A stretch of DNA of 64,000 nucleotides from positions 62,001 through 126,000 of the forward strand of contig NZ_CP058559.1 in assembly GCF_014467015.1 (NCBI RefSeq), read 5' to 3'. Position 1 is the stretch's first letter, and each line of letters begins with the position of its first letter. The stretch comes from Alkalicella caledoniensis. Its GTDB lineage: Bacteria > Bacillota > Proteinivoracia > Proteinivoracales > Proteinivoracaceae. Shown one piece after another: positions 1-64,000 of the stretch. Made by a program: the position numbers and the translations under genes. The notes under the pieces were generated by a model, which saw only the letters and a program-made list of their open reading frames with translations, made no database searches and was not told the DNA's origin.

Positions 1-1677
1 TGTAAAGGCAGCAGCTAATACGCCTTTAATGGCAACAAGTCCACCTGCAGCTGCAGAGGCCCCTCCTACGGCGGCGGTTTTACCTGCGATAGCGAGTGAT
101 ATCTTAGAGAACGCACCAATAATGGCTCCTGCTCCTGCTACAATCTTTCCTCCAATAATTAAAAGAGGTCCTACTGCTGCAGCTAGGGCAGCTACTTTTA
201 CTATCGTTTCTTGGGTAGCTGGACTAAGGTTAGAAAACCACTCCACTGCTCTTTGAAGATTTTCAACTAAAGTCTTCAGATGCGGAACGAGGATTTCAAA
301 GATCTCAATGGCTACTCCTTCAAGTTGGGATTTTAAAATGGTAAGTTGCCCCTGAAGGTTGTCCTGCATAATATCTGCCATTTCACCGGCAGCACCACTG
401 TATTCTCTTGTAGCATCTGTAAGCTTTTTATAATCTTCATCGGTGGCATTTATCACTGCAAGCATTCCACTCATGGCTTCTTTTCCAAAGAGGGTGGCGG
501 CATATTGGGCCTGCTGCTCTTGAGTAAGGTTTCCAAAGGAACCCCTAAGTTGATCCATTACATCTTTGAAGGGTAGCATGTTCCCTTGAGCGTCCGTAAG
601 ATTTAAACCTAATTCATCAATAATTTTAGCCGCTTGTGATGTAGGCTGAGTAAGCCTTGTAATGGCACCTCTTAAAGTTGTACCGGCTTGGGACCCTTTA
701 ATTCCCGCATTGGCCATAAGCCCAAGGGCTAAAGCGGCATCTTCTGCACTGTAGCCTAGGGATCCAAAGAGTGGCGCTACATATTTAAAGGACTCCCCTA
801 GCATTCCTACATTGGTATTGGCATTACTTGAGGCACTGGCTAAAAGGTCTGCAAAGTCTCCGGCATCTGAAGCCTGCATACCAAAGGCGGTGAGGGCATC
901 AGTGACGATATCAGATACTGAAGCTAAACTTTCTCCGCTGGCTGCTGCAAGCATCATGACACCATCTAGACCATCCATCATTTGTGTTGTATCCCAACCT
1001 GCCATGGCCATATAGTTTAGAGCCTGGGCTGATTCACTGGCACTGAACTTTGTGCTTGAACCCATCTCTTTTGCTTTATCACTAAGCTTCTCTAAATCCT
1101 CTCCTGTGGCTCCTGAGATGGCCTGAACTTTGCTCATTTCAGCTTGAAAATCCGAACCGATTTTAACTGCTGCAGCTCCAATCCCCACAATCGGTAGGGT
1201 GACTTTTTTTGTGAGGTCTTTTCCTACGCTTTCCATCTTTTTACCGATGTCTTGCATAGACTGACCGATTGGCTCTAGGCTTTTTCCAAGCTTATACCAA
1301 CTAGAGGATTGGACTTCGATTTGTCGATTAACGCTGGTTAGGTCCTGTTCCATCTGAACCAGTCTTGTTCTGGCTTGATTTAGTTTTATTTCTAAGTCTC
1401 CAGTAGCCTTAGCATCTTTTCCTTTTGTCTCTACGGACTTTTGATGGGCCTTTTCTAAAGCCTCTACTTTTTGCCTTTGGAGTTCTTTTTGTTTGGTTAA
1501 AGAGTCTGATTTGGTTTTTAATTTATCCAGCTCACTACCATGTTTCCCAAGCTCTGTGCTTGCCAGCTTAAACTCCGACTGAACCTTTCTCATTTCTTGA
1601 TTCAGTTTTCCAATCCCATTTTGAAAGCCAGTAGAATCAAGACCTACCCTGACATTAAGTTGACCGATATCTGCCAT
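1..1677 (-). CDS. Phage tail tape measure protein (C-terminus outside window)
   Basis: The reading frame is open from an ATG at 1677 to the window edge (559 codons, no stop), so the gene is cut by the window. The first ~130 residues are lysine/glutamate-rich and predicted coiled coil (SELDKLKTKSDSLTKQKEL). Residues ~180-450 match the TP901-type tape measure core (MSKVQAISGATGEDLEKLSDKAKEMG, then the repeated Ala/Gly-rich helices). A hydrophobic Ala/Gly stretch near the window edge is typical of the membrane-spanning part. The protein sets tail length and helps DNA entry. It lies directly downstream of the tail chaperone pair, the standard order in long-tailed phages. The start is supported by a GGGGAGGTGAGG box just upstream. 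Confidence 0.93.
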   Translation of the reverse strand, partial: MADIGQLNVRVGLDSTGFQNGIGKLNQEMRKVQSEFKLASTELGKHGSELDKLKTKSDSLTKQKELQRQKVEALEKAHQKSVETKGKDAKATGDLEIKLNQARTRLVQMEQDLTSVNRQIEVQSSSWYKLGKSLEPIGQSMQDIGKKMESVGKDLTKKVTLPIVGIGAAAVKIGSDFQAEMSKVQAISGATGEDLEKLSDKAKEMGSSTKFSASESAQALNYMAMAGWDTTQMMDGLDGVMMLAAASGESLASVSDIVTDALTAFGMQASDAGDFADLLASASSNANTNVGMLGESFKYVAPLFGSLGYSAEDAALALGLMANAGIKGSQAGTTLRGAITRLTQPTSQAAKIIDELGLNLTDAQGNMLPFKDVMDQLRGSFGNLTQEQQAQYAATLFGKEAMSGMLAVINATDEDYKKLTDATREYSGAAGEMADIMQDNLQGQLTILKSQLEGVAIEIFEILVPHLKTLVENLQRAVEWFSNLSPATQETIVKVAALAAAVGPLLIIGGKIVAGAGAIIGAFSKISLAIAGKTAAVGGASAAAGGLVAIKGVLAAAFT

Positions 1678-1722
1678 ATCCCTCACCTCCCCTTGGCATA
1701 AAATTTAGTTAACATGGGCAAT

Positions 1723-1747
1723 AAAAAAACACCCATTTTAGGTGTTA
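1723..1747 (-). terminator. Rho-independent terminator after tail chaperone
   Basis: On the minus strand AACACC-TAAAAT-GGGTGTT is followed by a run of T. It begins at the stop codon of the frameshift extension and lies upstream of the tape measure gene, so it probably lowers tape measure expression relative to the tail genes. Confidence 0.6.
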
Positions 1748-1924
1748 TAAAATCTCATCAATATAGGTTTGTTCCGTGGAAATCTTTCTTTTAAGAAGCT
1801 TTAAATAGTAGATCATATCCATCTCATCAATTTCATGAAGCTTCCAGCCTTTGTTTAAGAGAACCAGATAAAACTGATCAATAAACTCCTGGGGATCCAT
1901 GAAGTTCCCCTCTATTCGTTTTTT
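1745..1924 (-). CDS. Tail assembly chaperone frameshift extension (gpT-like part of gpGT)
   Basis: This frame follows the gpG-like gene in the -1 frame and ends at TAA 1745-1747. On the minus strand the end of gpG reads GAA AAA AAC GAA TAG: the heptamer A AAA AAC (1918-1924) is an ideal -1 slippery site. After slipping, 57 codons are open (CGA ATA GAG GGG AAC TTC ATG ...), giving a fusion of about 155 residues. An ATG at 1900 could also start a 51-residue free product, but it has only a weak GAGGGG box. Tail chaperone pairs gpG/gpGT of long-tailed phages use exactly this arrangement between the major tail protein and the tape measure. Confidence 0.8.
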   Translation of the reverse strand, partial: KKRIEGNFMDPQEFIDQFYLVLLNKGWKLHEIDEMDMIYYLKLLKRKISTEQTYIDEIL

Positions 1925-2211
1925 TCATCACCCGCTGTGGCTTCTCCCATTTCCCCTACCACTTCATTAATACAATTCATCATGGTGGGTATCAGCTCTT
2001 TTGAAGGTAGCCCATCATAGACATCGTCAATGGTAAACTGATGAGAAAACAGTTCTACAATAAACCCTACCATTTGATCCAGTTCCTCTGGAGCCATGTC
2101 ATTAAAGTTAATGCCCTTTGACACTTCAATGGTTCGTCTCACCATTCTCGCTGAAATAAAATCAGTGATAAAGGTTTTATCTTTCCCCTTTATTTTAAGT
2201 GTAATCTGCAT
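1912..2211 (-). CDS. Tail assembly chaperone gpG-like
   Basis: A 99-residue acidic protein starting MQITLKIKGKDKTF, with the look of the short chaperone encoded between the major tail protein and the tape measure in siphophages. It is expected to coat the tape measure protein during tail assembly. Its last codons carry the slippery heptamer A AAA AAC, so a fraction of ribosomes should make the longer gpGT form. Family assignment rests on position, size and the frameshift signal more than on sequence motifs. Confidence 0.8.
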   Translation of the reverse strand: MQITLKIKGKDKTFITDFISARMVRRTIEVSKGINFNDMAPEELDQMVGFIVELFSHQFTIDDVYDGLPSKELIPTMMNCINEVVGEMGEATAGDEKNE

Positions 2212-2226
2212 CTTTTAACCTCCCAT

Positions 2227-2811
2227 CTAATCTTCTAATCCTTCACCATTTTCCTCTTCCAGTGCATCACCTGGTACTTTTTCAAACCAGCTATCAGCTC
2301 CTATAAACTCTGGTGTACCTTCATCGGCAGTTCTTTTCCACTCTCCATCATAAGCCCTTGGCATAAAGACAAATTTTAGCTGCGGCGTCTTATGCTCCAC
2401 ATTATCCTTTTTTGTGGAATAATCCTCTGCCATGGGCTGGGCCACACCTTTTAATAGCCAGATGTATCTATACTTCCCACTTGACTTTTGACTTCTAAAT
2501 CCAAGGGCCACATGAGGTGGTTTGTCAGACGCCTTTTCAATTAAAACCCCATCCTTTACTTCACTTCCTGTAAGCTCTGCCCTGGTCTTAAGCTGAAGGT
2601 CTGCAGTTTCAATTTCCACATCAATCTTTCCAAGAGCCGATACCGATTCCCACAGCTGATCATCTGCATAAAGTTCCTGGGTATTGACTGTAGGGTTAAT
2701 GGTGGCGTTCATGGCGCCTGCTAAAGGCTTAATCTCACCATAAAGGACACCTTCGTTTGTATCTTCTTCTAAAATAGCATAGTGTAAATCTTTAAGTCCT
2801 ACTTGAGCCAT
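2227..2811 (-). CDS. Phage major tail tube protein
   Basis: A 194-residue protein (MAQVGLKDLHYAILEEDTNEGVLYG) matching the phi13-type major tail protein family: an N-terminal 'YA...' beta segment, a central region with KPPHVALGFRSQKSSGKYRYIWLLKG and an acidic tail. It polymerises into the tail tube. It sits between the tail terminator-like gene upstream and the tail chaperone pair downstream, as expected. The start follows the previous gene by one base (stop TAA then ATG), suggesting translational coupling. Confidence 0.88.
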   Translation of the reverse strand: MAQVGLKDLHYAILEEDTNEGVLYGEIKPLAGAMNATINPTVNTQELYADDQLWESVSALGKIDVEIETADLQLKTRAELTGSEVKDGVLIEKASDKPPHVALGFRSQKSSGKYRYIWLLKGVAQPMAEDYSTKKDNVEHKTPQLKFVFMPRAYDGEWKRTADEGTPEFIGADSWFEKVPGDALEEENGEGLED

Positions 2812-3138
2812 TTACTTTTCCTCCCTTCGATAGCGCATCACTTTGTGATACACCTTTGTATCCTTTTCATAAAGGTCATAAAAATTCAGTTTAATAAATC
2901 CTGCTTCTTTCATCTGCTCGTGTACTTGTTTTACTAAATCCGTATAGTCTTCTTTAGACCACAAGTCTATCTGAATATACTGGCCACCGATTTCCTCTTC
3001 ATCATCTGCATGAAGCTCTGCCTTTTCCAGATAAGTAAAGAAGGTGATGTAGGTTTCTGCTTTTCCGCTATAGGTTTGAAAAGCTACTGGAATATTTAAA
3101 GGACTAAGGGCCATCAGAATATCTTTATTTAAACTCAT
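2812..3138 (-). CDS. Tail terminator / tail completion-like protein
   Basis: A 108-residue protein (MSLNKDILMALSPLNIPVAFQTYSGKAETYITFF) resembling DUF3168/gpU-like tail terminators, with the 'Y..F..Y' beta start and the central QIDLWSKEDYTDLV segment common in this class. Such proteins cap the tail tube and join it to the head. Its start overlaps the stop of the upstream HK97-gp10-like gene by 4 bases (ATGA type), and the major tail protein follows directly. Position in the module supports the call as much as the sequence. Confidence 0.7.
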   Translation of the reverse strand: MSLNKDILMALSPLNIPVAFQTYSGKAETYITFFTYLEKAELHADDEEEIGGQYIQIDLWSKEDYTDLVKQVHEQMKEAGFIKLNFYDLYEKDTKVYHKVMRYRREEK

Positions 3139-3506
3139 AGCCCCAGCCCCTTTCTAATCTCTTCTGATATCTTATTCATGGCTTCATTTTTGGATTTTTC
3201 ATAGCCTCTACCCATAAAGGGATTAGCCTTAATGTGGACCGTTCCAAATTCTATAAACTTGCCATAAAAGCCATCATTTCCCGGACCTACTTCTACATGC
3301 TTCATCCCATCTTTGGTTTTCACACCAGATGTTTTAATGCTTTTCTTAAGGGTTCCTGAGCGGACAGGCGCTTCATTTTTTATGGCATCTTCCACCACAC
3401 TGCCGGCTTCTCTTAAGGCTTTATTCTCCACCCTTTTACTCTGATCACCTAACTTTTGAAGTTCTGATAAAAGCTCTTCAACTCCTTCAAGTTCCATCTT
3501 AGCCAC
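3135..3506 (-). CDS. HK97 gp10-like head-tail protein
   Basis: A 123-residue protein. MELEGVEELLSELQKLGDQSKRVENKALREAGSVVEDAIKNEAPVRSGTLKKSIK is the typical HK97-gp10 family pattern (APVRSGTLKKSI). It acts at the head-tail interface during assembly. The GTG start at 3506 has AGGAGGTGA eight bases upstream; the previous gene stops inside this start region, so the two are coupled. Confidence 0.85.
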   Translation of the reverse strand: MAKMELEGVEELLSELQKLGDQSKRVENKALREAGSVVEDAIKNEAPVRSGTLKKSIKTSGVKTKDGMKHVEVGPGNDGFYGKFIEFGTVHIKANPFMGRGYEKSKNEAMNKISEEIRKGLGL

Positions 3507-3825
3507 TAGGCATCACCTCCTGGCCACGAATTTCAATCCACTTATTTTTGTATTTGATATTATCGATGGCAATGATATTGTATCTTTTATCGTTAAACAA
3601 AATCACCATTGAAGGCTCAATCCCTTTTACATACCGAATGGTAAACTTAACCGTATGCTCTGCCTGCACCTGGGCCGCTTCGTAAAATTCTCTACCATGA
3701 AGATGGCTTGCTGCTGCCCATACTGTCTTTACATCCTCCCAGGTTTCTATTTCAAATCCATTTTCATTCACGGTAACATTTTTCTTTTGAAAGGTAATCC
3801 TATGTCTTAATTCTCCAATCTCCAT
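3499..3825 (-). CDS. Phage head closure / head-tail adaptor protein
   Basis: A 108-residue protein (MEIGELRHRITFQKKNVTVNENGFEIETWEDVKTVWAAASHLHGREFYEAAQVQ) with the family signature of SPP1 gp16-like head closure proteins: G-LRHRI-FQ near the start and W..V.TVWA.....GREF..A. A longer frame begins at 3915, but it overlaps the upstream connector gene and lacks a ribosome site; the ATG at 3825, next to GGTGA, matches the family start. Confidence 0.88.
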   Translation of the reverse strand: MEIGELRHRITFQKKNVTVNENGFEIETWEDVKTVWAAASHLHGREFYEAAQVQAEHTVKFTIRYVKGIEPSMVILFNDKRYNIIAIDNIKYKNKWIEIRGQEVMPSG

Positions 3826-3829
3826 AGCG

Positions 3830-4102
3830 TCACCAGCTTTCTTTTCTGTAAGGACTAAGAAGTCTTTTGATGACATCAAGGGTAGTTTTGAAGCCTTCTC
3901 CTTCTCTTTTTTCATACATTGAAGCTATGGAAAATAGGACTGCATTTTTCACAAGCTCTGGAACCTCTTCAAAATCTGTTAAAGGGTATCTTAGAATCCC
4001 TTCACAAAGTTCTACTGATGCTTCTATCAAAGATGTAATAAGGGAATCTTCTTCATCTCCATCGATCCTTAAATATAATTTAACTTCATCAAGTTCTAGC
4101 AT
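3830..4102 (-). CDS. Head-tail connector (gp6-like)
   Basis: A 90-residue protein, MLELDEVKLYLRIDGDEEDSLITSLIEASVELCEGILRYPLTDFEEVPELVKNAVLFSIASMYEKREG. The 'vK.yLRid.d.eD..i..li.aA......G' start and the 'P..vk.Avl......YE.Re' helix are hallmarks of the HK97 gp6-like connector family that docks on the portal. It sits between the capsid side and the head closure gene in the canonical order. Confidence 0.9.
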   Translation of the reverse strand: MLELDEVKLYLRIDGDEEDSLITSLIEASVELCEGILRYPLTDFEEVPELVKNAVLFSIASMYEKREGEGFKTTLDVIKRLLSPYRKESW

Positions 4103-4110
4103 CTTCTCAC

Positions 4111-4305
4111 CTACCCATCGGTTTTAGGCTTCGTAGTGCTGGCTTTCTTTGGCTGTTCTTTTCCTTTTACTTCTGTAGCCACACCAGCTTCAATCCATTC
4201 TTTTGCTTTTTTATCTTCCAGCTCTACTTCTTCACCTTTTTTATAACTAAAGTCTAAGCCTGAAAGGGATGTCTTTAATTTTACTTTCACCCATCTCACC
4301 TCCAC
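4111..4305 (-). CDS. Small phage protein, Lys/Glu-rich
   Basis: A 64-residue protein, MEVRWVKVKLKTSLSGLDFSYKKGEEVELEDKKAKEWIEAGVATEVKGKEQPKKASTTKPKTDG. The core KGEEVEL....A..WI.AG.A resembles small proteins found next to capsid genes in many Firmicute phages, with a likely disordered Lys/Pro/Thr tail. Function is not known. It lies between the major capsid protein and the connector gene, eight bases from the latter. Confidence 0.7.
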   Translation of the reverse strand: MEVRWVKVKLKTSLSGLDFSYKKGEEVELEDKKAKEWIEAGVATEVKGKEQPKKASTTKPKTDG

Positions 4306-4316
4306 TTTCTTTAAAA

Positions 4317-4357
4317 CCCTTAAAGAGAGGCATAAAAAAAGACCTCTCTTTAAAAGT
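4317..4357 (-). terminator. Hairpin between capsid and connector genes
   Basis: AAAGAGAGG and CCTCTCTTT form a 9-bp stem around a T-rich loop (minus strand). It lacks a clean T-run after the stem, so it may be a processing or attenuation hairpin rather than a strong terminator. It separates the abundant capsid message from downstream genes. Confidence 0.45.
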
Positions 4358-4384
4358 CTTGGGGTATTCTAATAATTAATTTTT

Positions 4385-5575
4385 CTATGCAGACTTCATG
4401 GTCAGTACCTTCACCGCTTCAGGAAGGATTAGTTTTCCATCTACTCTTTGGTAAGCCCTAAAGCCTACTTGACCACTTGCAGCATAAAGTTCACTTAATC
4501 TTTGGAAACTTCTACCCTGTCTATCTGCAATCCAGTAGTAGGAGTAATCTCCAAAGGCTAGGGCTTTTTCTCCTGCAGCAATCTCTGGCATAAAGGTTGA
4601 AGTTTTCACCGGATTATTTAAAATCTTATCCGGCACTCCCACCTGTACAGATGGCTGCCAGATATATTGCCCGTTGTCATCCTTAAGCTTTCTGATGGCC
4701 TTAGCAGTACTATCATTGAGTAACCATGTGGCATTTTTTCTATAAGGTTCCCTTAGTGAATGCCAAAGGTCAATCACCTCATCAAAGGTAATGGCATCTG
4801 CCACAACACTTGTCACTCCAACTTGGGCGGAACCCAGAACTCCCGTTGGCTTATTGGTTCCATTCCCTTTAATAAAGGCTTCCTCTTCAGCTGCACCAAT
4901 ACGTCGGGCAAACTCTGTGGCAATATAGTTCTCAAGATTAAAGACACTGTCATTTAAAAGCTCCTCTGAAATCTTGATAATGGTTCCAAGTTTATGGGCA
5001 CCTAAAATCACCTGACTGAAGGTATCGTCACTTTCAGTAAAGGCTCCACCTTCTTCAATCCATGAAGCTGTTCCCTTAGAAGACACTACTGGGATCTGTC
5101 TGTCTCCATAGGATGTGGTGATGACCTTAGCAAGAGTTCTCATAATATTGGCATCGTTTAGAGCCTGAATTAAGATGGCTTCAAACTCATCGGGAACAAG
5201 ATAGCCCCCTTCTGAATCCTGGCCAATACGAAGGGCATTTTCTGCCCCAAAGCTCCCTTTACTTCTCATGGCATTCCAGAAGGCATTTTTGTATTCCTTC
5301 GATCCTTTACCTTTTCTTTCCGGCTCATCTGGATTCATAGGGTTCGATGCAATAGGGTTACTTGTTGCCCTTGAAAGTTCTAAATCAAGTGCAGCTTGCC
5401 TTTCAAGTCTTTCCACTTCTTTTCCAAGGGCCACTACCTCTGCTTCCATCTTTTCATAGACTGCTTCATCCTCTGGTGCAATCAGACCATCTTTGCCACG
5501 CTTTTCATCGAGAAATGCCTTCGCATCTTCCCACACCTTAGCTCTTTTTTCACGTAATTCTAAAATTCTATTCAT
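4385..5575 (-). CDS. Major capsid protein, HK97 fold
   Basis: A 396-residue capsid protein. Residues 1-~110 form a charged, coiled-coil scaffold-like delta domain (MNRILELREKRAKVWEDAKAFLDEKRG ... EVVALGKEVERLERQAAL). The mature part begins near ENALRIGQDSEGGYLVPDEFEAILIQALNDANIMRTLAKVITT, the HK97-family signature, followed by PVVSSKGTASWIEEGGAFTESDDTF and the C-terminal RVDGKLILPEAVKVL. The delta domain should be removed by the protease encoded immediately upstream. A good ribosome site (AGGAGGAATGG) precedes the start. Confidence 0.97.
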   Translation of the reverse strand: MNRILELREKRAKVWEDAKAFLDEKRGKDGLIAPEDEAVYEKMEAEVVALGKEVERLERQAALDLELSRATSNPIASNPMNPDEPERKGKGSKEYKNAFWNAMRSKGSFGAENALRIGQDSEGGYLVPDEFEAILIQALNDANIMRTLAKVITTSYGDRQIPVVSSKGTASWIEEGGAFTESDDTFSQVILGAHKLGTIIKISEELLNDSVFNLENYIATEFARRIGAAEEEAFIKGNGTNKPTGVLGSAQVGVTSVVADAITFDEVIDLWHSLREPYRKNATWLLNDSTAKAIRKLKDDNGQYIWQPSVQVGVPDKILNNPVKTSTFMPEIAAGEKALAFGDYSYYWIADRQGRSFQRLSELYAASGQVGFRAYQRVDGKLILPEAVKVLTMKSA

Positions 5576-5587
5576 GATCCATTCCTC

Positions 5588-6304
5588 CTATTTTAAAAGT
5601 TCTAGCCTTTTGGCTAAATGTTTGTACTCAGTTCCCTTTTCTGTTGGCTCAGTTTCCTTTGACTCCTTACTTTGCATAGGTTTTACCCTTTGGAATTTCC
5701 CTAAGAAGTTATTGGTTACTGTCACTTTGTCAAAGATAAAGCTTGCAGTAACATTTTCAGAAGCTACTGACTCTTGATACAAGACTTCATCACAAAACTT
5801 AAGCTCTAAGGCTTTTCCAGCACTCATCCAGGTTTCCCTGTCCATCATTTGGGATATCTTGTTTCTAAGTAGCCCTGTTTTGGTTTCATAGGCATTGATA
5901 ATCCCTTCTTTTACTTCTGAAAGTATCTCGATACCACGCTTCATGTCCGACGCTTCTCCCCACACAATTGTGGATGGGTTGTGGATCATTAGCATGGCCG
6001 TGGGAGACATGTACACCTTATCCCCAGCCATAGCAATAACTGATGCGGCGCTGGCTGCAATGCCATCGATTTTTACAGTGACCTTGCCTTTGTATTCCTT
6101 AAGCATGGTATAAATCTGTGATGCCGCAAATACATCGCCACCTGGCGAGTTAATCCAAAGGGTGATATCATCATCTGCTTCTTCAAGCTCTGCTTTAAAT
6201 TCCCTAGGAGACACTTCATCATCCCACCAGCTTTCTTGGGCGATATATCCATCGAGATAAAGTGTTCTCCCCTCTTCGTTTTTCACCCAGTTCCAAAATT
6301 TCAT
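5588..6304 (-). CDS. ClpP-like phage head maturation protease
   Basis: A 238-residue protein with ClpP-type serine protease motifs: oxyanion-loop SPGGDVFAASQIYTML, catalytic Ser in GIAASAASVIAMAG, and catalytic His in MLMIHNPS. Such ClpP-like enzymes replace the classical prohead protease in many Firmicute phages and cut the capsid delta domain. The C-terminal ~60 residues are charged and may be scaffold-like. It is adjacent to the portal stop with no gap, indicating translational coupling, and precedes the capsid gene. Confidence 0.95.
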   Translation of the reverse strand: MKFWNWVKNEEGRTLYLDGYIAQESWWDDEVSPREFKAELEEADDDITLWINSPGGDVFAASQIYTMLKEYKGKVTVKIDGIAASAASVIAMAGDKVYMSPTAMLMIHNPSTIVWGEASDMKRGIEILSEVKEGIINAYETKTGLLRNKISQMMDRETWMSAGKALELKFCDEVLYQESVASENVTASFIFDKVTVTNNFLGKFQRVKPMQSKESKETEPTEKGTEYKHLAKRLELLK

Positions 6305-7540
6305 CTAGGCTTTCCCTCCTTCCTCATCATTATTTACATCCTTCTTCGCATAAGCGCCGATGTCTTCAAGTTTTAGCATATTACCGTTTACAGCATAAAC
6401 ATCACCGTGTTCAATGGTATTTAAATCTTCTAGCTCCCTGACATCGTTAGGGCTTAAGAAGCCATTTTGAATACCAATGCTGTAGCCTTCCATTCTTGTC
6501 TTGTAGTCTCCACGAAGAAGTCCTTCTACATTGTGCTTTATAAAGTAATCCTTCTTTTCAGAAGGAGATAACAGGGATTTTTTCATGGCCATCTCCCAGC
6601 GAGAAAGCCATGGTGTTAATGTGTATTTCACAAACTCTAAACTCTGCTGCTCTATATTTGAAAAACTGGATTTCTCAAGATCTCCAATCATATGAGGTGG
6701 TACTCTAAAAATACGGGCAATTTCATTAAGCTGAAACTTCCTCGTCTGTAAAAACTGTGCCTGCTCCGGCGGTATTCCAATCGGCTTAAAGCTCATGCCT
6801 TCCTCTAAAACAGCTACTTTATGGGCATTGCCACTTCCGGCATAGACACTGTTCCAGCTTTTTCTAACCCTTTCAGGATCCTTTAGGATTCCTGGATGCT
6901 CTAACACCCCACCGGGATTAGCTCCGTTATTAAAAAAATTAGCTCCATATTCTTCAGTGGCTATGGCCATACCGATAGCATTCTTTGCCATAGCGATGGG
7001 CGAGTGTCCTAAAAGTCCGTCAAAACCTAGTCCTGGAATGTGGAGGATTTCGAAACTTCTAAGAATATGTTCCTGCCCTTCTTTAGAGTAGCTATAGTAA
7101 AGCTCTCCCCCTTCACTTCGGTGGACCGTCATCTTGTCAGGCATTAGGGGATAAAGGGCCATAACTTTTCCCCTACCATCACGAATCACCTGAGCATAGG
7201 CATTTCCCCAAAGTAAAAGATGACCCATCAGTGTTTCTCTAAACACAAATGAAGTCATCTCTGGATTCGGCTCATCATGGAGCAAATGATATAGCGGGTG
7301 GTCTACAGCTTTTTCCTTTCCCTTATCTGTTTTTTGATAGGTGTGTAGGGGAAGGGATGCAATGGTCTCTGATAAAATCCTTACACAGGCATAGACAGCT
7401 GTAGTTTGCATGGCACTTTTTTCATTGACCACTTTTCCGCTTGATGTAGGACCAAAGAAAAACTGGTAGGCGCTTTGCCACATGTTGTTTTTAGGGTCTG
7501 CCCTCGACCTAAATAGTTTTGATAATACGGGTATTTTCAA
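6305..7540 (-). CDS. Phage portal protein
   Basis: A 411-residue HK97-family portal. Motifs seen: the N-terminal SAMQTTAVYACVRILSETIASLPLHTYQ, then DHPLYHLLHDEPNPEMTSFVFRETLMGHLLLWGNAYAQVIRDGRG, and the C-terminal EIARIFRVPPHMIGDLEKSSFSNIEQQ. It forms the dodecameric ring through which DNA is packaged. It lies between the terminase and the protease as expected. Confidence 0.97.
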   Translation of the reverse strand: MKIPVLSKLFRSRADPKNNMWQSAYQFFFGPTSSGKVVNEKSAMQTTAVYACVRILSETIASLPLHTYQKTDKGKEKAVDHPLYHLLHDEPNPEMTSFVFRETLMGHLLLWGNAYAQVIRDGRGKVMALYPLMPDKMTVHRSEGGELYYSYSKEGQEHILRSFEILHIPGLGFDGLLGHSPIAMAKNAIGMAIATEEYGANFFNNGANPGGVLEHPGILKDPERVRKSWNSVYAGSGNAHKVAVLEEGMSFKPIGIPPEQAQFLQTRKFQLNEIARIFRVPPHMIGDLEKSSFSNIEQQSLEFVKYTLTPWLSRWEMAMKKSLLSPSEKKDYFIKHNVEGLLRGDYKTRMEGYSIGIQNGFLSPNDVRELEDLNTIEHGDVYAVNGNMLKLEDIGAYAKKDVNNDEEGGKA

Positions 7541-7565
7541 ATGTTATTCACTCCCTTCATCATTT

Positions 7566-9119
7566 CTAACCAAATATAATTAAATCTCTTTCATCATAAA
7601 CCGAGTCATCTCCTGATGGATTAAACTGCGCTCTAGCAAGGGCCATAATCAGGGCCACTATACCATCGATTTTTTCTGAGGATTTTTCCTTATCCACCTT
7701 GATATTTCCAGCTGGGTCTGTCCTGACCACAATATTATCTGCCATCCATCTTAAAACTGGATGACCGCCATGGGCAATTTGTCCACTTAATGTTAATCTC
7801 ATTAAGTCCTTTGTTGGTGGGGACATATCCTTAAATCCCTGACCAAAAGGCACTACTGTAAAGCCCATTCCTTCTAGGTTTTGACTCATTTGTGTTGCTC
7901 CCCATCTGTCATAGACGATTTCCCTGATATTATATTTTTCCCCTAGCCTTTCAATAAACTTTTCAATAAATCCATAATGAACCACATTACCTTCTGTCAG
8001 TTGAAGCAGTCCCTGTCTATGCCAGATATCATAGGGAACTGCATCCTTTTTTACCCTTTGATGTAGGGTCTCTTCTGGTAGCCAAAAGAAAGGGATAATC
8101 TGATATTTATCCTCTTCGTCATCTGGTGGAAACACTAAAACAAAGGCTGTAATATCTGTGGTAGAAGATAAATCCAGTCCTCCATAACAAACCCTGCCCT
8201 TTAGTTCTTCCGGATCCACTGGATAATTACAAAGGTCCCATTTATCCATAGGCATCCACTTGATTTCCTGCTTAAGCCACATGTTTAAACGGAGCTGTTT
8301 AAATAGGGCTAAATCTGCTGGGTCATCTTTTACTTGGTTATAATGTTCTCTTACTCTTTCTATTTGAATGGTATGGCCAAGACTAGGGTTGGCTTTATAC
8401 CAGTTGTTTTCATCTGAAATATCTGCATCGTCTTCCAGTCCATAAATAATTGATAGGAAAGTAGGGTCCACCCTTTTACAATCTAGAATATCCTTTGCCT
8501 TTTGGTGCATCTCCCATCCATAGCCAGAGAGTTTATTCCCGGCTGTTGTGAGATATAAAAAGAGAGGCTGGGTTCTAGCATCTCCTGAACCGGTAGTTAG
8601 CATCTTTGCAAGGTCTGGATTAGGATAGGTCCAAATCTCATCGAGAATAACACAGGAAGCATTGATACCGGATTTTGATTTAACATCAGAACTTAAAACT
8701 TGATAAAAGCTTCCCGTCTTTGGATAGGTGATTCTCTTAGTTGACCTGACAAGATTGGTCACTTTTGATAGGGTTCTATTCCCTTCCACAAAGTTCATAC
8801 TGGTATTAAAGATAATACTGGCCTGCTGTCGATCACAGGCAGCCACATATACTTCAGCATTTGGCTCTCCGTCGGCACATAACATATAAAGGGCAATGGC
8901 TGCGCCGAGTTCACTTTTCCCATTTTTCTTGCCTATCTCTACATAAGCGGTACGGTATTGCCTTGTTCCATCTTCTCTTAAAGTTCCAAATAGACGCCTT
9001 ACCAGATCCTTCTCCCAAGGTAATAATTTAAAAGGCTGACCAGCCCATTTGCCTTTGGTCAGCTTAAGTTGTTCTATAAAATTAATGGCGTGATTTGCAT
9101 GGGCTTCACTAAATGGCAT
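7566..9119 (-). CDS. Terminase large subunit
   Basis: A 517-residue ATPase-nuclease. Walker A-like GKKNGKSELGAA is at residues ~63-74, Walker B with catalytic acid ILDEIW near 160, the coupling-type LYLTTAG near 190, and the RNase H-like nuclease opens with GLDLSSTTDITAFVLVF near 315. It drives DNA packaging with the small subunit and portal. The start has AGGAGGGAGG nearby; a few residues shorter than many relatives at the N-terminus. Confidence 0.97.
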   Translation of the reverse strand: MPFSEAHANHAINFIEQLKLTKGKWAGQPFKLLPWEKDLVRRLFGTLREDGTRQYRTAYVEIGKKNGKSELGAAIALYMLCADGEPNAEVYVAACDRQQASIIFNTSMNFVEGNRTLSKVTNLVRSTKRITYPKTGSFYQVLSSDVKSKSGINASCVILDEIWTYPNPDLAKMLTTGSGDARTQPLFLYLTTAGNKLSGYGWEMHQKAKDILDCKRVDPTFLSIIYGLEDDADISDENNWYKANPSLGHTIQIERVREHYNQVKDDPADLALFKQLRLNMWLKQEIKWMPMDKWDLCNYPVDPEELKGRVCYGGLDLSSTTDITAFVLVFPPDDEEDKYQIIPFFWLPEETLHQRVKKDAVPYDIWHRQGLLQLTEGNVVHYGFIEKFIERLGEKYNIREIVYDRWGATQMSQNLEGMGFTVVPFGQGFKDMSPPTKDLMRLTLSGQIAHGGHPVLRWMADNIVVRTDPAGNIKVDKEKSSEKIDGIVALIMALARAQFNPSGDDSVYDERDLIIFG

Positions 9120-9142
9120 CTGGCCTCCCTCCTTTTTTAGCT

Positions 9143-9655
9143 TTAATCATCATCCTTCTTGTTTAAAAGATCCTCTGCCTTTGGTACATTGAAAAGTAAG
9201 TCTTCCATGGCATCCCCTTCGATGACGTTTCCAGAATTATTAATATTGAGCCTGCTTCTTGCCGATGGACTTAGCCCAAGTTCCGAGCAGAAGTTTCGCA
9301 TCTGTTTTAGATTTTGCTGGGCAATAGATACCTGGGGAATCTGCTGAATATAACCTGAAGCAGTCTTTAAAATGGATCCATGCTTTGATATAAATTCCTC
9401 TGCCTCTTTCCATCTGGCATAGGCCTGACAATACCCAGCAAAGGCTGCCATATCTACTTGAGTCAGTAGCCCCATGGCTTCAAGCTCCTTTGATAATCTT
9501 CTCCATTCCTTTTTAGCATCTGGCTCCAGCCATGACGGGCATTTTGGCGCTCCTTGCTTAGGCTTTGGTTCGTTTTTATTCAGTGGTCTTTTTCCAGGAT
9601 TACCTTCTAGCTCCTTAATAGCTGTAGGCTTTGGTGGCCTTCCTCTACCTGCCAT
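9143..9655 (-). CDS. Terminase small subunit, P27 family
   Basis: A 170-residue protein starting MAGRGRPPKPTAIKELEGNPGKRPLNKNEPKP, the unmistakable P27-family terminase small subunit start, followed by PxCPxWL-D--AK-EWRRL. It binds the packaging site and recruits the large subunit. An ATG nine codons upstream is possible, but its codons overlap the T-run of a terminator; the ATG at 9655 has a GGGGGTGA box and matches family length. Confidence 0.95.
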   Translation of the reverse strand: MAGRGRPPKPTAIKELEGNPGKRPLNKNEPKPKQGAPKCPSWLEPDAKKEWRRLSKELEAMGLLTQVDMAAFAGYCQAYARWKEAEEFISKHGSILKTASGYIQQIPQVSIAQQNLKQMRNFCSELGLSPSARSRLNINNSGNVIEGDAMEDLLFNVPKAEDLLNKKDDD

Positions 9656-9682
9656 AACTTTCACCCCCTTCATTTTCTCCAA

Positions 9683-9705
9683 AGAAAAAAGACCCGGAGG
9701 TCTTC
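9683..9705 (-). terminator. Rho-independent terminator upstream of terminase genes
   Basis: Minus strand: AGACC-TCC-GGGTCT followed by TTTTTT. It would end transcripts coming from the cargo genes at the start of the structural module. Confidence 0.7.
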
Positions 9706-9730
9706 ATTCATCTTTTAGTTTTTGTTTGCG

Positions 9731-9940
9731 TTATTTTCCACGGATACCTTTATAATTGAAGTTCCCTTTCTTTATTTCTTCATTATCTGCTTCTACAGCT
9801 TTTTTGTATTCAGGGTCCTTGGTTTCCTTATCCTTACAGCTCATACAAAGTACGTCTTCACTAAACATGGACATAATCCGTCCACCTTTTAGGCTTCCCT
9901 TGCACCGGTCACAATGTTTCTGACTAAAAAATTTATCCAT
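9731..9940 (-). CDS. Small zinc-ribbon phage protein
   Basis: A 69-residue protein with two CxxC pairs (CDRCKGSL ... CMSCKDKE), consistent with one zinc site, and a Lys-rich C-terminus. Function unknown; such small zinc proteins are frequent next to the early/cargo genes of Firmicute phages. The ATG at 9940 is chosen because AGGAGG lies six bases upstream; a GTG two codons earlier overlaps that box. Confidence 0.7.
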   Translation of the reverse strand: MDKFFSQKHCDRCKGSLKGGRIMSMFSEDVLCMSCKDKETKDPEYKKAVEADNEEIKKGNFNYKGIRGK

Positions 9941-9950
9941 TTTCACCCTC

Positions 9951-10139
9951 CTATTCTACATCCACATATTCCATCAGTACCTGCAAGGCTTCATCATAGC
10001 TCTTGGCTTCAGTTGTAATCTGCCTAGTCATCTCTTTTGCCTTTTCAGATTGCCCTGCTTTTTTAAGGGTTCTTGCAGCAATCCCCATCAGATTAAAAAT
10101 GTTACCGTCTTCCCCTATCAGTCTACATTTGGGTTTCAT
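9951..10139 (-). CDS. Small phage protein (unknown)
   Basis: A 62-residue protein, MKPKCRLIGEDGNIFNLMGIAARTLKKAGQSEKAKEMTRQITTEAKSYDEALQVLMEYVDVE. I recognise it as a recurrent small helical protein of Firmicute phages and integrative elements, without known role. It overlaps the end of the upstream gene (10123), and the next gene starts 11 bases after its stop, so the three are probably co-translated. Confidence 0.7.
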   Translation of the reverse strand: MKPKCRLIGEDGNIFNLMGIAARTLKKAGQSEKAKEMTRQITTEAKSYDEALQVLMEYVDVE

Positions 10140-10944
10140 CTGAAGCACCTACCTTTCTAAATGCACCACTTCCCTCTAAATGTTTTAAAAGGGTCTTTCT
10201 GGTTTCCTTAAACTCCGGTCCATTCATGCCAATTCGTATAAGCCAAGTTCTAAGGGCGTACTTCGGATTGTCATCTTGAGCCTGCTTAAAGGATGCTCGG
10301 TTCAGTGTTTTAGCGTATTCAGCTATAAGGGCCACTAAGTCTTTAAAGGCGGATATCCTTTCATCGCTTAGGTCTGATCCGTAAAGGTAAAAGCTCAAGG
10401 TTTTCTCTTCAAAGTTGATCTGAAGTCCTGGGCATCTTTCAGCACCTAGCCTTTGAGTGACCTTTTTAAGTCCCTCTAAATCTAAGGCTTCTTCTTTATT
10501 TAAATCCTCTGCAAAATCCTCATCCATAAAAGGTTCATCTGTCTCAAAGGCCATCATGATTAATTGCTGCTTGCTGTAAAGCATGTTAAGGATGTTCTTA
10601 AGGCTTGTGGCTGTGTGGTCCCCTATGGGAAGTTTTATTTCTACACCCTCTAGTTCCTCAAGGGTAGGAGCTGTTGCTTCATTTATCCCTTCTTCCCATG
10701 TATTAGGTTCTTCCCCTGCATTAGCTTCTTCTAGATTTTCAGTAGATTCTTCTATTACTGCCTGATTTAAAATTTCATCCATGGTGATGGTCTCCCCATC
10801 TGCTTTTGTAATATCCCCGTGTCTATCGATTGTGTATACTTCAGTTGCTGTTTTGATTTCATAGGCGAAGCTTGGTACACTCAAGTATTTTGGCTTAATC
10901 CCAAAGTGTGCTCCTATTCTTTTGGCCATCTCTTTTCTATCCAT
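10123..10944 (-). CDS. Phage protein sharing a C-terminal domain with the amidoligase
   Basis: A 273-residue protein of unknown function. The N-terminus (MDRKEMAKRIGAHFGIKPKYLSVPSFAYEIKT) looks like a small alpha/beta domain, followed by an acidic linker (residues ~65-110). The last ~45 residues (DNPKYALRTWLIRIGMNGPEFKETRKTLLKHLEGSGAFR) are clearly homologous to the C-terminus of the amidoligase at 12352-13278 (ENPKFSMRTWLNRIGFIGDDFKNCREHLCKHLDGSAAWR). The ATG at 10944 is preferred over 10950 because GGGAGG then has normal spacing. It has its own copy of the shared two-part promoter. Confidence 0.75.
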   Translation of the reverse strand: MDRKEMAKRIGAHFGIKPKYLSVPSFAYEIKTATEVYTIDRHGDITKADGETITMDEILNQAVIEESTENLEEANAGEEPNTWEEGINEATAPTLEELEGVEIKLPIGDHTATSLKNILNMLYSKQQLIMMAFETDEPFMDEDFAEDLNKEEALDLEGLKKVTQRLGAERCPGLQINFEEKTLSFYLYGSDLSDERISAFKDLVALIAEYAKTLNRASFKQAQDDNPKYALRTWLIRIGMNGPEFKETRKTLLKHLEGSGAFRKVGASDETQM

Positions 10945-10984
10945 TTTCATACCTCCCTGCGTTTTTGGTACTTACATTAATCAC

Positions 10985-11030
10985 TCTAAACACAGGATAT
11001 AGCAAGTCATTTGTGAAAATATAAAGCACC
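10985..11030 (-). promoter_or_regulatory. Shared two-part promoter element, copy 1
   Basis: On the minus strand ACTTGCTAT (containing an extended -10, TGCTATAT), exactly 12 bases, then GAGTGATTAATG, about 40 bases before the gene start at 10944. The same layout recurs at 11645-11700 and 13320-13372. Confidence 0.6.
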
Positions 11031-11077
11031 TAAATATCCACTCTCGAATCGTTAATCTGATATTTTGATGCACTATC

Positions 11078-11101
11078 TAAAAAAGGGCTCTATGCCCTTC
11101 T
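11078..11101 (-). terminator. Rho-independent terminator
   Basis: Minus strand: AAGGGC-ATAGA-GCCCTT then TTTT, just after the stop of the 11112-11423 gene. It closes the two-gene unit that starts at 11614. Confidence 0.75.
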
Positions 11102-11111
11102 TTAAGCGTTA

Positions 11112-11423
11112 CTATATTTCAAGACCGGTGTAACGCGGGTAAGAGTACCCTTCTGTATTTACCAGAACCTTCTCGCCGGTGTCGATGTTGACTACCCTAA
11201 TGCATCTGACCTCACCTTCTTGATTGACTCCGCCATCTTCCGCAGTAATCCAATCTTGGTCCTTAAAAAAGTCTTCTGCAAAGTTCCTAAATTCTTCGTC
11301 CTTTAAAATTACTTCTCTGGTAATGGTGTAGGGCTGCCCATTTTGTCCATCTTTAATGGCTTGATGGGTAAGCTCCCTCAGTTCCTTTAAATCACAAACC
11401 TTTCTTCCAAATAACGCTCTCAT
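11112..11423 (-). CDS. Phage protein of unknown function
   Basis: A 103-residue protein, MRALFGRKVCDLKELRELTHQAIKDGQNGQPYTITREVILKDEEFRNFAEDFF ... GEVRCIRVVNIDTGEKVLVNTEGYSYPRYTGLEI. Not recognised. A helical first half is followed by a beta-rich half ending in a conserved-looking YPRYTG. The ATG at 11423 shares its A and TG with the upstream gene's TAA stop (TAATG), and GGGAGG sits nine bases before it, so both genes are coupled. A longer frame to 11501 only overlaps the neighbour. Confidence 0.7.
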   Translation of the reverse strand: MRALFGRKVCDLKELRELTHQAIKDGQNGQPYTITREVILKDEEFRNFAEDFFKDQDWITAEDGGVNQEGEVRCIRVVNIDTGEKVLVNTEGYSYPRYTGLEI

Positions 11424-11614
11424 TATTTCACGCCTCCCACTTTTTTGAAATGCCCTGTTTCTAAAAATTCCTCCATCTCTGAAGGTGTGTAAATCAGGCA
11501 TTCATCATCGCTTTCTTTAATGGGTGATAAGATAAAATCTTTTCCCCATCTTCCTGCGATCTCATATGCCTTTCCACTCCTGGTTTCAAATCTGTCTTTT
11601 TTCTTAATCATCAT
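11423..11614 (-). CDS. Small phage protein of unknown function
   Basis: A 63-residue protein, MMIKKKDRFETRSGKAYEIAGRWGKDFILSPIKESDDECLIYTPSEMEEFLETGHFKKVGGVK, probably a small beta barrel (SH3-like KxGDRF start) followed by a helix. Function unknown. It is the first gene of a two-gene unit driven by the shared two-part promoter and overlaps the next gene by one base. Confidence 0.65.
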   Translation of the reverse strand: MMIKKKDRFETRSGKAYEIAGRWGKDFILSPIKESDDECLIYTPSEMEEFLETGHFKKVGGVK

Positions 11615-11644
11615 TTCTCTGATCTCCTTAAGATTTCTTTGCTT

Positions 11645-11700
11645 TGGGTACTACCATTAATCACTCGAAATCTACATAATAGCAAGTACAATCTTGAGAA
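11645..11700 (-). promoter_or_regulatory. Shared two-part promoter element, copy 2
   Basis: Minus strand: ACTTGCTAT (extended -10 TGCTATTAT), 12 bases, GAGTGATTAATGG. It stands about 60 bases before the start at 11614. Upstream TTCTCAAGATTGT parallels TTCCTCAAATATA of copy 3. Confidence 0.6.
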
Positions 11701-11721
11701 ATGATGATTCTTTTTTTAGGG

Positions 11722-12210
11722 CTATAAATACTTTGGTGGGTGCTTCATAATGGCTTTTTCACTAATGGCTAAAGCATCGTCAATAAACTTTAAATCAAAC
11801 CCTGCAGCTTCATATCCTTCTTTTACCGTTTCAAGATAGCTCCTACTTGGAATGTTAAGATGGATCCTATCAATAATCTTGTCCGTCATAATGTACACCA
11901 TGACCTGAGGGGTTGTTCCGTCTTCCAAGGTTACTTTCACATCTTCCTTTTCATAAAATCTTGGGTAGCCTTCGTAATAGTCTAGAGCCTTTTCGTCTTC
12001 CGGCTGAAGCTCCCAAATGAGTACTGGAACCTTGCCCCCACGTTTCTTTTCAATGGTGCAATAGGCACTGCCCTCTCTACCTTTAAAGAGTAGCCTGTAG
12101 CCTTTTAAATAACCTTTTCCATAAACCTTAGCAGTAGGGCATCTCATGGCCATTTGCTCCAAGTTTAGATTTGACCCATAGGCTGCATTTAATCTTTTTT
12201 CCACTTTCAT
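11722..12210 (-). CDS. Gamma-glutamylcyclotransferase-fold protein (AIG2-like)
   Basis: A 162-residue protein with the GGCT/AIG2 fold signature: substrate loop AAYGSNLN near the start, KGYRLLFKG, and VLIWELQPEDEKALDYYEGYP, the LDxxEGyP motif next to the usual catalytic Glu. Family members cut or cyclise gamma-glutamyl amides. It lies immediately downstream of an amidoligase, and this ligase/cyclase pairing is known from phage and plasmid peptide-modification clusters. The ATG at 12210 is chosen since GGATGGAG lies just before it. Confidence 0.88.
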   Translation of the reverse strand: MKVEKRLNAAYGSNLNLEQMAMRCPTAKVYGKGYLKGYRLLFKGREGSAYCTIEKKRGGKVPVLIWELQPEDEKALDYYEGYPRFYEKEDVKVTLEDGTTPQVMVYIMTDKIIDRIHLNIPSRSYLETVKEGYEAAGFDLKFIDDALAISEKAIMKHPPKYL

Positions 12211-12289
12211 ATACACTCCATCCTTTCTCAAAGGGCCTTTTCTTCCCCTTAGCTTCCCCTGTGTGGGCTTTATACTTAAGATGGAAACC

Positions 12290-12335
12290 CTTCTACCACC
12301 TAAAGAGCGGTTTCCCGCTCGGTGGCTTTAAGGGC
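12290..12335 (-). other. Structured hairpin between amidoligase and GGCT genes
   Basis: Minus strand: GCCACC-GAGCGG-GAAA-CCGCTC-TTTAGGTGG, a stable stem capped by a GAAA tetraloop. No T-run follows, so it is probably an mRNA processing or stability element within the operon rather than a terminator. Confidence 0.55.
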
Positions 12336-12351
12336 GCCGCTTTTTGTTTAT

Positions 12352-13278
12352 CTATGCGGCTGTGCGAAATCTCCAGGCTGCACTTCCATCTAGGTGTTTG
12401 CAAAGGTGCTCTCTGCAGTTTTTGAAGTCGTCTCCGATAAACCCGATTCGGTTTAGCCAGGTTCTCATGGAAAACTTAGGGTTTTCAATCTGTGGCTTCT
12501 TGCTGCTGGCACTCTTTTGGGTAAGGGCCTGGTGGTTCATGGCTAGGGCAAGGACCACGTAGCTTCTTATCTTTCCTGCGTGAAGGTTTGGGTTGTTAAA
12601 TCCCCTAAGTTCAACTGTTCCCACTCCGTTGAAAAGGCTATGAAGGTTTAGAAAATGGTATCTGCTTTGGTGGTAGTGTCTTTCTCTTCTGTCGCTGTAG
12701 CCTTGGTACCAAATGTCCTCAATCTGCTTCATGGTAGTTGGCTTTTTCTTGTTCATTCTCTCCACTAGGCTCTGGTCCATCTTTTTGCAATACTGCATTC
12801 TGCGGCGTTCTATCTGTAGGGCTTCGTATAAAAGGTCGTTTCTTGAGTAAATGATGTTCATAAAATTTCTGATGGATCTTGGGGTGTGGTCTCTGCCGTC
12901 AAGGTGGATGTGAATTCCGGTGCAGTTTTGCTGCCCTGAAAAGGCCCCTGCTTTTCTAAGCTTTCTTATCATCTCTTGAAGGCTTTCTATGTCGTTTTCG
13001 TAGGTTAAGATCGGGCTTACAAGCTCTACGCTGTATTCTTTTGAAGCGGAAACCTTCTCGCCCCCTACTTTCTTTTGGGTGTTGATGCTTCCGTCATACA
13101 TGATTTTCCATTTGCGTCCATCTGGTGCTGTTATTCTAAAAGTTTTGTAGTAGTCATTAAGTTCTTCAATGGTTCCCCCTAAATGCTCTGCTACAATTTT
13201 GGCTGCTTTTCTTCTAGTGATTCCTGTCATTTCAATTTCAATTCCTAGGTTGCTCTTTAAAAAATCTTTATTTTCCAT
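12352..13278 (-). CDS. Amidoligase (Amidoligase_2, glutamine synthetase-like fold)
   Basis: A 308-residue COOH-NH2 ligase. Visible family motifs are GIEIEMTG (metal-binding acid at the first strand), the acid in YSVELVSPIL, NCTGIHIHLDG with paired His, and the C-terminal RYHFLNLHSLF ... TVELRGFNNP with Arg/Glu. Such enzymes form gamma-glutamyl amide bonds on peptides or cell wall. The final ~45 residues are an extra domain shared with the protein at 10123-10944. The GGCT gene downstream likely works on the product. The ATG at 13278 has AAGGAAGGGG upstream; the frame could extend to 13326. Confidence 0.9.
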   Translation of the reverse strand: MENKDFLKSNLGIEIEMTGITRRKAAKIVAEHLGGTIEELNDYYKTFRITAPDGRKWKIMYDGSINTQKKVGGEKVSASKEYSVELVSPILTYENDIESLQEMIRKLRKAGAFSGQQNCTGIHIHLDGRDHTPRSIRNFMNIIYSRNDLLYEALQIERRRMQYCKKMDQSLVERMNKKKPTTMKQIEDIWYQGYSDRRERHYHQSRYHFLNLHSLFNGVGTVELRGFNNPNLHAGKIRSYVVLALAMNHQALTQKSASSKKPQIENPKFSMRTWLNRIGFIGDDFKNCREHLCKHLDGSAAWRFRTAA

Positions 13279-13319
13279 GGTATTTTCCCCTTCCTTGTTT
13301 TGGTGTGTTTCTTTGGTCA

Positions 13320-13372
13320 TGTACATATATCACTCACACCAACTTATATAGCAAGTTATATTTGAGGAAAAC
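13320..13372 (-). promoter_or_regulatory. Shared two-part promoter element, copy 3
   Basis: Minus strand: ACTTGCTAT (extended -10 TGCTATAT), 12 bases, GAGTGATATATG, upstream of the amidoligase. Spacing between the two boxes is identical to copies 1 and 2. Confidence 0.6.
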
Positions 13373-13384
13373 ACTGTATTTTAT

Positions 13385-14647
13385 TTATACATCTTCATTC
13401 TCAGAAGGTTTCTCAACATCACTAATATGAACCTTTTCACCATCACGAAGGACATATACATCCTTATCAGTCCCGACTTGGAGAATGAACCTTTTAACGA
13501 TAACAGTGGCGTATTTAGGATCAAGCTCTAGGGTGTTACAAATTCTATCCACCTGCTCACAGGCAATTAAGGTTGAACCGCTGCCCCCAAAAATATCAAG
13601 GACAATGCCATTAACCTGAGATGAATTCTTTATAGGGTAGCAAAGTAGTGGAATCGGCTTCATCGTTGGATGTTCTCCATTTTTCTTTGGTTTATCGTAA
13701 TTCCATACGGTGGTTTCTGCCCTTCCAGTAAACCATCTATGTTTCCCGCCTCTTAGCCAGCCAAAGAGAATCGGTTCATGGATCCAGTTATATGGACTGC
13801 GGCCAAGGACCAGTGAGTTCTTTTTCCAAATACACACACCACTAAGATGAAACCCAGCCTCTATAAAAGCTTTTCTAAAGTTAAGCCCTTCTGTATCTGC
13901 ATGAAATACATAGATGGAACCTCCGGGTGCTGTATGCTCTGCCATATTTTTAAATGCTGATAGTAAAAAGGCATAAAAAGTATCATTGTCCTGTTTATCA
14001 TTTTGAATCTTAAGACCGCTGGCACTTTCAAAGTCCACGTTATATGGCGGGTCTGTCACCACAAGGTTTGCTTTTTTCCCATCCATCAATGTAGCAACAT
14101 CTTCAGCCTTTGTAGCATCTCCACACATAAGGCGGTGTCTTCCAAGAAGCCAAATGTCTCCTGGCTTTACAAAGGCAGCTTCTTCTAAGGCCTTATTCAC
14201 ATCATAGTCATCATCTTTTGCATCCTTATCATGAACCTGGCTAAAGAGGTCTTCAATTTCTGCAGCATCAAATCCAGTTAAGGTAACATCAAAGTCCTGT
14301 GCTTCTAAATCTTTTATAAGGTCTGCTAAAGCCTCAAACTCCCAGTCGCCTGTTACTTTATTTAGGGCCACATTAAGTGCTTTTTCTCTTTCAGAGGATA
14401 GCTTGACCACCACACATTCCACTTCATCATGGCCTTCCTCTAAAAGAATCTTATAGCGTTGGTGACCACCTACAATGTTTCCCGTTTCCTCATTCCAGAT
14501 GATCGGCTCCACATAACCAAACTCCGTCATGGACCGCTTTAATTTTTCATAGGCTGGATCCCCTGGCTTTAAATCTTTTCTTGGATTGTATTTAGCCGGG
14601 TTAATTTTAGATACTGCCACTTTTCTTATATTCATGTCTTGATTCAC
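13385..14647 (-). CDS. ParB-like domain fused to beta-class DNA methyltransferase
   Basis: A 420-residue protein. Residues ~5-75 are a ParB/Srx-like nuclease-fold domain (INPAKYNPR ... GYVEPIIWNE..GNIVGGHQRYKIL). The methyltransferase follows, with catalytic motif IV DPPY (VVTDPPYNVDF) before the AdoMet-binding motif I (DIFGGSGSTLIACE), the beta-class order for N6-adenine/N4-cytosine enzymes. It probably protects phage DNA from host restriction. The prophage also encodes its own AdoMet synthetase (25112-26332). The GTG at 14647 has GGAGGG at normal spacing. Confidence 0.92.
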   Translation of the reverse strand: MNQDMNIRKVAVSKINPAKYNPRKDLKPGDPAYEKLKRSMTEFGYVEPIIWNEETGNIVGGHQRYKILLEEGHDEVECVVVKLSSEREKALNVALNKVTGDWEFEALADLIKDLEAQDFDVTLTGFDAAEIEDLFSQVHDKDAKDDDYDVNKALEEAAFVKPGDIWLLGRHRLMCGDATKAEDVATLMDGKKANLVVTDPPYNVDFESASGLKIQNDKQDNDTFYAFLLSAFKNMAEHTAPGGSIYVFHADTEGLNFRKAFIEAGFHLSGVCIWKKNSLVLGRSPYNWIHEPILFGWLRGGKHRWFTGRAETTVWNYDKPKKNGEHPTMKPIPLLCYPIKNSSQVNGIVLDIFGGSGSTLIACEQVDRICNTLELDPKYATVIVKRFILQVGTDKDVYVLRDGEKVHISDVEKPSENEDV

Positions 14648-14671
14648 TTTTATCCCTCCGTTTCTTTGCAT

Positions 14672-14703
14672 TAAAAAAGCCCGTGACCACTGTCATCAGG
14701 CTA
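14672..14703 (-). terminator. Rho-independent terminator
   Basis: Minus strand: AGCC-T-GATGAC-AGTG-GTCAC-GGGCT followed by TTTTTT, just upstream of the methyltransferase start. A second AT-rich hairpin (CTGAAAA...TTTTCAG) lies at 14709-14740. Confidence 0.7.
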
Positions 14704-14849
14704 AAAACTGCTGAAAATGCTATCTATATAGTCATTTTTCAGTGTTATATTTACTTAAATTTATGATCTAGTTCATCTATTTACTATTCCTTTTAAAGCT
14801 TGTAACCATGCCTGTTTCATGGGAAACGCCCTCAGCCGATACTTAGGCT

Positions 14850-14945
14850 AAAATCCCTGATATACCCCCCTTGTGATTTTTGCGATTTTTCACAGAAGAC
14901 CCCCGCACGTTGTTGGAAACACAAGGCTGTAGAGATTTAGACCCC
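14850..14945 (-). other. Candidate DNA packaging (cos-like) region
   Basis: Directly after the HNH nuclease gene lies a G-rich stretch (minus strand GGGGGTAGGGGGTCTAAA ... GTGCGGGGGTCTTC ... ACAAGGGGGGTAT) with no credible gene. In many cos-type Firmicute siphophages a G-rich segment like this follows the HNH gene and contains the cleavage site. Placement and composition are the only evidence. Confidence 0.35.
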
Positions 14946-15314
14946 CTACCCCCGTCTTTTTCCTGGACTGTTGCCAAAACCACCATCTTCTTTGGCAGTC
15001 TTCTTTGAATGACAACTTTTACAAAGTGGCTGCCAGTTTCTTTTGTCCCAAAACAGTGTCCCGTCTCCTCCATGGGGTTTAATGTGGTCCACTTCTGTTG
15101 CAGGAGTAATTCTACCAGTTCTTTCGCAGTGAGTACACAGGGGATGCCTTCTTAAGAAATCTTTACTGGCTTTTCTCCACTGATAGGTATAAAGCTTTGA
15201 GCTTTTCTCGTTTTGTTTTCTAGTCATTTCTTTTTTATGTCCTTCGCAGTATCTATCATGGGTTAAGGTTTGACACCCAGGATAGTTACAAATGCTCTTT
15301 GGTTTCCAGGGCAT
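14946..15314 (-). CDS. HNH endonuclease
   Basis: A 122-residue HNH nuclease. Paired cysteines (CNYPGC, CTHC) bind zinc; the nuclease core reads TEVDHIKPHGGDGTLFWDKRNWQPLCKSCHSKKT (the His of DHI, the Asn of NWQ and the His of SCHSKK). Phage HNH proteins act with the terminase in cutting concatemers. Unusually, terminase lies 5 kb away with cargo genes between. The ATG at 15314 is used; an in-frame TTG five codons earlier is part of its ribosome site (GGAGGTGA). Confidence 0.93.
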   Translation of the reverse strand: MPWKPKSICNYPGCQTLTHDRYCEGHKKEMTRKQNEKSSKLYTYQWRKASKDFLRRHPLCTHCERTGRITPATEVDHIKPHGGDGTLFWDKRNWQPLCKSCHSKKTAKEDGGFGNSPGKRRG

Positions 15315-15346
15315 CAAGTTCACCTCCAAATATCATTCTTAAAAAA

Positions 15347-15471
15347 GGTATAGAAAAAGCTCCAGTTCATTAACCAGAGCCTTGATCCAAGAATGCTGCG
15401 TTTCCTAAGATTCGAATCGATATAACGTAGGCGTATGCTACAGCATATGGTGTTCTAGGATTTTCTATACC
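15347..15471 (-). ncRNA. Putative structured RNA closed by an 11-bp stem
   Basis: The segment begins GGTATAGAAAA and ends TTTTCTATACC on either strand, giving a closing stem around ~100 bases that contain further hairpins (TATGCT-GT-AGCATA; GCTC..GTTcattAAC..GAGC; the palindrome GATTCGAATC). No coding frame fits. It lies between the HNH gene and the late regulator. It is not a tRNA although GATTCGAATC resembles a T-loop. Confidence 0.4.
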
Positions 15472-15509
15472 TTTACACCATATACTATAACACACATCCA
15501 TAGTCGCTT

Positions 15510-15938
15510 TCAGTCGCATTTAGTCGCATCTTTTATCTTCTTAACTTCTTTTATCGCCTTCCCATGGATTCGAAATACGGTGCTTCTATCATAGCCCATA
15601 GCCAAAGCAATCTCCTCCCAGTTTTTCCCGCACAGATATCTCATCTCTAACAAGAGCTGATAATTAAGGTCATCAATCTTATTTATGGTTTCTTGAATAT
15701 CTTTTTTTAGTTCCACAAGCCTGTCAATGTCAGCATTGATTTCATGCTCTAAGTCAATGACTTTCACGATGGTATTTTCCATTCTACTTTTTTCAAAGCT
15801 ACCACCAGAGATCTTTTCCTGAGTAAAGCTTGTTGTAACTTTCATTGAAAGACTTTTTAAAGTTGCTAATTGTTCAAGTTTGCTATCTATCATCTGGTCT
15901 AGCCAGATTGCTTGAGATAAATATTCCTTTGCATTCAT
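15510..15938 (-). CDS. ArpU/DUF1492-like late transcription regulator
   Basis: A 142-residue protein: N-terminal coiled coil (LDQMIDSKLEQLATLKSL ... DIDRLVELKKDIQETINKI), then a C-terminal sigma-region-4-like HTH (YLCGKNWEEIALAMGYDRSTVFRIHGKAIKEVKKI). This layout is that of DUF1492/RinA/ArpU proteins that switch on late phage genes. Its location just before the HNH/packaging/late region agrees. It shares its start base with the stop of the upstream gene. Confidence 0.85.
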   Translation of the reverse strand: MNAKEYLSQAIWLDQMIDSKLEQLATLKSLSMKVTTSFTQEKISGGSFEKSRMENTIVKVIDLEHEINADIDRLVELKKDIQETINKIDDLNYQLLLEMRYLCGKNWEEIALAMGYDRSTVFRIHGKAIKEVKKIKDATKCD

Positions 15939-16168
15939 TAGCCCACCTCCACATCATCTAACAAACCCATCTTCCCTCCGTAATAAATCTCCATTATATT
16001 TCTTTGGGTTGCAGGATCAAGAGACTTGATTCTTTTAAATACACGCTCTTGGTCTTCTAATATCTGTGCTTTCGTTTTAAAGAACCCACAACTTGTCCCT
16101 TCACACTTTTTAACTTTTAAAGCCTTACATCTACCGTTTTTATAAGCAAAGCATTCTTTTTCCATCAT
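15938..16168 (-). CDS. Small cysteine-rich phage protein
   Basis: A 76-residue protein, MEKECFAYKNGRCKALKVKKCEGTSCGFFKTKAQILEDQERVFKRIKSLD ... Four or five Cys with spacing like a small zinc knuckle (CFAYKNGRC, CEGTSC). Common in Firmicute phages and mobile elements; function unknown. The starts of both flanking genes overlap its ends, so it is translationally coupled on both sides. Confidence 0.7.
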   Translation of the reverse strand: MMEKECFAYKNGRCKALKVKKCEGTSCGFFKTKAQILEDQERVFKRIKSLDPATQRNIMEIYYGGKMGLLDDVEVG

Positions 16169-16596
16169 CACTTTTCTCCCTCTCTTTCCTTACATTCATT
16201 TGAAAAATATCTAATTGGAATGTTCCATCTTTTAGCTTTCTTTATCTCTACAGCCATGCCAGGTGATACTCTATCTCCAAAGACCCAAACTTCATGGCAT
16301 TTACCAAGTAGCACCAGACCCATATCAATTCCTAGCTGTCTTTCCTTTGGATCTCCTTCCTCGAGGAACTGTGGGTACATAAGATGGGTAATAATTGGTA
16401 CTGCATTTTGAGTAGCTGCAAATCTCCCGTACCTTCTTGCCTTTAGAATGTTCCCTTCTATATCCCCTGCAAAGGGACTGCAGATAAACACGATCTTTTT
16501 CTTCCTCTTAACCTTTTCTTCTTTTTCTATATTTGTAAAGGCTTCATAAACCGTTGGGTCATGATAACCTTCAGCATTAAATTTATTTACACTCAT
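16168..16596 (-). CDS. Nucleoside deoxyribosyltransferase-like (DUF7768-type) protein
   Basis: A 142-residue protein with a Rossmann-like core: KKKIVFICSPFAGDIEGNILKARRYGRFAATQNAVPIITHLMYPQFL ... GIDMGLVLLGKCHEVWVFGDRVSPGMAVEIKKAKRWNIPIRYF. The ICSPF start and GMAVEI...A motif resemble the nucleoside 2-deoxyribosyltransferase superfamily, which would point to nucleotide salvage or base modification, but catalytic function here is not proved. It overlaps the helicase gene by 4 bases. Confidence 0.75.
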   Translation of the reverse strand: MSVNKFNAEGYHDPTVYEAFTNIEKEEKVKRKKKIVFICSPFAGDIEGNILKARRYGRFAATQNAVPIITHLMYPQFLEEGDPKERQLGIDMGLVLLGKCHEVWVFGDRVSPGMAVEIKKAKRWNIPIRYFSNECKEREGEK

Positions 16597-17987
16597 TTGC
16601 TTTCTCCTCCATTCTTATTGAGTTTCATTCTGACCTTCACTGCTTCAATCAAAGCTTTCTGGCCAGTCTCTTTATTATCGAGAGCCTGCATGACTCTTTC
16701 ATCGATAGTCAGCTTGGTTAAAATATGGTTGATGATGACCGTATGCCTTTGCCCTTGGCGCCACAGTCTGGCATTGGCCTGTTGGTATAGCTCAAGGCTC
16801 CAGGTAACACCAAACCAGATGATAGTGCAACCTCCCGATTGAAGATTCAGTCCATGTCCAGCAGAAGCTGGATGGCAAAGGGCAATCGTCATTTCTCCCC
16901 GATTCCATTTGGCAATGTCTCCTGAGGTATTAATCTCTTCAGCTTCAAAACGCTTTCTAATGCGATCCCTTTCATGTCTGAAGCCATAGTAAATGAGGAC
17001 TGGCTTGCCATTGGCCGCTTCGATTAAATCCTCTAGCGCATCCAGCTTACGATCATGGATGTGCTGCACATCACCGTACTCGTCATAGACAGCGCCGCCT
17101 GACATTTGCAGGAGCTTATTTGAAAGGACTGCTGCATTGGCAGCATCCACATCACTTTCCTCTAAAGGTAACAGTAGATCTCTTTCTAGCTTTCGATAAA
17201 GGCTCATCTCTTTATCTGAGAGCTCTACTTCAATTTTGTTAAATATAATTTCCGGCATTTTCAAATACTCAAGAGCTTTCATACTAATACAGATATCAGA
17301 AATCTTATTATAGATTTTATCTTCCGCATCATCGTTTAAGGCATAGTCTGTTGGGATGCCTCCATTGATGTACTTTTGTGGGTGGAAGTATCGTCCTCGA
17401 TAACCGCTAAAAGTCCCTCCAAGTCTCTCCCCACAATCTAAAAGATAAATCTGACTCCAAATATCTAATAGCCCATTGGGAGCTGGGGTTCCAGTCAGCC
17501 CAACAATCCTTTTGATCTTATGCCTAACTTTCTTAAGTGCTTTGAACCGCTTGGCTGAAGGAGACTTAAAACTCGAAAGCTCATCAATGATGACCATATC
17601 AAAGGGCCAGTCATTTTTATATAAGTCTACAAGCCAAGGAACATTTTCTCTGTTGATGGTATAGATATCTGCCTTTTTATAAAGGGCCATAGTTCGCTCC
17701 TTCTGATTACCGAGGACCTTCGATATCGTTAATCCCTTTAGATGATCCCATTTTCTTACTTCATCCAGCCAAGTAGTGCTGGCCACTCGAAGAGGTGCAA
17801 TCACCAGTACCTTCGATACTTCAAACCGGTCATGAAGTAGATCTACTAATGCCGTCAGTGTTATAACACTCTTTCCAAGTCCCATATCCAGGAATAACCC
17901 TGCCGATGGATTCTCCAAAATGAACTGGGTGCAGTGGACCTGGTATTCATGGGGTTTGTAAACTTCTCTGGCTTCCTGCAATCCCAT
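16593..17987 (-). CDS. SNF2-family DNA helicase/translocase
   Basis: A 464-residue SF2 ATPase: Walker A DMGLGKSVI, motif II IIDELSSFKS (DE box), motif III GLTGTPAPNG, and motif VI QANARLWRQGQ, the SNF2-type arginine finger. Phage SNF2 proteins of this size travel with VRR-NUC and DNA polymerase genes and probably assist replication or recombination. The ATG at 17987 has AGGAGGTG upstream; the GTG at 17996 overlaps it. The gene overlaps the VRR-NUC gene by about 40 bases. Confidence 0.94.
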   Translation of the reverse strand: MGLQEAREVYKPHEYQVHCTQFILENPSAGLFLDMGLGKSVITLTALVDLLHDRFEVSKVLVIAPLRVASTTWLDEVRKWDHLKGLTISKVLGNQKERTMALYKKADIYTINRENVPWLVDLYKNDWPFDMVIIDELSSFKSPSAKRFKALKKVRHKIKRIVGLTGTPAPNGLLDIWSQIYLLDCGERLGGTFSGYRGRYFHPQKYINGGIPTDYALNDDAEDKIYNKISDICISMKALEYLKMPEIIFNKIEVELSDKEMSLYRKLERDLLLPLEESDVDAANAAVLSNKLLQMSGGAVYDEYGDVQHIHDRKLDALEDLIEAANGKPVLIYYGFRHERDRIRKRFEAEEINTSGDIAKWNRGEMTIALCHPASAGHGLNLQSGGCTIIWFGVTWSLELYQQANARLWRQGQRHTVIINHILTKLTIDERVMQALDNKETGQKALIEAVKVRMKLNKNGGESK

Positions 17988-18252
17988 CCACCACACCTCC
18001 TATATCTTCCGGGCTATCTAAGCAATACACCAAAAACCCTAGCGACTCCAGCTCATCTTTTCGCTTTATCTGATTGGGCCTCATCTTCTTGCCAGGAGCC
18101 TTCACTTCAACAAATCCTATCTTTCCAAAAGGCATGAGCACCAGCCGGTCAGGCACACCATTTATTCCAGGGGAGATAAACTTAAAAGCTCTACCACCCC
18201 TTCTTTTCACTTCTTTTACGAGCATCAGCTCCAGTTCTTTTTCCGTCATCAT
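17947..18252 (-). CDS. VRR-NUC domain nuclease
   Basis: A 101-residue PD-(D/E)XK nuclease: the GINGVPDRLVLMPFGKIGFVEVKAPGKKMRPNQ core shows the catalytic D of PD and ExK, and ends with Gln, as in stand-alone phage VRR-NUC proteins (Holliday-junction-type activity in relatives). It overlaps the SNF2 gene downstream. Upstream lies the GTAATTA repeat region. Confidence 0.94.
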   Translation of the reverse strand: MMTEKELELMLVKEVKRRGGRAFKFISPGINGVPDRLVLMPFGKIGFVEVKAPGKKMRPNQIKRKDELESLGFLVYCLDSPEDIGGVVDGIAGSQRSLQTP

Positions 18253-18284
18253 TTATCGCCACCCTCCATCTTAAAAGGTCGATT

Positions 18285-18560
18285 ACTTTCCACGATTTTT
18301 TTCTTTGTAATTAAGTCTGTAATTATCTCTGTAATTAAGGGGTTAAAAACTCTTACGCGCGTATACCAGCGTAATTAGGTCATTATTAGTATTAATTACT
18401 TACTTCTTACTCTATTGGTTATTCTTAATTACATAATTACAAATAGCTCTTAACCCCTTGTGATTACAGACTTTTTGGCTGTAATTAAAAATTGTAATTA
18501 TCTTTTTTCTCATTACGCCCGTTACAAGTCACTGTCATTTGACCCCTGTTCTCTTGTAAT
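18285..18560. repeat. Cluster of GTAATTA repeats between VapE and VRR-NUC
   Basis: About ten copies of GTAATTA or its complement TAATTAC fall in ~270 bases, e.g. in tgtaattaagt, tgtaattatc, cataattacaaa, ctgtaattaaa. The block also holds an inverted pair AAGGGGTTAA (18337-) / TTAACCCCTT (18449-). No gene fits. Iterons in a replication module suggest an origin or a regulator-binding array. Confidence 0.6.
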
Positions 18561-20987
18561 TAAATCTTCCTCTCCATTACGCACCCGACAGAAGGTCTTT
18601 TGATTACCGTATAAAGGAAACCTAGTTTGACCTTGCTTGTTTCCGGTGTAACTTTCCCAGCTGCCGATTCGCATCAGAACACCGATGATTTCATATGAAT
18701 CCTGACGTCTTAAGTTAGTCTTATCCTTTCCAAGACACTCACACCAAATCTCATGGACGCAGACTTTGTCTCTTCTTTTTTTCCCTACCGGCATCTCTGA
18801 TCCAAATTCACTCTGCCCTGCTAAAAAGCTTCTTCGTTCATAAAGATCCATGTTATCCCAGTTTTCAGGAAGCAAGGTATCCAGGTAATCTCTAATTAAA
18901 CCTTCTCTGTCATCGGCTTCCATTGCATCTCTTTGTTCTTCAAGGGCCATGAGTTCTTCATCGCCTTTTAGTATCATGTCTTCACCGTCTTTATATCTAG
19001 CAAGAGCCTCTGCCCAAATCTGATCCACGTCTTGTATATTCCAGACACTTTTTTTACCACCACTTACCCTTACCGGCCAGAATCTTCTATTACCTGTGAT
19101 GTCTCTTAAGAAACCGCTGATGTTATTGGTGCTTCCCACAATAATGCACTGTCTTGGATGGTTCTCTACATTCACACCATAACTGTGTCTAAACTTATCA
19201 TCTGTTCTGGTAATAAAAGACTTAACCGTCTCTACATCTATCTTTCTAAGACCTGCCAGCTCTCCTAGCTCTAATATCCAGTAACCTTGTAGCTTTTCTG
19301 CACCTGCTTTATCTCTCATATCCGATACTGTTAAACTGTCAGAAAACCATGCACCGCCTAGCTTTGCGAAGAAGGTGGATTTCCCAATTCCCTGGGGTCC
19401 ATTTAAAACTAAGATGTAGTCAAACTTTGTACCCGGCTCATAAATTCTTGCTACCGCTGCCACTAAAGTCTTTCTCATAACAGCCCTTGTGTATTTGTTA
19501 TCTTCTGCACCTAGATAGTCGATCAGAAGCCTATCCACTCTCTCATTTCCGTCCCAAACAGGTAGCTGGTTTAGGTAATCCTTGATAGGGTGAAACACCC
19601 GCTCGGATGCAGCGGTCAGTAGTGCATCTTTAATCTTTGATGGAGACCAGATGCCGTAGTGTCTGTCAAAATACATCCGTAGATTGGCAAGGTCCGCATC
19701 GTTCCAACCGTCCTTCACCTGCTCCCATGGTAACTTTCCATTGACATCCATCAGGTGCTTCATCTGGTTATATGCGATGCCTTGAAGTCTTGGGTCAAAG
19801 CGCATGATGGTTAAGATGTTGGTGGGTGTATCTTTTACACTTCCGTTTTTATTAAGATCCAGTGACAGCTGCCAAGATAGGTCATCCTCACTCTCATCTG
19901 TTTCAGTTTCTTGACCTTCCCTTTCACCCTTTGGCTCTCCATTAAATTCTTCTCTTAACTCTTCCTCTCGCTCTTTTGCCAGCTGGGCCCTCACCCTTTC
20001 ATCCTGGGTACAGAACTCTTGCATGGCCTTAAAGGATGGTAGTTGTTTTTTCTCATCAGCATCTTCATCAAGCTCCCCAAACTTATGGATCCGAACTAAA
20101 TCAAATGCGTTACACAGTTTACCGCAGGCAGGGTCTGTAGCATGATGGGAATAAGCATAGCGATTGTTGTAAATTACCACACCTGCAGTAGAATCCGCTG
20201 GAATGTAGTCATAGCGCTCCGGCATCACACTGGGTGTGTAAACTTCGGATAAATACACTTCAATCGCTTCTTCTAATGAATAAGCCCTGCAAAATGCTCC
20301 GATCATACCATCCTTCTTTAATGGATCTGCTTGTTTTTGCATCAGCTTTTGAAGTAGTGTTGTCTCCCTTGATGATACTGGCCAACTTGAAGAGTCCTGC
20401 CAGTTCTCATACAGCTCCAAAATAGTATCAGGATTTAATAAATCCCCTTCAATAATTCTAAAAAAGTATTCTCCATCAGATGATGTGCTGGGCCAGTACA
20501 TTAAACGATTGGGTTCATAGGTGGTGTCATCGAAGACCTCGATATCAATTTCCTTTGCAATTTTTCTACTGATAGCCTGATACTCATCTGCACTGACTGG
20601 TCTTGCTAATGGAATGATCAGTCTGAGCCTTGGCTTTTCCTTTGTGTGTTTATGGGTGGAGTAAATACAGCAGGTATATCCATAGAGAAGCTCAATATTT
20701 TCTGCAATCTCTACTGCGTCCTTTCCATGGTCCATATCTAGGGTTAGCATAGACCTGTGGATGATACTTTCCTTTCTCCGTCTTCCGTCCTTAAGCTTTC
20801 CAGCTACAAATCCCCCTACATCTTTGATGTTGTCTTGCTGGTACTTTTTCATCTTGCGATACTCTTCCTGAGTTTCGCTGGTAACCGTAGTCTGGGAGAG
20901 CTTTTTTGTAAACTCTTCCCATGAGACGGTCTTTTCTTTCCAAACTTTATCTTTACGGCTATTGCCGGTTGATATAATAAATTTCAT
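18522..20987 (-). CDS. VapE-like primase-helicase (virulence-associated E)
   Basis: An 821-residue protein. The N-terminal ~230 residues resemble the primase-polymerase-like domain of such phage proteins (LTLDMDHGKDAVEIAENIELLYGYTCCIYSTHKHTKEKPRLRLIIPL). The middle is an acidic linker (~350-385). The C-terminal VapE domain has Walker A GPQGIGKSTFF and Walker B-like YWILELGELAGLRK, followed by GSTNN (sensor). It is the main replication initiation/unwinding protein of the prophage. A strong AAGGAGG precedes the start. Confidence 0.93.
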   Translation of the reverse strand: MKFIISTGNSRKDKVWKEKTVSWEEFTKKLSQTTVTSETQEEYRKMKKYQQDNIKDVGGFVAGKLKDGRRRKESIIHRSMLTLDMDHGKDAVEIAENIELLYGYTCCIYSTHKHTKEKPRLRLIIPLARPVSADEYQAISRKIAKEIDIEVFDDTTYEPNRLMYWPSTSSDGEYFFRIIEGDLLNPDTILELYENWQDSSSWPVSSRETTLLQKLMQKQADPLKKDGMIGAFCRAYSLEEAIEVYLSEVYTPSVMPERYDYIPADSTAGVVIYNNRYAYSHHATDPACGKLCNAFDLVRIHKFGELDEDADEKKQLPSFKAMQEFCTQDERVRAQLAKEREEELREEFNGEPKGEREGQETETDESEDDLSWQLSLDLNKNGSVKDTPTNILTIMRFDPRLQGIAYNQMKHLMDVNGKLPWEQVKDGWNDADLANLRMYFDRHYGIWSPSKIKDALLTAASERVFHPIKDYLNQLPVWDGNERVDRLLIDYLGAEDNKYTRAVMRKTLVAAVARIYEPGTKFDYILVLNGPQGIGKSTFFAKLGGAWFSDSLTVSDMRDKAGAEKLQGYWILELGELAGLRKIDVETVKSFITRTDDKFRHSYGVNVENHPRQCIIVGSTNNISGFLRDITGNRRFWPVRVSGGKKSVWNIQDVDQIWAEALARYKDGEDMILKGDEELMALEEQRDAMEADDREGLIRDYLDTLLPENWDNMDLYERRSFLAGQSEFGSEMPVGKKRRDKVCVHEIWCECLGKDKTNLRRQDSYEIIGVLMRIGSWESYTGNKQGQTRFPLYGNQKTFCRVRNGEEDLITREQGSNDSDL

Positions 20988-21040
20988 GGCGTCCTCCTTT
21001 ACTTCAACTTGTCTTTATCAGGAATTGGACTTCCTTGGTA

Positions 21041-22996
21041 CTAATCTTTCTGGTAGAAATCACATTCATAGCCATCAGCTGCTAGTGGTAGCCCTTTCGC
21101 CCATGCTGGTGCAATTCCCATGATTTCACAGACTTTCTCAACCGATGATTTTCCATTTGGAACTTCACAAATCACCTCATCATGGACATGAGCGACAATC
21201 TTAAATCCTGCTTCATCAAGCCTTAGCAATGCATGAGCTAAAATATCTCTGGCTGTTGCCTGTACGATATTCTCTACAATTTTGGGTCCATAGGTTTCTA
21301 TCCGTTCCCACTTTCTTGTAGTACCAATGCCTTCATAGGTCAGACCTTCACGACCAAATTTATTAAGGGCAAGCTTTGGTTTCACATAAACCAGATCCCG
21401 GCCTGATGGCAATGTCACAAAGAGCATGCCGCTTTTACAGTTAAACAAGATCCCATGGGTTCGGGTTTTTGTTCTTTCTTTGACGGCTGTGATGGCTGCC
21501 CTATCAATGTCCCACCAAAACTGAACAATTCTTGGATTAGCATTTCTCCAGTTGTCAATTAATCCTTGAAGTTCGTATTCTTCAACTCCCATCTCTAAAG
21601 CTCCCATAGATTTCAATGCACCTACTCCTCCACCATAACCACAAGCAAGCTCTGAAACCTTCCCCTTTTGTCTTAAGGGACTGCCTTTTTTGACTTCCTC
21701 AATGGGCACATGAAACATCATGGAGGCAGAAGCTTCGTAGATTTTCCCGTGAGAGGCGAATACCTCTATGCGCCACTTCTCCCCAGCAAGCCAAGAGATG
21801 ACTCTTGCTTCTATGGCTGAGAAGTCAGCTACGATAAAACGATGGTCTTTTTTGGGGACAAAGGCGGTTCTAATGAGCTCTGATAAGACTCCTGGTGTGT
21901 TTCCAAAGAGTAGATCGATATCTTCAAATCGGCCTTCCTTCACCAGATCTCTGGCAAGCTTTAAGTCAGGTAAGTGATTCTGTGGTAGATTTTGCACCTG
22001 AACTAAGCGCCCTGCCCATCTTCCTGTTCTATTGGCTCCATAAAACTGTAGCAGTCCATGAACTCTTCCATCAGAACATACAGCTCTCTCGATGGCTTCA
22101 TATTTTTTAACACTGGTCTTTGCCATAAGAAGCCTTAGTTTAAGCGCTTCTTCTACCTCTCCCTCTGTTTCATCCACCAGCTCCTTGACATTCTTTTTTG
22201 ATAAACTTTCCACTTCTACTCCACGTTCTGATAGCCAGGTCTTTAGCTGAGCTACAGAGTTTGGATTTTCTAGACCCGTTAATTCATAGGCCTTTTCTGT
22301 TGCTACTACAGTAAACTGCCTGTCACAGGAAATGGCCTGCATCACAAAATCCATATCTACCTCAAAGCCTCGGTCGTTGATGCGCTGATCCAATTCATAA
22401 AGGGCTTGTTCAGTTTCCCGTATAGGGTAGTCTTTAATCCTTTCTCTTATAGCCAGTTCCACTTCAACATCTCGGATGTTGTACTGTTTAAATAGCTCCC
22501 ATTTCTCCGGTGCATCTGATGGCAGGTTTCTTTCCCTTCCCCCATTGGCTGCAGTGGGTTTACACGGTAGACAGAAGTATCGAATCAGTGCTTTTCCTTC
22601 TGTCATCTTCTGTTCTTTTAGGTTTAGTACTTTTGCTACCCCCTCCAGGTGGAGAGGAAGTCCAAGCATTGCTGCCTGAACCTCACTGCATCTCCACGAA
22701 GATGGGTCAAGGTAGATTTCTTTACCAAGTTTCTTTGTTAAATACCTCATAAGGGCTACTCTCTCAAAGTTGGCATTAAATGCGGTCTTGATAACCTTTG
22801 GGTTCTGAAGTGCATCCAAAATCTCTGTGCTAAGGCTATCCCCACTGGCTAGATCAATAAGTTTAACTGGCTCACAGTCTATGCTGTAAGCAAAGAGTAG
22901 TATGTCAAAATTAGGGCTGTCGGTGTAGCGGTAAACGCCACACTTACCAAGGTCAATATCTGAAAATGTCTCAATATCAACGCTCATTACTTTCAT
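21041..22996 (-). CDS. Phage DNA polymerase, family A
   Basis: A 651-residue polymerase. The 3'-5' exonuclease opens with SVDIETFSDIDL (DxE). Polymerase motif A is VADFSAIEARVISWLAG, the O-helix region is RQKGKVSELACGYGGG, and motif C is HVHDEVICEV. Shorter than bacterial Pol I because the 5' nuclease is lacking, as in other phage enzymes. Next to the ssDNA-binding DUF2815 and DUF2800 genes. Confidence 0.96.
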   Translation of the reverse strand: MKVMSVDIETFSDIDLGKCGVYRYTDSPNFDILLFAYSIDCEPVKLIDLASGDSLSTEILDALQNPKVIKTAFNANFERVALMRYLTKKLGKEIYLDPSSWRCSEVQAAMLGLPLHLEGVAKVLNLKEQKMTEGKALIRYFCLPCKPTAANGGRERNLPSDAPEKWELFKQYNIRDVEVELAIRERIKDYPIRETEQALYELDQRINDRGFEVDMDFVMQAISCDRQFTVVATEKAYELTGLENPNSVAQLKTWLSERGVEVESLSKKNVKELVDETEGEVEEALKLRLLMAKTSVKKYEAIERAVCSDGRVHGLLQFYGANRTGRWAGRLVQVQNLPQNHLPDLKLARDLVKEGRFEDIDLLFGNTPGVLSELIRTAFVPKKDHRFIVADFSAIEARVISWLAGEKWRIEVFASHGKIYEASASMMFHVPIEEVKKGSPLRQKGKVSELACGYGGGVGALKSMGALEMGVEEYELQGLIDNWRNANPRIVQFWWDIDRAAITAVKERTKTRTHGILFNCKSGMLFVTLPSGRDLVYVKPKLALNKFGREGLTYEGIGTTRKWERIETYGPKIVENIVQATARDILAHALLRLDEAGFKIVAHVHDEVICEVPNGKSSVEKVCEIMGIAPAWAKGLPLAADGYECDFYQKD

Positions 22997-23038
22997 GGCA
23001 TTACCGCCCTCCTTCCTATTAATGATTGTTCTTTACCT

Positions 23039-23572
23039 TTAAGATAAAAAGTCATCGTCTTCTTCAATCTGGAACTCGTCTTCAGCTCTCGTCATACCGC
23101 CTAAAGGTTCACCATCCCTTAGCTTCTGTGCATTACCAAGGCCTGCGGCGATTCCACGGTTTCCGTTGACATTAAAAGCGTAGAAATTGATGCTGACCTT
23201 ACCGTAGCAGCCACTATAGACTTCACTTCTATCGATGATGGTTTGAAGTTTTGCATCTACAATCTGCGGAGCATTCTTTGAATTTGTGTTGATGAAGTAG
23301 GCATCTGCATAATTAGGATCATCAGGCCTATCAATATCTCCATCACGAAGAGGTGTCTTTAAATTGGTTGGCACCTTCCCTCCAAACTTAGCTGCCCCCT
23401 CTTTCTTGGCTTCCTCAATGGCTTTTAAAACCATGTTGATTGTTCTCTTATCACTCTTAGGGATAATAACTGATACGCTGTACTTAGGGTCTGAACCATT
23501 GATGCTCTTTGGTTCAAACAAATTCACGAAACTAAATCTTCCTGCAACAACAACTCTTGTATTTTTACTCAT
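23039..23572 (-). CDS. DUF2815 single-strand DNA-binding-like protein
   Basis: A 177-residue protein starting MSKNTRVVVAGRFSFVNLFEPKSINGSDPKYSVSVIIPKSDK, the DUF2815 signature; the acidic tail (EDEFQIEEDDDFLS) is typical of ssDNA-binding proteins that recruit partners. It lies between the DNA polymerase and the DUF2800 gene. The start is at the ATG with AAGGAGG (23572); the frame extends 12 codons upstream without support. Confidence 0.9.
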   Translation of the reverse strand: MSKNTRVVVAGRFSFVNLFEPKSINGSDPKYSVSVIIPKSDKRTINMVLKAIEEAKKEGAAKFGGKVPTNLKTPLRDGDIDRPDDPNYADAYFINTNSKNAPQIVDAKLQTIIDRSEVYSGCYGKVSINFYAFNVNGNRGIAAGLGNAQKLRDGEPLGGMTRAEDEFQIEEDDDFLS

Positions 23573-23626
23573 AATCTTTTCCTCCTTAAATTTGGCTCTC
23601 TTGAGCATTTCATTGTTATTAACTAA

Positions 23627-24763
23627 TTAATTTTCCACTTGAAACTCTGCTTCAATAGGCTCTATGGCTTCACGCTTGTCCGTCTCAGGGACAAGGGCCA
23701 ATTTACCCTTTGGCTTTTCTACATAATCCCCTAAGATATCTTTGAACTTTTTCTTGCCCATGAGCTTTTCCATCTCTGTAATGCTAATCAGGGATTGTTT
23801 AAAGATGTCGGTGTATCCAGCTTCTTTTGCCTTTTCTGCTACTACATCTTCATCTGCATATTTTCTTCTGGTCCTTCCTTCCACCAGCTTGAACCCTGCC
23901 CATTGTTTCCCTTCGTTGATGGCAAGGGCTGTGGCGTAGGTATAAATATCACTGGCCCATTTAGAAAGCTCATCTGCAAGGCCTATGATTTCAGCGACCT
24001 CTTCATCTAGAAGAAGGGCTGGATCTTGAAACTCATACTTTAAAAGCTCTAAATTCTTTACAGCTCTGGCCCGGCATTGATTTCGTGCCCGGCAGAAGCG
24101 GCAATGATCTCCTGCGCAAAACTCACCATCTCCGTTACTGGCAAGAAGCGCCTTTGGCTTTAACTCCTGCTCTGCCCAGTTAAGAAGTTCATCTACAGTA
24201 ACTTCATAAGTTGAGAAGTTATCTACCCTTGGCTGAATGATTGTCATGGACACTTTTTCAATGTCATAGAGCATTTCAAATAGAGATAGGGCTCCTAGTG
24301 CATAGAGCATCATTTGGGGATTTTTTTCAGCTGACACCACCACACCACGACCATATTTCAGGTCAATCACATGAAGTGTTCCGTTCCCTACAACGACTAG
24401 GTCACCGGTGCCAAAGCCTTCTGGCACATAATCACTAAAGTCCAGTTTCTGTTCGATAAGGATCTGTAGGTCCTGACATTCTTCCTTGGCATTTTCTATA
24501 ATTCCGAGGCAGTACTCCACATATAGGTCTGTCATTTCATCCATCTCATCTGAGTGAAATTTACTGGTAGGTTTTTTTGAGCGCATTTTCAGGGCTTTCT
24601 TTAACTTGTGCTCCGCCAGATCATGAGCCGCTGTACCCTCTTCTGCAAAGATGCTGGTCTCATTAGGAAACTGCTGTTCTAAAAGGGCTGAGGGTGTACA
24701 GTCCATCCACCGGTGGGCACCTGATGCTGACAGAACAGAGTGTGCATTATATGAACCACTCAC
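23627..24763 (-). CDS. DUF2800 protein, PD-(D/E)XK exonuclease-like
   Basis: A 378-residue protein starting HSVLSASGAHRWMDCTPSALLEQQFPNETSIFAEEGTAAHDLAEHKLKK. The nuclease core contains GTGDLVVVGNGTLHVIDLKYGRG (D...DxK). A Cys cluster (CAGDHCRFCRARNQCRA) would bind an Fe-S cluster, as in AddB/Cas4-like nucleases. It probably supplies recombination nuclease activity. The start overlaps the upstream gene by 4 bases. Confidence 0.92.
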   Translation of the reverse strand: MSGSYNAHSVLSASGAHRWMDCTPSALLEQQFPNETSIFAEEGTAAHDLAEHKLKKALKMRSKKPTSKFHSDEMDEMTDLYVEYCLGIIENAKEECQDLQILIEQKLDFSDYVPEGFGTGDLVVVGNGTLHVIDLKYGRGVVVSAEKNPQMMLYALGALSLFEMLYDIEKVSMTIIQPRVDNFSTYEVTVDELLNWAEQELKPKALLASNGDGEFCAGDHCRFCRARNQCRARAVKNLELLKYEFQDPALLLDEEVAEIIGLADELSKWASDIYTYATALAINEGKQWAGFKLVEGRTRRKYADEDVVAEKAKEAGYTDIFKQSLISITEMEKLMGKKKFKDILGDYVEKPKGKLALVPETDKREAIEPIEAEFQVEN

Positions 24764-25119
24764 TTTAGATCACCCACTTCCTCCATGACCTTCTTATAGT
24801 GAGAAGAGTCTAGTGCCGTAAGTTTCTGCGCCCCATACTTATTTAAGATGGCCTTTACTGCCTCTCTGTGTCCTTCTCGGTTCTTTGCTGCCATTAGAGC
24901 TCTCACCTCTTCAAGACTTGGTGTCTTTTCCTTTGGCTGATTTTCTTCCTTAGTCTCTTGGACGACTTCAGTTTTATCTTCAGTTTGTATAGGTGTCTCT
25001 TTTACATCTGTTTGTGTTGTAGCTGCACTACCTTCGATAGCCTGTACCAAATCTTCTATGCTAGATGCTAGGCTTCTCATATTCTCAACCACCTCAAGGG
25101 CCAGCTTGATCCTACTCAT
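24760..25119 (-). CDS. Phage protein of unknown function
   Basis: A 119-residue protein: helical N-terminus ([28 protein letters not shown]), a Thr/Glu/Lys-rich linker and a folded C-terminus ([51 protein letters not shown]). Such proteins are frequent next to DUF2800 in Firmicute phages; function unknown. Overlaps the MetK gene end by 8 bases and the DUF2800 start by 4. Confidence 0.75.
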
Positions 25120-26332
25120 GGGCTTCTCCTCCCTTCTTCTTAAGATAGTTATCTGTTAGCTTCTTCAGTGTGTTAGCCATATCTAAGGCTTCCCAAGGTG
25201 TGTCTATTTCCTTTTCTCCCAGGATCATCTTGTCTCTGCCAAAGTGACCGTAGGCAGCAAACTGTTTATAGATAGGTCTTTTAAGTCCAAAACTTTTGAT
25301 GATAGTTCCTGGCCTCATATCTATTAAAGTTGAGATCATCACTGTCAGAATTTCATCTGGGAGCTTACCAGTTCTAAAGGTATCAATCTTAAAAGAGACA
25401 GGTTTGGCAACACCAATTGCATAAGATATTTGCACTTCACATTCCTTAGCAAGCCCTGCCGCCACGATGTTCTTTGCGATATATCTGGCGAGATACGCTC
25501 CAGACCTATCCACCTTTGTAGCATCTTTCCCTGAAAAAGCACCACCGCCATGGCGTCCTTTACTGCCATAGGTGTCTACGATAATTTTTCTTCCGGTAAG
25601 CCCTGAGTCTGCTGCCGGACCACCTAAGACAAATCGTCCTGTGGGATTAATAAGGATCTTGGTCTCCCGGTTCATTAGCTCAGAAGGGATGGTCTTTAAG
25701 ATGATCTGACTTAGCACATCATTTCTTAGCTTTTTAATGTCGATCCCTTCTGTATGTTGCGTTGAAACCACGATGGCCTTAATGCAGACCGGCTTATGGT
25801 CTTTGCTGTATCCTACTGAAACCTGAGATTTTCCGTCTGGTTTAAGATAAGGAAGTTCTCCTGTTTTTCTGGCTTCCGTCAGCCTTTTACACATTGTATG
25901 AGCAAGTACAAGGGGAAGAGGTAGCATCTCATCTGTCTCATCCGTTGCATAGCCAAACATCATGCCTTGATCCCCAGCCCCTAGTTCCTTGCTATCCACT
26001 CCCATGGCAATATCCGGTGACTGTTTATTAATAGAAATTAGCATCCTGTAGAACTCACCATCTGTTGATAGCTCGTCTGCTCTATAGCCAATGGCATCGA
26101 TGGTATCCCTAATCACTTTTTTATGGTCCACTCGGGCTTTGGTCCTTGCTTCACCAAAGACATAAATAAATCCATCAGCTACAGTTGTTTCAATGGCCCC
26201 TCTTGAATCAGGATCTTCTTTTAACATCGCATCCAAGATTGCATCTGAAATCTGGTCACAAATCTTATCTGGGTGTCCTTCTGTTACTGATTCTGACGTA
26301 AAGGTATAAGCGGTTTTTAAAATCTCATTCAT
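25112..26332 (-). CDS. metK: S-adenosylmethionine synthetase (phage-encoded)
   Basis: A 406-residue enzyme making AdoMet from Met and ATP. Motifs: [21 protein letters not shown] at the start, [36 protein letters not shown] and [19 protein letters not shown], so all catalytic loops look intact. It lies inside the prophage replication module, overlapping both neighbours, and so is a phage gene rather than the host copy. It may feed the phage methyltransferase at 13385-14647. The frame extends to 26392, but the ATG at 26332 gives the family start [16 protein letters not shown]. Confidence 0.96.
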
Positions 26333-26477
26333 TCGTTTTCTCCTCTCTTTTCTCCGTAGTTTCTTTAGTCTGGTTTTCATCCAGTTCAACAAGCCTACAT
26401 GCTAATCGCTTGGATACAATACTAATGGCAGTTAAAACTCCTACCATTTCTTCTTGAAGTTCTTTCGTTGCATTCAT
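26325..26477 (-). CDS. Small coupled phage protein upstream of metK
   Basis: A 50-residue protein, [50 protein letters not shown], overlapping the metK start by 8 bases. Helical with an acidic tail; no recognised family, though similar short proteins occur in Firmicute phages. The ATG at 26477 has GAGAGGAG upstream; two earlier start codons in frame are weaker. Confidence 0.55.
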
Positions 26478-26526
26478 GTTTTCTTCTCCTCTCTTTTGGG
26501 TCATATCTAGTTCACCTCCTCCCACT

Positions 26527-26575
26527 GCATAACCCCTTCACTTACTAGCCGATTATGAGTGGGGTTTGGTAACTA
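26527..26575 (-). promoter_or_regulatory. Structured leader element 1 (GTTACC-hairpin)
   Basis: Minus strand: AGTTACCAA then ACCCCACTC...TCGGCTAG...AAGTGAAGGGGT, a hairpin immediately after a GTTACC box, in the gap between antirepressor and the small metK-linked gene. Similar to element 2. Confidence 0.5.
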
Positions 26576-26591
26576 GAAAATTTGTGTTTTT

Positions 26592-27299
26592 TTAAATTCC
26601 TTTTATAAGAAGACTAAAAGTCTCTCTTCCTTTAGGTGTAATAAGGGTTTGAGTTCCAGCCCATCCGGTTTTTTCGTTCTTGGCTTCCTTAATTTCAAAT
26701 AGCCCTGAGTTTTTATCTGCATAAGGCTTCAGCTTCCCTTTTTGATCTCTGTAGATGTACTTCTTGTCCAGTAGAAACTGAATGAAAATCCTTTCCTGAA
26801 CCTTAAGTTCCTTTGCTGTATCTCTAAAGTTAATCAGTAGGTTTCGGTCTACCAGCTCATCAAAATACTCTGCCTTTGGCTGCATTGTAGTGTTGGCCAC
26901 TAAGAGTCTGCTGTTTTCTACTTCTAAATGATTGATTCTATACTCTGCCATCTTTAGCGCTCTAGACATAATCATTTCTGGTGTGTTCCAGGCCTTTTCT
27001 ATGGCTAAGAAATACTGTCTAGCTTGTTTTCCTTTTTCCGACCTTTGGATCATACAGATTTCTTTTGCCATGGGAATCGTAAGTTGATGGTCCATAATAT
27101 CCGTATAGGGATTTTTAGGATTATTGGTTGCTCTTTTTTGAGCTACCAATGTGAAGTCCTGATTTTCAGCGAATCCGTAGTCTGTCATCCTGGGAAACCA
27201 GTCCTTGTATTTCGTCTTCACTTCCAGAAATTCATGAAGCTCCCGGCCTGATACCGTTGGTTCATCTTGGGTGTAATTTACTCTCATTAACTCGTTCAT
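26592..27299 (-). CDS. Phage antirepressor (AntA/AntB N-domain, KilA-C-like C-domain)
   Basis: A 235-residue protein. Residues 1-~100 match the AntA/AntB antirepressor domain (VSGRELHEFLEVKTKYKDWFPRMTDYGFAENQDFTLVAQKRAT ... DHQLTIPMAKEICMIQRSEKGKQARQYFL). The C-terminal ~110 residues match the KilA-C/ANT type (FRDTAKELKVQERIFIQFLLDKKYIYRDQKGKLKPYADKNSGLFEIKEAKNEKTGWAGTQTLITPKG). It should counter the prophage repressor. Good GAGGTGATG ribosome box. Confidence 0.95.
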   Translation of the reverse strand: MNELMRVNYTQDEPTVSGRELHEFLEVKTKYKDWFPRMTDYGFAENQDFTLVAQKRATNNPKNPYTDIMDHQLTIPMAKEICMIQRSEKGKQARQYFLAIEKAWNTPEMIMSRALKMAEYRINHLEVENSRLLVANTTMQPKAEYFDELVDRNLLINFRDTAKELKVQERIFIQFLLDKKYIYRDQKGKLKPYADKNSGLFEIKEAKNEKTGWAGTQTLITPKGRETFSLLIKGI

Positions 27300-27325
27300 C
27301 TTTTCATCACCTCGATTTATATTTA

Positions 27326-27378
27326 AGGAGTGACCCCCTCACTTCTTAGCCAATGGGGAGGCCACTTTGGTAACCAAC
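27326..27378 (-). promoter_or_regulatory. Structured leader element 2 (GTTACC-hairpin)
   Basis: Minus strand: GGTTACCAAA then TGGCCTCCCCATTGGCTAAG..AAGTGAGGGGGTCA, a hairpin upstream of the antirepressor. It shares GTTACCAA, GGCTA and AAGTGA-GGGG with element 1. Confidence 0.5.
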
Positions 27379-27381
27379 TTT

Positions 27382-27813
27382 TTAGAAAAACTTTCTGAGC
27401 TTGTCCAAAATCTTGTCTCTACGCTTCATTACAGTTACATGGGAGGTACTATTTTTCTTGGCTACCTCACGAACTGTCATATCTTCATAGAAAAGGTCAT
27501 GAATCAGTTCCTTCTCCTGGCGGTCTAGCTCTTTCATGGCTTCTTGTAGAATAAGAAGCATGGCCTTATCAACGACTAAATCTTCTACTGATAGCTCGTC
27601 CTCATAATCAGCACCAAGATCTATCAAACGCTGAAGAGAATCCTCTTTATTAGGTACAAAAGTGACTTTTTCATTTTCCATATCCACATCAATGCGGCCC
27701 ACCTTTACATCTTCTTCTAGGTATCTCTGGCGGCGTTTCATTTGGTAATACTCCTTATAAAACTCATCACTCACCGGTACTGAAATTTTTCCAATCTTAA
27801 TCTCTTTACTCAT
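27382..27813 (-). CDS. Sigma-factor-like regulator (region 4 HTH)
   Basis: A 143-residue protein with a C-terminal sigma region 4-like HTH (LDRQEKELIHDLFYEDMTVREVAKKNSTSHVTVMKRRDKILDKLRKFF) and an acidic N-terminal half. Probably an early/middle phage transcription factor; the shared ACTTGCTAT-N12-GAGTGAT promoters may be its targets (inference). The ATG at 27813 has AAGGAGG at nine bases, better spaced than 27819. Confidence 0.8.
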   Translation of the reverse strand: MSKEIKIGKISVPVSDEFYKEYYQMKRRQRYLEEDVKVGRIDVDMENEKVTFVPNKEDSLQRLIDLGADYEDELSVEDLVVDKAMLLILQEAMKELDRQEKELIHDLFYEDMTVREVAKKNSTSHVTVMKRRDKILDKLRKFF

Positions 27814-27879
27814 ATACATCTTCCTCCTTGGAATTTTTTAATGGCCTAGTTAGGCGGGTTTTTACAGGGCCAGAAAACA

Positions 27880-27968
27880 AAAAAAGGCCGGACAAGGGCT
27901 AAATTGAATTAGCTCTCGTCCGGCCTTGGTAACTCATGTTTCTGGCTCCGTTGCTCGGTACTTTAATG
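27880..27968 (-). promoter_or_regulatory. Leader element 3 with terminator
   Basis: Minus strand: TACCGAGCAACGGAGCCAGAA..GAGTTACCAA then the hairpin GGCCGGACgagAGCTAA...TTAGCCcttGTCCGGCC and TTTTTTT. The 5' part repeats in element 4 (TACCGAGCAATGGCACCAAG). An RNA element followed by a terminator suggests attenuation of early transcription. Confidence 0.6.
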
Positions 27969-28003
27969 GTTTGTTCTTTTATAAAGTTGTAAAAATAGAC
28001 AAA

Positions 28004-28093
28004 AAAATAGCCGGATAACTACTTATATTAATAAGCAGCTATCCGGCTATTCGGTCACTCTCTTGGTGCCATTGCTCGGTATAGACTTTAATG
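28004..28093 (-). promoter_or_regulatory. Leader element 4 with terminator
   Basis: Minus strand: TACCGAGCAATGGCACCAAG..GAGTGACCGA, then ATAGCCGGATAGCTGCTTAT...ATAAG..GTTATCCGGCTAT and TTTTTTT. Tandem partner of element 3, spaced ~125 bases, both between the 28088 gene and the sigma-like gene. Confidence 0.6.
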
Positions 28094-28270
28094 TCTTGTA
28101 TTGTGCCGATTACTACATCGGTCAGCAGTGTATTTCCCATTCTTAATGTGAACCCTGTTAAGAGTGCCACAGTGAGGGCACTTAATTTCTATTAATGATT
28201 CCAAACTTGTTTTAGGGTCCAGGTCAAACATCCTCTTTCTGTCATGAGCGCATTTCACTTTCACTAGCAT
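28088..28270 (-). CDS. Com-like zinc-finger small protein
   Basis: A 60-residue protein, MLVKVKCAHDRKRMFDLDPKTSLESLIEIKCPHCGTLNRVHIKNG..., with C..H and CPHC pairs like the Com/mom-regulator zinc finger class of phages. It is the first gene of the early minus-strand transcript. The ATG at 28270 has AGGAGG; the frame extends 14 codons upstream to 28312 without a ribosome site. Confidence 0.65.
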   Translation of the reverse strand: MLVKVKCAHDRKRMFDLDPKTSLESLIEIKCPHCGTLNRVHIKNGKYTADRCSNRHNTRH

Positions 28271-28543
28271 AGCATTCCTCCTAAGTTGTTTTTTTGTATT
28301 AATCCATGCCATGCAACCGTTTATATAATTTTTGTTTACTGTTGTTTGTACTTAATGGTTAGGGTAAAAAAATATAATTTATTGCATTATTTAAGTACTC
28401 CTTTTTCATCAGGTCATAGAATCCCCCCTATTTCTTCATTTTATCTTCTTTTCCCAATACAGCAGCTACCAACTCTAAAATTACGGTCGGCAAAAATGCA
28501 TTTTGAGAGAAGCTTTTGGCTATACTCTTCTTATTATGATTTG

Positions 28544-28573
28544 ATTATATCATAGCTAAAAAATTAACACAAC
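28544..28573 (-). promoter_or_regulatory. Early minus-strand phage promoter
   Basis: Minus strand: TTGTGT - 18 bases - TATAAT, pointing into the early gene block beginning at 28270, with a ~270-base leader. It is divergent from the repressor promoter. Confidence 0.6.
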
Positions 28574-28602
28574 ACCCAAAATGAAATTTGTTTAATAATT
28601 TA

Positions 28603-28631
28603 TTGACTGTAGTCAATACTAATGATATAAT
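28603..28631 (+). promoter_or_regulatory. Repressor promoter with overlapping operator
   Basis: TTGACT (28604-28609), 16 bases, TATAAT (28626-28631). The perfect inverted repeat ATTGACT-GT-AGTCAAT (28603-28618) covers the -35 box and lies between the two divergent promoters, as expected for a repressor operator that controls itself. Confidence 0.75.
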
Positions 28632-28683
28632 GAGACTATACAACTTGATAATAGTAAATTCTATATACGGGAGGTGATTAATA

Positions 28684-29463
28684 ATGACTAAAGAAAATAT
28701 ATTTAACAAAGAGGAATTTGCAGATTTGCTTGAGAGGGCAAAAGGAGATCGTTCTATTAATCGTTTTGCAGAGGAGACTGGTGTGAGCGCAGCCCACATT
28801 TCAAGATTTTTAAGAAGTTTGATCGAAGCGCCCCCAACACCGGAGACTATTTCAAAGTTTTCTTCAAAAGCCTATAATGATGTTTCTTATAGAGATCTAA
28901 TGGCAGCAGCAGGGCATATTGCAATTACTAAAGAGAATGGATCCATTGGACTAGATGAGTTAGAAGATGACGATAGCGATGAAGTTGATAATAGAAGACC
29001 CTATGTGCCCACTAGAAATGCAAGTATTGATCCTATATCTCCTAATGAAAGAAGAATGGAGATGGAAAATTTAGAGAAGAGACTTTTTCAAGTTATCCTT
29101 TCATATTTATATGAAGCACCTTTTCAATGGAACATGCAAAAGCCTGATTCAAGGATGCGATTCCCTGATATGATTGTTGATATTGACGATGAGAAATATT
29201 CAAGATGGCTATTGGAGTTTAAAGCCTACCCAGAACCTAATAGAGGATTTGGCCTTCCGCCACAACATATATATGGTAGGCTTGCAATGATTGAGTTTTC
29301 TCCAAAGGATAAGTTTACAATAGTGGTAAATAGCGAGAGAGCATTCCAATATTTTTTAAGAAGACCTCCTGTATCAATAAGAGCTAATATTTATGTAATG
29401 CTAGTAGATATTGAAAAAGGTAGAGTTCTTACGGAAGAGCAGCTATCTAGTTACGAAATATAA
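28684..29463 (+). CDS. HTH repressor-like protein with PD-(D/E)XK-like C-terminus
   Basis: A 259-residue protein, the only plus-strand gene of this region. Residues ~5-60 form a lambda-type HTH (EFADLLERAKGDRSINRFAEETGVSAAHISRFLRSL). After an acidic linker, the C-terminal ~140 residues read FPDMIVDIDDEKYSRWLLEFKAYPEPNRGFGLPPQHIYGRLAMIEFSPKDKFTIVVNS, a D-x(n)-ExK arrangement like a PD-(D/E)XK nuclease core instead of the LexA-like peptidase of usual repressors. It likely acts as the prophage or island repressor, binding the palindrome over its own promoter. A GGGAGGTGAT box precedes the start. Nuclease activity is an inference. Confidence 0.7.
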   Translation: MTKENIFNKEEFADLLERAKGDRSINRFAEETGVSAAHISRFLRSLIEAPPTPETISKFSSKAYNDVSYRDLMAAAGHIAITKENGSIGLDELEDDDSDEVDNRRPYVPTRNASIDPISPNERRMEMENLEKRLFQVILSYLYEAPFQWNMQKPDSRMRFPDMIVDIDDEKYSRWLLEFKAYPEPNRGFGLPPQHIYGRLAMIEFSPKDKFTIVVNSERAFQYFLRRPPVSIRANIYVMLVDIEKGRVLTEEQLSSYEI

Positions 29464-29467
29464 ATTA

Positions 29468-29516
29468 TTAAGGTCATGATCTTCAGACATTTTAGCGCTG
29501 AGGAACATGGCCTTTT
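29468..29516 (+). terminator. Rho-independent terminator of the repressor gene
   Basis: AAGGTCATG..CTTCAG...CTGAGG..CATGGCCTT followed by TTTT directly after the stop codon. Confidence 0.75.
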
Positions 29517-29572
29517 TCCGTATGAGGTTAACTGTATTTATTCACTTATCTTTTTTATTCTTAACAAATACT

Positions 29573-30568
29573 CTATTCCTCTAACTCTGCCATCTTCTCT
29601 CGGCGCTTCTGATCTAGCGTTTTAGTTTCACCTTTAATAAGGGTCCACTCATAGATATTAACTGCTGACCATCCCGTTACTTTTTCTGCCCAGCTATTAA
29701 ATGTCATAACTTCACCTTGAAATTCTACTGACCTAATATCTTTTACAACTGCATCAGAGTCGTCAAAGTTTTTAATAACAACAGCATCTCCTGCTTTAAG
29801 AAGTCCCCACTCAAACAGCTTATCCATTCTTGGTAGGTAGGTTCTAGTAATACGGGTAGCTCCTTCTGTCATAATCTCGGGAGTCTTCTTCTCACTTATT
29901 TCAACATAGAAATCCTCAAGCAGTTGTGGTGGCAGTAATCTGTTTATCTCCAAAAACAATCCTCCACCAACCTTTAGAGGTTTCAAAGTAAAGCAGCTGA
30001 TATCTACATGATTGGCTATGAGCCAGGCTACAGCCGATTCGGTTTGACGGTCAAATGACGAAGCAATCAAAATGATTCTCTGCTTTTTATTAAAGGTCTT
30101 CATGGCATTGTTCTTTTCCAGGAAGGACTCTAGGATCCTAGTTGCCTTTTCGTGAGGTGTCAAACCACCAAGGTCAAATTCGTGTTCATAACTCTTAACA
30201 TATGGAGCAAATATCTTATCCACCAGTTCTTCAGGTGTCTTAATCTTTGCATAGCCTGCTGCATAACGGATGGCCTGAAACTCTAGCTTTTCTTTTCTGG
30301 CTTTAATATCCTCAGCATCTCGCTTAATTTCTATGAGAACCAGATTTCCATTTTCATCAATAGCAGTAAGATCACTTCTCCCTTTTTCACTATTGGTCAC
30401 CTGGCTTCCAATAATTAATAGAGACTCGTCAGTTAAAAGAAGTTCGATGTTAGTCCTGATGAATTCTTCGATATGTGATTCCTTAAGGTTTAAAGATTTA
30501 AAGCTGGTCTCAGTGATGTCCATTTCGTCTACAGTTATATTAGCGTCCGTCTTAATTGGTATGATCAT
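29573..30568 (-). CDS. NucS/DUF91-like PD-(D/E)XK nuclease with C-terminal RAMA-like domain
   Basis: A 331-residue protein. Residues ~25-170 match the DUF91/NucS C-terminal nuclease fold: LKESHIEEFIRTNIELL ... QVTNSEKGRSDLTAIDENGNLVLIEIKRDA, showing catalytic D and ExK. Residues ~235-320 (LPRMDKLFEWGLLKAGDAVVIKNFDDSDAVVKDIRSVEFQGEVMTFNSWAEKVTGWSAVNIYEWTLI) resemble the RAMA domain, proposed to read modified bases. This pairing suggests restriction of modified DNA. The ATG at 30568 uses AAGGAGG; a GTG at 30580 overlaps that box. Last gene of a minus-strand operon. Confidence 0.75.
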   Translation of the reverse strand: MIIPIKTDANITVDEMDITETSFKSLNLKESHIEEFIRTNIELLLTDESLLIIGSQVTNSEKGRSDLTAIDENGNLVLIEIKRDAEDIKARKEKLEFQAIRYAAGYAKIKTPEELVDKIFAPYVKSYEHEFDLGGLTPHEKATRILESFLEKNNAMKTFNKKQRIILIASSFDRQTESAVAWLIANHVDISCFTLKPLKVGGGLFLEINRLLPPQLLEDFYVEISEKKTPEIMTEGATRITRTYLPRMDKLFEWGLLKAGDAVVIKNFDDSDAVVKDIRSVEFQGEVMTFNSWAEKVTGWSAVNIYEWTLIKGETKTLDQKRREKMAELEE

Positions 30569-30605
30569 TGTTGGCGGCACCTCCTTTATTCAATCATAAA
30601 TAAAA

Positions 30606-31742
30606 TCACTTAATTCCATACTCTTTCTTAAATCGTCTCTCTGCTTTATTATAAAGCTTTTGAAGGCCTTCTTCATCTTTTTGTATTTCCATGAGAACAA
30701 TTTCAACACATTCATCTTCAGTAAATACACTGAATGGCAGCTTAAACTTACATATCTCTTCATATAATTTTCTTTTCAGATCTTCATCGGATAAGCCTTT
30801 CTTTTCTTGATAATCAGCAACTCTGCTAATTATACCAGGAGCCATTGTTATTATTGAACTATCATATGGAAAGTAGCTATCTGCGTAAATATCCATGAAT
30901 TGCATACTGAAGCCATTTGATAATCCACTTAAATCATAACGGATAACCTCTGATAAAAGAGAAAAAGCATTGTCTAGCTTACTTTCTTCCTTTACAAACT
31001 CTGACATAGTAAATCGAGAATTTCTATATAACCCGAAGTCCCCATTTTTAGCATGAATCATGCTTCTCTCATTTAAGTATCCCCAAATGACATCTCTATA
31101 TGGGTATTCTGGTTTTTCTTGAACTTTTTTACTTAAAGACCAAATATCTAGATCTTCAATTCCAGTTCGGTGGATATATGGGATGTATTCTTCTTTGTTT
31201 AGAACATCTTTCCCTTCATCTGTTAATTCATATGTGAACTTTGTAAAGGCTGCCTTTAATTTTTCTTCTGGAACTTCATCTAGCAGACGCTCCACTAGTT
31301 CTGATTTTTTCCCAGAAACTTTTAAATCATTAGCTTTTAATATATCTTTAAGTACGGTAGCAGTCTCTTTTTCTATAGCTGATCTCAGTGATCCAATCTG
31401 AAGAAAACCTCTATCTAGTAATGATTGCAATAGTTTATCAACATCTTTAATTCCGTACTTATACCACCAAAACCCAGGATAAGAATTCCCTTCAACATAA
31501 TATTTTGGAGCATAAGATAAAAGAAGCGTTTCATGAGGATATAAACCAGCACTGTTTGGCTTCATGCCTTTAATTCTCTTTTCAACAGGAATGACTTCCG
31601 GCTCTGAGGGGGTATTTACAACCTCTGTTTTAACACTAATTGTCGGTTTAATGTTAATTCCAATATTGTCGGTATTTTTCTTTTTATTTATTTCTTCTAC
31701 TTTCTTATCTTTTTTCTTTTTAAATAAATCAAATAATCCCAC
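30606..31742 (-). CDS. SAP-domain protein of unknown function
   Basis: A 378-residue protein. A Lys-rich start (MGLFDLFKKKKDKK) and linker are followed by LYPHETLLLSYAPKYYVEGNSYPGFWWYKYGI and a SAP-type DNA-binding helix pair (ATVLKDILKANDLKVSGKKSELVERLLDEV, residues ~140-170). The remaining ~200 residues are helical and unrecognised. It precedes the NucS-RAMA gene by 37 bases in the same operon, which argues for a shared DNA-related task. GTG start with GGAGGGAT upstream. Confidence 0.7.
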   Translation of the reverse strand: MGLFDLFKKKKDKKVEEINKKKNTDNIGINIKPTISVKTEVVNTPSEPEVIPVEKRIKGMKPNSAGLYPHETLLLSYAPKYYVEGNSYPGFWWYKYGIKDVDKLLQSLLDRGFLQIGSLRSAIEKETATVLKDILKANDLKVSGKKSELVERLLDEVPEEKLKAAFTKFTYELTDEGKDVLNKEEYIPYIHRTGIEDLDIWSLSKKVQEKPEYPYRDVIWGYLNERSMIHAKNGDFGLYRNSRFTMSEFVKEESKLDNAFSLLSEVIRYDLSGLSNGFSMQFMDIYADSYFPYDSSIITMAPGIISRVADYQEKKGLSDEDLKRKLYEEICKFKLPFSVFTEDECVEIVLMEIQKDEEGLQKLYNKAERRFKKEYGIK

Positions 31743-31770
31743 TACAATCCCTCCATTCTATGATTTCAAC

Positions 31771-32397
31771 CTACTCATCTTCTCCTCTATGCTCCACCGC
31801 CATCTGATCAACCCAGTCCTCTTCTACATACACCATCCCGTTCCGACCTTCTACCTTACGATTAGGACCCGCCTTATAAAGTTTACAATTTAGCGGACCA
31901 TAACAGAATGTCTCAAACCTATACTTCTTCCGGCTTCTAGGATTCCAGTTATCTACAATAATCTCAACAGGCATCCTAGCTCCCCACATACAGCTGCTGC
32001 ACTTAGTGTCATAAGTCCTAGCTGCAAGTCTGCGGTGTCCTCTTTCTCTATAGACTTCCAGCTCTGGTGGCACCAGTTCCCATGGGGATGAATTGCTACC
32101 TTGTTCTCCTGTAGAGATTACTTTCAGCTTTGAGACTTTATAATATTCAACTGGCTCCATATCAGGGTCCGGTACTGGTACACACTCTCCGCTGATGATA
32201 TCATTTACTTTGAATTGATGTTTTACGTGGGCTGCTTTACCTATGCCGATGGAAAAGATAGTTTCTTCACCATCCAGTTCCCCCTCTAACTTAATGGCAT
32301 AGCCTAGGTATGTATGGGAGGCTTCATCGAAGGACCTGGTTAGACGGATCCTGGGCTGAATTGATATGATGGTTCCTGTGAAAGTTGATTTATTCAT
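31771..32397 (-). CDS. Putative OB-fold/zinc protein
   Basis: A 208-residue protein. The first ~95 residues look like an OB-type beta barrel (FTGTIISIQPRIRLTRSFDEASHTYLGYAIKLEG ... FKVNDIISGECVPVPD). The rest has four cysteines in CSSCMWGA ... FCYGPLNCKLYK, a possible zinc site, and a W-rich end. No family recognised. It lies 28 bases upstream of the SAP-domain gene and is probably co-transcribed. Strong AAGGAGG box. Confidence 0.65.
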   Translation of the reverse strand: MNKSTFTGTIISIQPRIRLTRSFDEASHTYLGYAIKLEGELDGEETIFSIGIGKAAHVKHQFKVNDIISGECVPVPDPDMEPVEYYKVSKLKVISTGEQGSNSSPWELVPPELEVYRERGHRRLAARTYDTKCSSCMWGARMPVEIIVDNWNPRSRKKYRFETFCYGPLNCKLYKAGPNRKVEGRNGMVYVEEDWVDQMAVEHRGEDE

Positions 32398-32424
32398 ATT
32401 GGTTGCAGGCCTCCTTATAAATTC

Positions 32425-33120
32425 TTAATCCACCTTTTCTTTATCTATAGTTCGGATTAGTAAATCTCCAACTGATGAGCATTTATATTTTTGTTTTCCC
32501 TTTTTATCAATCTCTATTTCCAAGAGACCGTAACTGAGGAGATTATTTAAATAAATTCTTTTAGCAACTTCATCATCTATAGCTTCACGTGTCATTCCTC
32601 CATGAATAACAGGCTGTAGAATATCAATTCCAGTAATTTTTTGATATTCTTTAAATCGAACTAAGTTCCATTTTAGTAAATAGTAGAATCTCAAATATAC
32701 AATTTCAATATCGGTAACTCTATTAAGAAGATTCAACAGTCCTTCAGCTTTATAAACTTGTAGATCAGATTGCTGCAATCCATAGACAAAAATGTTCTTG
32801 ATATATTGAATTCTTTCATCAGAAGAAGCGTCAGCACTACCAACACATGCTTTATAAAAAAGTGAAGAGTACTTTTCCTCTTAGACCTTTTCCTCAAATG
32901 ATTTTATTTCGACTTTTAACCCATCTATCTCTTTACCAAGAAATTCAACAAAACGGACTACTCTATCCATTCGTTGATTAGGAATAACAATACCTAGCAA
33001 CTCTTGTGCGGCTGGTCCTACAATGGGTATTGCTCCAAAAGTGCTTTTTAGGAGACTTGTTGTATAATCCCTAGAATTGTTCTGCAGATCTAGTGAGTTT
33101 TTATTATCATTACGGCTCAT
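32425..33120 (-). pseudogene. Gene split by an in-frame TAA stop
   Basis: Two pieces share one frame: 32881-33120 (MSRNDNKNSLDLQNNSRDYTTSLLKSTFGAIPIVGPAAQELLGIVIPNQRMDRVVRFVEFLGKEI..) and, after TAA at 32881-32883, an open continuation (EEKYSSLFYKACVGSADASSDERIQYIKNIFVYGL ... LLNLLNRVTDIEIVYLRFYYLLK) to 32425. Together they give ~230 residues like a family of membrane-proximal helical proteins with the 'ipivG..l.ell....PnqR.dR...f' start and 'SdeR..yi..l..nGl' middle. A single substitution explains the stop. Heads the possible defence operon. A downstream TTG could allow a C-terminal fragment. Confidence 0.65.
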
Positions 33121-33213
33121 AATTATTCCCCCCATCTCCAAAATATTCCGAAAACTCCACCTAAAAACAAAACGGACACAGTTGCTTATTTATCTATGCC
33201 CGTTCTAGGGTAT

Positions 33214-33923
33214 CTACTTGTCATGACAGCAAGCCACTTCTCTAACTGCGCCAACTTCCTTCTCAACTACTCTTACTAGATACTCCAAAAACTCATCTTT
33301 TAAGTCTTCTCTTCTGAGAGCAGTCTCCACAGTGGCTTCAAGAAATCCTTGCTTATTCCCTACATCGTATCTTTTACCTACGAAGTCATATGCGTACATA
33401 TCTTCTTGAAGTGCCAGCTCTTTTAAAGCATCCGTCAGCTGAATCTCTCCACCTTTGCCAGGCTTCGTCTCAGCTAAAATATCAAAGATACCGGGATTGA
33501 TGATATATCGTCCAAGGATTGCAACATTGGATGGCGCTTCATCTACTGCAGGCTTCTCAACTAGCCCCTTCACGGTATAGACTCTATCACTTACTCTTTC
33601 ACCATCAACGATTCCATATTTACACACGTCTTCATCTTTAACGGTTTGAACTCCAAGTACAGAAGTCTTATACTCATCATAAACTTCTATCATCTGCTTA
33701 AGGCAAGGCTTGCCCTCATTATATACAACATCATCACCAAGCATAACGGCAAATGGTTCATTCCCTACAAAGGTCTTTGCACAGTAGATGGCATGTCCTA
33801 ATCCTTTGGCTTCTTTTTGTCTTATGTAGTGGATATCGACAAGATCAGTAATGTCTCTAACCACTTTCAGTAGTTCTTCATTGGCTTTTTTCTCAAGTTC
33901 CAGTTCCAATTCAACATTTCTAT
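33214..33923 (-). pseudogene. galU: galU 3' exon (UTP-glucose-1-phosphate uridylyltransferase)
   Basis: This exon starts AT AGA AAT GTT GAA, completing GAT (Asp) with the last G of the 5' exon to give EDHF-D-RNVELELELEKKANEELL, the normal GalU sequence. It carries LGHAIYCAKTFVGNEPFAVMLGDDVVY and the C-terminal half of the enzyme. With the 5' exon (49330-49531) the joined gene is 912 bases, 303 residues, normal for the family. The two exons now lie 15.4 kb apart because of the group II intron and elements inside it, so functional GalU is unlikely unless splicing still works. Confidence 0.92.
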
Positions 33924-34021
33924 ATAGCAATAGGTAAGACTTTGATATTATCTCCATCTTTTCCCCTGCTCCACACCGTACGTGAGAGTTTCCCCTCATA
34001 CGGCGCTCCATCTTATTCTTT
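33924..34021 (-). ncRNA. Group II intron domains V and VI
   Basis: After the maturase stop the minus strand reads GAGCGCCGTATGAGG-GGAAAC-TCTCACGTACGGTGTG, a domain V-type hairpin with a GNRA-like loop, then the domain VI stem with AGGGGAAAAG... and the 3' end GCTAT. Positions fit domain order. Confidence 0.85.
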
Positions 34022-35851
34022 TCAACTCAATGCTTCAAGGTTACATTTCTCACGATATCTATTGATTTTGTCTAGAGTCCCTATGTCTAACTTTAAGGAT
34101 TCCATATATTTCTTAATTATTTTGATTTCTGTAGCATGGATGAGTTTGTGCACATCTTTATGAACGATTCTTAAGTTATGGTATTTATCTGTTCCACCTA
34201 ATTTTGTTGGTACATAATGATGACAATGAACCATTTCCGCTGGAAGATATATGCAAGTTATCTCACATTTACCCATAGTCATTGAATATCTTGATATCCT
34301 GTTGTCTATATATTCTGTAGTACGATAAGTAAGATTAGCTGATTCCATCAGCTTAGGTAATTCTAACGTAATTTGTTGTTGTAACCTTTTGTGAATGGTC
34401 TTTCTTCCTTCTTCGGTAAATATGTTCAGACTTGGACTAAAATTTAAGCTTGTTTGTGTGCTAATATCTGCTATTGGAAAAATATACACACCTGCAATCC
34501 TCCAAGTTCGATAGGTGGTGTTATAATACTTTTTAAAAGCACATGATATGCTTTTAGGATGCTCATATCGTCCATAACGTTTGAAACCATTATACATAGC
34601 TTTCGAGAGAGAAAAGGAGATGTCACTAAATTCTTTAAACACATGGGTCATATATTTGAAATATTGATGTAGCCCCATTATCATAGAATTTAATTTCATG
34701 GCGTTTTCTCTTGTTGGTGATTGTTTGATTTTCTTAATCGCTTCTTTTAATCCTTGTTTTATGGCTGTTTTCTTTTTCTTCTTCATATAGGTGTGTGCAA
34801 CATATTTACTGCCTTTTAAATTTGCCTTAAGACGATATCCTAAAAAATCCGATTTCTTTTTTCTCAAATTTGTTACCTTTGATTTTTCAGGTGAGATATC
34901 TAATTTTAATCGGTCTTTAAGGTATTTCTTTATGGCATAAAACCATTTGTAGGCTGTTTGACTATTTCTTGCAAACACTTTAAAATCATCGGCATAACGT
35001 ACAAGGTATCCTTCTTTTAGGTTAGTATTTTTCAATCTTTTAATCTTATCACCTTGTCTCTTGTATGGCCACTTAGTTTTCATTCCTTCCCATTGACTAT
35101 AAACCCATTGATCTAAGTCATGTAGGACTATGTTTGAAAGTAATGGTGATAATACTCCACCTTGAGGCACTCCCTTATTTGCTCTACCTTCTCCTTGGAT
35201 AGGTGTTTTTAATATCTTAGAGATAATTGCTATTACTCTTTTATCTCTTATGCCAAGGTTCCATATTTGTTTTATCAAGCTATTGTGATTTACATTGTCA
35301 AAGAATCCTTTGATATCTATATCTATTACATAGTGTAGTCTACCTATATTGATTAGGGTTTGAGCCCTTGCTATTGCATGATGTGTGTTTCTTAAGGGCC
35401 TAAATCCGTAGCTATGTTTATAGAATTTAGCTTCTGCAATAGGTTCTATGATTTGTTTTATCATTTGTTGTATTAATCGGTCGATGATAGTTGGTATGCC
35501 TAAGGGTCTTTGATCACCATTTTCCTTTGGAATGAAAATTCTTCTAACAGCCTTGGGTTTGTAGTTGCCTAATTTTGTTTGGATTAAAGAAACTAATTGT
35601 TTGGGTGTTAGTTCTTTTAAATCACCTATAACAGTGTTATCTATTCCTGCTGTTTTAGCACCACTGTTACTTTTTATACTGCGATATGCTAATAGGATGT
35701 TTTCCTCGCTAATGATTAAATCATAGAGATTGTAAAACTTCTTTGATAATTTACTTTCTTCGTGAAGATTATCAAAGGTTTCCTGCATACCATAGTATTC
35801 TGCATGTCGTAGGAATGTGTTCAGTGGGGTTTCTCCTTTCTGGAGCATCAT
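34022..35851 (-). CDS. ltrA: Group II intron reverse transcriptase/maturase with HNH
   Basis: A 609-residue intron-encoded protein. RT blocks: RRIFIPKENGDQRPLGIPTIIDRLIQQ, YGFRP, DIDIKGFFDNVNH, KGVPQGGVLSPLLSNI and the catalytic LVRYADDFKVF. The maturase X domain follows (~400-480), and an En domain of HNH type ends the protein (CHHYVPTKLGGTDKYHNLRIVHKDVHKLIH). All catalytic motifs are intact, so the protein could still act on this or related introns even though its own intron RNA is split. Confidence 0.95.
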   Translation of the reverse strand: MMLQKGETPLNTFLRHAEYYGMQETFDNLHEESKLSKKFYNLYDLIISEENILLAYRSIKSNSGAKTAGIDNTVIGDLKELTPKQLVSLIQTKLGNYKPKAVRRIFIPKENGDQRPLGIPTIIDRLIQQMIKQIIEPIAEAKFYKHSYGFRPLRNTHHAIARAQTLINIGRLHYVIDIDIKGFFDNVNHNSLIKQIWNLGIRDKRVIAIISKILKTPIQGEGRANKGVPQGGVLSPLLSNIVLHDLDQWVYSQWEGMKTKWPYKRQGDKIKRLKNTNLKEGYLVRYADDFKVFARNSQTAYKWFYAIKKYLKDRLKLDISPEKSKVTNLRKKKSDFLGYRLKANLKGSKYVAHTYMKKKKKTAIKQGLKEAIKKIKQSPTRENAMKLNSMIMGLHQYFKYMTHVFKEFSDISFSLSKAMYNGFKRYGRYEHPKSISCAFKKYYNTTYRTWRIAGVYIFPIADISTQTSLNFSPSLNIFTEEGRKTIHKRLQQQITLELPKLMESANLTYRTTEYIDNRISRYSMTMGKCEITCIYLPAEMVHCHHYVPTKLGGTDKYHNLRIVHKDVHKLIHATEIKIIKKYMESLKLDIGTLDKINRYREKCNLEALS

Positions 35852-36265
35852 CTCCCCTTCTTACTCGAAAGCTAAACTTCACCTTGTAGTATTGAGTTGT
35901 CAAAGAACAAGACTTGGGGCTATCCCTCCACTAGTTATTATCCTAGTTTCTTCGGTACTGTGCCCCTACTCTCACAGGAGTTAAACATGTTACCATGTAC
36001 CTTCCCGATAGTAGTCGTTTATGTTGGAAGTCTCCTGCTTTCCACGTTCCGATTTATCTAGCTATCCATGAATATCTTTAGGTGGTGACTATGAGCCTGT
36101 GAACCCTATAGCTTCTTTGTTAGCTATCCCGAATTTCATAACTTCGAATCTTACTTTTCGGTGTTTCACCTAGCAATTTACTAGCAGGACCTTTCGTATC
36201 CTGTAAACCTCTAGACCCGTACATTCGCCACTTCGTCAGACCTTATGTGTTATAAAGCATTTTCT
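35852..36265 (-). ncRNA. Group II intron RNA, later part of domains I-IV
   Basis: Noncoding intron sequence between the transposon end and the maturase gene. It contains EBS1 (minus CGAAGTGG, 36228-36235) in a GTCTGACGAAGTGGCGAATG context typical of domain I, then AT-poor structured sequence. The exact transposon/intron boundary is not resolved. Confidence 0.75.
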
Positions 36266-36284
36266 CCCAATCAAAAGCTAGTAA

Positions 36285-36375
36285 ATAAAGTCAAATTAAA
36301 TAATCTTTTCCGGTTAAGTCAGATTGACTAATCTAACGTTTTTAGCGTCAGATTGCTTAATCTGATATTTTTATT
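36285..36375. repeat. Left-end transposase-site repeats
   Basis: Three related ~18-base units: AAGTCAAATTAAATAATC, AAGTCAGATTGACTAATC, GCGTCAGATTGCTTAATC. The same core occurs inverted at the right end (48978-49015). Likely transposase binding sites. Confidence 0.6.
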
Positions 36376-36394
36376 TTCATGGGATATAATGCAA

Positions 36395-36445
36395 TAAAAA
36401 AGACGAAGAGTTATACCCTCTTCGCCCTATGCATTCCCTCTCACG
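36395..36445 (+). other. Hairpin upstream of zinc-finger gene
   Basis: CGAAGAG-TTATACC-CTCTTCG flanked by AATGCA...TGCATT forms a nested hairpin just before the 36464 gene, with a possible -10 (GATATAAT) at 36391. It may limit read-in transcription. Confidence 0.45.
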
Positions 36446-36463
36446 AAAGGAACACTAAACACA

Positions 36464-37042
36464 ATGATAAATATAACCAAATTCAAATGGAATATACATC
36501 AGTATGTTAATTTAGGCAAAGAAATTTATATAGCTCCTGTTTTCGGTTGTAGGTCTTGCGGTTACATAGGAAGGCTCCACCGTCATGGCTACTATTCTAG
36601 AAATGTGATCACTTTACATTCCTCCCATAGAATCCACGTGCTAAGACTTAAGTGTCCTAGGCTTGGTTGCTTTAAAACATACTCCATGCTTCCTAGCTTC
36701 TTGATTCCTTATTACCAATACTCTTTTGACTTCATTTTCACATGTCTATACTTTCTATTTTTTCTTAACACAAGCTATTCTAAGTTTGTGAGTTTATTAA
36801 AGCAATTAGACCCCAATAGCATAGTAACTACCTCTCACTTCAATCACTTTAAAAGACGTTTTAAGAAGGAACTACCCTTCCTAAACTATTTCTTTGCTCA
36901 ATTTCCTGATATGTATTACCAGATGGATCAAGTGAATTTGGTAAGTATCCTAAAGAAACTAACCTTCTTTAGGAGTAAATACTTAGACTTTAATCAAATA
37001 TACTTTGAAAAAATGCCGAGGTATTTTTTTGCAAAAAATTAA
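36464..37042 (+). CDS. Zinc-finger (DUF6431-like) transposon-associated protein
   Basis: A 192-residue protein with paired cysteines (FGCRSCGYIGRLHRHGYYSRNVITLHSSHRIHVLRLKCPRLGCFKTYSMLPSFLIPYYQYSFDFI), the layout of DUF6431 proteins, which recode the zinc-ribbon start of IS-type transposases and occur in transposons next to DDE/ATPase pairs. The rest is hydrophobic/aromatic. It has no DDE motif, so it is an accessory, perhaps DNA-binding, protein of the transposon. Family naming is from memory and not checked. Confidence 0.6.
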   Translation: MINITKFKWNIHQYVNLGKEIYIAPVFGCRSCGYIGRLHRHGYYSRNVITLHSSHRIHVLRLKCPRLGCFKTYSMLPSFLIPYYQYSFDFIFTCLYFLFFLNTSYSKFVSLLKQLDPNSIVTTSHFNHFKRRFKKELPFLNYFFAQFPDMYYQMDQVNLVSILKKLTFFRSKYLDFNQIYFEKMPRYFFAKN

Positions 37043-37054
37043 GTGTTTTTATAC

Positions 37055-37085
37055 AAGGGACAGGTCTGTCCTTTTTTGTTTTTTT
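37055..37085 (+). terminator. Rho-independent terminator after zinc-finger gene
   Basis: GGACAG-GT-CTGTCC followed by TTTTTTGTTTTTTT. Confidence 0.75.
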
Positions 37086-37251
37086 GAGTAGTTCTCAGGT
37101 CTTGGCTAGACTTTTTGAGCATTGTTCCATCCCTTTTGGTGACTTTTCCCTCCGAAAAAAACTCATTTTTTCATCCCACACATCTTTGTACGGTTGAATT
37201 TTTACCACCTGCAAACAATAGTTACAAATTATATAGATGGAGGCTGTTAAA

Positions 37252-37305
37252 ATGGAGGAAAACGAAAGACAAAAAGTTGCGTTATTCAGGTACTCTTTGA
37301 TAGCT
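37252..37305 (+). pseudogene. DDE transposase gene, 5' fragment
   Basis: ATG with GGAGG upstream encodes MEENERQKVALFRYSLIA, then the IS21-family element begins. Continuation (PLVTETYSQ...) is found at 43230 after one copy of the 5-bp duplication TAGCT is removed, in the same frame. Confidence 0.9.
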
Positions 37306-37439
37306 TGTAAATGGTAAAATAAAATGGATGAATTTCGGCAACTAAAAATGGCTAAAAAAATCACCACTTTCTTAAAAAAAGCTGATATATTAATCTTAGC
37401 TAAATTTTAAGGAGTGTGGAGATATTGGTGAGGTGGAAA

Positions 37440-38146
37440 ATGTACAGCGATATTCATCATTTTAAAGATATTGGGTTAAATAAGACTCAAGTAGCTAATA
37501 GGCTTAATCTAAATTACAAAACAGTAAGAAAGTACTGGGACGTTACCCCAGATGAATTTTTGGAAATACAGAAAAGTAGAAAAGCAAGAAAGCTTGATAA
37601 GTATCATGATCCTATCTTGACCTGGTTAAAACAGTTTCCAGATATAAGCACTGCTCAAATACATGACTGGCTGCTAGAACATTACCAGGATAAAACAATT
37701 AAAGACCGTACTCTTAGAAACTACATTATGGATCTTAGAAAAAAACATAACATACCAAAACAGCGTACTGCTAGACAGTATCAAGCGGTAGTAGATCCCC
37801 CAATGGGTTATCAGTTGCAAGTTGATTTCGGAGAAACGAAACTACGTAGCACTAACGGTGGTAAAACTAAAGTTTATGGCATGGGAGCAGTACTATCAAA
37901 TAGTAGATTTAAGTACAGTGAGTGGGTGGACAAGCCCTTTACCACATCAACACTGATAAGCATGCTGAACCACTGTTTTGAGTATATTGGAGGAGTTCCT
38001 AAGGAGTTAGTATTTGACCAAGATAAAATTGCAACGGTTAATGAAAACTATGGTGATATCATATACACATATGAATTTGAGAAGTATAAAAAGACAATGG
38101 GATTCAAAGTTCATTTATGTAAGGCTTATGATCCGGAGAGTAAAGG
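37440..38146 (+). pseudogene. istA: istA 5' part, interrupted by RIT copy 1
   Basis: N-terminal part of an IS21 transposase: HTH (DIGLNKTQVANRLNLNYKTVRKYW), first catalytic Asp in LQVDFGET, second in ELVFDQDKI. It reads ..YDPESKG and then runs into the RIT end, adding YVKTFVM and a stop. The 3' part resumes at 41627 with RVESVVKYMK, so the element entered between K-G and R-V-E, two codons before the catalytic Glu. Joined, the gene encodes ~501 residues, normal for IstA. ATG at 37440 follows GAGGTG. Confidence 0.92.
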
Positions 38147-38230
38147 TTATGTTAAGACTTTCGTTATGTAAAGTCTTGAAAAAAGACCTTAAAGTAACGA
38201 AAGTCCTAAGCAAATATCTTTACATAATCA

Positions 38231-39250
38231 TCAGCGGTTGAATGTTTTTAGCCACTGTTTTAAATCAGTATTGTTATCCCATTGTGCTTTTTCCGGTGGA
38301 ACAATCTCCTTGCTAGCAGCTTCAATAGCTTCACGCTTTCTGCTTACTTCTGCTTTTGCGTAAACTTCCGTAGTTTTAACACTGACATGACCTAGTAAAT
38401 CCCGTATGTAAATTAGGTCAACCCCAGAATCAACGAGTCCCATAGCCGTTGTATGTCTCATTTTGTGAGGACTAAAATCCGCTGGAATTATCTCCGAATT
38501 AATTTCTCTAGCACGTTTCGCATATTTACCGACAAGGTAATTTATACCCTGTCTAGTTAATTGGCTTTTCATATGGTTCTTAAACAACCATTCACTAAGT
38601 TTTTCTTGCCTATCATATCCTTCTTGTACTAAATATTGGTGGATGAAAGGAATGATATCCTTCATAAGTGGTACATAGCGGCTTTTATGCCCTTTACCGC
38701 GAAGTAAAAGCGTGTATGGTTCATAAAGGGATAAATCTTTTACCCGGATACTTATGAGTTCGCTGACACGCATGCCTGTAGTATAGAGAAGGGACAACAT
38801 GACATAATCTCGCAACCCTCCAGAAGAAGCGACATCTATCTGAGACATCATTAATTTTACCCCATCTGTTTTCATGTAGGATATTTCTTTCTGCGGTGCT
38901 TTTTTTATCGGAATCCCTACGATTCGTTGATAATTATCTAGACACTCAGGAAATTCATACATTAGAAACCTTACAAAACTATTGATTGCTGCCTGCCTCT
39001 GGTTCCTTGTTGATATACTGTTTAGACGTTGTTTCTGAAGCCATTCCAGGAATAGAAGTACGTTCTTATACGAAAGGTCAGACATCTGTACTCTGTTTGC
39101 AGAAATATTAAGTTCTTCCTGCAAGCACGTCAAGAAAAGTATAAAAGTGTATCTGTAAGAATCAATTGTTAATGGTGTCATACCCTTAACATTTGGAAGG
39201 TAAACGGTAAAATATTTGTTAAGGTACATTGCAAAATCAGTGGATTTCAT
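38231..39250 (-). CDS. RIT tyrosine recombinase 3 (copy 1)
   Basis: A 339-residue tyrosine recombinase: SAM-like N-domain and catalytic domain with TTGMRVSELISI (first Arg), SPHKMRHTTAMGLV (HxxR), LGHVSVKTTEVYAKAE (His and nucleophile Tyr), all in place. Its start overlaps the end of recombinase 2 (ATG at 39250 within the frame to 39237). Third gene of the trio; its stop lies ~58 bases from the element's inverted repeat. The encoded protein is identical to that of copy 2. Confidence 0.95.
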   Translation of the reverse strand: MKSTDFAMYLNKYFTVYLPNVKGMTPLTIDSYRYTFILFLTCLQEELNISANRVQMSDLSYKNVLLFLEWLQKQRLNSISTRNQRQAAINSFVRFLMYEFPECLDNYQRIVGIPIKKAPQKEISYMKTDGVKLMMSQIDVASSGGLRDYVMLSLLYTTGMRVSELISIRVKDLSLYEPYTLLLRGKGHKSRYVPLMKDIIPFIHQYLVQEGYDRQEKLSEWLFKNHMKSQLTRQGINYLVGKYAKRAREINSEIIPADFSPHKMRHTTAMGLVDSGVDLIYIRDLLGHVSVKTTEVYAKAEVSRKREAIEAASKEIVPPEKAQWDNNTDLKQWLKTFNR

Positions 39251-40211
39251 GTTTGTCCACCTCGCCGAACACCTTATTTACTTTGTCTTTAAAACGATCC
39301 TCAATATACGGATACAGACTCATTGTCAGTCGAACATATCTCTCAGTAGCATATATTGTTTTGTGGCCGAGATAACTGGATAGAATGGGGAGCGCTACGT
39401 ACATATCTAGGCCAGAATCAACCATTTGCTTAAATGATTGCACAGAAAAAGTATGACGCCAGTCGTGCAGTCTTGGACCTCTTCCTCCACCAATATACGG
39501 AATTCTTGCTTTTTGAAGGAAAAGCCTATGACGTTCATAAAGAGCCTCACCATCTAATCGGCTTCCATTAGACTTGGTAAATATATAGTCTTTTTCATCT
39601 AAAAGGTAAAAACATTTTTGTGCATACTGACACATAAGACCGGCCATCTCTTCGTTTAACACGATATAACGCTCATTATTGTTCTTTGTTTCAAATAGCT
39701 TAATGATTCCATCCTCAAGGTCCACATCCTGTTTTCTGATACCAAGCGTTTCGTTAATTCTAGTTCCACAGCAGTAGAGTAATCGGAAAAGGATTGGTAG
39801 TTGAATGCTGTCCTTACGATTACGTGCAGATTCATATGTATCAACTGCATGAAAATATCTTGCTATCTCATCTTCCGCATAAATATATGGTTGGAAATCT
39901 GTTTGCTTGAAACATACATCTCTTGTCACAAAGATTTCATATCCTTTACGACAGAGATAGATCAGAAATTGCTTAATTCCATTGATTCGAGAATAATGGG
40001 TGGTACTAGCTTCGTTTTCTTTCCGTTGAATCCATTTCATTGCATGTTGACTATTGAATACTGGCTGAAGTATTTCATTTTCAGTACAAAATCGGTCAAA
40101 CAGCCGTAAATGCTTGCAAAAACTTACTTCTTTATGACCCGTTGCTACCATATGGTCTAAATAATGATACATTTCCTCAGAAAAAATAGATTTAAACATT
40201 GGTCTACTCAT
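39237..40211 (-). CDS. RIT tyrosine recombinase 2 (copy 1)
   Basis: A 324-residue recombinase with CCGTRINETLGI, RLHDWRHTFSVQ and LGHKTIYATERYVRL, so R-H-R-H-Y is complete. The N-terminal half (LDHMVATGHKEVSFCKHLRLFDRFC) is a core-binding helix bundle. Overlaps recombinase 1 by 8 bases and recombinase 3 by 14, so the three are translated together. Protein identical in copy 2. Confidence 0.95.
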   Translation of the reverse strand: MSRPMFKSIFSEEMYHYLDHMVATGHKEVSFCKHLRLFDRFCTENEILQPVFNSQHAMKWIQRKENEASTTHYSRINGIKQFLIYLCRKGYEIFVTRDVCFKQTDFQPYIYAEDEIARYFHAVDTYESARNRKDSIQLPILFRLLYCCGTRINETLGIRKQDVDLEDGIIKLFETKNNNERYIVLNEEMAGLMCQYAQKCFYLLDEKDYIFTKSNGSRLDGEALYERHRLFLQKARIPYIGGGRGPRLHDWRHTFSVQSFKQMVDSGLDMYVALPILSSYLGHKTIYATERYVRLTMSLYPYIEDRFKDKVNKVFGEVDKHEIH

Positions 40212-41457
40212 GCTTACACCTCCCTGCCATGTAATGTTTTGAAGATATTATTGGCAAGGAAAGTGGGCATAATCGTAACTTTTCGATATCTACTTTCAGA
40301 TATATCTTGGTTGTTTCAGTATTCTGGTGTCCAAGCACGGAACTGATTATGGGCATAGATACATTCTTTTTTAGCATGTTTGTAGCTAGGCTGTGGCGTA
40401 GAGAATGTGGACCGTGTTTCTTGTTTTTCCAGTTCTTTATGTTTGCCTTACGCATGTACTTCGTTACAATAGAATGTATCGTCGGTGTTGAAAGTGGCCG
40501 ACCCCTTTTTGATGATTCTGTGGAAACGATGATTTCCTGTACATCTGTTGACGGCCTACCGTGCTTCAAATAGTCAATAATGGCATTACCAATTGAAGAT
40601 AGTAGAGGATATTCTACTGCCATATCAGTTTTATGTTGGTTGAAACAAACGATATTTTTCTCCCAGTCTATTTGGTTAAACTGAAAGTTCACAATATCAT
40701 TTGATCGCCATCCATATTCAGCGGCAAGGAGCAAAATCAAATAATCCCTTTTCCCAGTGGCAGAGGTTCGCTCAACTGAGGAAATGATTGTGCGAATTTC
40801 GTCTTCTTCGTAAGTTGTGGGGAGCTTACAGTTATGGTTGTAATTATCTTTTAAAATTAACAACGAACTGTCTGATTTGGAAATTCCATTTTCATATGCA
40901 TATCTAAAATAAATGCGTAGCGCTGAACCGCAGTTGTGCCTAGATGCGAGTGAATATTTCATAGAACTAAAAAAATCCTCCATTGTTTCAACAGAAAGAT
41001 TATTCAATTTAAGCGATTTTTTTTCTAGATAACAGAAGAAATCATATAAATACTGTTCCTTATTTTTGAGTGTACTCTCAGAAAGATTTTTTTCACTTCT
41101 AAGGTAGGATAGATACAATAACATTTCATTGCCTATATCTCCATAAAAAACTCTCTCAATTCGTGGCGTACGGAATTCAAAATCACCATCCTTTTGATAA
41201 GAAGAGAGCATACGGACTGCACGTAAACGTAGCTTTTTACCGTTCGCTAGACCCTTGACAGAAATATGGGTCCCTAAAGTCTCATCTAAGTATTGGAAAC
41301 CAATAGACTCGGTAAAATCCTTAAACTTGTTTAAAGTCATCCATTTTGTAAGATTCCCCCACTCCGCTAGGATACTTCGCTGATATGAAGCATTATACTG
41401 CCGAATGTTCAACTCATCTTCACACAAAGTAATCAATGTCTTAAAATCTGTTATCAT
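40204..41457 (-). CDS. RIT tyrosine recombinase 1 (copy 1)
   Basis: A 417-residue recombinase, the longest and first of the trio: EYGWRSNDIVNFQ (Arg), HGPHSLRHSLATNML (HxxR) and LGHQNTETTKIYLK (His, Tyr). A GGAGGG box lies before the ATG. The ~110 bases between the start and the element end contain extra TTATGTAAAG motifs that may bind the recombinases. Protein identical in copy 2. Confidence 0.95.
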   Translation of the reverse strand: MITDFKTLITLCEDELNIRQYNASYQRSILAEWGNLTKWMTLNKFKDFTESIGFQYLDETLGTHISVKGLANGKKLRLRAVRMLSSYQKDGDFEFRTPRIERVFYGDIGNEMLLYLSYLRSEKNLSESTLKNKEQYLYDFFCYLEKKSLKLNNLSVETMEDFFSSMKYSLASRHNCGSALRIYFRYAYENGISKSDSSLLILKDNYNHNCKLPTTYEEDEIRTIISSVERTSATGKRDYLILLLAAEYGWRSNDIVNFQFNQIDWEKNIVCFNQHKTDMAVEYPLLSSIGNAIIDYLKHGRPSTDVQEIIVSTESSKRGRPLSTPTIHSIVTKYMRKANIKNWKNKKHGPHSLRHSLATNMLKKNVSMPIISSVLGHQNTETTKIYLKVDIEKLRLCPLSLPIISSKHYMAGRCKHE

Positions 41458-41567
41458 AAATCAAACCCTCCTTGTGATGTTTAATTTATAAATAACACTT
41501 CTAATCAATTATTATGTAAAGATGTATCAGCATCAATCATAGTATTTTAGAGTTTTAGTTTCATCAG

Positions 41568-41626
41568 CTTTACATAACGAAAGTCTTAACATAACCTTTA
41601 TTATGTTAATCTTGACATAATAAAGG
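41568..41626. other. RIT copy 1 attachment end with 8-bp centre TAATCTTG
   Basis: Inverted repeat 41568-41596, then CCTTTATTATGT (41595-41606), centre TAATCTTG (41607-41614), ACATAATAAAGG (41615-41626). The centre is the exact reverse complement of that in copy 2. Confidence 0.9.
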
Positions 41627-42425
41627 AAGAGTTGAATCCGTAGTTAAATACATGAAGTATAACTTCGCAGCAAACAGACTGTTCACAGATATTAGGACCT
41701 TTAATCAAGAGTGTTGGGATTGGCTTGAAAGGACTGCCAATGCTAAAGTCCATGGAACAACAAAAAAGGTACCAGCAGAAGTGTTTGCCCTTGAAAAACA
41801 ACATCTTCAGCCGATACCACCTACAATTGTTACTAAAGATAGTTTAACAAGAACTGTAAGAAAAGACAATACAATTTTGTACTTAAGCAATAGATATACT
41901 GTTCCCATAGGAACTTATAAGCCAGGTGCTGAAGTAGGAATTAGTATTGACGGTGATAAACTAGTCATTACTGACAAGAAAGGAAATATAATTGCTAAAC
42001 ACAGTATTTCCACAGGAAAAGGAGAACTGATTAGAAACAGGAACCATTTAAGATGTTACGATTCTAAACTAGATGATATGTACGATAAGACCTTAGAAAT
42101 GCTAGGTGGAAGTGAAATAGCCAAGTTACTCTTAGAGACCATAAAGAAAGAAAAAGGCAGGTATATCCGTGAACAATTTGGCCTAATTAAATCTATAGTG
42201 CAAAAGTATTCTAGTGAGACCCTAGATAAGGCATTAGAATTTTGCTATAAGAATAACCTCAACAGTGCCGTAGATATCAGAGATGCAGCAGAGCATTTTG
42301 ATAGACAAGGAATAACAATGGTGGGTAAACCGCTACGTAAAAGCCTGCCTCCTCATTTAGCCGTTAAAACCGAAGTAAGAAAAATTGATACCTATACCTC
42401 TCTATATGGAGGTGAAGTAAAATGA
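41627..42425 (+). pseudogene. istA: istA 3' part
   Basis: Continues the IS21 transposase after the RIT: R-V-E-S-VVKYMKYNFAANR (catalytic Glu), then ECWDWLERTANAKVHGTTKKVPAEVF, and the C-terminal beta-barrel domain (LSNRYTVPIGTYKPGAEVGISIDGDKLVI). Stops overlapping istB by 4 bases. A short in-frame ATG at 41652 could give a domain fragment without catalysis. Confidence 0.92.
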
Positions 42426-43174
42426 CAGTAACTTTAACAGAAGTAAAGAAGATGTTAAATGAGGTAAGGATGCCTTACAGTAGAGATAACATAGAAGAGT
42501 ATTTGAAATTAGCTGTAAAAGAAGATATGACCTGTCTTGAGTTTGCTCATATGCTCTTGAGAAAAGAAACCTCTCACAAGAGCGAAATAGCCCTTCAAAA
42601 AAGGATCAAGCAAGCCAATTTTCCTTATGTAGCAACTATTGAAGACTTTGACTTTAGCTTTCAAACCTCTGTAACAAAAAGACAAATAACGCAGTTACTA
42701 GATATGAACTGGGTAGAGAAAGCCTTTAATTTATTATTTTTGGGCCCACCTAGCGTAGGTAAAACCCACCTTGCAGTATCATTAGGAATGAAAGCAGTAG
42801 AAATGGGGTATAAGGTTAGCTTTATTAGCATGGATCATTTAATCAAGCTTTTAAAGACTGAGGAGATATCAAATAAGAGCCAAAAAGCTCTGAAAAAGAT
42901 AATGGCAAGTGATATGGTAGCGATAGATGAAGTTGGATATCTTCCTATCACAAGGCAAGAAGCTAATCAGTTCTTTCAACTGGTATCTGCTTTGTACCAG
43001 AATACCTCGATTATCATAACCTCAAATAAGGGGTTTGATGATTGGGTTGAAATCATGGGTGATCCTGTCATTACTACGGCCATTCTAGACCGGCTGGTTC
43101 ATAACAGTGAGATCTTTAATATGACAGGTGATAGTTGGAGACTAAAGAATAGAAATACCATATTCAGTAATTAA
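42422..43174 (+). CDS. istB: IS21 helper ATPase IstB
   Basis: A 250-residue AAA+ ATPase: Walker A GPPSVGKTHLAVSLG, Walker B MVAIDEVGYLP, sensor ITSNKGFDDW, and the arginine-rich LDRLVHNSEIFNMTGDSWRLK end. It supports target capture by IstA. Intact, start overlapping istA stop (ATGA). Without an intact istA it has no partner here. Confidence 0.96.
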   Translation: MTVTLTEVKKMLNEVRMPYSRDNIEEYLKLAVKEDMTCLEFAHMLLRKETSHKSEIALQKRIKQANFPYVATIEDFDFSFQTSVTKRQITQLLDMNWVEKAFNLLFLGPPSVGKTHLAVSLGMKAVEMGYKVSFISMDHLIKLLKTEEISNKSQKALKKIMASDMVAIDEVGYLPITRQEANQFFQLVSALYQNTSIIITSNKGFDDWVEIMGDPVITTAILDRLVHNSEIFNMTGDSWRLKNRNTIFSN

Positions 43175-43229
43175 ACTGCCAAAAAAAGTTGCCGTTTTTT
43201 AGCCAAAAATACTTGCCAGTTACATAGCT

Positions 43230-43950
43230 CCCCTTGTCACTGAAACCTACAGTCAAAAAAATGCCACTGAGTACTTAGAGGAGGTTTGTGCTAGAAAGTA
43301 TAGCCCTCCTGGTGGACTAAAGAATGAATTTGCTCCTGCTACACTTAAGGATTGGCTGCGGCTATACCGAAAGTTTGGCATTGATGGCCTTTACCCTAAA
43401 TCTAGATCAGACAAAGGGACTTTAAGAAAGATGCCTGATAAGGTCAAAGAGTATATTGTATCTAGTAAGCTTGCTCATCCTAAAAAGACTGCTAAGACAA
43501 TATACCAAGAAATGATTGTTACCGGATTAGCTTCATGTAACGATTTGTCTTTATCTACCGTGCAAAGATATATATCTAAAAACAAGCTAACTATCAAAAG
43601 CCTTGAACCTGTAGATAGAAAGGCCTTTGAATTTGAGTTTGCTAATGATTGTTGGCAATCGGATATCTCTGTTGGCCCCTACCTAAATTTAAATGGCAAG
43701 AAGCAAAAGACTCACTTATTTGCTATTTTGGATGACGCTTCTAGGTTGGTAGTACATTGTGAGGCTTTCTTTTCTGAAGGTTTCCCATCACTATTATCAA
43801 CTTTTAAGACTGCAGTAGCCAAAAGAGGAGTTCCTAAAAAGTTATTTGTTGATAATGGCAAGGTGTATCACAGCAGTCAACTCCAGTTTATATGCGCTTC
43901 AATTGGTTCCATCGTATCCTTCGCAAGGCCATACAGTCCACAATCCAAGG
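43230..43950 (+). pseudogene. DDE transposase gene, middle fragment
   Basis: Continues PLVTETYSQKNATEYLEEVCARKYSPPGGLKNEFAPATLKDWLRLYRKFGIDGLYPKSRSDKGTL (two HTH-type segments), then the catalytic core with Asp in CWQSDISVGPYL and Asp in LFVDNGKVYHSSQL, ending RPYSPQSKG before RIT copy 2, which adds YVKTFVM-stop. The same seven-residue tail is created in istA. Confidence 0.9.
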
Positions 43951-44088
43951 GTTATGTTAAGACTTTCGTTATGTAAAGCTGATGAAACTAAAACTCTAAA
44001 ATACTATGATTGATGCTGATACATCTTTACATAATAATTGATTAGAAGTGTTATTTATAAATTAAACATCACAAGGAGGGTTTGATTT

Positions 44089-45342
44089 ATGATAACAGAT
44101 TTTAAGACATTGATTACTTTGTGTGAAGATGAGTTGAACATTCGGCAGTATAATGCTTCATATCAGCGAAGTATCCTAGCGGAGTGGGGGAATCTTACAA
44201 AATGGATGACTTTAAACAAGTTTAAGGATTTTACCGAGTCTATTGGTTTCCAATACTTAGATGAGACTTTAGGGACCCATATTTCTGTCAAGGGTCTAGC
44301 GAACGGTAAAAAGCTACGTTTACGTGCAGTCCGTATGCTCTCTTCTTATCAAAAGGATGGTGATTTTGAATTCCGTACGCCACGAATTGAGAGAGTTTTT
44401 TATGGAGATATAGGCAATGAAATGTTATTGTATCTATCCTACCTTAGAAGTGAAAAAAATCTTTCTGAGAGTACACTCAAAAATAAGGAACAGTATTTAT
44501 ATGATTTCTTCTGTTATCTAGAAAAAAAATCGCTTAAATTGAATAATCTTTCTGTTGAAACAATGGAGGATTTTTTTAGTTCTATGAAATATTCACTCGC
44601 ATCTAGGCACAACTGCGGTTCAGCGCTACGCATTTATTTTAGATATGCATATGAAAATGGAATTTCCAAATCAGACAGTTCGTTGTTAATTTTAAAAGAT
44701 AATTACAACCATAACTGTAAGCTCCCCACAACTTACGAAGAAGACGAAATTCGCACAATCATTTCCTCAGTTGAGCGAACCTCTGCCACTGGGAAAAGGG
44801 ATTATTTGATTTTGCTCCTTGCCGCTGAATATGGATGGCGATCAAATGATATTGTGAACTTTCAGTTTAACCAAATAGACTGGGAGAAAAATATCGTTTG
44901 TTTCAACCAACATAAAACTGATATGGCAGTAGAATATCCTCTACTATCTTCAATTGGTAATGCCATTATTGACTATTTGAAGCACGGTAGGCCGTCAACA
45001 GATGTACAGGAAATCATCGTTTCCACAGAATCATCAAAAAGGGGTCGGCCACTTTCAACACCGACGATACATTCTATTGTAACGAAGTACATGCGTAAGG
45101 CAAACATAAAGAACTGGAAAAACAAGAAACACGGTCCACATTCTCTACGCCACAGCCTAGCTACAAACATGCTAAAAAAGAATGTATCTATGCCCATAAT
45201 CAGTTCCGTGCTTGGACACCAGAATACTGAAACAACCAAGATATATCTGAAAGTAGATATCGAAAAGTTACGATTATGCCCACTTTCCTTGCCAATAATA
45301 TCTTCAAAACATTACATGGCAGGGAGGTGTAAGCATGAGTAG
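44089..45342 (+). CDS. RIT tyrosine recombinase 1 (copy 2)
   Basis: 417 residues, same protein as 40204-41457 with no difference. Catalytic residues in EYGWRSND, HSLRHSLA and LGHQNTETTKIYLK. GGAGGG precedes the ATG. The identity of both copies implies very recent duplication or gene conversion. Confidence 0.95.
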   Translation: MITDFKTLITLCEDELNIRQYNASYQRSILAEWGNLTKWMTLNKFKDFTESIGFQYLDETLGTHISVKGLANGKKLRLRAVRMLSSYQKDGDFEFRTPRIERVFYGDIGNEMLLYLSYLRSEKNLSESTLKNKEQYLYDFFCYLEKKSLKLNNLSVETMEDFFSSMKYSLASRHNCGSALRIYFRYAYENGISKSDSSLLILKDNYNHNCKLPTTYEEDEIRTIISSVERTSATGKRDYLILLLAAEYGWRSNDIVNFQFNQIDWEKNIVCFNQHKTDMAVEYPLLSSIGNAIIDYLKHGRPSTDVQEIIVSTESSKRGRPLSTPTIHSIVTKYMRKANIKNWKNKKHGPHSLRHSLATNMLKKNVSMPIISSVLGHQNTETTKIYLKVDIEKLRLCPLSLPIISSKHYMAGRCKHE

Positions 45343-46309
45343 ACCAATGTTTAAATCTATTTTTTCTGAGGAAATGTATCATTATTTAGACCATATGGTA
45401 GCAACGGGTCATAAAGAAGTAAGTTTTTGCAAGCATTTACGGCTGTTTGACCGATTTTGTACTGAAAATGAAATACTTCAGCCAGTATTCAATAGTCAAC
45501 ATGCAATGAAATGGATTCAACGGAAAGAAAACGAAGCTAGTACCACCCATTATTCTCGAATCAATGGAATTAAGCAATTTCTGATCTATCTCTGTCGTAA
45601 AGGATATGAAATCTTTGTGACAAGAGATGTATGTTTCAAGCAAACAGATTTCCAACCATATATTTATGCGGAAGATGAGATAGCAAGATATTTTCATGCA
45701 GTTGATACATATGAATCTGCACGTAATCGTAAGGACAGCATTCAACTACCAATCCTTTTCCGATTACTCTACTGCTGTGGAACTAGAATTAACGAAACGC
45801 TTGGTATCAGAAAACAGGATGTGGACCTTGAGGATGGAATCATTAAGCTATTTGAAACAAAGAACAATAATGAGCGTTATATCGTGTTAAACGAAGAGAT
45901 GGCCGGTCTTATGTGTCAGTATGCACAAAAATGTTTTTACCTTTTAGATGAAAAAGACTATATATTTACCAAGTCTAATGGAAGCCGATTAGATGGTGAG
46001 GCTCTTTATGAACGTCATAGGCTTTTCCTTCAAAAAGCAAGAATTCCGTATATTGGTGGAGGAAGAGGTCCAAGACTGCACGACTGGCGTCATACTTTTT
46101 CTGTGCAATCATTTAAGCAAATGGTTGATTCTGGCCTAGATATGTACGTAGCGCTCCCCATTCTATCCAGTTATCTCGGCCACAAAACAATATATGCTAC
46201 TGAGAGATATGTTCGACTGACAATGAGTCTGTATCCGTATATTGAGGATCGTTTTAAAGACAAAGTAAATAAGGTGTTCGGCGAGGTGGACAAACATGAA
46301 ATCCACTGA
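45335..46309 (+). CDS. RIT tyrosine recombinase 2 (copy 2)
   Basis: 324 residues, identical to the copy at 39237-40211. Arg in CCGTRINE, HxxR-like in HDWRHTF, Tyr in ATERYVRL. Overlaps recombinase 1 by 8 bases; AGGGAGGTG box upstream. Confidence 0.95.
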   Translation: MSRPMFKSIFSEEMYHYLDHMVATGHKEVSFCKHLRLFDRFCTENEILQPVFNSQHAMKWIQRKENEASTTHYSRINGIKQFLIYLCRKGYEIFVTRDVCFKQTDFQPYIYAEDEIARYFHAVDTYESARNRKDSIQLPILFRLLYCCGTRINETLGIRKQDVDLEDGIIKLFETKNNNERYIVLNEEMAGLMCQYAQKCFYLLDEKDYIFTKSNGSRLDGEALYERHRLFLQKARIPYIGGGRGPRLHDWRHTFSVQSFKQMVDSGLDMYVALPILSSYLGHKTIYATERYVRLTMSLYPYIEDRFKDKVNKVFGEVDKHEIH

Positions 46310-47315
46310 TTTTGCAATGTACCTTAACAAATATTTTACCGTTTACCTTCCAAATGTTAAGGGTATGACACCATTAACAATTGATTCTTACAGATACACT
46401 TTTATACTTTTCTTGACGTGCTTGCAGGAAGAACTTAATATTTCTGCAAACAGAGTACAGATGTCTGACCTTTCGTATAAGAACGTACTTCTATTCCTGG
46501 AATGGCTTCAGAAACAACGTCTAAACAGTATATCAACAAGGAACCAGAGGCAGGCAGCAATCAATAGTTTTGTAAGGTTTCTAATGTATGAATTTCCTGA
46601 GTGTCTAGATAATTATCAACGAATCGTAGGGATTCCGATAAAAAAAGCACCGCAGAAAGAAATATCCTACATGAAAACAGATGGGGTAAAATTAATGATG
46701 TCTCAGATAGATGTCGCTTCTTCTGGAGGGTTGCGAGATTATGTCATGTTGTCCCTTCTCTATACTACAGGCATGCGTGTCAGCGAACTCATAAGTATCC
46801 GGGTAAAAGATTTATCCCTTTATGAACCATACACGCTTTTACTTCGCGGTAAAGGGCATAAAAGCCGCTATGTACCACTTATGAAGGATATCATTCCTTT
46901 CATCCACCAATATTTAGTACAAGAAGGATATGATAGGCAAGAAAAACTTAGTGAATGGTTGTTTAAGAACCATATGAAAAGCCAATTAACTAGACAGGGT
47001 ATAAATTACCTTGTCGGTAAATATGCGAAACGTGCTAGAGAAATTAATTCGGAGATAATTCCAGCGGATTTTAGTCCTCACAAAATGAGACATACAACGG
47101 CTATGGGACTCGTTGATTCTGGGGTTGACCTAATTTACATACGGGATTTACTAGGTCATGTCAGTGTTAAAACTACGGAAGTTTACGCAAAAGCAGAAGT
47201 AAGCAGAAAGCGTGAAGCTATTGAAGCTGCTAGCAAGGAGATTGTTCCACCGGAAAAAGCACAATGGGATAACAATACTGATTTAAAACAGTGGCTAAAA
47301 ACATTCAACCGCTGA
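46296..47315 (+). CDS. RIT tyrosine recombinase 3 (copy 2)
   Basis: 339 residues, identical to the copy at 38231-39250, with Arg in TTGMRVSEL, HxxR in HKMRHTTA and Tyr in TTEVYAKAE. Here its 3' end, not the 5' end of gene 1, faces the palindromic attachment side. Confidence 0.95.
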   Translation: MKSTDFAMYLNKYFTVYLPNVKGMTPLTIDSYRYTFILFLTCLQEELNISANRVQMSDLSYKNVLLFLEWLQKQRLNSISTRNQRQAAINSFVRFLMYEFPECLDNYQRIVGIPIKKAPQKEISYMKTDGVKLMMSQIDVASSGGLRDYVMLSLLYTTGMRVSELISIRVKDLSLYEPYTLLLRGKGHKSRYVPLMKDIIPFIHQYLVQEGYDRQEKLSEWLFKNHMKSQLTRQGINYLVGKYAKRAREINSEIIPADFSPHKMRHTTAMGLVDSGVDLIYIRDLLGHVSVKTTEVYAKAEVSRKREAIEAASKEIVPPEKAQWDNNTDLKQWLKTFNR

Positions 47316-47372
47316 TGATTATGTAAAGATATTTGCTTAGGACTTTCGTTACTTTAAGGTCTTTTTTCAAGA

Positions 47373-47431
47373 CTTTACATAACGAAAGTCTTAACATAAC
47401 CTTTATTATGTCAAGATTAACATAATAAAGG
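47373..47431. other. RIT copy 2 attachment end with 8-bp centre CAAGATTA
   Basis: Inverted repeat 47373-47401, then CCTTTATTATGT (47400-47411), centre CAAGATTA (47412-47419), ACATAATAAAGG (47420-47431). Same arms as in copy 1, centre inverted. Confidence 0.9.
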
Positions 47432-47957
47432 CAAGATAGAACGGTGGTTTAAAACCCTTCATGAGCAATGGACAAATGCTATTGACTGGAACTCGTTTAA
47501 ATCTATTGAAGACCTTAACGAATCTTTGAATAGCTTTGTTGAGAACAATTACAACAAAAAGGTGCATAGTTCAATCAAAATGGCGCCAATTGATAGGTTT
47601 AAAGAGGATATGCAGCGCCTTAAACTTATTCCTTCTAAACAGGAAATAGATAATATCTTTATGTATCGAGCCACTAGAAAGGTTAAGAATGATGCAACTT
47701 TATCCATAGATAATATCTTGTTTGAGGTTCCAATGAAGTATATTGGAGATAAAGTTAATGTTAGGTTTCTTCCTACTGCTTTAGATAAAGCTTTTATTTT
47801 CTCAGAAGAGGGTAAATTGCTTGATTGTATCTATCCTGTAGATAAGGTCGTAAACTCAAAAATCATCCGAGATCATAACTTAAAGCCCATAGATTTTTCA
47901 GCATTCACACCACAAATTAAGGAGGATATTTCATGTACCAAGCTTATTATGGACTAA
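47431..47957 (+). pseudogene. DDE transposase gene, 3' fragment
   Basis: Resumes KIERWFKTLHEQWTNAIDWNSFKSIEDLNESLNSFVENNYNKKVHSSIKMAPIDRFKEDM, carrying the catalytic Glu (KIE), then a C-terminal beta domain (LSIDNILFEVPMKYIGDKVNVRF). The three fragments give a 433-residue transposase when both insertions are removed. The stop overlaps the ATPase gene by 25 bases. Confidence 0.9.
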
Positions 47958-48736
47958 CAGCTGACCCTTTCCCTAAAGAAATGGAAGTTAAGAATAGTTT
48001 TAAGTCTAAAGACTTTGAGCAGGCTTTTAGTAGATTAGAGTACCTTAAAAGTACTAAAGGATTTGGCCTAATCACTGGTGAGCCTGGAGTTGGTAAGTCA
48101 TTTTTACTTAGAAGTTTTACAGGTAGTTTAAATCCTAATTTATACAAGGTAGTCTATATACCAATTTCAACTCTTACAGTATCTGATTTTTACAGAGCAC
48201 TATGTGATGGACTAGGAGTAAACCCATCCTTTAAGAAGGTACAGCTATTTAAGCAAATTCAAGAGGCTATCTATACATACCATAGTAAAAATGTTACTCC
48301 TGTGATAATTTTGGATGAGGCACAATTTCTAAAAAACTCTGTTCTTGATGATCTACGAATTATATTTAACTTTGAAATGGATTCAAAGGATTATTCAATA
48401 GTTATATTAGCTGGTCAGACTCCTTTTATTACCCAAATTAACCGACAAACTCATGAGGCCTTAAAGCAACGTATTATGGTCAATTATTATTTGAAAGGCT
48501 TATCAAGGGATGAAACAAAGGAGTACATCGTTTCGAGATTAAAGTTTGCTGGTAGATCTGACCCTATTTTCACCGAAAATGCATTTGAACTTATTTACAG
48601 TAGTACCAGTGGATGCTTACGGGTGATTAACTCATTAGCACGGTTAAGTTTGAACACGGGTGCTAGCAAAGGTCTTGCTTCAATAGATAATGAAGTTATC
48701 TTAGAAGCACAAGGTGAGATAAATATTACTGCATAA
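47933..48736 (+). CDS. ExeA/TniB-like transposition ATPase
   Basis: A 267-residue AAA ATPase: MYQAYYGLTADPFPKE start typical of the ExeA-like group, Walker A GEPGVGKSFLLRSF, Walker B PVIILDEAQFL, sensor ILAGQ, and C-terminal LARLSLNTGASKG. It pairs with the DDE transposase just upstream (25-base overlap, AAGGAGG box), the same division of labour as IstA/IstB or TnsB/TnsC. Intact; its transposase is broken. Confidence 0.88.
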   Translation: MYQAYYGLTADPFPKEMEVKNSFKSKDFEQAFSRLEYLKSTKGFGLITGEPGVGKSFLLRSFTGSLNPNLYKVVYIPISTLTVSDFYRALCDGLGVNPSFKKVQLFKQIQEAIYTYHSKNVTPVIILDEAQFLKNSVLDDLRIIFNFEMDSKDYSIVILAGQTPFITQINRQTHEALKQRIMVNYYLKGLSRDETKEYIVSRLKFAGRSDPIFTENAFELIYSSTSGCLRVINSLARLSLNTGASKGLASIDNEVILEAQGEINITA

Positions 48737-48889
48737 AATCTTGGTATGTCTTCTCCTTCAGGGAGGATAGAGCAATGTGGGGACACAACTCGAGCGCCTT
48801 GGAGGAGTTAAACCCTAAACTCTCCCTACCTTGGGGAGAAGGCATATCATTAAATATTAGGGGTAACTTAAAAGCGTTAAATCCTGGGG

Positions 48890-48917
48890 GTTAGGGGGCT
48901 AGCCCCCTTTTCCTTTT
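48890..48917 (+). terminator. Terminator after transposon ATPase
   Basis: GGGGGCTAGCCCCC followed by TTTTCCTTTT, about 150 bases after the ATPase stop. The intervening sequence contains a second inverted pair (CTCCTTCAGGGAGG...). Confidence 0.65.
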
Positions 48918-48959
48918 GCCTTTAAAGATATTGTATTGTGATTTTGTTATGGTTAGTTA

Positions 48960-49019
48960 TCTTATGGAATGGCCTAATTTGACTTTTTAGGCACTTTTAC
49001 TAGACAAATTAGGCTGGGA
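48960..49019. repeat. Right-end transposase-site repeats
   Basis: Contains CCTAATTTGACTTTTTAGG, TTTACTAG and ACAAATTAGGC, inverse of left-end motifs AAGTCAAATTA and CTAGTAAA. Marks the approximate right end of the DDE transposon. Confidence 0.55.
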
Positions 49020-49329
49020 AAGAGTGAATTTCCGAGGTGGAATTAACTTGCCGTGTAACACTTATGGTCATTCTCACCATAGACTTCTTTTCAACCTCCC
49101 GGCCTATCTCTTACCATATTCCATAGTGGAACTTAGGTATGATTCAGCCGACTTCACCTGGCTTCACACACAATTGAGCTACTACTCTTTTGTGCATACA
49201 GGAGTATCAGAGGAGTAGTTTCAACACGACATGACGGTATCATTCCTACTCTCGATAAATCAGTTGTAATTTACAATTTGTAAATCCCTCCATTTCGTGC
49301 TTATGCACTTATAGGAGAACGTGTCGCAC
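49020..49329 (-). ncRNA. Group II intron 5' end and first part of domain I
   Basis: Minus strand begins GTGCGACACGTTCTCC and continues with GC-balanced structured sequence (AAGCCAGGTGAAGTCGGCTG, GGCCGGGAGGTTGAAAAG) up to the transposon. No credible coding frame. Confidence 0.8.
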
Positions 49330-49531
49330 CGAAGTGGTCTTCGATTGCTCTCTTGCTTTTTCCTGTTATTATAAGAATCTCTTCAATTCCACTATCAATT
49401 GCTTCCTGTATGATATATTGAATTGTAGGCGTATCGACCAAAGGCAACATTTCTTTTGGCATAGCCTTTGTAGCTGGTAAGAATCTCGTTCCAAGGCCAG
49501 CTGCTGGTATGACTGCTTTGCGTACTTTCAT
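49330..49531 (-). pseudogene. galU: galU 5' exon
   Basis: Encodes [67 protein letters not shown] plus the first base of the next codon. [16 protein letters not shown] is the nucleotide-binding signature of GalU. Reading on into the intron adds GATRSPISA and a stop. GGGGGA lies 12 bases before the ATG. GalU supplies UDP-glucose, the substrate of GalE encoded just upstream in the same direction. Confidence 0.93.
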
Positions 49532-49589
49532 TTTAAAGTTGTCCCCCTTCTTTAAGTATTGGGCTGTATTTATAGTAGCCCTTCTATGT

Positions 49590-49622
49590 TTAAATAGCCC
49601 TAAACGGTGTTAGGGCTTTAAA
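49590..49622 (-). terminator. Weak hairpin between galE and galU
   Basis: Minus strand AAGCCCTA-ACACCGTT-TAGGGCTATTT. It may be a partial terminator after galE. Confidence 0.45.
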
Positions 49623-49626
49623 TATT

Positions 49627-50619
49627 TTATCTATTGTTCTGTTCAAATCTCCAAGCATCTCTAACCATACCTTCTATAGTAAGTTCTGCCTTCCACTCAA
49701 GTTCTCTCTCTGCTTTACTTGCATCAGCATAGCATATAGCAATATCCCCAGAACGTCTACCTACTATCTCATATGGAACGTCAATCTCGTTTACCTTCAT
49801 AAAAGCATTAACAAGTTCCAGTACAGAAGTTCCTCTGCCTGTGCCCAAGTTAAATATATTTATACCTTTATCTAAGTTTTCAATGGCCTTTACATGTCCC
49901 TTTGCTAAATCAACTACATGGATATAGTCACGAACTCCAGTGCCATCTATTGTATCATAGTCATTTCCAAAAACGCTTAACTTCTCCAATTGTCCTTTTG
50001 CTACCTTGGTCACGAAAGGCATAAGATTATTAGGAATACCACTAGGATCTTCCCCTATCAATCCACTCTCATGGGCACCTACTGGGTTGAAATAACGAAG
50101 TAAAGAAACAGAAAAGTTATTGTTAGCCTTCGCCGTATCTGTTAAGATCCGCTCGCTCATAGCCTTCGTTTCACCATATGGATTGGTAGTCTTCTTAAGC
50201 TCCATTTCTTCCTTAAGTGGAGAAGGCTGATCACCATATACGGTTGCAGATGAACTGAATACAAACTTTCCAACTCCATACTTTACACACATTTTGCTAA
50301 GCACCATTGTAGAAACCAAGTTATTGTAGTAATACTCTAGTGGCTTGGAAACAGACTCACCTACGGCCTTAAGACCAGCGAAGTGAATCACACCATCAAT
50401 TTCATGATTATTGAAGATTTCCTCTAACTTTACTTCATCCGTCACATCAATTTGATAGAAAATCGGTTTAATGTCTGTTATTGTAGATAGCTTGTCCAAC
50501 ACCTCTATTTTTGAGTTACAAAGGTTATCCGCTATGAGTACAGTATGGTTATTTTTAATTAGTTCTATTGTTGTATGGCTGCCGATAAAGCCTAGGCCTC
50601 CGGTTACTAATATGTTCAT
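49627..50619 (-). CDS. galE: UDP-glucose 4-epimerase
   Basis: A 330-residue short-chain dehydrogenase-type epimerase: NAD-binding TGGLGFIGSHT, FSSSATVYGDQP (catalytic Ser region), YGETKAMSE (Tyr-x3-Lys) and the SLLRYFNPVGAHESGLIGEDP substrate loop. Interconverts UDP-glucose and UDP-galactose for polysaccharide building. A strong AGGAGGTGA box; 20 bases after the flippase stop. Confidence 0.96.
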   Translation of the reverse strand: MNILVTGGLGFIGSHTTIELIKNNHTVLIADNLCNSKIEVLDKLSTITDIKPIFYQIDVTDEVKLEEIFNNHEIDGVIHFAGLKAVGESVSKPLEYYYNNLVSTMVLSKMCVKYGVGKFVFSSSATVYGDQPSPLKEEMELKKTTNPYGETKAMSERILTDTAKANNNFSVSLLRYFNPVGAHESGLIGEDPSGIPNNLMPFVTKVAKGQLEKLSVFGNDYDTIDGTGVRDYIHVVDLAKGHVKAIENLDKGINIFNLGTGRGTSVLELVNAFMKVNEIDVPYEIVGRRSGDIAICYADASKAERELEWKAELTIEGMVRDAWRFEQNNR

Positions 50620-50640
50620 TTGTTGTGGTCACCTCCTATT

Positions 50641-52164
50641 TTAAGCAACACCTCTGCCAAGTTTTTTCTTAAGTGACGCTACTAAAACATCCACTTCTTC
50701 TATTTTCATAAAATATATAACTACAAAATATGAAATTGCACCGATAAAAATCGCCATTAATAGCGATGCATTTTGTGTCGAAATATTTGTCAGGTAATTG
50801 AAGCTAATTTTAGAGGCTAATCCCATAACCATTGAAGAAAATAAAACTTTTAGAAATGAAATGCTAATTTGCTTCATGCCAAATGGCCCTATCTTTCTTC
50901 TCAAGCTTATGAATAAAAGTAGGGCTGTAATTGTAGCGGATATACTTGTTGCTAAGGCAAGACCTCCAATACCTAGATATCTTGATAATATAATATTTAA
51001 AAAAATATTTATAACCATTCCAATAGAGGCATTAATCACAGGTGTCTTAGTATCTTGCATAGAATAAAATGGCCGCGAAAGTATTTGTCTTAAACCTATT
51101 CCGGTCATGCCTAAAGCATAAAAAAACAAAGCATTAGATGTCATTTCTATAGCTTGTGTGTCAAAAGCTCCTCTCCCAAACAAGGTTTCTATAATGGGAG
51201 TAGAAAATATCATTGCTCCTAAAGTGCATGGCATTATTAACATAGATGTTCCAACAATAGCTTCTGATAATGTTTTCTTTAGATCTTTATATTTGTTTTC
51301 TACTGCCATTTTTGAGATCAGTGGATACATAGCTGTAGATATTGAAACAACAATAATACCTTGAACAAATCCATTTAATCTCTGTGCATAATTTAATGCC
51401 GATATACCACCAGTAGCAAGCTGCGAAGCTATTGTTCTATCAACTATTACATTTATATCGTTTACCGCAACCCCTAAAATAACTGGAAGAGCTAAATACA
51501 TCATATTCTTTATTTGAGGGTTTTTAATATCTATTATTTTTTTATATCTGAAACTTTTCTTATATATCGAAGGTATCAAAAAAACAAACTGAGCTAAAAC
51601 AGATAAAACAACGCCTACCGCTAATAAAATCACACTTGTATAGTAACTTAATATTATTGACAAAACTATAATGATATTCATAGGGAAGCCAATTAAAGCA
51701 GGAGTCACATAATTTCCTTTTATTTGAAGAAATGAATTAAAAACATATACTAAAGAAGTGAAATAGATTCCTAATAGACTAACCCTTGTAAATCTTATTG
51801 CCAAGGCTAATGTCTCACCTTCAAAACCCGAAGCAAAAATAAAAACTATTTGTTTTGTGAATATCAGTCCCAAAAAAACAATAATTGTACTTACTATCAT
51901 CAACAGGTTAACTAAATTATTTGTATAGTTATTCGCTTCACCTTCACCGCTATGTTTTTCTATTTTAGTGTACATAGGTATAAAAGCCGTGGAAATAGCG
52001 CTACCTATAAATGCAAATACAACAGTCGGAATTGTCATAGATATAATATAAGCATCACTAATATTTGAGGCCCCATAAAAATATGCTAAAATTATCTCTC
52101 TTCCAAACCCAATAACTTTAGATATAATTGATATTAAAATTAATAGAATTGCTGTTTTTTTCAT
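50641..52164 (-). CDS. MurJ/Wzx-type lipid-linked saccharide flippase
   Basis: A 507-residue membrane protein with 12-14 predicted helices; starts TAILLILISIISKVIGFGREIILAYFYG, the MurJ (MviN) family start with the conserved SKxxGFxRE, and includes NDINVIVDRTIAS and RPFYSMQDTKTPV, also family hallmarks. In an exopolysaccharide locus it may flip lipid-linked repeat units rather than lipid II. AAAGGAG box upstream. Confidence 0.9.
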   Translation of the reverse strand: MKKTAILLILISIISKVIGFGREIILAYFYGASNISDAYIISMTIPTVVFAFIGSAISTAFIPMYTKIEKHSGEGEANNYTNNLVNLLMIVSTIIVFLGLIFTKQIVFIFASGFEGETLALAIRFTRVSLLGIYFTSLVYVFNSFLQIKGNYVTPALIGFPMNIIIVLSIILSYYTSVILLAVGVVLSVLAQFVFLIPSIYKKSFRYKKIIDIKNPQIKNMMYLALPVILGVAVNDINVIVDRTIASQLATGGISALNYAQRLNGFVQGIIVVSISTAMYPLISKMAVENKYKDLKKTLSEAIVGTSMLIMPCTLGAMIFSTPIIETLFGRGAFDTQAIEMTSNALFFYALGMTGIGLRQILSRPFYSMQDTKTPVINASIGMVINIFLNIILSRYLGIGGLALATSISATITALLLFISLRRKIGPFGMKQISISFLKVLFSSMVMGLASKISFNYLTNISTQNASLLMAIFIGAISYFVVIYFMKIEEVDVLVASLKKKLGRGVA

Positions 52165-52221
52165 TCGCTTGCATTCTCCTTTATTTTAAAGAAGAAATTT
52201 TATTTTTCTCCCCCTTATAAT

Positions 52222-52671
52222 TTATTTAACTCCACTTGAATTATCATCATTTTTCATTATCTTATCCAAAACACTTCTCAACTTTGTTGAAGATGTTCCT
52301 TGAGTATAAGGAAAATAAACAATGTCTACTCCTACTTCGCCAAATTGTCGCTCAAATTCATTCCATTTGTCCGTACCCTTCCAGTCACTTCCTACAAACA
52401 TTACATCAAACTTATACTTATCCCACGCCACCATTTTATCCATACTTTCTTGGGATACGACTTGATCAACAAATTTAATACTTTCTACTATCGCCATCCG
52501 TTCTTCATGAGGTATAATAGCTTTTTTATTTTTATATGATACTAATTCATCTGTCGTAACTCCAACAATTAAATACTCACATTGCTCCTTTGCTTTTTTC
52601 AATATATTAAGATGTCCAATATGAAACATATCATATACTCCTGTTGTATAGCCTACTTTGTATTTTTTCAA
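52222..52671 (-). CDS. tagD: TagD-like glycerol-3-phosphate cytidylyltransferase
   Basis: A 149-residue nucleotidyltransferase: GYTTGVYDMFHIGHLNILKKAKEQCEYLIVGV has the HxGH motif, DVMFVGSDWKGTDKWNEFE is the TagD-type loop, and FPYTQGTSSTKLR takes the place of the usual RTxGISTT. Makes CDP-glycerol, the donor for the TagF-like enzyme at 54976. TTG start with GGGAGGAAT upstream. Some relatives use other polyol phosphates. Confidence 0.82.
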   Translation of the reverse strand: MKKYKVGYTTGVYDMFHIGHLNILKKAKEQCEYLIVGVTTDELVSYKNKKAIIPHEERMAIVESIKFVDQVVSQESMDKMVAWDKYKFDVMFVGSDWKGTDKWNEFERQFGEVGVDIVYFPYTQGTSSTKLRSVLDKIMKNDDNSSGVK

Positions 52672-52799
52672 AATTATTCCTCCCTATATAATCTTATTTT
52701 TTCTTTCATTTACTCTTGTTTTCTTAGCTTTTTAATTTATTTATTTAACTTTAAAGAAACAGCATCAGATAAAAGGACGGTAATTGGAGCTTAGGCCTG

Positions 52800-53083
52800 T
52801 TTTTTGGGTACAGCAAACAAAACGTCATTAAATTACATTTTATTTCAGCGGTGTATACCCACTTCCTCCATGGTAGCAAACCTCCCATGTCTAACAGGGT
52901 CATGCCCTCAATTCCTTCGTTCCGCTTATCCATGTATGGGTGTCTGTATGCTCCTTTACCGAGTCATGCTCTGATGGAAAAATAATTGACTACCTGCTGT
53001 TTCTTTATAGTTGTAAGGAAATTGCTCAAATTAGGCGTTATTTCTAACGGACGCTGTCCTAATTCATATGTGGTTGAGCATAG
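52800..53083 (-). ncRNA. IS110 downstream noncoding region, possible bridge/seek RNA
   Basis: About 290 noncoding bases after the transposase stop, with structured stretches (minus strand GAGGGCATGACCCTG, ACATGGGAGGTTTGCTACCATG). In the IS1111 branch the guide RNA is encoded downstream of the transposase. Whether this element uses it is inferred only from layout. Confidence 0.4.
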
Positions 53084-54367
53084 CTAAGCTGCTAGTTGAA
53101 TGTTAGGTCTTCTGATGTCTGTGATAAGTCGTTGTGCACTATACTCTTCATTCTTTGTTAATATGGCAAATAAGACCCTTATCAGTTTACAGCATATTGC
53201 TACTATCGACTGCTTTTTTTTCAGTGGGTTGTGCTTTCTGGTTGTGTAATAGTGATGAATTGAGCTAAATTCTTTGTTTTTTCCTACTAGTGGCATGGCG
53301 GCCTGAAACAGTATGGCTCTTAAACGTTTCCTGCCACGCTTGCTAATAGTTGTTTGTCCTTTATGTTTACCTGAGCTGCTTTCTTTAAGTGCAAGGCCAG
53401 CCAGTTTCTGAATCTGCTTAGGTGAGTCAAAGCGCCTTATATCACCCACTTCCCCTAGGAAGCTAGAAATCGTGACTAGTCCTATCCCTTTAATCTCAAG
53501 TATTTTATCAACACCTGGTATTTCTGCACACAACCTCTCTATCATCTCTAAGATAATCTCATATTGCTTAACTTTATTATGATAGTCTTCAAGTAACATC
53601 CTTAGCTCAAGCTTGGCTGCTTCAAGACCTTGTGTGACCCCTACACTACTTTTAGCTGCATTATACAAGCTCGTGGCTCTCTTTATCCCAACAGCTCTTA
53701 GTTTGCGTTGACGCCATAACTGGTTAATCCCTTCTGCTCCAAGTTCTACTAGATCTTTTGGCAAAGGACTATTTTCTAGTACTATTAGGCTTGCTGCGCC
53801 ATCAAAAGCTCCAAACACCTTCTTATATTCTGGAAAATAACACTTTATCCAGCGTTCCATCCTATTTTTAATCATGCTTAATTCTTTTGTAATTCTAATT
53901 CTATTAACTGTTGCAATTCGTAGTTCCGCATAAACCCCTTCTGGCATATATGGCTCATTAAACCTTCCTTCTATGACTAGCTTAGCTATTGTTTTAGGAT
54001 CCTTAGCATCTGTCTTTGATGGATGGTTATCATCAAGCTCTTTACTTCTTTTTACATGAAATGGGTTTACTAAAACCAGTTTAATTTTGTTCTTCTTCAG
54101 ACTTTCACCTAGGCTAAACCAGTAATGGCCAGTGGGTTCAGCACCAACTAAAATGTCTGTCTTGCTAGCTCTGTTTTTAATTTTTTCTAACCAAGCATAG
54201 AACCTGTAAAATCCCTCTTCACTGTTGTGAAATTTAAATACCTTATCTAGTTCTATGCCCCTCCAGTCAAAGGCTCTAGCATAGTGTATTTCACTTGCTA
54301 TATCGACACCTATGACAATTGTTTCTTCTTTTACTTGATTAATTTTGTTATTTTGGTTAAAATTCAT
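53084..54367 (-). CDS. IS110-family transposase (DEDD)
   Basis: A 427-residue transposase. The RuvC-like DEDD part reads ETIVIGVDIASEIHYARAFDW (D), DILVGAEPTGHYWFSL (E), and SKTDAKDPKTIAKL (DxxD). The C-terminal Tnp_20 domain contains IKGIGLVTISSFLGEVGDIRRFDSPKQIQKLAGLALKESSSGKHKGQTTISKRGRKRLRAIL with its catalytic Ser. Intact. ATG at 54367 with GGAGG; the frame runs five codons further up. Confidence 0.95.
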   Translation of the reverse strand: MNFNQNNKINQVKEETIVIGVDIASEIHYARAFDWRGIELDKVFKFHNSEEGFYRFYAWLEKIKNRASKTDILVGAEPTGHYWFSLGESLKKNKIKLVLVNPFHVKRSKELDDNHPSKTDAKDPKTIAKLVIEGRFNEPYMPEGVYAELRIATVNRIRITKELSMIKNRMERWIKCYFPEYKKVFGAFDGAASLIVLENSPLPKDLVELGAEGINQLWRQRKLRAVGIKRATSLYNAAKSSVGVTQGLEAAKLELRMLLEDYHNKVKQYEIILEMIERLCAEIPGVDKILEIKGIGLVTISSFLGEVGDIRRFDSPKQIQKLAGLALKESSSGKHKGQTTISKRGRKRLRAILFQAAMPLVGKNKEFSSIHHYYTTRKHNPLKKKQSIVAICCKLIRVLFAILTKNEEYSAQRLITDIRRPNIQLAA

Positions 54368-54504
54368 TAGTAGGACCTCCAATAAAATGATTTTATTTCA
54401 CTGGCCAGTGTTTAATTTCATTTTACTGCGAGGTTTCTTTTTATGCAAAGCTTAAATTTAGTTAATTACAGGAATGCTCCTTTGATATGTTAACCTTTAT
54501 CATC

Positions 54505-54945
54505 TTACAAAACTAAATTATCTTTGATATTTCTTATAATATCTTTTGACAAACTTATATCTACTTCGTCCCCTGCTAAACTTGGTATTCCTGGCCAACC
54601 TGAATCAACCCATGATTTATTATTAAATTTGACTTCATCTTTATACCTAGGAATAACATGATAATGTACTTGTTTGTCTATCATCATTAGCATTAGGTAA
54701 TTTATTTTGTCATAGTCAAAAGCATTTTGTAATGTCTGTTCAATTACCTTAATAACATTATAAAGATCTGAAAATTCTTCTTGCTTCAACTCACTAAAAT
54801 TCCAACACTCTCTTTTTAATGATAATACACCTGCCCCGAGAGTACTCTGAACTGGTCGTAGTGACCAAAGCCAATACTCAGTTTCATAAATTGATAATTC
54901 ATCCGTTTTGAACTTATGTGTAAAATCCGAAATTACACTACTCAT
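54505..54945 (-). CDS. HIT-family protein with altered triad
   Basis: A 146-residue histidine-triad hydrolase/transferase-like protein: helix-beta start (YWLWSLRPVQSTLGAGVLSLKRECWNFSELKQEEF) and the triad QVHYHVIPRYK, in which the usual first His is Gln while the nucleophile His and the third His remain. Sits between IS110 and the TagF-like gene; a role in nucleotide side-product removal in the pathway is possible but unproven. Confidence 0.75.
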   Translation of the reverse strand: MSSVISDFTHKFKTDELSIYETEYWLWSLRPVQSTLGAGVLSLKRECWNFSELKQEEFSDLYNVIKVIEQTLQNAFDYDKINYLMLMMIDKQVHYHVIPRYKDEVKFNNKSWVDSGWPGIPSLAGDEVDISLSKDIIRNIKDNLVL

Positions 54946-54975
54946 ATCCTCACCCCTAAGTATTCTTTAAAATTT

Positions 54976-56202
54976 TTATGTGATAGTTTTTATTTTTTCA
55001 ACTAATTGCATTGAGGCAGTTCCATCCTCATACAAATTAATTTCTTTTGAAAATTTATCAAGTTTTCTTTTATAAGTCTCTTCATTAAATAACCTTATAT
55101 TATATAGCAACTCTTCATCGGTCTTAGAAAAATCAAAAGGTAATTGATCAAAGCTAAAGTACATTTCTCTTTCATTATTTAAATACTCCTCAATATCTTT
55201 ACCGTGTAAAAAGCATGGTTTACCTGCTATAGCCATGTCGAACATTGAAGATGAGTAATCTGTAATAAGAATATCAATCGCACATAGGAGTTCCTGCATA
55301 TCATCATAATTCGTTGCATTCAAAACTTTGTCACTATATTCCATGGATTCTGACAAAGAAGATACATTTGGATGTAATCTTACCAGAAAAAACCAATCCT
55401 CTCCATGTTTTTCTTCTAGTATTTTAAGTATTTTTTTATATTCTAAAGTATAAGTTTCTGGAGAGTTGTTTCTTCTGAAAGTAGGTGCAAATAGTATTAT
55501 TTTCGACTTAGAAGCTAGGCCAAAATAATTCATAACCTTTTCTTTTATATCCTTACCATCCTGAAAAAACAAATCACATCTAGGCGTTCCTGTTTTAAGA
55601 ATTTCACCGTCATACCAAAAAGAATTCCTATATATATTCCAACTGAAGTCGCAGCCAGAAGTTATTAAATCTGTATTTTTGGAGTCCTTTATTGCAGATT
55701 TAACATACTCAGAACTTAACGCTAACCCTGCATCTTTCTCAATTTTTTTCAATCTTAATGGGCTATGCCATGTCTGAATATAATATTGTCCTTTTCTTTT
55801 AATTGGATAAAATTCTTTTCTACTATTATCAATCCATACTTTAGCTGTTGCCATTTCATACAACGCTTTAATAGATTTATACTTTACAACTCTTATTTCA
55901 TTCGGAACTTCCGTTTTTCCTATCAAATCACTTTTTAACATCCAGACTAAATCGTAATCTAAGCCTTGCTTTAATATTTCTTCGCATATATATTTCGCAT
56001 TATCTCCATATCCTTTGCCATAATAGTTTGATATTATAATTTTTTTATTTTCGATAGGTTTAACTAAAAAACACAATGAGCAAATAAGATAAACTTTCTT
56101 TAATATAATCCTGGCTATTTTATATGTTTTCCTAGCCATTGTATTAATTACAGGATATTTAATTAGCTGATGTTTTATTTGATTTTTTCTTAATTCATTC
56201 AT
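54976..56202 (-). CDS. TagF-like CDP-glycerol glycerophosphotransferase
   Basis: A 408-residue Glyphos_transf family enzyme: YGDNAKYICEEILKQGLDYDLVWML, WHSPLRLKKIEKD, KIILFAPTFRRN, LVRLHPNVSS, and DILITDYSSSMFDMAIAGKPCFLHGKDIEEY, the GT-B donor site. A hydrophobic N-terminal patch (~residues 30-45) suggests membrane association. Adds glycerol phosphate using the TagD product, to a teichoic-type polymer or side group. Overlaps the polymerase gene by 8 bases. Confidence 0.9.
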   Translation of the reverse strand: MNELRKNQIKHQLIKYPVINTMARKTYKIARIILKKVYLICSLCFLVKPIENKKIIISNYYGKGYGDNAKYICEEILKQGLDYDLVWMLKSDLIGKTEVPNEIRVVKYKSIKALYEMATAKVWIDNSRKEFYPIKRKGQYYIQTWHSPLRLKKIEKDAGLALSSEYVKSAIKDSKNTDLITSGCDFSWNIYRNSFWYDGEILKTGTPRCDLFFQDGKDIKEKVMNYFGLASKSKIILFAPTFRRNNSPETYTLEYKKILKILEEKHGEDWFFLVRLHPNVSSLSESMEYSDKVLNATNYDDMQELLCAIDILITDYSSSMFDMAIAGKPCFLHGKDIEEYLNNEREMYFSFDQLPFDFSKTDEELLYNIRLFNEETYKRKLDKFSKEINLYEDGTASMQLVEKIKTIT

Positions 56203-57439
56203 TGAAAATTCCTCCTTCCGAACCTTTAGAAAGGTTTTCTTGTCGATTCCGGTATGTTTCTATGGAATATCTGTATAATAAAAGAACTACAAAATAAAAT
56301 GCTTCGTTATATAAAATTGATAAGGAATTCATCTGTATAAACATTGCTATAAATGTTATAAAAATAAACTTTGTTTCTTGATTATTTTTCATAATTAAAA
56401 ATGACTGCTTTATAATCAAAAACCAGAAAATAAAATAAATTGTAATTCCAACTACTCCTGTTTCAACCAAGACTTCTAATAATGAATTATGAACATATAC
56501 AGCTCTTGAGAAATTTTCTAAGTTGTACTCCCTTATAGAGTTAATTCCTATTCCAAAAATAGGGTTTTCAAGAAAAGTATTAATCGCATTTGACCATATT
56601 GTTAATCTTCCACTTCCTCCGTCAACAGAAAAACTACTAAATCTACTAATTATATAGTTGTATGGGTTAATTGTCAGTTTATTCCCTGCAAATATTAAAG
56701 TAAATAATGCAAAAATACTAGTAATTAGAACTTTTAATTTTTTCTTAAGTCCTTTAGCTAATATAAAGATTAAAAGCAAACCAAACCCAAGTGCTAAATA
56801 TGCTCCTCTAGAAAAAGTCAATATTATAGCTGTACTAGTAAGAATAAATCCAATTTTATTCAATTTATTATTTAAATGTGTAATTGTAAAGAAAAAATAT
56901 AACGTAACATAAAATACAAATATATTTGGATCATGAGAGGCAACACCTGTCAATCTAGGCGTAGATCTATCTATCATTAATCCATAATAGTTGATGTTAT
57001 TACCCCAGAAGTTCATTCCAGACGCTAAAACTCCCATAAAATAATAAAGTAATGAAGCAACTATTCCTACAAATCCCGATTTGCTGATAATTGTTTCCAT
57101 TGAGATGATATCAATTTTTCTAATCATAGATCGACCAGTAAAGTAAAAAATTATTATTAACAAATACAAAATAATAAACCTTATGCTCATACCTGGATAC
57201 CTAAGATTCAGTGCAGTCATTGAATGTACGAAAATAAATACTAACATAAAAATTTCGAAAGTAAACAATCTACTAAAACTAATATGTTTCAAAGTTATTA
57301 CAATAATAGCTAAAGTTATAATCATAAATGGTTTTAAAGAAAATCCGATATTTATATTGAATCTTCCAAAGTACAAAGAAAGCATAAGTAAAAAAAATAA
57401 ACCTTGGTATAATTTACTGCTTTTTTTAATAACGTTCAT
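56195..57439 (-). CDS. O-antigen polymerase/ligase-like (Wzy)
   Basis: A 414-residue membrane protein with about 11 helices and the Wzy_C-type loop GSGRLTIWSNAINTFLENPIFGIGINSIREYNLENFSRAVYVHNSLLEVLVETGVVG (conserved H-N-LE..ETG). It would polymerise or transfer repeat units outside the membrane. Overlaps genes on both sides, so it is part of one operon. Confidence 0.88.
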   Translation of the reverse strand: MNVIKKSSKLYQGLFFLLMLSLYFGRFNINIGFSLKPFMIITLAIIVITLKHISFSRLFTFEIFMLVFIFVHSMTALNLRYPGMSIRFIILYLLIIIFYFTGRSMIRKIDIISMETIISKSGFVGIVASLLYYFMGVLASGMNFWGNNINYYGLMIDRSTPRLTGVASHDPNIFVFYVTLYFFFTITHLNNKLNKIGFILTSTAIILTFSRGAYLALGFGLLLIFILAKGLKKKLKVLITSIFALFTLIFAGNKLTINPYNYIISRFSSFSVDGGSGRLTIWSNAINTFLENPIFGIGINSIREYNLENFSRAVYVHNSLLEVLVETGVVGITIYFIFWFLIIKQSFLIMKNNQETKFIFITFIAMFIQMNSLSILYNEAFYFVVLLLYRYSIETYRNRQENLSKGSEGGIFNE

Positions 57440-58241
57440 TTAAGTCACCTATATTTCTAATATTATTAAGATATTCTTTTCGTCCAATCATCATCAATTT
57501 AAGAGCTCTAAATCTACTAATATCATTCTTAAATAACTTATGTTTTCTCAAGACATATTGAATAATATACACATTCGCTAGCATTCTTGACATTGCTGTA
57601 AACTGAGCACCTTTACTAATAAAATAGTCTTTATTATATCCATTGAACCAAGAAGATTCTCCAATGTGCAAGTCTGCAATTTTAACTGGAACATATAGTA
57701 TATTTAGTCCTTTTTGAAGGCATTGAGTTAAAAATATATTTTCTTCTCCCATCTGAAATCTTGCGCCAGCTCCAAAATTTTCATCAAACTTTATTTTATT
57801 ACCTATAATACTATCTCTTTTAAATGCTATTTCTACAGATGCAACTTTCATTGATGTCAAGTAGTTTAGTTCTCTGACTTCAACATGGTAATCTTTAAAC
57901 TTCTCTTCTATACCTTCTACTTGAAATGTAATAATGTCTGCATTCGGATACTTATCGAATTGAGCTTTTACTTTTTCTACATAATCGTCAACATAAATTA
58001 AATCATCGTCAGATATCATGCAAATATCTGCTTCAGAACTTTTAATTGCAAGATTACGACTTTTACTTAATCCGCGTTCAGATTTATTTATCCATCTAAT
58101 CCTGTGTTGACTATGAAGAAACTCAATCTGACTATTATCATTACATTGATTTATAACGACTGCATTAGATTGTATGTTCATTTTATTAATCAAACTATAA
58201 TCTCTTTGATTCATAGTTGAAACTAAAACCTCTAAATTCAT
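57426..58241 (-). CDS. Glycosyltransferase family 2-like
   Basis: A 271-residue GT-A-type enzyme: MNLEVLVSTMNQRDY..INKMNIQ, then GLSKSRNLAIKSSEADICMISDDDLIYVDDYVEKV, with the metal-binding DDD. Starts at the ATG 58241 with GAAGGTGA; an in-frame upstream start at 58277 would add 12 residues. Uses an unknown sugar nucleotide. Confidence 0.85.
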   Translation of the reverse strand: MNLEVLVSTMNQRDYSLINKMNIQSNAVVINQCNDNSQIEFLHSQHRIRWINKSERGLSKSRNLAIKSSEADICMISDDDLIYVDDYVEKVKAQFDKYPNADIITFQVEGIEEKFKDYHVEVRELNYLTSMKVASVEIAFKRDSIIGNKIKFDENFGAGARFQMGEENIFLTQCLQKGLNILYVPVKIADLHIGESSWFNGYNKDYFISKGAQFTAMSRMLANVYIIQYVLRKHKLFKNDISRFRALKLMMIGRKEYLNNIRNIGDLNERY

Positions 58242-58302
58242 TGATTCACCTTCTATCCAAATAAATTTCACTTGCATGCTACATTTTCTCTTGTATTCCT
58301 TT

Positions 58303-59070
58303 TCAGCTAAATATCCTCTTATACTTTCCTACAGAAGCAAGCACATGCCTCATCATAAAATAAACCGATCCAATAGGGTTAATCCCTACAAATCTAAATA
58401 CCTTATATGTCATCTTAACTGTCTTCATCTTATTTCCAGATTTTGAGTTTCTAGAAATTCTGTAAATAAGTAACGGTTCATTTACTCCATAGGCAGTAAC
58501 TCCCAATTTCAAAATTCTTAACCATACAGCATAATCCTCATGCATCTCATCTTTTTCCATTTTTATATTTTCAAAATACTTCTTCTTTACAAGAACTGAA
58601 GAACATGATATTACATTCTGATTTCTAAGCTTTTTATATGTTACCTTTTCAGGAACCTCAAATAGTCCCTTAAAGGGGTCTCCTTCTTCATTTATATATG
58701 ATGATCCAGTGAATAAGAATTCTGCTGATTTCTTCTCTACTACTTCAAATTGCTTCTCTAATTTCGATGGCTCCCACATATCATCACTATCTAAAAAAGC
58801 TATCCAATCACCAGATGCAAGTTCTATACCTCTATTTCTTGTTGCGGAAACACCCATGTTCTTTCCATTAGGAAGCGCTTTTATTCTAAAATCTTTTTGA
58901 CTAAATTCTTCAATAATCTGCGCAGTATTATCTTTAGAGCCATCATCAAGAACTAATAACTCCCAGTTTTTATATGTTTGAGCAAGAACCGAGTTTATTG
59001 CTTCAACAACATACTTTTCACAATTATAAGCTGGCATAACTATACTAACTAAAGCTTCATTTTTACTCAT
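58303..59070 (-). CDS. Glycosyltransferase family 2
   Basis: A 255-residue GT-A enzyme: VSIVMPAYNCEKYVVEAINSVLAQTYKNWELLVLDDGSKDNT (classical GT2 start), GVSATRNRGIELASGDWIAFLDSDDMWEPSKLEKQ (DSD), and a hydrophobic C-terminus (IGSVYFMMRHVLASVG). Overlaps the epimerase gene by 4 bases. Confidence 0.93.
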   Translation of the reverse strand: MSKNEALVSIVMPAYNCEKYVVEAINSVLAQTYKNWELLVLDDGSKDNTAQIIEEFSQKDFRIKALPNGKNMGVSATRNRGIELASGDWIAFLDSDDMWEPSKLEKQFEVVEKKSAEFLFTGSSYINEEGDPFKGLFEVPEKVTYKKLRNQNVISCSSVLVKKKYFENIKMEKDEMHEDYAVWLRILKLGVTAYGVNEPLLIYRISRNSKSGNKMKTVKMTYKVFRFVGINPIGSVYFMMRHVLASVGKYKRIFS

Positions 59071-59918
59071 TCTCTTGCCCCCTCTGTTTTTATAATAGAT
59101 TCTTTAAACCCACAAACTCTATAATTACTCTTATATTCAGACATACTCATGTCATACACCAAGTCACCAAATACCTTATTCACCGTACTTATATTCAGTA
59201 GCCTTAATAAAGGATTAAATAACTTAGTCATCACTATTCTCTTGCCATGAGCCTCAGCAATCAACCTAACCATCTCGCTTGTGTTTACATATTCAGAATT
59301 CTGTGGAAAGAAAAGCCCTCCACTTTTGTTATCAATGAGCTGCTTTACGAACTCTGATAAGTTATCTATGTAGATCATGCTGCGCTTGTTTTCTACCTTT
59401 GGAAAAACCGGAGTCTTGAGAGCTAATCCAGCTAGCCTTGGATAGTTCCCTCGACATCCCTTGCCATAGACCATAGGCGGCCTTAAAGTCGCTACAATAA
59501 ACGAATCATCTTGTAGTTTATTGATAAGCTCTTCTGCTTCAATCTTTGATTTACCATATGCGCTATCTGACTTGAGTGGTGTATTCTTATTAATTACTCC
59601 ATTCTCAATCCCATACACACTCATTGAACTCAGAAAAATAAACTGCCCTACTCCATCTTGTTTTGCCTTTTGAGCAGTTTCATAAGCCAAATCCCTGTTT
59701 ACTTTATAGTAAAGATCTTGATTATCAGTTGTTTCTTTAATATGAGCAATCCCAGCCACATGAAACACAACATCATAAACTGAGAAATCTTTCTCTTTCC
59801 ATGACCCATCTTTCATATCAATCGTATCTACTTTATATTTATCAGGTTCTCTCATGAGCCATTTCTCTAAAGATGTACCTATGTAACTGTTTTTTCCAGT
59901 AATTAATACTCTTTTCAT
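59067..59918 (-). CDS. NAD-dependent nucleotide-sugar epimerase/dehydratase
   Basis: A 283-residue SDR: VLITGKNSYIGTSLEKWL, FLSSMSVYG, YGKSKIEAE (Tyr-Lys pair), LRPPMVYGKGCRGNYPRL. Related to 4-epimerases/4-reductases that act with the priming transferase encoded directly upstream. Exact sugar not predictable. Confidence 0.9.
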   Translation of the reverse strand: MKRVLITGKNSYIGTSLEKWLMREPDKYKVDTIDMKDGSWKEKDFSVYDVVFHVAGIAHIKETTDNQDLYYKVNRDLAYETAQKAKQDGVGQFIFLSSMSVYGIENGVINKNTPLKSDSAYGKSKIEAEELINKLQDDSFIVATLRPPMVYGKGCRGNYPRLAGLALKTPVFPKVENKRSMIYIDNLSEFVKQLIDNKSGGLFFPQNSEYVNTSEMVRLIAEAHGKRIVMTKLFNPLLRLLNISTVNKVFGDLVYDMSMSEYKSNYRVCGFKESIIKTEGARE

Positions 59919-59959
59919 CTTGTCACCCCAATAAGCAGATCTACTCCTTAATAAAGGAC

Positions 59960-60589
59960 TTATCTACTCTCTACTTTATCTTTTGTCATCTTAGCAATAA
60001 CCCCAGTTCCACCTTCGATAACACCCTTGCTTTTAAGAACCGCTGTAAAAGTTCCGATGAAACAAATCAAGTCAAACCAAAGGCTTCTCTTTTGTACGTA
60101 ATCTCCATCCAACTTTGCCTTAATCTCTATAGGCAACTCATCTCTACCATTAATCTGCGCCCATCCAGTAAGACCAACAGGCACATCATTTGCACCATAC
60201 TTATCTCTTTCTTCAATCAGATCATACTGATTCCAAAGGGCAGGCCGAGGACCTATTATACTCATCTCGCCTTTGAAGATATTGATGATTTGAGGTAATT
60301 CATCAAGGCTTGTCTTTCTTAAGAACTTACCTACCTTAGTAATCCACTGATCCGGATTATCTAAAAGATGAGTAGGCATATCTGATGGAGTATCAATTCT
60401 CATTGTTCTAAACTTCAATATATGGAAATGACTCTTATGGATCCCTACACGCTTCTGTTTGAAAAGCACTGGACCTTTTGAGTCAAGTTTGATTGCAATT
60501 ATAAGTAATAAAAAAACAGGAGCTAAAATGATTAGTCCTAAACCCGAAAGTATGATATCTATTAATCTTTTAATCTTTAAGTAAACCAT
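59960..60589 (-). CDS. Priming undecaprenyl-phosphate sugar transferase
   Basis: A 209-residue bacterial sugar transferase: one N-terminal membrane helix (RLIDIILSGLGLIILAPVFLLLIIAI), then KRVGIHKSHFHILKFRTM, KTSLDELPQIINIFKGEMSIIGPRPAL and VGLTGWAQINGRDELPI, all family motifs. Starts the lipid-linked unit. The ATG at 60589 (GGGGGAAAT upstream) matches family length; the frame extends to 60649. Confidence 0.94.
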   Translation of the reverse strand: MVYLKIKRLIDIILSGLGLIILAPVFLLLIIAIKLDSKGPVLFKQKRVGIHKSHFHILKFRTMRIDTPSDMPTHLLDNPDQWITKVGKFLRKTSLDELPQIINIFKGEMSIIGPRPALWNQYDLIEERDKYGANDVPVGLTGWAQINGRDELPIEIKAKLDGDYVQKRSLWFDLICFIGTFTAVLKSKGVIEGGTGVIAKMTKDKVESR

Positions 60590-60768
60590 GATATTTCCCC
60601 CTGCTTCGGTTATGTATGTTTCAAGTGCATCAGAGCACTTTTTTTCCAATTTTTGTATAATTTCTATTGAAAATCTAGATATTGTATATGAAATGTATTT
60701 TTAGTTCCGTTTTATGCTATATATTGTGTTTATCCTTTCATGATACTCACGTCGGTATAAACATCCAA

Positions 60769-61134
60769 TTACAACCAAGGCACTTCATCTGATGGCCCCT
60801 CTTCTCCATCTTGCTTACTATCAGGTTGATGTAAGCTACACTTAGCCTGGCCCTCTTCATAAGTAATTGCTCACCCTGCTGGGCATACCTGATTAAAGTT
60901 CTCAATAAGAAATTGTTCGAAATCACTTTGGTTGTCCATATCATTCTCTAGTAGAAAAGCGTTGTACATCTTTTCTACTGTTTTTCTATTAGCAGTACAA
61001 AACCTTTCTTCTGCAAGCCTTTTATAACCAGTTAATCTTGGTATAGCTATTGCTACAATGATAGCAAGTATTGCTATCACAATAAGTAACTCTACCAAAG
61101 TAAAACCTTCAGAGTTTTTATCCATTGTTTTCAC
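60769..61134 (-). pseudogene. Type IV pilin-like gene with in-frame TGA
   Basis: Prepilin start MKTMDKNSEGFTLVELLIVIAILAIIVAIAIPRL (processing site G|FTLVE with Glu5), 87 residues to VCPAG and then TGA (60871-60873). The same frame continues AITYEEGQAKCSLHQPDSKQDGEEGPSDEVPWL to TAA at 60769, which completes the usual CPxGG..Y..G.v.CS.H....EVPwL ending of this pilin group. So a GGA-to-TGA change is likely; the truncated pilin lacks the second Cys of the C-terminal loop. Confidence 0.8.
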
Positions 61135-61273
61135 CCTCCCGAGCTAGTAACTTAAAAAAAGTTTGTTAGGAGCTAAGTTGGTTAGTTGGTTAGGAAAACA
61201 TAGAGGAACGATTGTGTAACGTTACAGGCACAATAGAGGAACGAGTAGAACTGCTGTTTAAGTGAAAAGATGC

Positions 61274-61759
61274 TTACTGGCTCAAGAAGTTAAGCCCTAT
61301 GAAAGCACCATAGGATATCGTCAGAACAATTATCCCAGCAATTAAGTTACCTATAAAGATCGCAGGAATAGCTCTTTTTATTCTTAAGTCTAGCAGAGCT
61401 GCTGCTAAACTTCCTGACCATACACCTGTGCCAGGAAGTGGTATTGCCACTATTATGATCAAACCCCAAAAACCATATTTTTGGATCTTAGCTTTATTTT
61501 TTATAGTGGTATTAGTCAACTTATGAATAGCCTTTCTTAGGATGTTCCTTGCGTGCATAAAATTAAGTATAGGTCTAATCATCAAAAGAATAAAGGGTAC
61601 TGGGATTACCCCTCCAAATATACCTAGTAGAGTAGCATGTATTGGATGCATACCCTGGGATACTCCAAATGGTATTGCGCCTCGTAGCTCTATGATTGGT
61701 AGTGCAGAAATAAATAGTACTTTAAATTCTAATGTTATAAATTCGATTAACCAAGTCAT
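61274..61759 (-). CDS. Small multidrug-export family membrane protein (COG2426-like)
   Basis: A 161-residue protein with four to five helices and the family start FKVLFISALPIIELRGAIPFGVSQGMHPIHATLLGIFGG and the IVAIPLPGTGVWSGSLAAALLDLR loop. Transport function is only assumed in the family. Isolated between repeat-rich gaps. Confidence 0.88.
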   Translation of the reverse strand: MTWLIEFITLEFKVLFISALPIIELRGAIPFGVSQGMHPIHATLLGIFGGVIPVPFILLMIRPILNFMHARNILRKAIHKLTNTTIKNKAKIQKYGFWGLIIIVAIPLPGTGVWSGSLAAALLDLRIKRAIPAIFIGNLIAGIIVLTISYGAFIGLNFLSQ

Positions 61760-62232
61760 TGCTAATCCCCTATCTTCATCATCTTTTCATTCATTCAACA
61801 AAACAGGAACACCGACTTAACAGCATTCCTGATAATTGCTGCGTATTTTTATCCAATTACTGTCCGTTTTGTTGGAACGCAGTTTGCAGTTCGCAGTTCG
61901 CTTTACGCCAATACAAAACAATTAAATTCTTCGTTTTTCTTCTAACGGTTAAATTCCATCTACTAAACACATTTCAAAAACCTAAACTCGTGCAACAAAA
62001 TTGCTACCTTTTAAGAACCTATAGACACCAGTGCTTTTCAGCTTCGCTCTAATTTCGTACTATCGGTTATACCGTTCAAGTACTGGTACTAATAGGTTCC
62101 TAACCCTCTATAAATTCGAATAAGAATTCAACATTCTACGTTCTTTTGTTGGTCAGTTGGTTTGTTGGTTAGTTGGACAGGAGTTCAAGGCATCAAATTC
62201 TTTTCCTGTCCAACTAACCAACTAACTAACTA
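61760..62232. repeat. Repeat-rich intergenic region with two long hairpins
   Basis: No gene seen. A ~95-base imperfect hairpin lies at 62009-62105 (AGAACCTAT..ACCAGT / ACTGGT..ATAGGTTCCT). A second at 62145-62235 has arms GTTGGTTAGTTGGACAGGA and TCCTGTCCAACTAACCAAC. The motif GTTGGTTAGTTGG also occurs at 61174. The right part of the region probably holds the promoter of the 61274-61759 gene. Confidence 0.65.
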
Positions 62233-63291
62233 CTATTCTACTATCCTTAATTCCTCAAAACATGCCTTATTCACTAGTGTCCTATTCTCACAAACCATGA
62301 AGGCTTTTATTCTTTGTTTTTTTCCTACTATGCTGTCGGAGATTTCTGCGTTGTCGCCTACGTAGGCATCTTCTAGTAGGATACTTCTTTTTATTACTGC
62401 GTTTTTCCCTACTATTGATCCACTGCCTAGTACTGATGGGCCATAGATTTTTGCGCCTTTTTCTATGATGCATTTTTCGCCTATGAATACAGGACCTATG
62501 ATTTCTGTTTCTGGGTCTATGTCAGCTCTACGGCCTAGCCAGATACAGTTTTCAAATTTTTTGCCAGGCATGTCTACTTTGACGATTCCTGCAAGGATGT
62601 CGAATTGCACACTTTTGTAAACATCTAAGTTACCTACGTCACACCAGTAAGCTTGTGTTTCATAGCCATACATGGCTTGTCCCTTTGTAAGTAAGTCTGG
62701 GAAAACCTCTTTACCGAAGTCGTAGAAGGTGTCAGCAGGAATATATTTGAATATTTCTGGTTCAAAGATGTAGATTCCTGTGTTTGCTTTTGTACTTATG
62801 GGTGCTACGTCTTTTGGTTTTTCTTGGAACTGGGTGATTCTACCTTCTTCGTTAAGGAGCACTACACCGAATTCTCTTGGGTCATGTACGTTTTTAAGAG
62901 CTAGCGAGGCTATGCCTCCCTTTTCTTTGTGGAAGTTGTAGAATTCCGTTAGGTTTATGTCAGTAAGTGCATCACCACTTATGATAAGGACAGGCTCATT
63001 GCCGAAGAAGTCTTGTACCTTTTTGAGGCCACCTGCTGTACCCATAAGTTCTTTTTCTAGTGAGTAGTTTATGTTGAGGTCGTAGGCGCAACCGTCCCCG
63101 AAGTGGTTCATGATTAGTTCAGGTTTGTAGTATAGGTTGATCATTATGTCGCGGACTCCGTGCGCTTTCAGGAGTAGGACAGTGTGTTCTATGCATGGGC
63201 GGCCGCCTAGTTGGACCATTGGTTTACTTACTTCGTCGGTGAGCGGGCGTAGTCTGGTTCCTAGGCCTGCGGCTAGTATCATTGCTTTCAT
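62233..63291 (-). CDS. Nucleotide-sugar pyrophosphorylase (mannose-1-P guanylyltransferase-like)
   Basis: A 352-residue enzyme: MKAMILAAGLGTRLRPLTDEVSKPMVQLGGRPCIEH start, VLIISGDALTDINL, VFPDLLTKGQ, and a left-handed beta-helix C-terminus with hexapeptide repeats (IIGPVFIGEKCIIEKGAKIYGPSVLGSGSIVGKNAVI). Makes an NDP-sugar for the polysaccharide; choice between GDP-mannose and dTDP/UDP-glucose cannot be read from sequence. AAAGGAGCG box upstream. Confidence 0.9.
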   Translation of the reverse strand: MKAMILAAGLGTRLRPLTDEVSKPMVQLGGRPCIEHTVLLLKAHGVRDIMINLYYKPELIMNHFGDGCAYDLNINYSLEKELMGTAGGLKKVQDFFGNEPVLIISGDALTDINLTEFYNFHKEKGGIASLALKNVHDPREFGVVLLNEEGRITQFQEKPKDVAPISTKANTGIYIFEPEIFKYIPADTFYDFGKEVFPDLLTKGQAMYGYETQAYWCDVGNLDVYKSVQFDILAGIVKVDMPGKKFENCIWLGRRADIDPETEIIGPVFIGEKCIIEKGAKIYGPSVLGSGSIVGKNAVIKRSILLEDAYVGDNAEISDSIVGKKQRIKAFMVCENRTLVNKACFEELRIVE

Positions 63292-63327
63292 GTGTGAATC
63301 GCTCCTTTCGTTTGGAGAGTGGTCAGC

Positions 63328-63774
63328 AGTCGGCAGTCAGCAGTCAGGAAAAAATTAAAGTTCCTGTTTTTTTATAAAACCACCAAGCAACCTACCCACT
63401 TCATCCATCATCTTATATGTTTCGTTGTACTTATTTTGATCTATGTATTTTAAGTCTTTGGCTAATAGCAGTTGGTACTTTACTTCCTCTAATGACCCCC
63501 TGGCTATTAATAGAAATCTTTTTAGTTCTTTGTTTGTTCCTCTAGCTTTACCTTCTATAATATTACTAGGTATTGACATCGCAGCTCTTCTCATTTGGGA
63601 TGTAAGTCCAAATAATTCATCTTTAGGAAATTCTTTTGTCAATTCATATATCTCTAATACTAAGCTGTGTGCTTTCTGCCATACGATTAGATTTCTAGGG
63701 TCTAAGCTCATGACATTACCACCTTATTCGATTTATTTTTTGACTTTCCTGACTGCTGACTGCTGACTCCTAAT
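63328..63774. repeat. Inverted GTCAGCA repeats enclosing a four-helix-bundle gene
   Basis: Left arm 63325-63350 (GGCAGTCAGCAGTCAGGAAA) and right arm 63749-63770 (complement, CCTGACTGCTGACTGCTGAC) are perfect inverted repeats of heptamer units, just outside the 63355-63711 gene. The arms could form a long stem. Confidence 0.8.
63355..63711 (-). CDS. Four-helix bundle protein (23S rRNA intervening-sequence/Avd-like)
   Basis: A 118-residue protein, NLIVWQKAHSLVLEIYELTKEFPKDELFGLTSQMRRAAMSIPSNIIEGKARGTNKELKRFLLIARGSLEEVKYQLLLAKDL, with all features of the family (WQKA, P.dE.fGL.sQ.RRAa.Si..NI.EG, F...a.GSl.E...ql). Function unknown; members occur inside rRNA intervening sequences and as scattered palindrome-flanked units. 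Not part of the sugar pathway. Confidence 0.93.
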   Translation of the reverse strand: MSLDPRNLIVWQKAHSLVLEIYELTKEFPKDELFGLTSQMRRAAMSIPSNIIEGKARGTNKELKRFLLIARGSLEEVKYQLLLAKDLKYIDQNKYNETYKMMDEVGRLLGGFIKKQEL

Positions 63775-63777
63775 AAC

Positions 63778-64000
63778 CTACACTACCCGCCTATACGTCG
63801 TCACTATCTTTTCCATTGTTTGGCGGATTTGTTCGTTTTCGTCGGTTTGGATTATTGCTTGCAGTGCGTCCAATTTTTGTTGGAGTTCTTTTTTGCTTAT
63901 TGGGATTGGTTGGCCTATGTGGATTTTGGAGTGTTCTGTTTGGATTAGGCCTTCTTCTGCCATTAGGAGTTCTTCGTAGAGTTTTTCTCCTGGTCTTAGG
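63778..64000 (-). CDS. CapD/PglF-like polysaccharide biosynthesis protein (C-terminus only)
   Basis: The frame is open at the window edge: LRPGEKLYEELLMAEEGLIQTEHSKIHIGQPIPISKKELQQKLDALQAIIQTDENEQIRQTMEKIVTTYRRV. LRPGEKLYEELL...E....T.H.KI is the C-terminal signature of membrane-bound nucleotide-sugar 4,6-dehydratases. The rest of the gene lies outside the window. It is the first gene seen of the polysaccharide cluster. Confidence 0.88.
   Translation of the reverse strand, partial: LRPGEKLYEELLMAEEGLIQTEHSKIHIGQPIPISKKELQQKLDALQAIIQTDENEQIRQTMEKIVTTYRRVV

What the first reader, a model, noticed from the sequence alone, without database searches (positions are those of the whole stretch)
29573..33120. 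Possible undescribed defence operon: NucS-RAMA nuclease, SAP protein, OB/zinc protein
A four-gene minus-strand operon with short gaps encodes DNA-related domains: a DUF91/NucS-like nuclease fused to a RAMA-like domain (thought to read modified bases), a SAP-domain protein, a possible OB/zinc protein and a broken helical gene. I know of no described system with this set. Its place beside a prophage repressor region fits a phage- or island-borne anti-phage cargo against modified DNA.
Basis: partly seen in the sequence, partly recalled or inferred. Interest (0 to 1): 0.75.

Follow-up and report, generated by a model that had tools for sequence, protein, structure and literature searches.

The report
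Prophage-end defence cargo with RAMA-tailed nuclease
The four genes are real, but they are not one new immune system: they look like a chance collection of separately travelling anti-phage cargo genes at the end of a prophage, among them a probable methylation-sensing DNA-cutting enzyme and a widespread, completely uncharacterised gene whose surroundings are repeatedly swapped.

Summary
Observation confirmed. Minus strand: NUC (29573-30568), SAP (30606-31742), OBZ (31771-32397), and an Abi-like gene (32425-33141) broken by one in-frame TAG. The domain guesses hold. In Foldseek, NUC's nuclease half matches EndoMS/NucS and its C-terminus matches the CcrM adenine methylase (84 columns, 2.5 A). 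SAP passes Pfam's cut-off. OBZ models as an OB fold plus a four-Cys domain (pLDDT 91.5).

Interpretation partly supported. The set recurs nowhere searched: in 398 genomes of the phylum OBZ occurs in 20, SAP in 8 and NUC in 27, and no second locus holds all three. Each gene travels alone in defence or prophage contexts. NUC-RAMA relatives sit beside type I R-M, BREX, CRISPR or other (candidate) defence genes in 11 of 13 loci; the other two are prophages. NUC's nuclease half is PADLOC candidate PDC-S11. The cluster lies between an exopolysaccharide locus and a prophage encoding its own adenine-methylase-like protein and SAM synthetase. I read NUC as a solo accessory restriction nuclease that senses adenine methylation (inferred).

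Most novel part: OBZ has no Pfam hit, 311 relatives across many phyla, and is a recombination junction. In two isolates it flanks a near-identical QatABCD cassette while itself diverged (dS 0.63 versus 0.003).

The parts
29573..30568 (-). NUC: NucS/EndoMS-type PD-(D/E)XK nuclease with a RAMA-like C-terminal domain (331 aa from the ATG at 30568; the first-reader ORF starts at the GTG at 30580)
   Evidence: (PDC-S11 E 1.8e-41)
30323..30373 (-). NUC catalytic motif: D70, E84 and K86 of the 335-aa ORF
   Evidence: invariant across relatives
29576..29833 (-). NUC RAMA-like domain (residues about 250-335)
   Evidence: AlphaFold2 pLDDT mostly 75-94 here; Foldseek match to CcrM 6pbd_A, 84 columns, 2.5 A; weak PADLOC PDC-S57 hit E 1.3e-4; Pfam RAMA model gave no hit
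30606..31742 (-). SAP-domain protein, 378 aa, C-terminal half of unknown fold
   Evidence: Pfam SAP E 1.2e-7 at residues 127-155; phrog_10777 E 5.5e-11; relatives
31771..32397 (-). OBZ: OB-fold plus four-Cys protein, 208 aa, mobile uncharacterised family
   Evidence: no family hit; 311 relatives; model pLDDT 91.5; OB-fold matches
32425..33141 (-). Abi_alpha-like gene interrupted by one in-frame TAG at 32881-32883 (two ORFs, 32425-32778 and 32881-33141)
   Evidence: single open frame apart from the TAG; Abi_alpha E 0.0018 for the C-terminal ORF, below Pfam's cut-off
28684..29463 (+). HTH protein (prophage regulator side), convergent with NUC
   Evidence: HTH_3 E 3.4e-4, below cut-off; phrog_18248 transcriptional regulator E 4.4e-7
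33214..34011 (-). galU-like nucleotidyltransferase, 3' part (border of the exopolysaccharide locus)
   Evidence: PF00483 E 3.8e-23, profile positions 60-241 of 245
25112..26392 (-). metK in the prophage (SAM synthetase)
   Evidence: sequence; homologues in prophages that carry NUC: L185, L186, L188, L190
13385..14671 (-). ParB-like plus N6-adenine methylase-like protein (DPPY motif) of the prophage
   Evidence: sequence; homologues beside NUC in L185, L186, L188, L190

Best explanation
The cluster is variable cargo, not a system. It occupies the end of a prophage, between the phage regulator/early genes and the neighbouring exopolysaccharide (galU/galE) locus, a place that in related genomes holds QatABCD, Thoeris, an Mrr nuclease or other genes. 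NUC-RAMA most likely works alone as an accessory restriction nuclease: the RAMA-like domain senses adenine-methylation status and the NucS-type domain cuts. Self DNA is told apart by N6-adenine methylases nearby (HsdM or the BREX methylase in relatives; the prophage's own methylase plus MetK here). Shown: domains, intact catalytic motif, recurrent neighbourhoods, prophage-end location. Inferred: cleavage, methylation sensing and its sign, protection from phage. SAP is likely a DNA-binding cargo protein and OBZ a probable ssDNA-binding mobile passenger; the Abi-like gene is probably dead.
For: Set does not recur. NUC-RAMA relatives are beside type I R-M (L084, L089, L185-L187, remnant in L098), BREX pglZ-brxL (L085), CRISPR (L088), PLD-helicase/ZacA (L087), PDC-M26A (L086) or PDC-S06 (L188), or in prophages (L189, L190). 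Fold matches EndoMS/NucS and CcrM. Same prophage type with different cargo at the same end in L101, L115, L142, L102. Three serine recombinases at the far end of the element. Auxiliary PD-(D/E)XK nucleases at BREX loci are described in PMC12839542.
Against: No hsd or BREX genes near NUC in the window itself. Foldseek E-values are modest (0.004-0.03) and Pfam's RAMA model does not fire. 6mA reading by RAMA domains is not settled (PMC11037411). Attachment sites were not found, so cargo could lie just outside the prophage. The neighbourhood enrichment was not tested against a matched control.
Confidence: 0.6

Rival explanations
1. A genuine co-functional defence operon: NUC cuts, SAP recruits or translocates on DNA, OBZ handles single strands, Abi is a back-up; rare or lineage-specific, hence unseen elsewhere.
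For: Co-directional genes with 25-28 bp gaps; pairs recur: SAP with OBZ in L114, SAP with a NUC fragment in L084.
Against: Full set absent from 398 phylum genomes and 86 OBZ loci; each gene has many unrelated partners; gene order differs in L114; one member is broken.
Confidence: 0.12
2. A type IV-like system in which NUC attacks adenine-methylated incoming DNA, such as phages or plasmids coming from R-M hosts.
For: RAMA-like domain by fold; RAMA-endonuclease fusions are proposed 6mA readers (PMC11037411).
Against: Relatives sit inside loci that themselves methylate adenine in the host genome (type I R-M, BREX), where a cutter of 6mA DNA would be suicidal unless site-selective; the prophage here also encodes an adenine-methylase-like protein.
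Confidence: 0.2
3. NUC is a NucS/EndoMS-type mismatch-repair nuclease, not defence.
For: Closest solved folds are EndoMS/NucS.
Against: NucS equivalog model scores 20.4 bits against a cut-off of 216; neighbourhoods are defence loci, not repair.
Confidence: 0.06

Closest known systems
PADLOC PDC-S11 (single-gene phage-defence candidate)
   Same: Nuclease half of NUC matches the models over residues 21-248
   Different: C-terminus differs: RAMA-like here; relatives with the longer tail look DUF4268-like by eye
NucS/EndoMS mismatch endonuclease
   Same: PD-(D/E)XK fold and motif
   Different: Far below the NucS equivalog cut-off; RAMA-like tail instead of the NucS arrangement; mobile defence contexts
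RAMA-fusion endonucleases (RAMA-Mrr, GIY-YIG-RAMA; PMC11037411)
   Same: Nuclease joined to a RAMA-like domain
   Different: Different nuclease class (NucS type); no such fusion is named in that paper's passages
Auxiliary PD-(D/E)XK effectors of BREX loci (PMC12839542)
   Same: A 59% identical NUC homologue lies directly after pglZ-brxL in L085
   Different: The window copy has no BREX genes nearby and lies at a prophage end
Single-strand DNA-binding proteins (SSB, PriB, Rim1), compared with OBZ
   Same: N-terminal OB fold
   Different: Extra four-Cys C-terminal domain; no sequence match; mobile single-gene distribution

Membership tests
PADLOC PDC-S11 | Match to the family's profile models | tested here: met
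   E 1.8e-41, residues 21-233; partial, since the C-terminal third is outside the match
PD-(D/E)XK nuclease superfamily | Conserved acidic/lysine catalytic motif in a restriction-endonuclease fold | tested here: met
   Invariant D70, E84, K86; EndoMS/NucS fold matches
NucS/EndoMS | Passes the NucS equivalog model | tested here: not met
   NF003270 20.4 bits against cut-off 216
Shedu (SduA) | Passes the SduA_C (PF14082) cut-off | tested here: not met
   18.3 bits against 27
RAMA domain | Passes the Pfam RAMA model | tested here: not met
   No RAMA hit at E up to 1
RAMA domain | Same fold as a known RAMA-bearing protein (CcrM C-terminal domain) | tested here: met
   6pbd_A, 84 columns, 2.5 A, prob 1.00, E 0.018; that the CcrM domain is RAMA is own knowledge
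Type IV (modification-dependent) restriction enzymes | Cuts only modified DNA | not testable with these tools
   needs biochemistry
Type I R-M or BREX accessory nuclease | Encoded within such a locus | tested here: not met
   No hsd, pglX, pglZ or brxL gene seen near the window copy; met in relatives L084, L085, L089, L185-L187
Multi-gene defence system (NUC-SAP-OBZ) | Gene set recurs as a unit in independent genomes | tested here: not met
Abi_alpha (PF14337) | Passes Pfam cut-off | tested here: not met
   18.7 bits (C-terminal ORF) and 17.4 bits (read through with X) against 29
SAP domain (PF02037) | Passes Pfam cut-off | tested here: met
   31.6 bits against 23.9
Integron gene cassette (considered for OBZ) | attC site and IntI integrase | not tested
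   No dedicated attC or IntI search; the only hint is an integron-cassette-protein domain upstream of OBZ in L114

The most novel reading that the evidence does not exclude
OBZ is an unrecognised cassette hinge: a widespread OB-fold/four-Cys gene whose own sequence serves as the recombination anchor through which defence modules (Qat, Thoeris, Mrr, prophage ends) are exchanged between distant bacteria, possibly helped by the protein's single-strand binding. Each cargo unit arrives joined to an OBZ copy, leaving direct-repeat OBZ remnants around it.
Probability: 0.15. Interest if true: 0.8.

Novelty: new variant of a known kind. Interest (0 to 1): 0.45.

Why it matters
A NucS-type nuclease with a CcrM-like RAMA tail that keeps company with type I R-M and BREX would be a concrete test of whether RAMA domains read adenine methylation, a disputed point. 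OBZ is a strongly conserved family without a name that sits at the break points of recently swapped defence modules. It could help explain how such modules move between distant species.

Tried and rejected
(1) A conserved operon: rejected by neighbourhood searches. (2) OBZ as a defence-system subunit: its immediate neighbours are almost all different families, many metabolic. A PADLOC comparison of near and far genes gave no per-gene counts, so no enrichment is claimed. (3) OBZ as an operon specialist: 83% of neighbouring pairs co-oriented against 76% in control pairs, p 0.07, not significant. (4) A defined mobile unit with fixed OBZ ends: homology between copies mostly ends within tens of bases of the gene, but at 80-85% identity ordinary intergenic drift gives the same picture; only near-identical pairs are informative. 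(5) Attachment sites by direct repeat across the prophage: only galU paralogue similarity (84%) found. (6) DNA or protein relatives of the cluster in plasmids and phages: none for the DNA in plasmids or for OBZ in either; one weak SAP hit in each; NUC's nuclease half only at low identity. (7) Solved structures by sequence: no meaningful match.

Full report
WHAT IS THERE. The minus-strand string is real: an Abi-like gene interrupted by one in-frame TAG (32881-32883), OBZ (31771-32397), SAP (30606-31742) and NUC (29573-30568), with 25-28 bp gaps between the last four reading frames and AGGAGG-type sites. Downstream, a convergent HTH gene (28684-29463, +) borders the prophage early genes; upstream lie a galU 3' part and a group II intron RT.

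DOMAINS. NUC: PADLOC PDC-S11 at E 1.8e-41 over the nuclease half; Pfam NucS_C, SduA_C and other PD-(D/E)XK models only below cut-off. R68, D70, E84, K86 and Q102 are invariant. The model (mean pLDDT 73.9; C-terminal block mostly 75-94) matches EndoMS/NucS in the first half and CcrM in the second (84 columns, 2.5 A, 19% identity, prob 1.00, E 0.018). That the CcrM C-terminal domain is a RAMA domain is my own knowledge. Divergent relatives share the nuclease half but carry a longer, different C-terminus (DUF4268-like by eye): one core with exchanged tails. SAP is a bona fide SAP-domain protein. OBZ folds confidently (pLDDT 91.5) as an OB barrel resembling SSB/PriB/Rim1 (E 0.01-0.1) plus a domain with three invariant and one near-invariant Cys, the pattern of a zinc site (inferred).

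IS IT A SYSTEM? Among 398 genomes sampled across the phylum, OBZ relatives occur in 20, SAP in 8, NUC in 27. Their neighbourhoods never repeat the set. Of 80 GTDB and 6 viral-contig OBZ loci with up to 10 kb flanks, one carries SAP (L114, 74% identical) and none NUC. L084 has SAP and a NUC fragment about 8 kb apart around a type I R-M locus.

WHERE EACH PART LIVES. NUC-RAMA: 13 other loci were read. Beside type I R-M: L084, L089, L185, L186, L187, and an hsdR remnant in L098. Beside BREX pglZ-brxL: L085. Beside CRISPR cas6b/cas8b: L088. Beside PLD-helicase and ZacA: L087. Beside PDC-M26A: L086. Beside a PDC-S06 AAA protein: L188. In prophages: L189 (split by an inserted gene, same exo378 prophage type as the window) and L190. 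In L185, L186, L188 and L190 the prophage also encodes homologues of the window's ParB/adenine-methylase-like protein and MetK. In enterobacterial-type relatives with the other tail, NUC lies between hsdS and hsdR and overlaps the hsdR start (L194). Auxiliary PD-(D/E)XK effectors at BREX loci were recently catalogued (PMC12839542). Hence NUC is best read as a solo, portable accessory restriction nuclease tied to adenine-methylation systems. SAP relatives occur beside a KAP-ATPase/QatA-like string and serine recombinases (L093, L094; recognised from sequence).

PROPHAGE-END CARGO SITE. In Anaerotalea alkaliphila (L101) the order is galE, Mrr nuclease, an unknown gene, OBZ, then the same prophage (sig 82%, antirepressor 74%, metK 76%, exo378 85%). 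L115 has Thoeris (SIR2-STALD and ThsB), OBZ, XRE, ImmA, prophage. L142 has sugar-nucleotide genes, OBZ, XRE, ImmA, prophage. L102 has OBZ, QatABCD, a 238-aa gene, then an XRE-like start. The window has Abi, OBZ, SAP, NUC in the same place, between galU and the prophage. The far end of the window's element carries three large serine recombinases and another galU/galE pair. I did not find att sites.

OBZ AS A JUNCTION GENE. OBZ has 311 relatives in GTDB contigs; the 80 kept come from many phyla, including Tn3-family transposons in Chloroflexi (L149, L158). Pairs of loci often share sequence on one side of OBZ only. Between two isolates, Streptohalobacillus salinus (L102) and Petrocella (L103), QatA is 99.9% identical (dS 0.003) while OBZ 27 bp away has dS 0.63 and the gene after Qat is 87% identical; the far side of OBZ is unrelated. 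Between L110 and L115 both flanks are 98-100% identical but OBZ dS is 0.43; these are metagenome assemblies, so chimerism is possible. dN/dS is about 0.1, so this is replacement by recombination rather than adaptive divergence (inference). Partial OBZ remnants flank cargo as direct repeats in eight loci, all in the same orientation as the full copy (a further fragment); since about 76% of neighbouring genes are co-oriented anyway, this is only suggestive.

VERDICT. The 'undescribed defence operon' does not. What remains is a prophage-end cargo site, a RAMA-tailed NucS-type accessory nuclease (new variant of a known kind), and an unnamed mobile OB-fold family worth its own study.

Noticed in passing
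L102:10654-15308 and L103:10654-15308: QatABCD cassette nearly identical (QatA 99.9% nt) between a Bacilli isolate (Streptohalobacillus) and a Clostridia isolate (Petrocella), flanked on both sides by diverged homologous genes: very recent cross-class transfer.
   Followed up: partly
L115:6513-8456: Thoeris-like pair (SIR2-STALD plus ThsB TIR) just upstream of OBZ at the end of the same kind of prophage.
   Followed up: partly
L149, L151, L158, L162: OBZ next to a Tn3-family transposase and a tyrosine recombinase in Chloroflexi contigs: another vehicle for the gene.
   Followed up: partly
L114:8276-9118: Gene with an integron-cassette-protein domain (PF21648) between SAP and OBZ, outside any recognised integron.
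   Followed up: no
window 38231-41457 and 44089-47315: The same three tyrosine-recombinase ORFs occur twice, in opposite orientations, with identical lengths and apparently identical proteins (tri-recombinase transposon-like).
   Followed up: no
window 28684-29463: The HTH protein has a C-terminal region with a D..EFK pattern that may be a PD-(D/E)XK-like domain fused to a repressor-type HTH (by eye).
   Followed up: no
L220 about 15000-16500 (about 24 kb before the window) and window 33214-34011, 49627-50619: galU parts and galE genes occur on both sides of the prophage, suggesting a duplicated polysaccharide locus or a repeated integration target.
   Followed up: partly
L219 about 4400-11600 (window minus 15.6 to minus 8.4 kb): Three large serine recombinase ORFs at the far end of the prophage.
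   Followed up: no
L084:12649-12888, L089:8331-8570, L187:5714-5956: A PC4-like small protein lies between type I R-M genes and NUC in three loci, and a similar gene precedes OBZ in L031.
   Followed up: no
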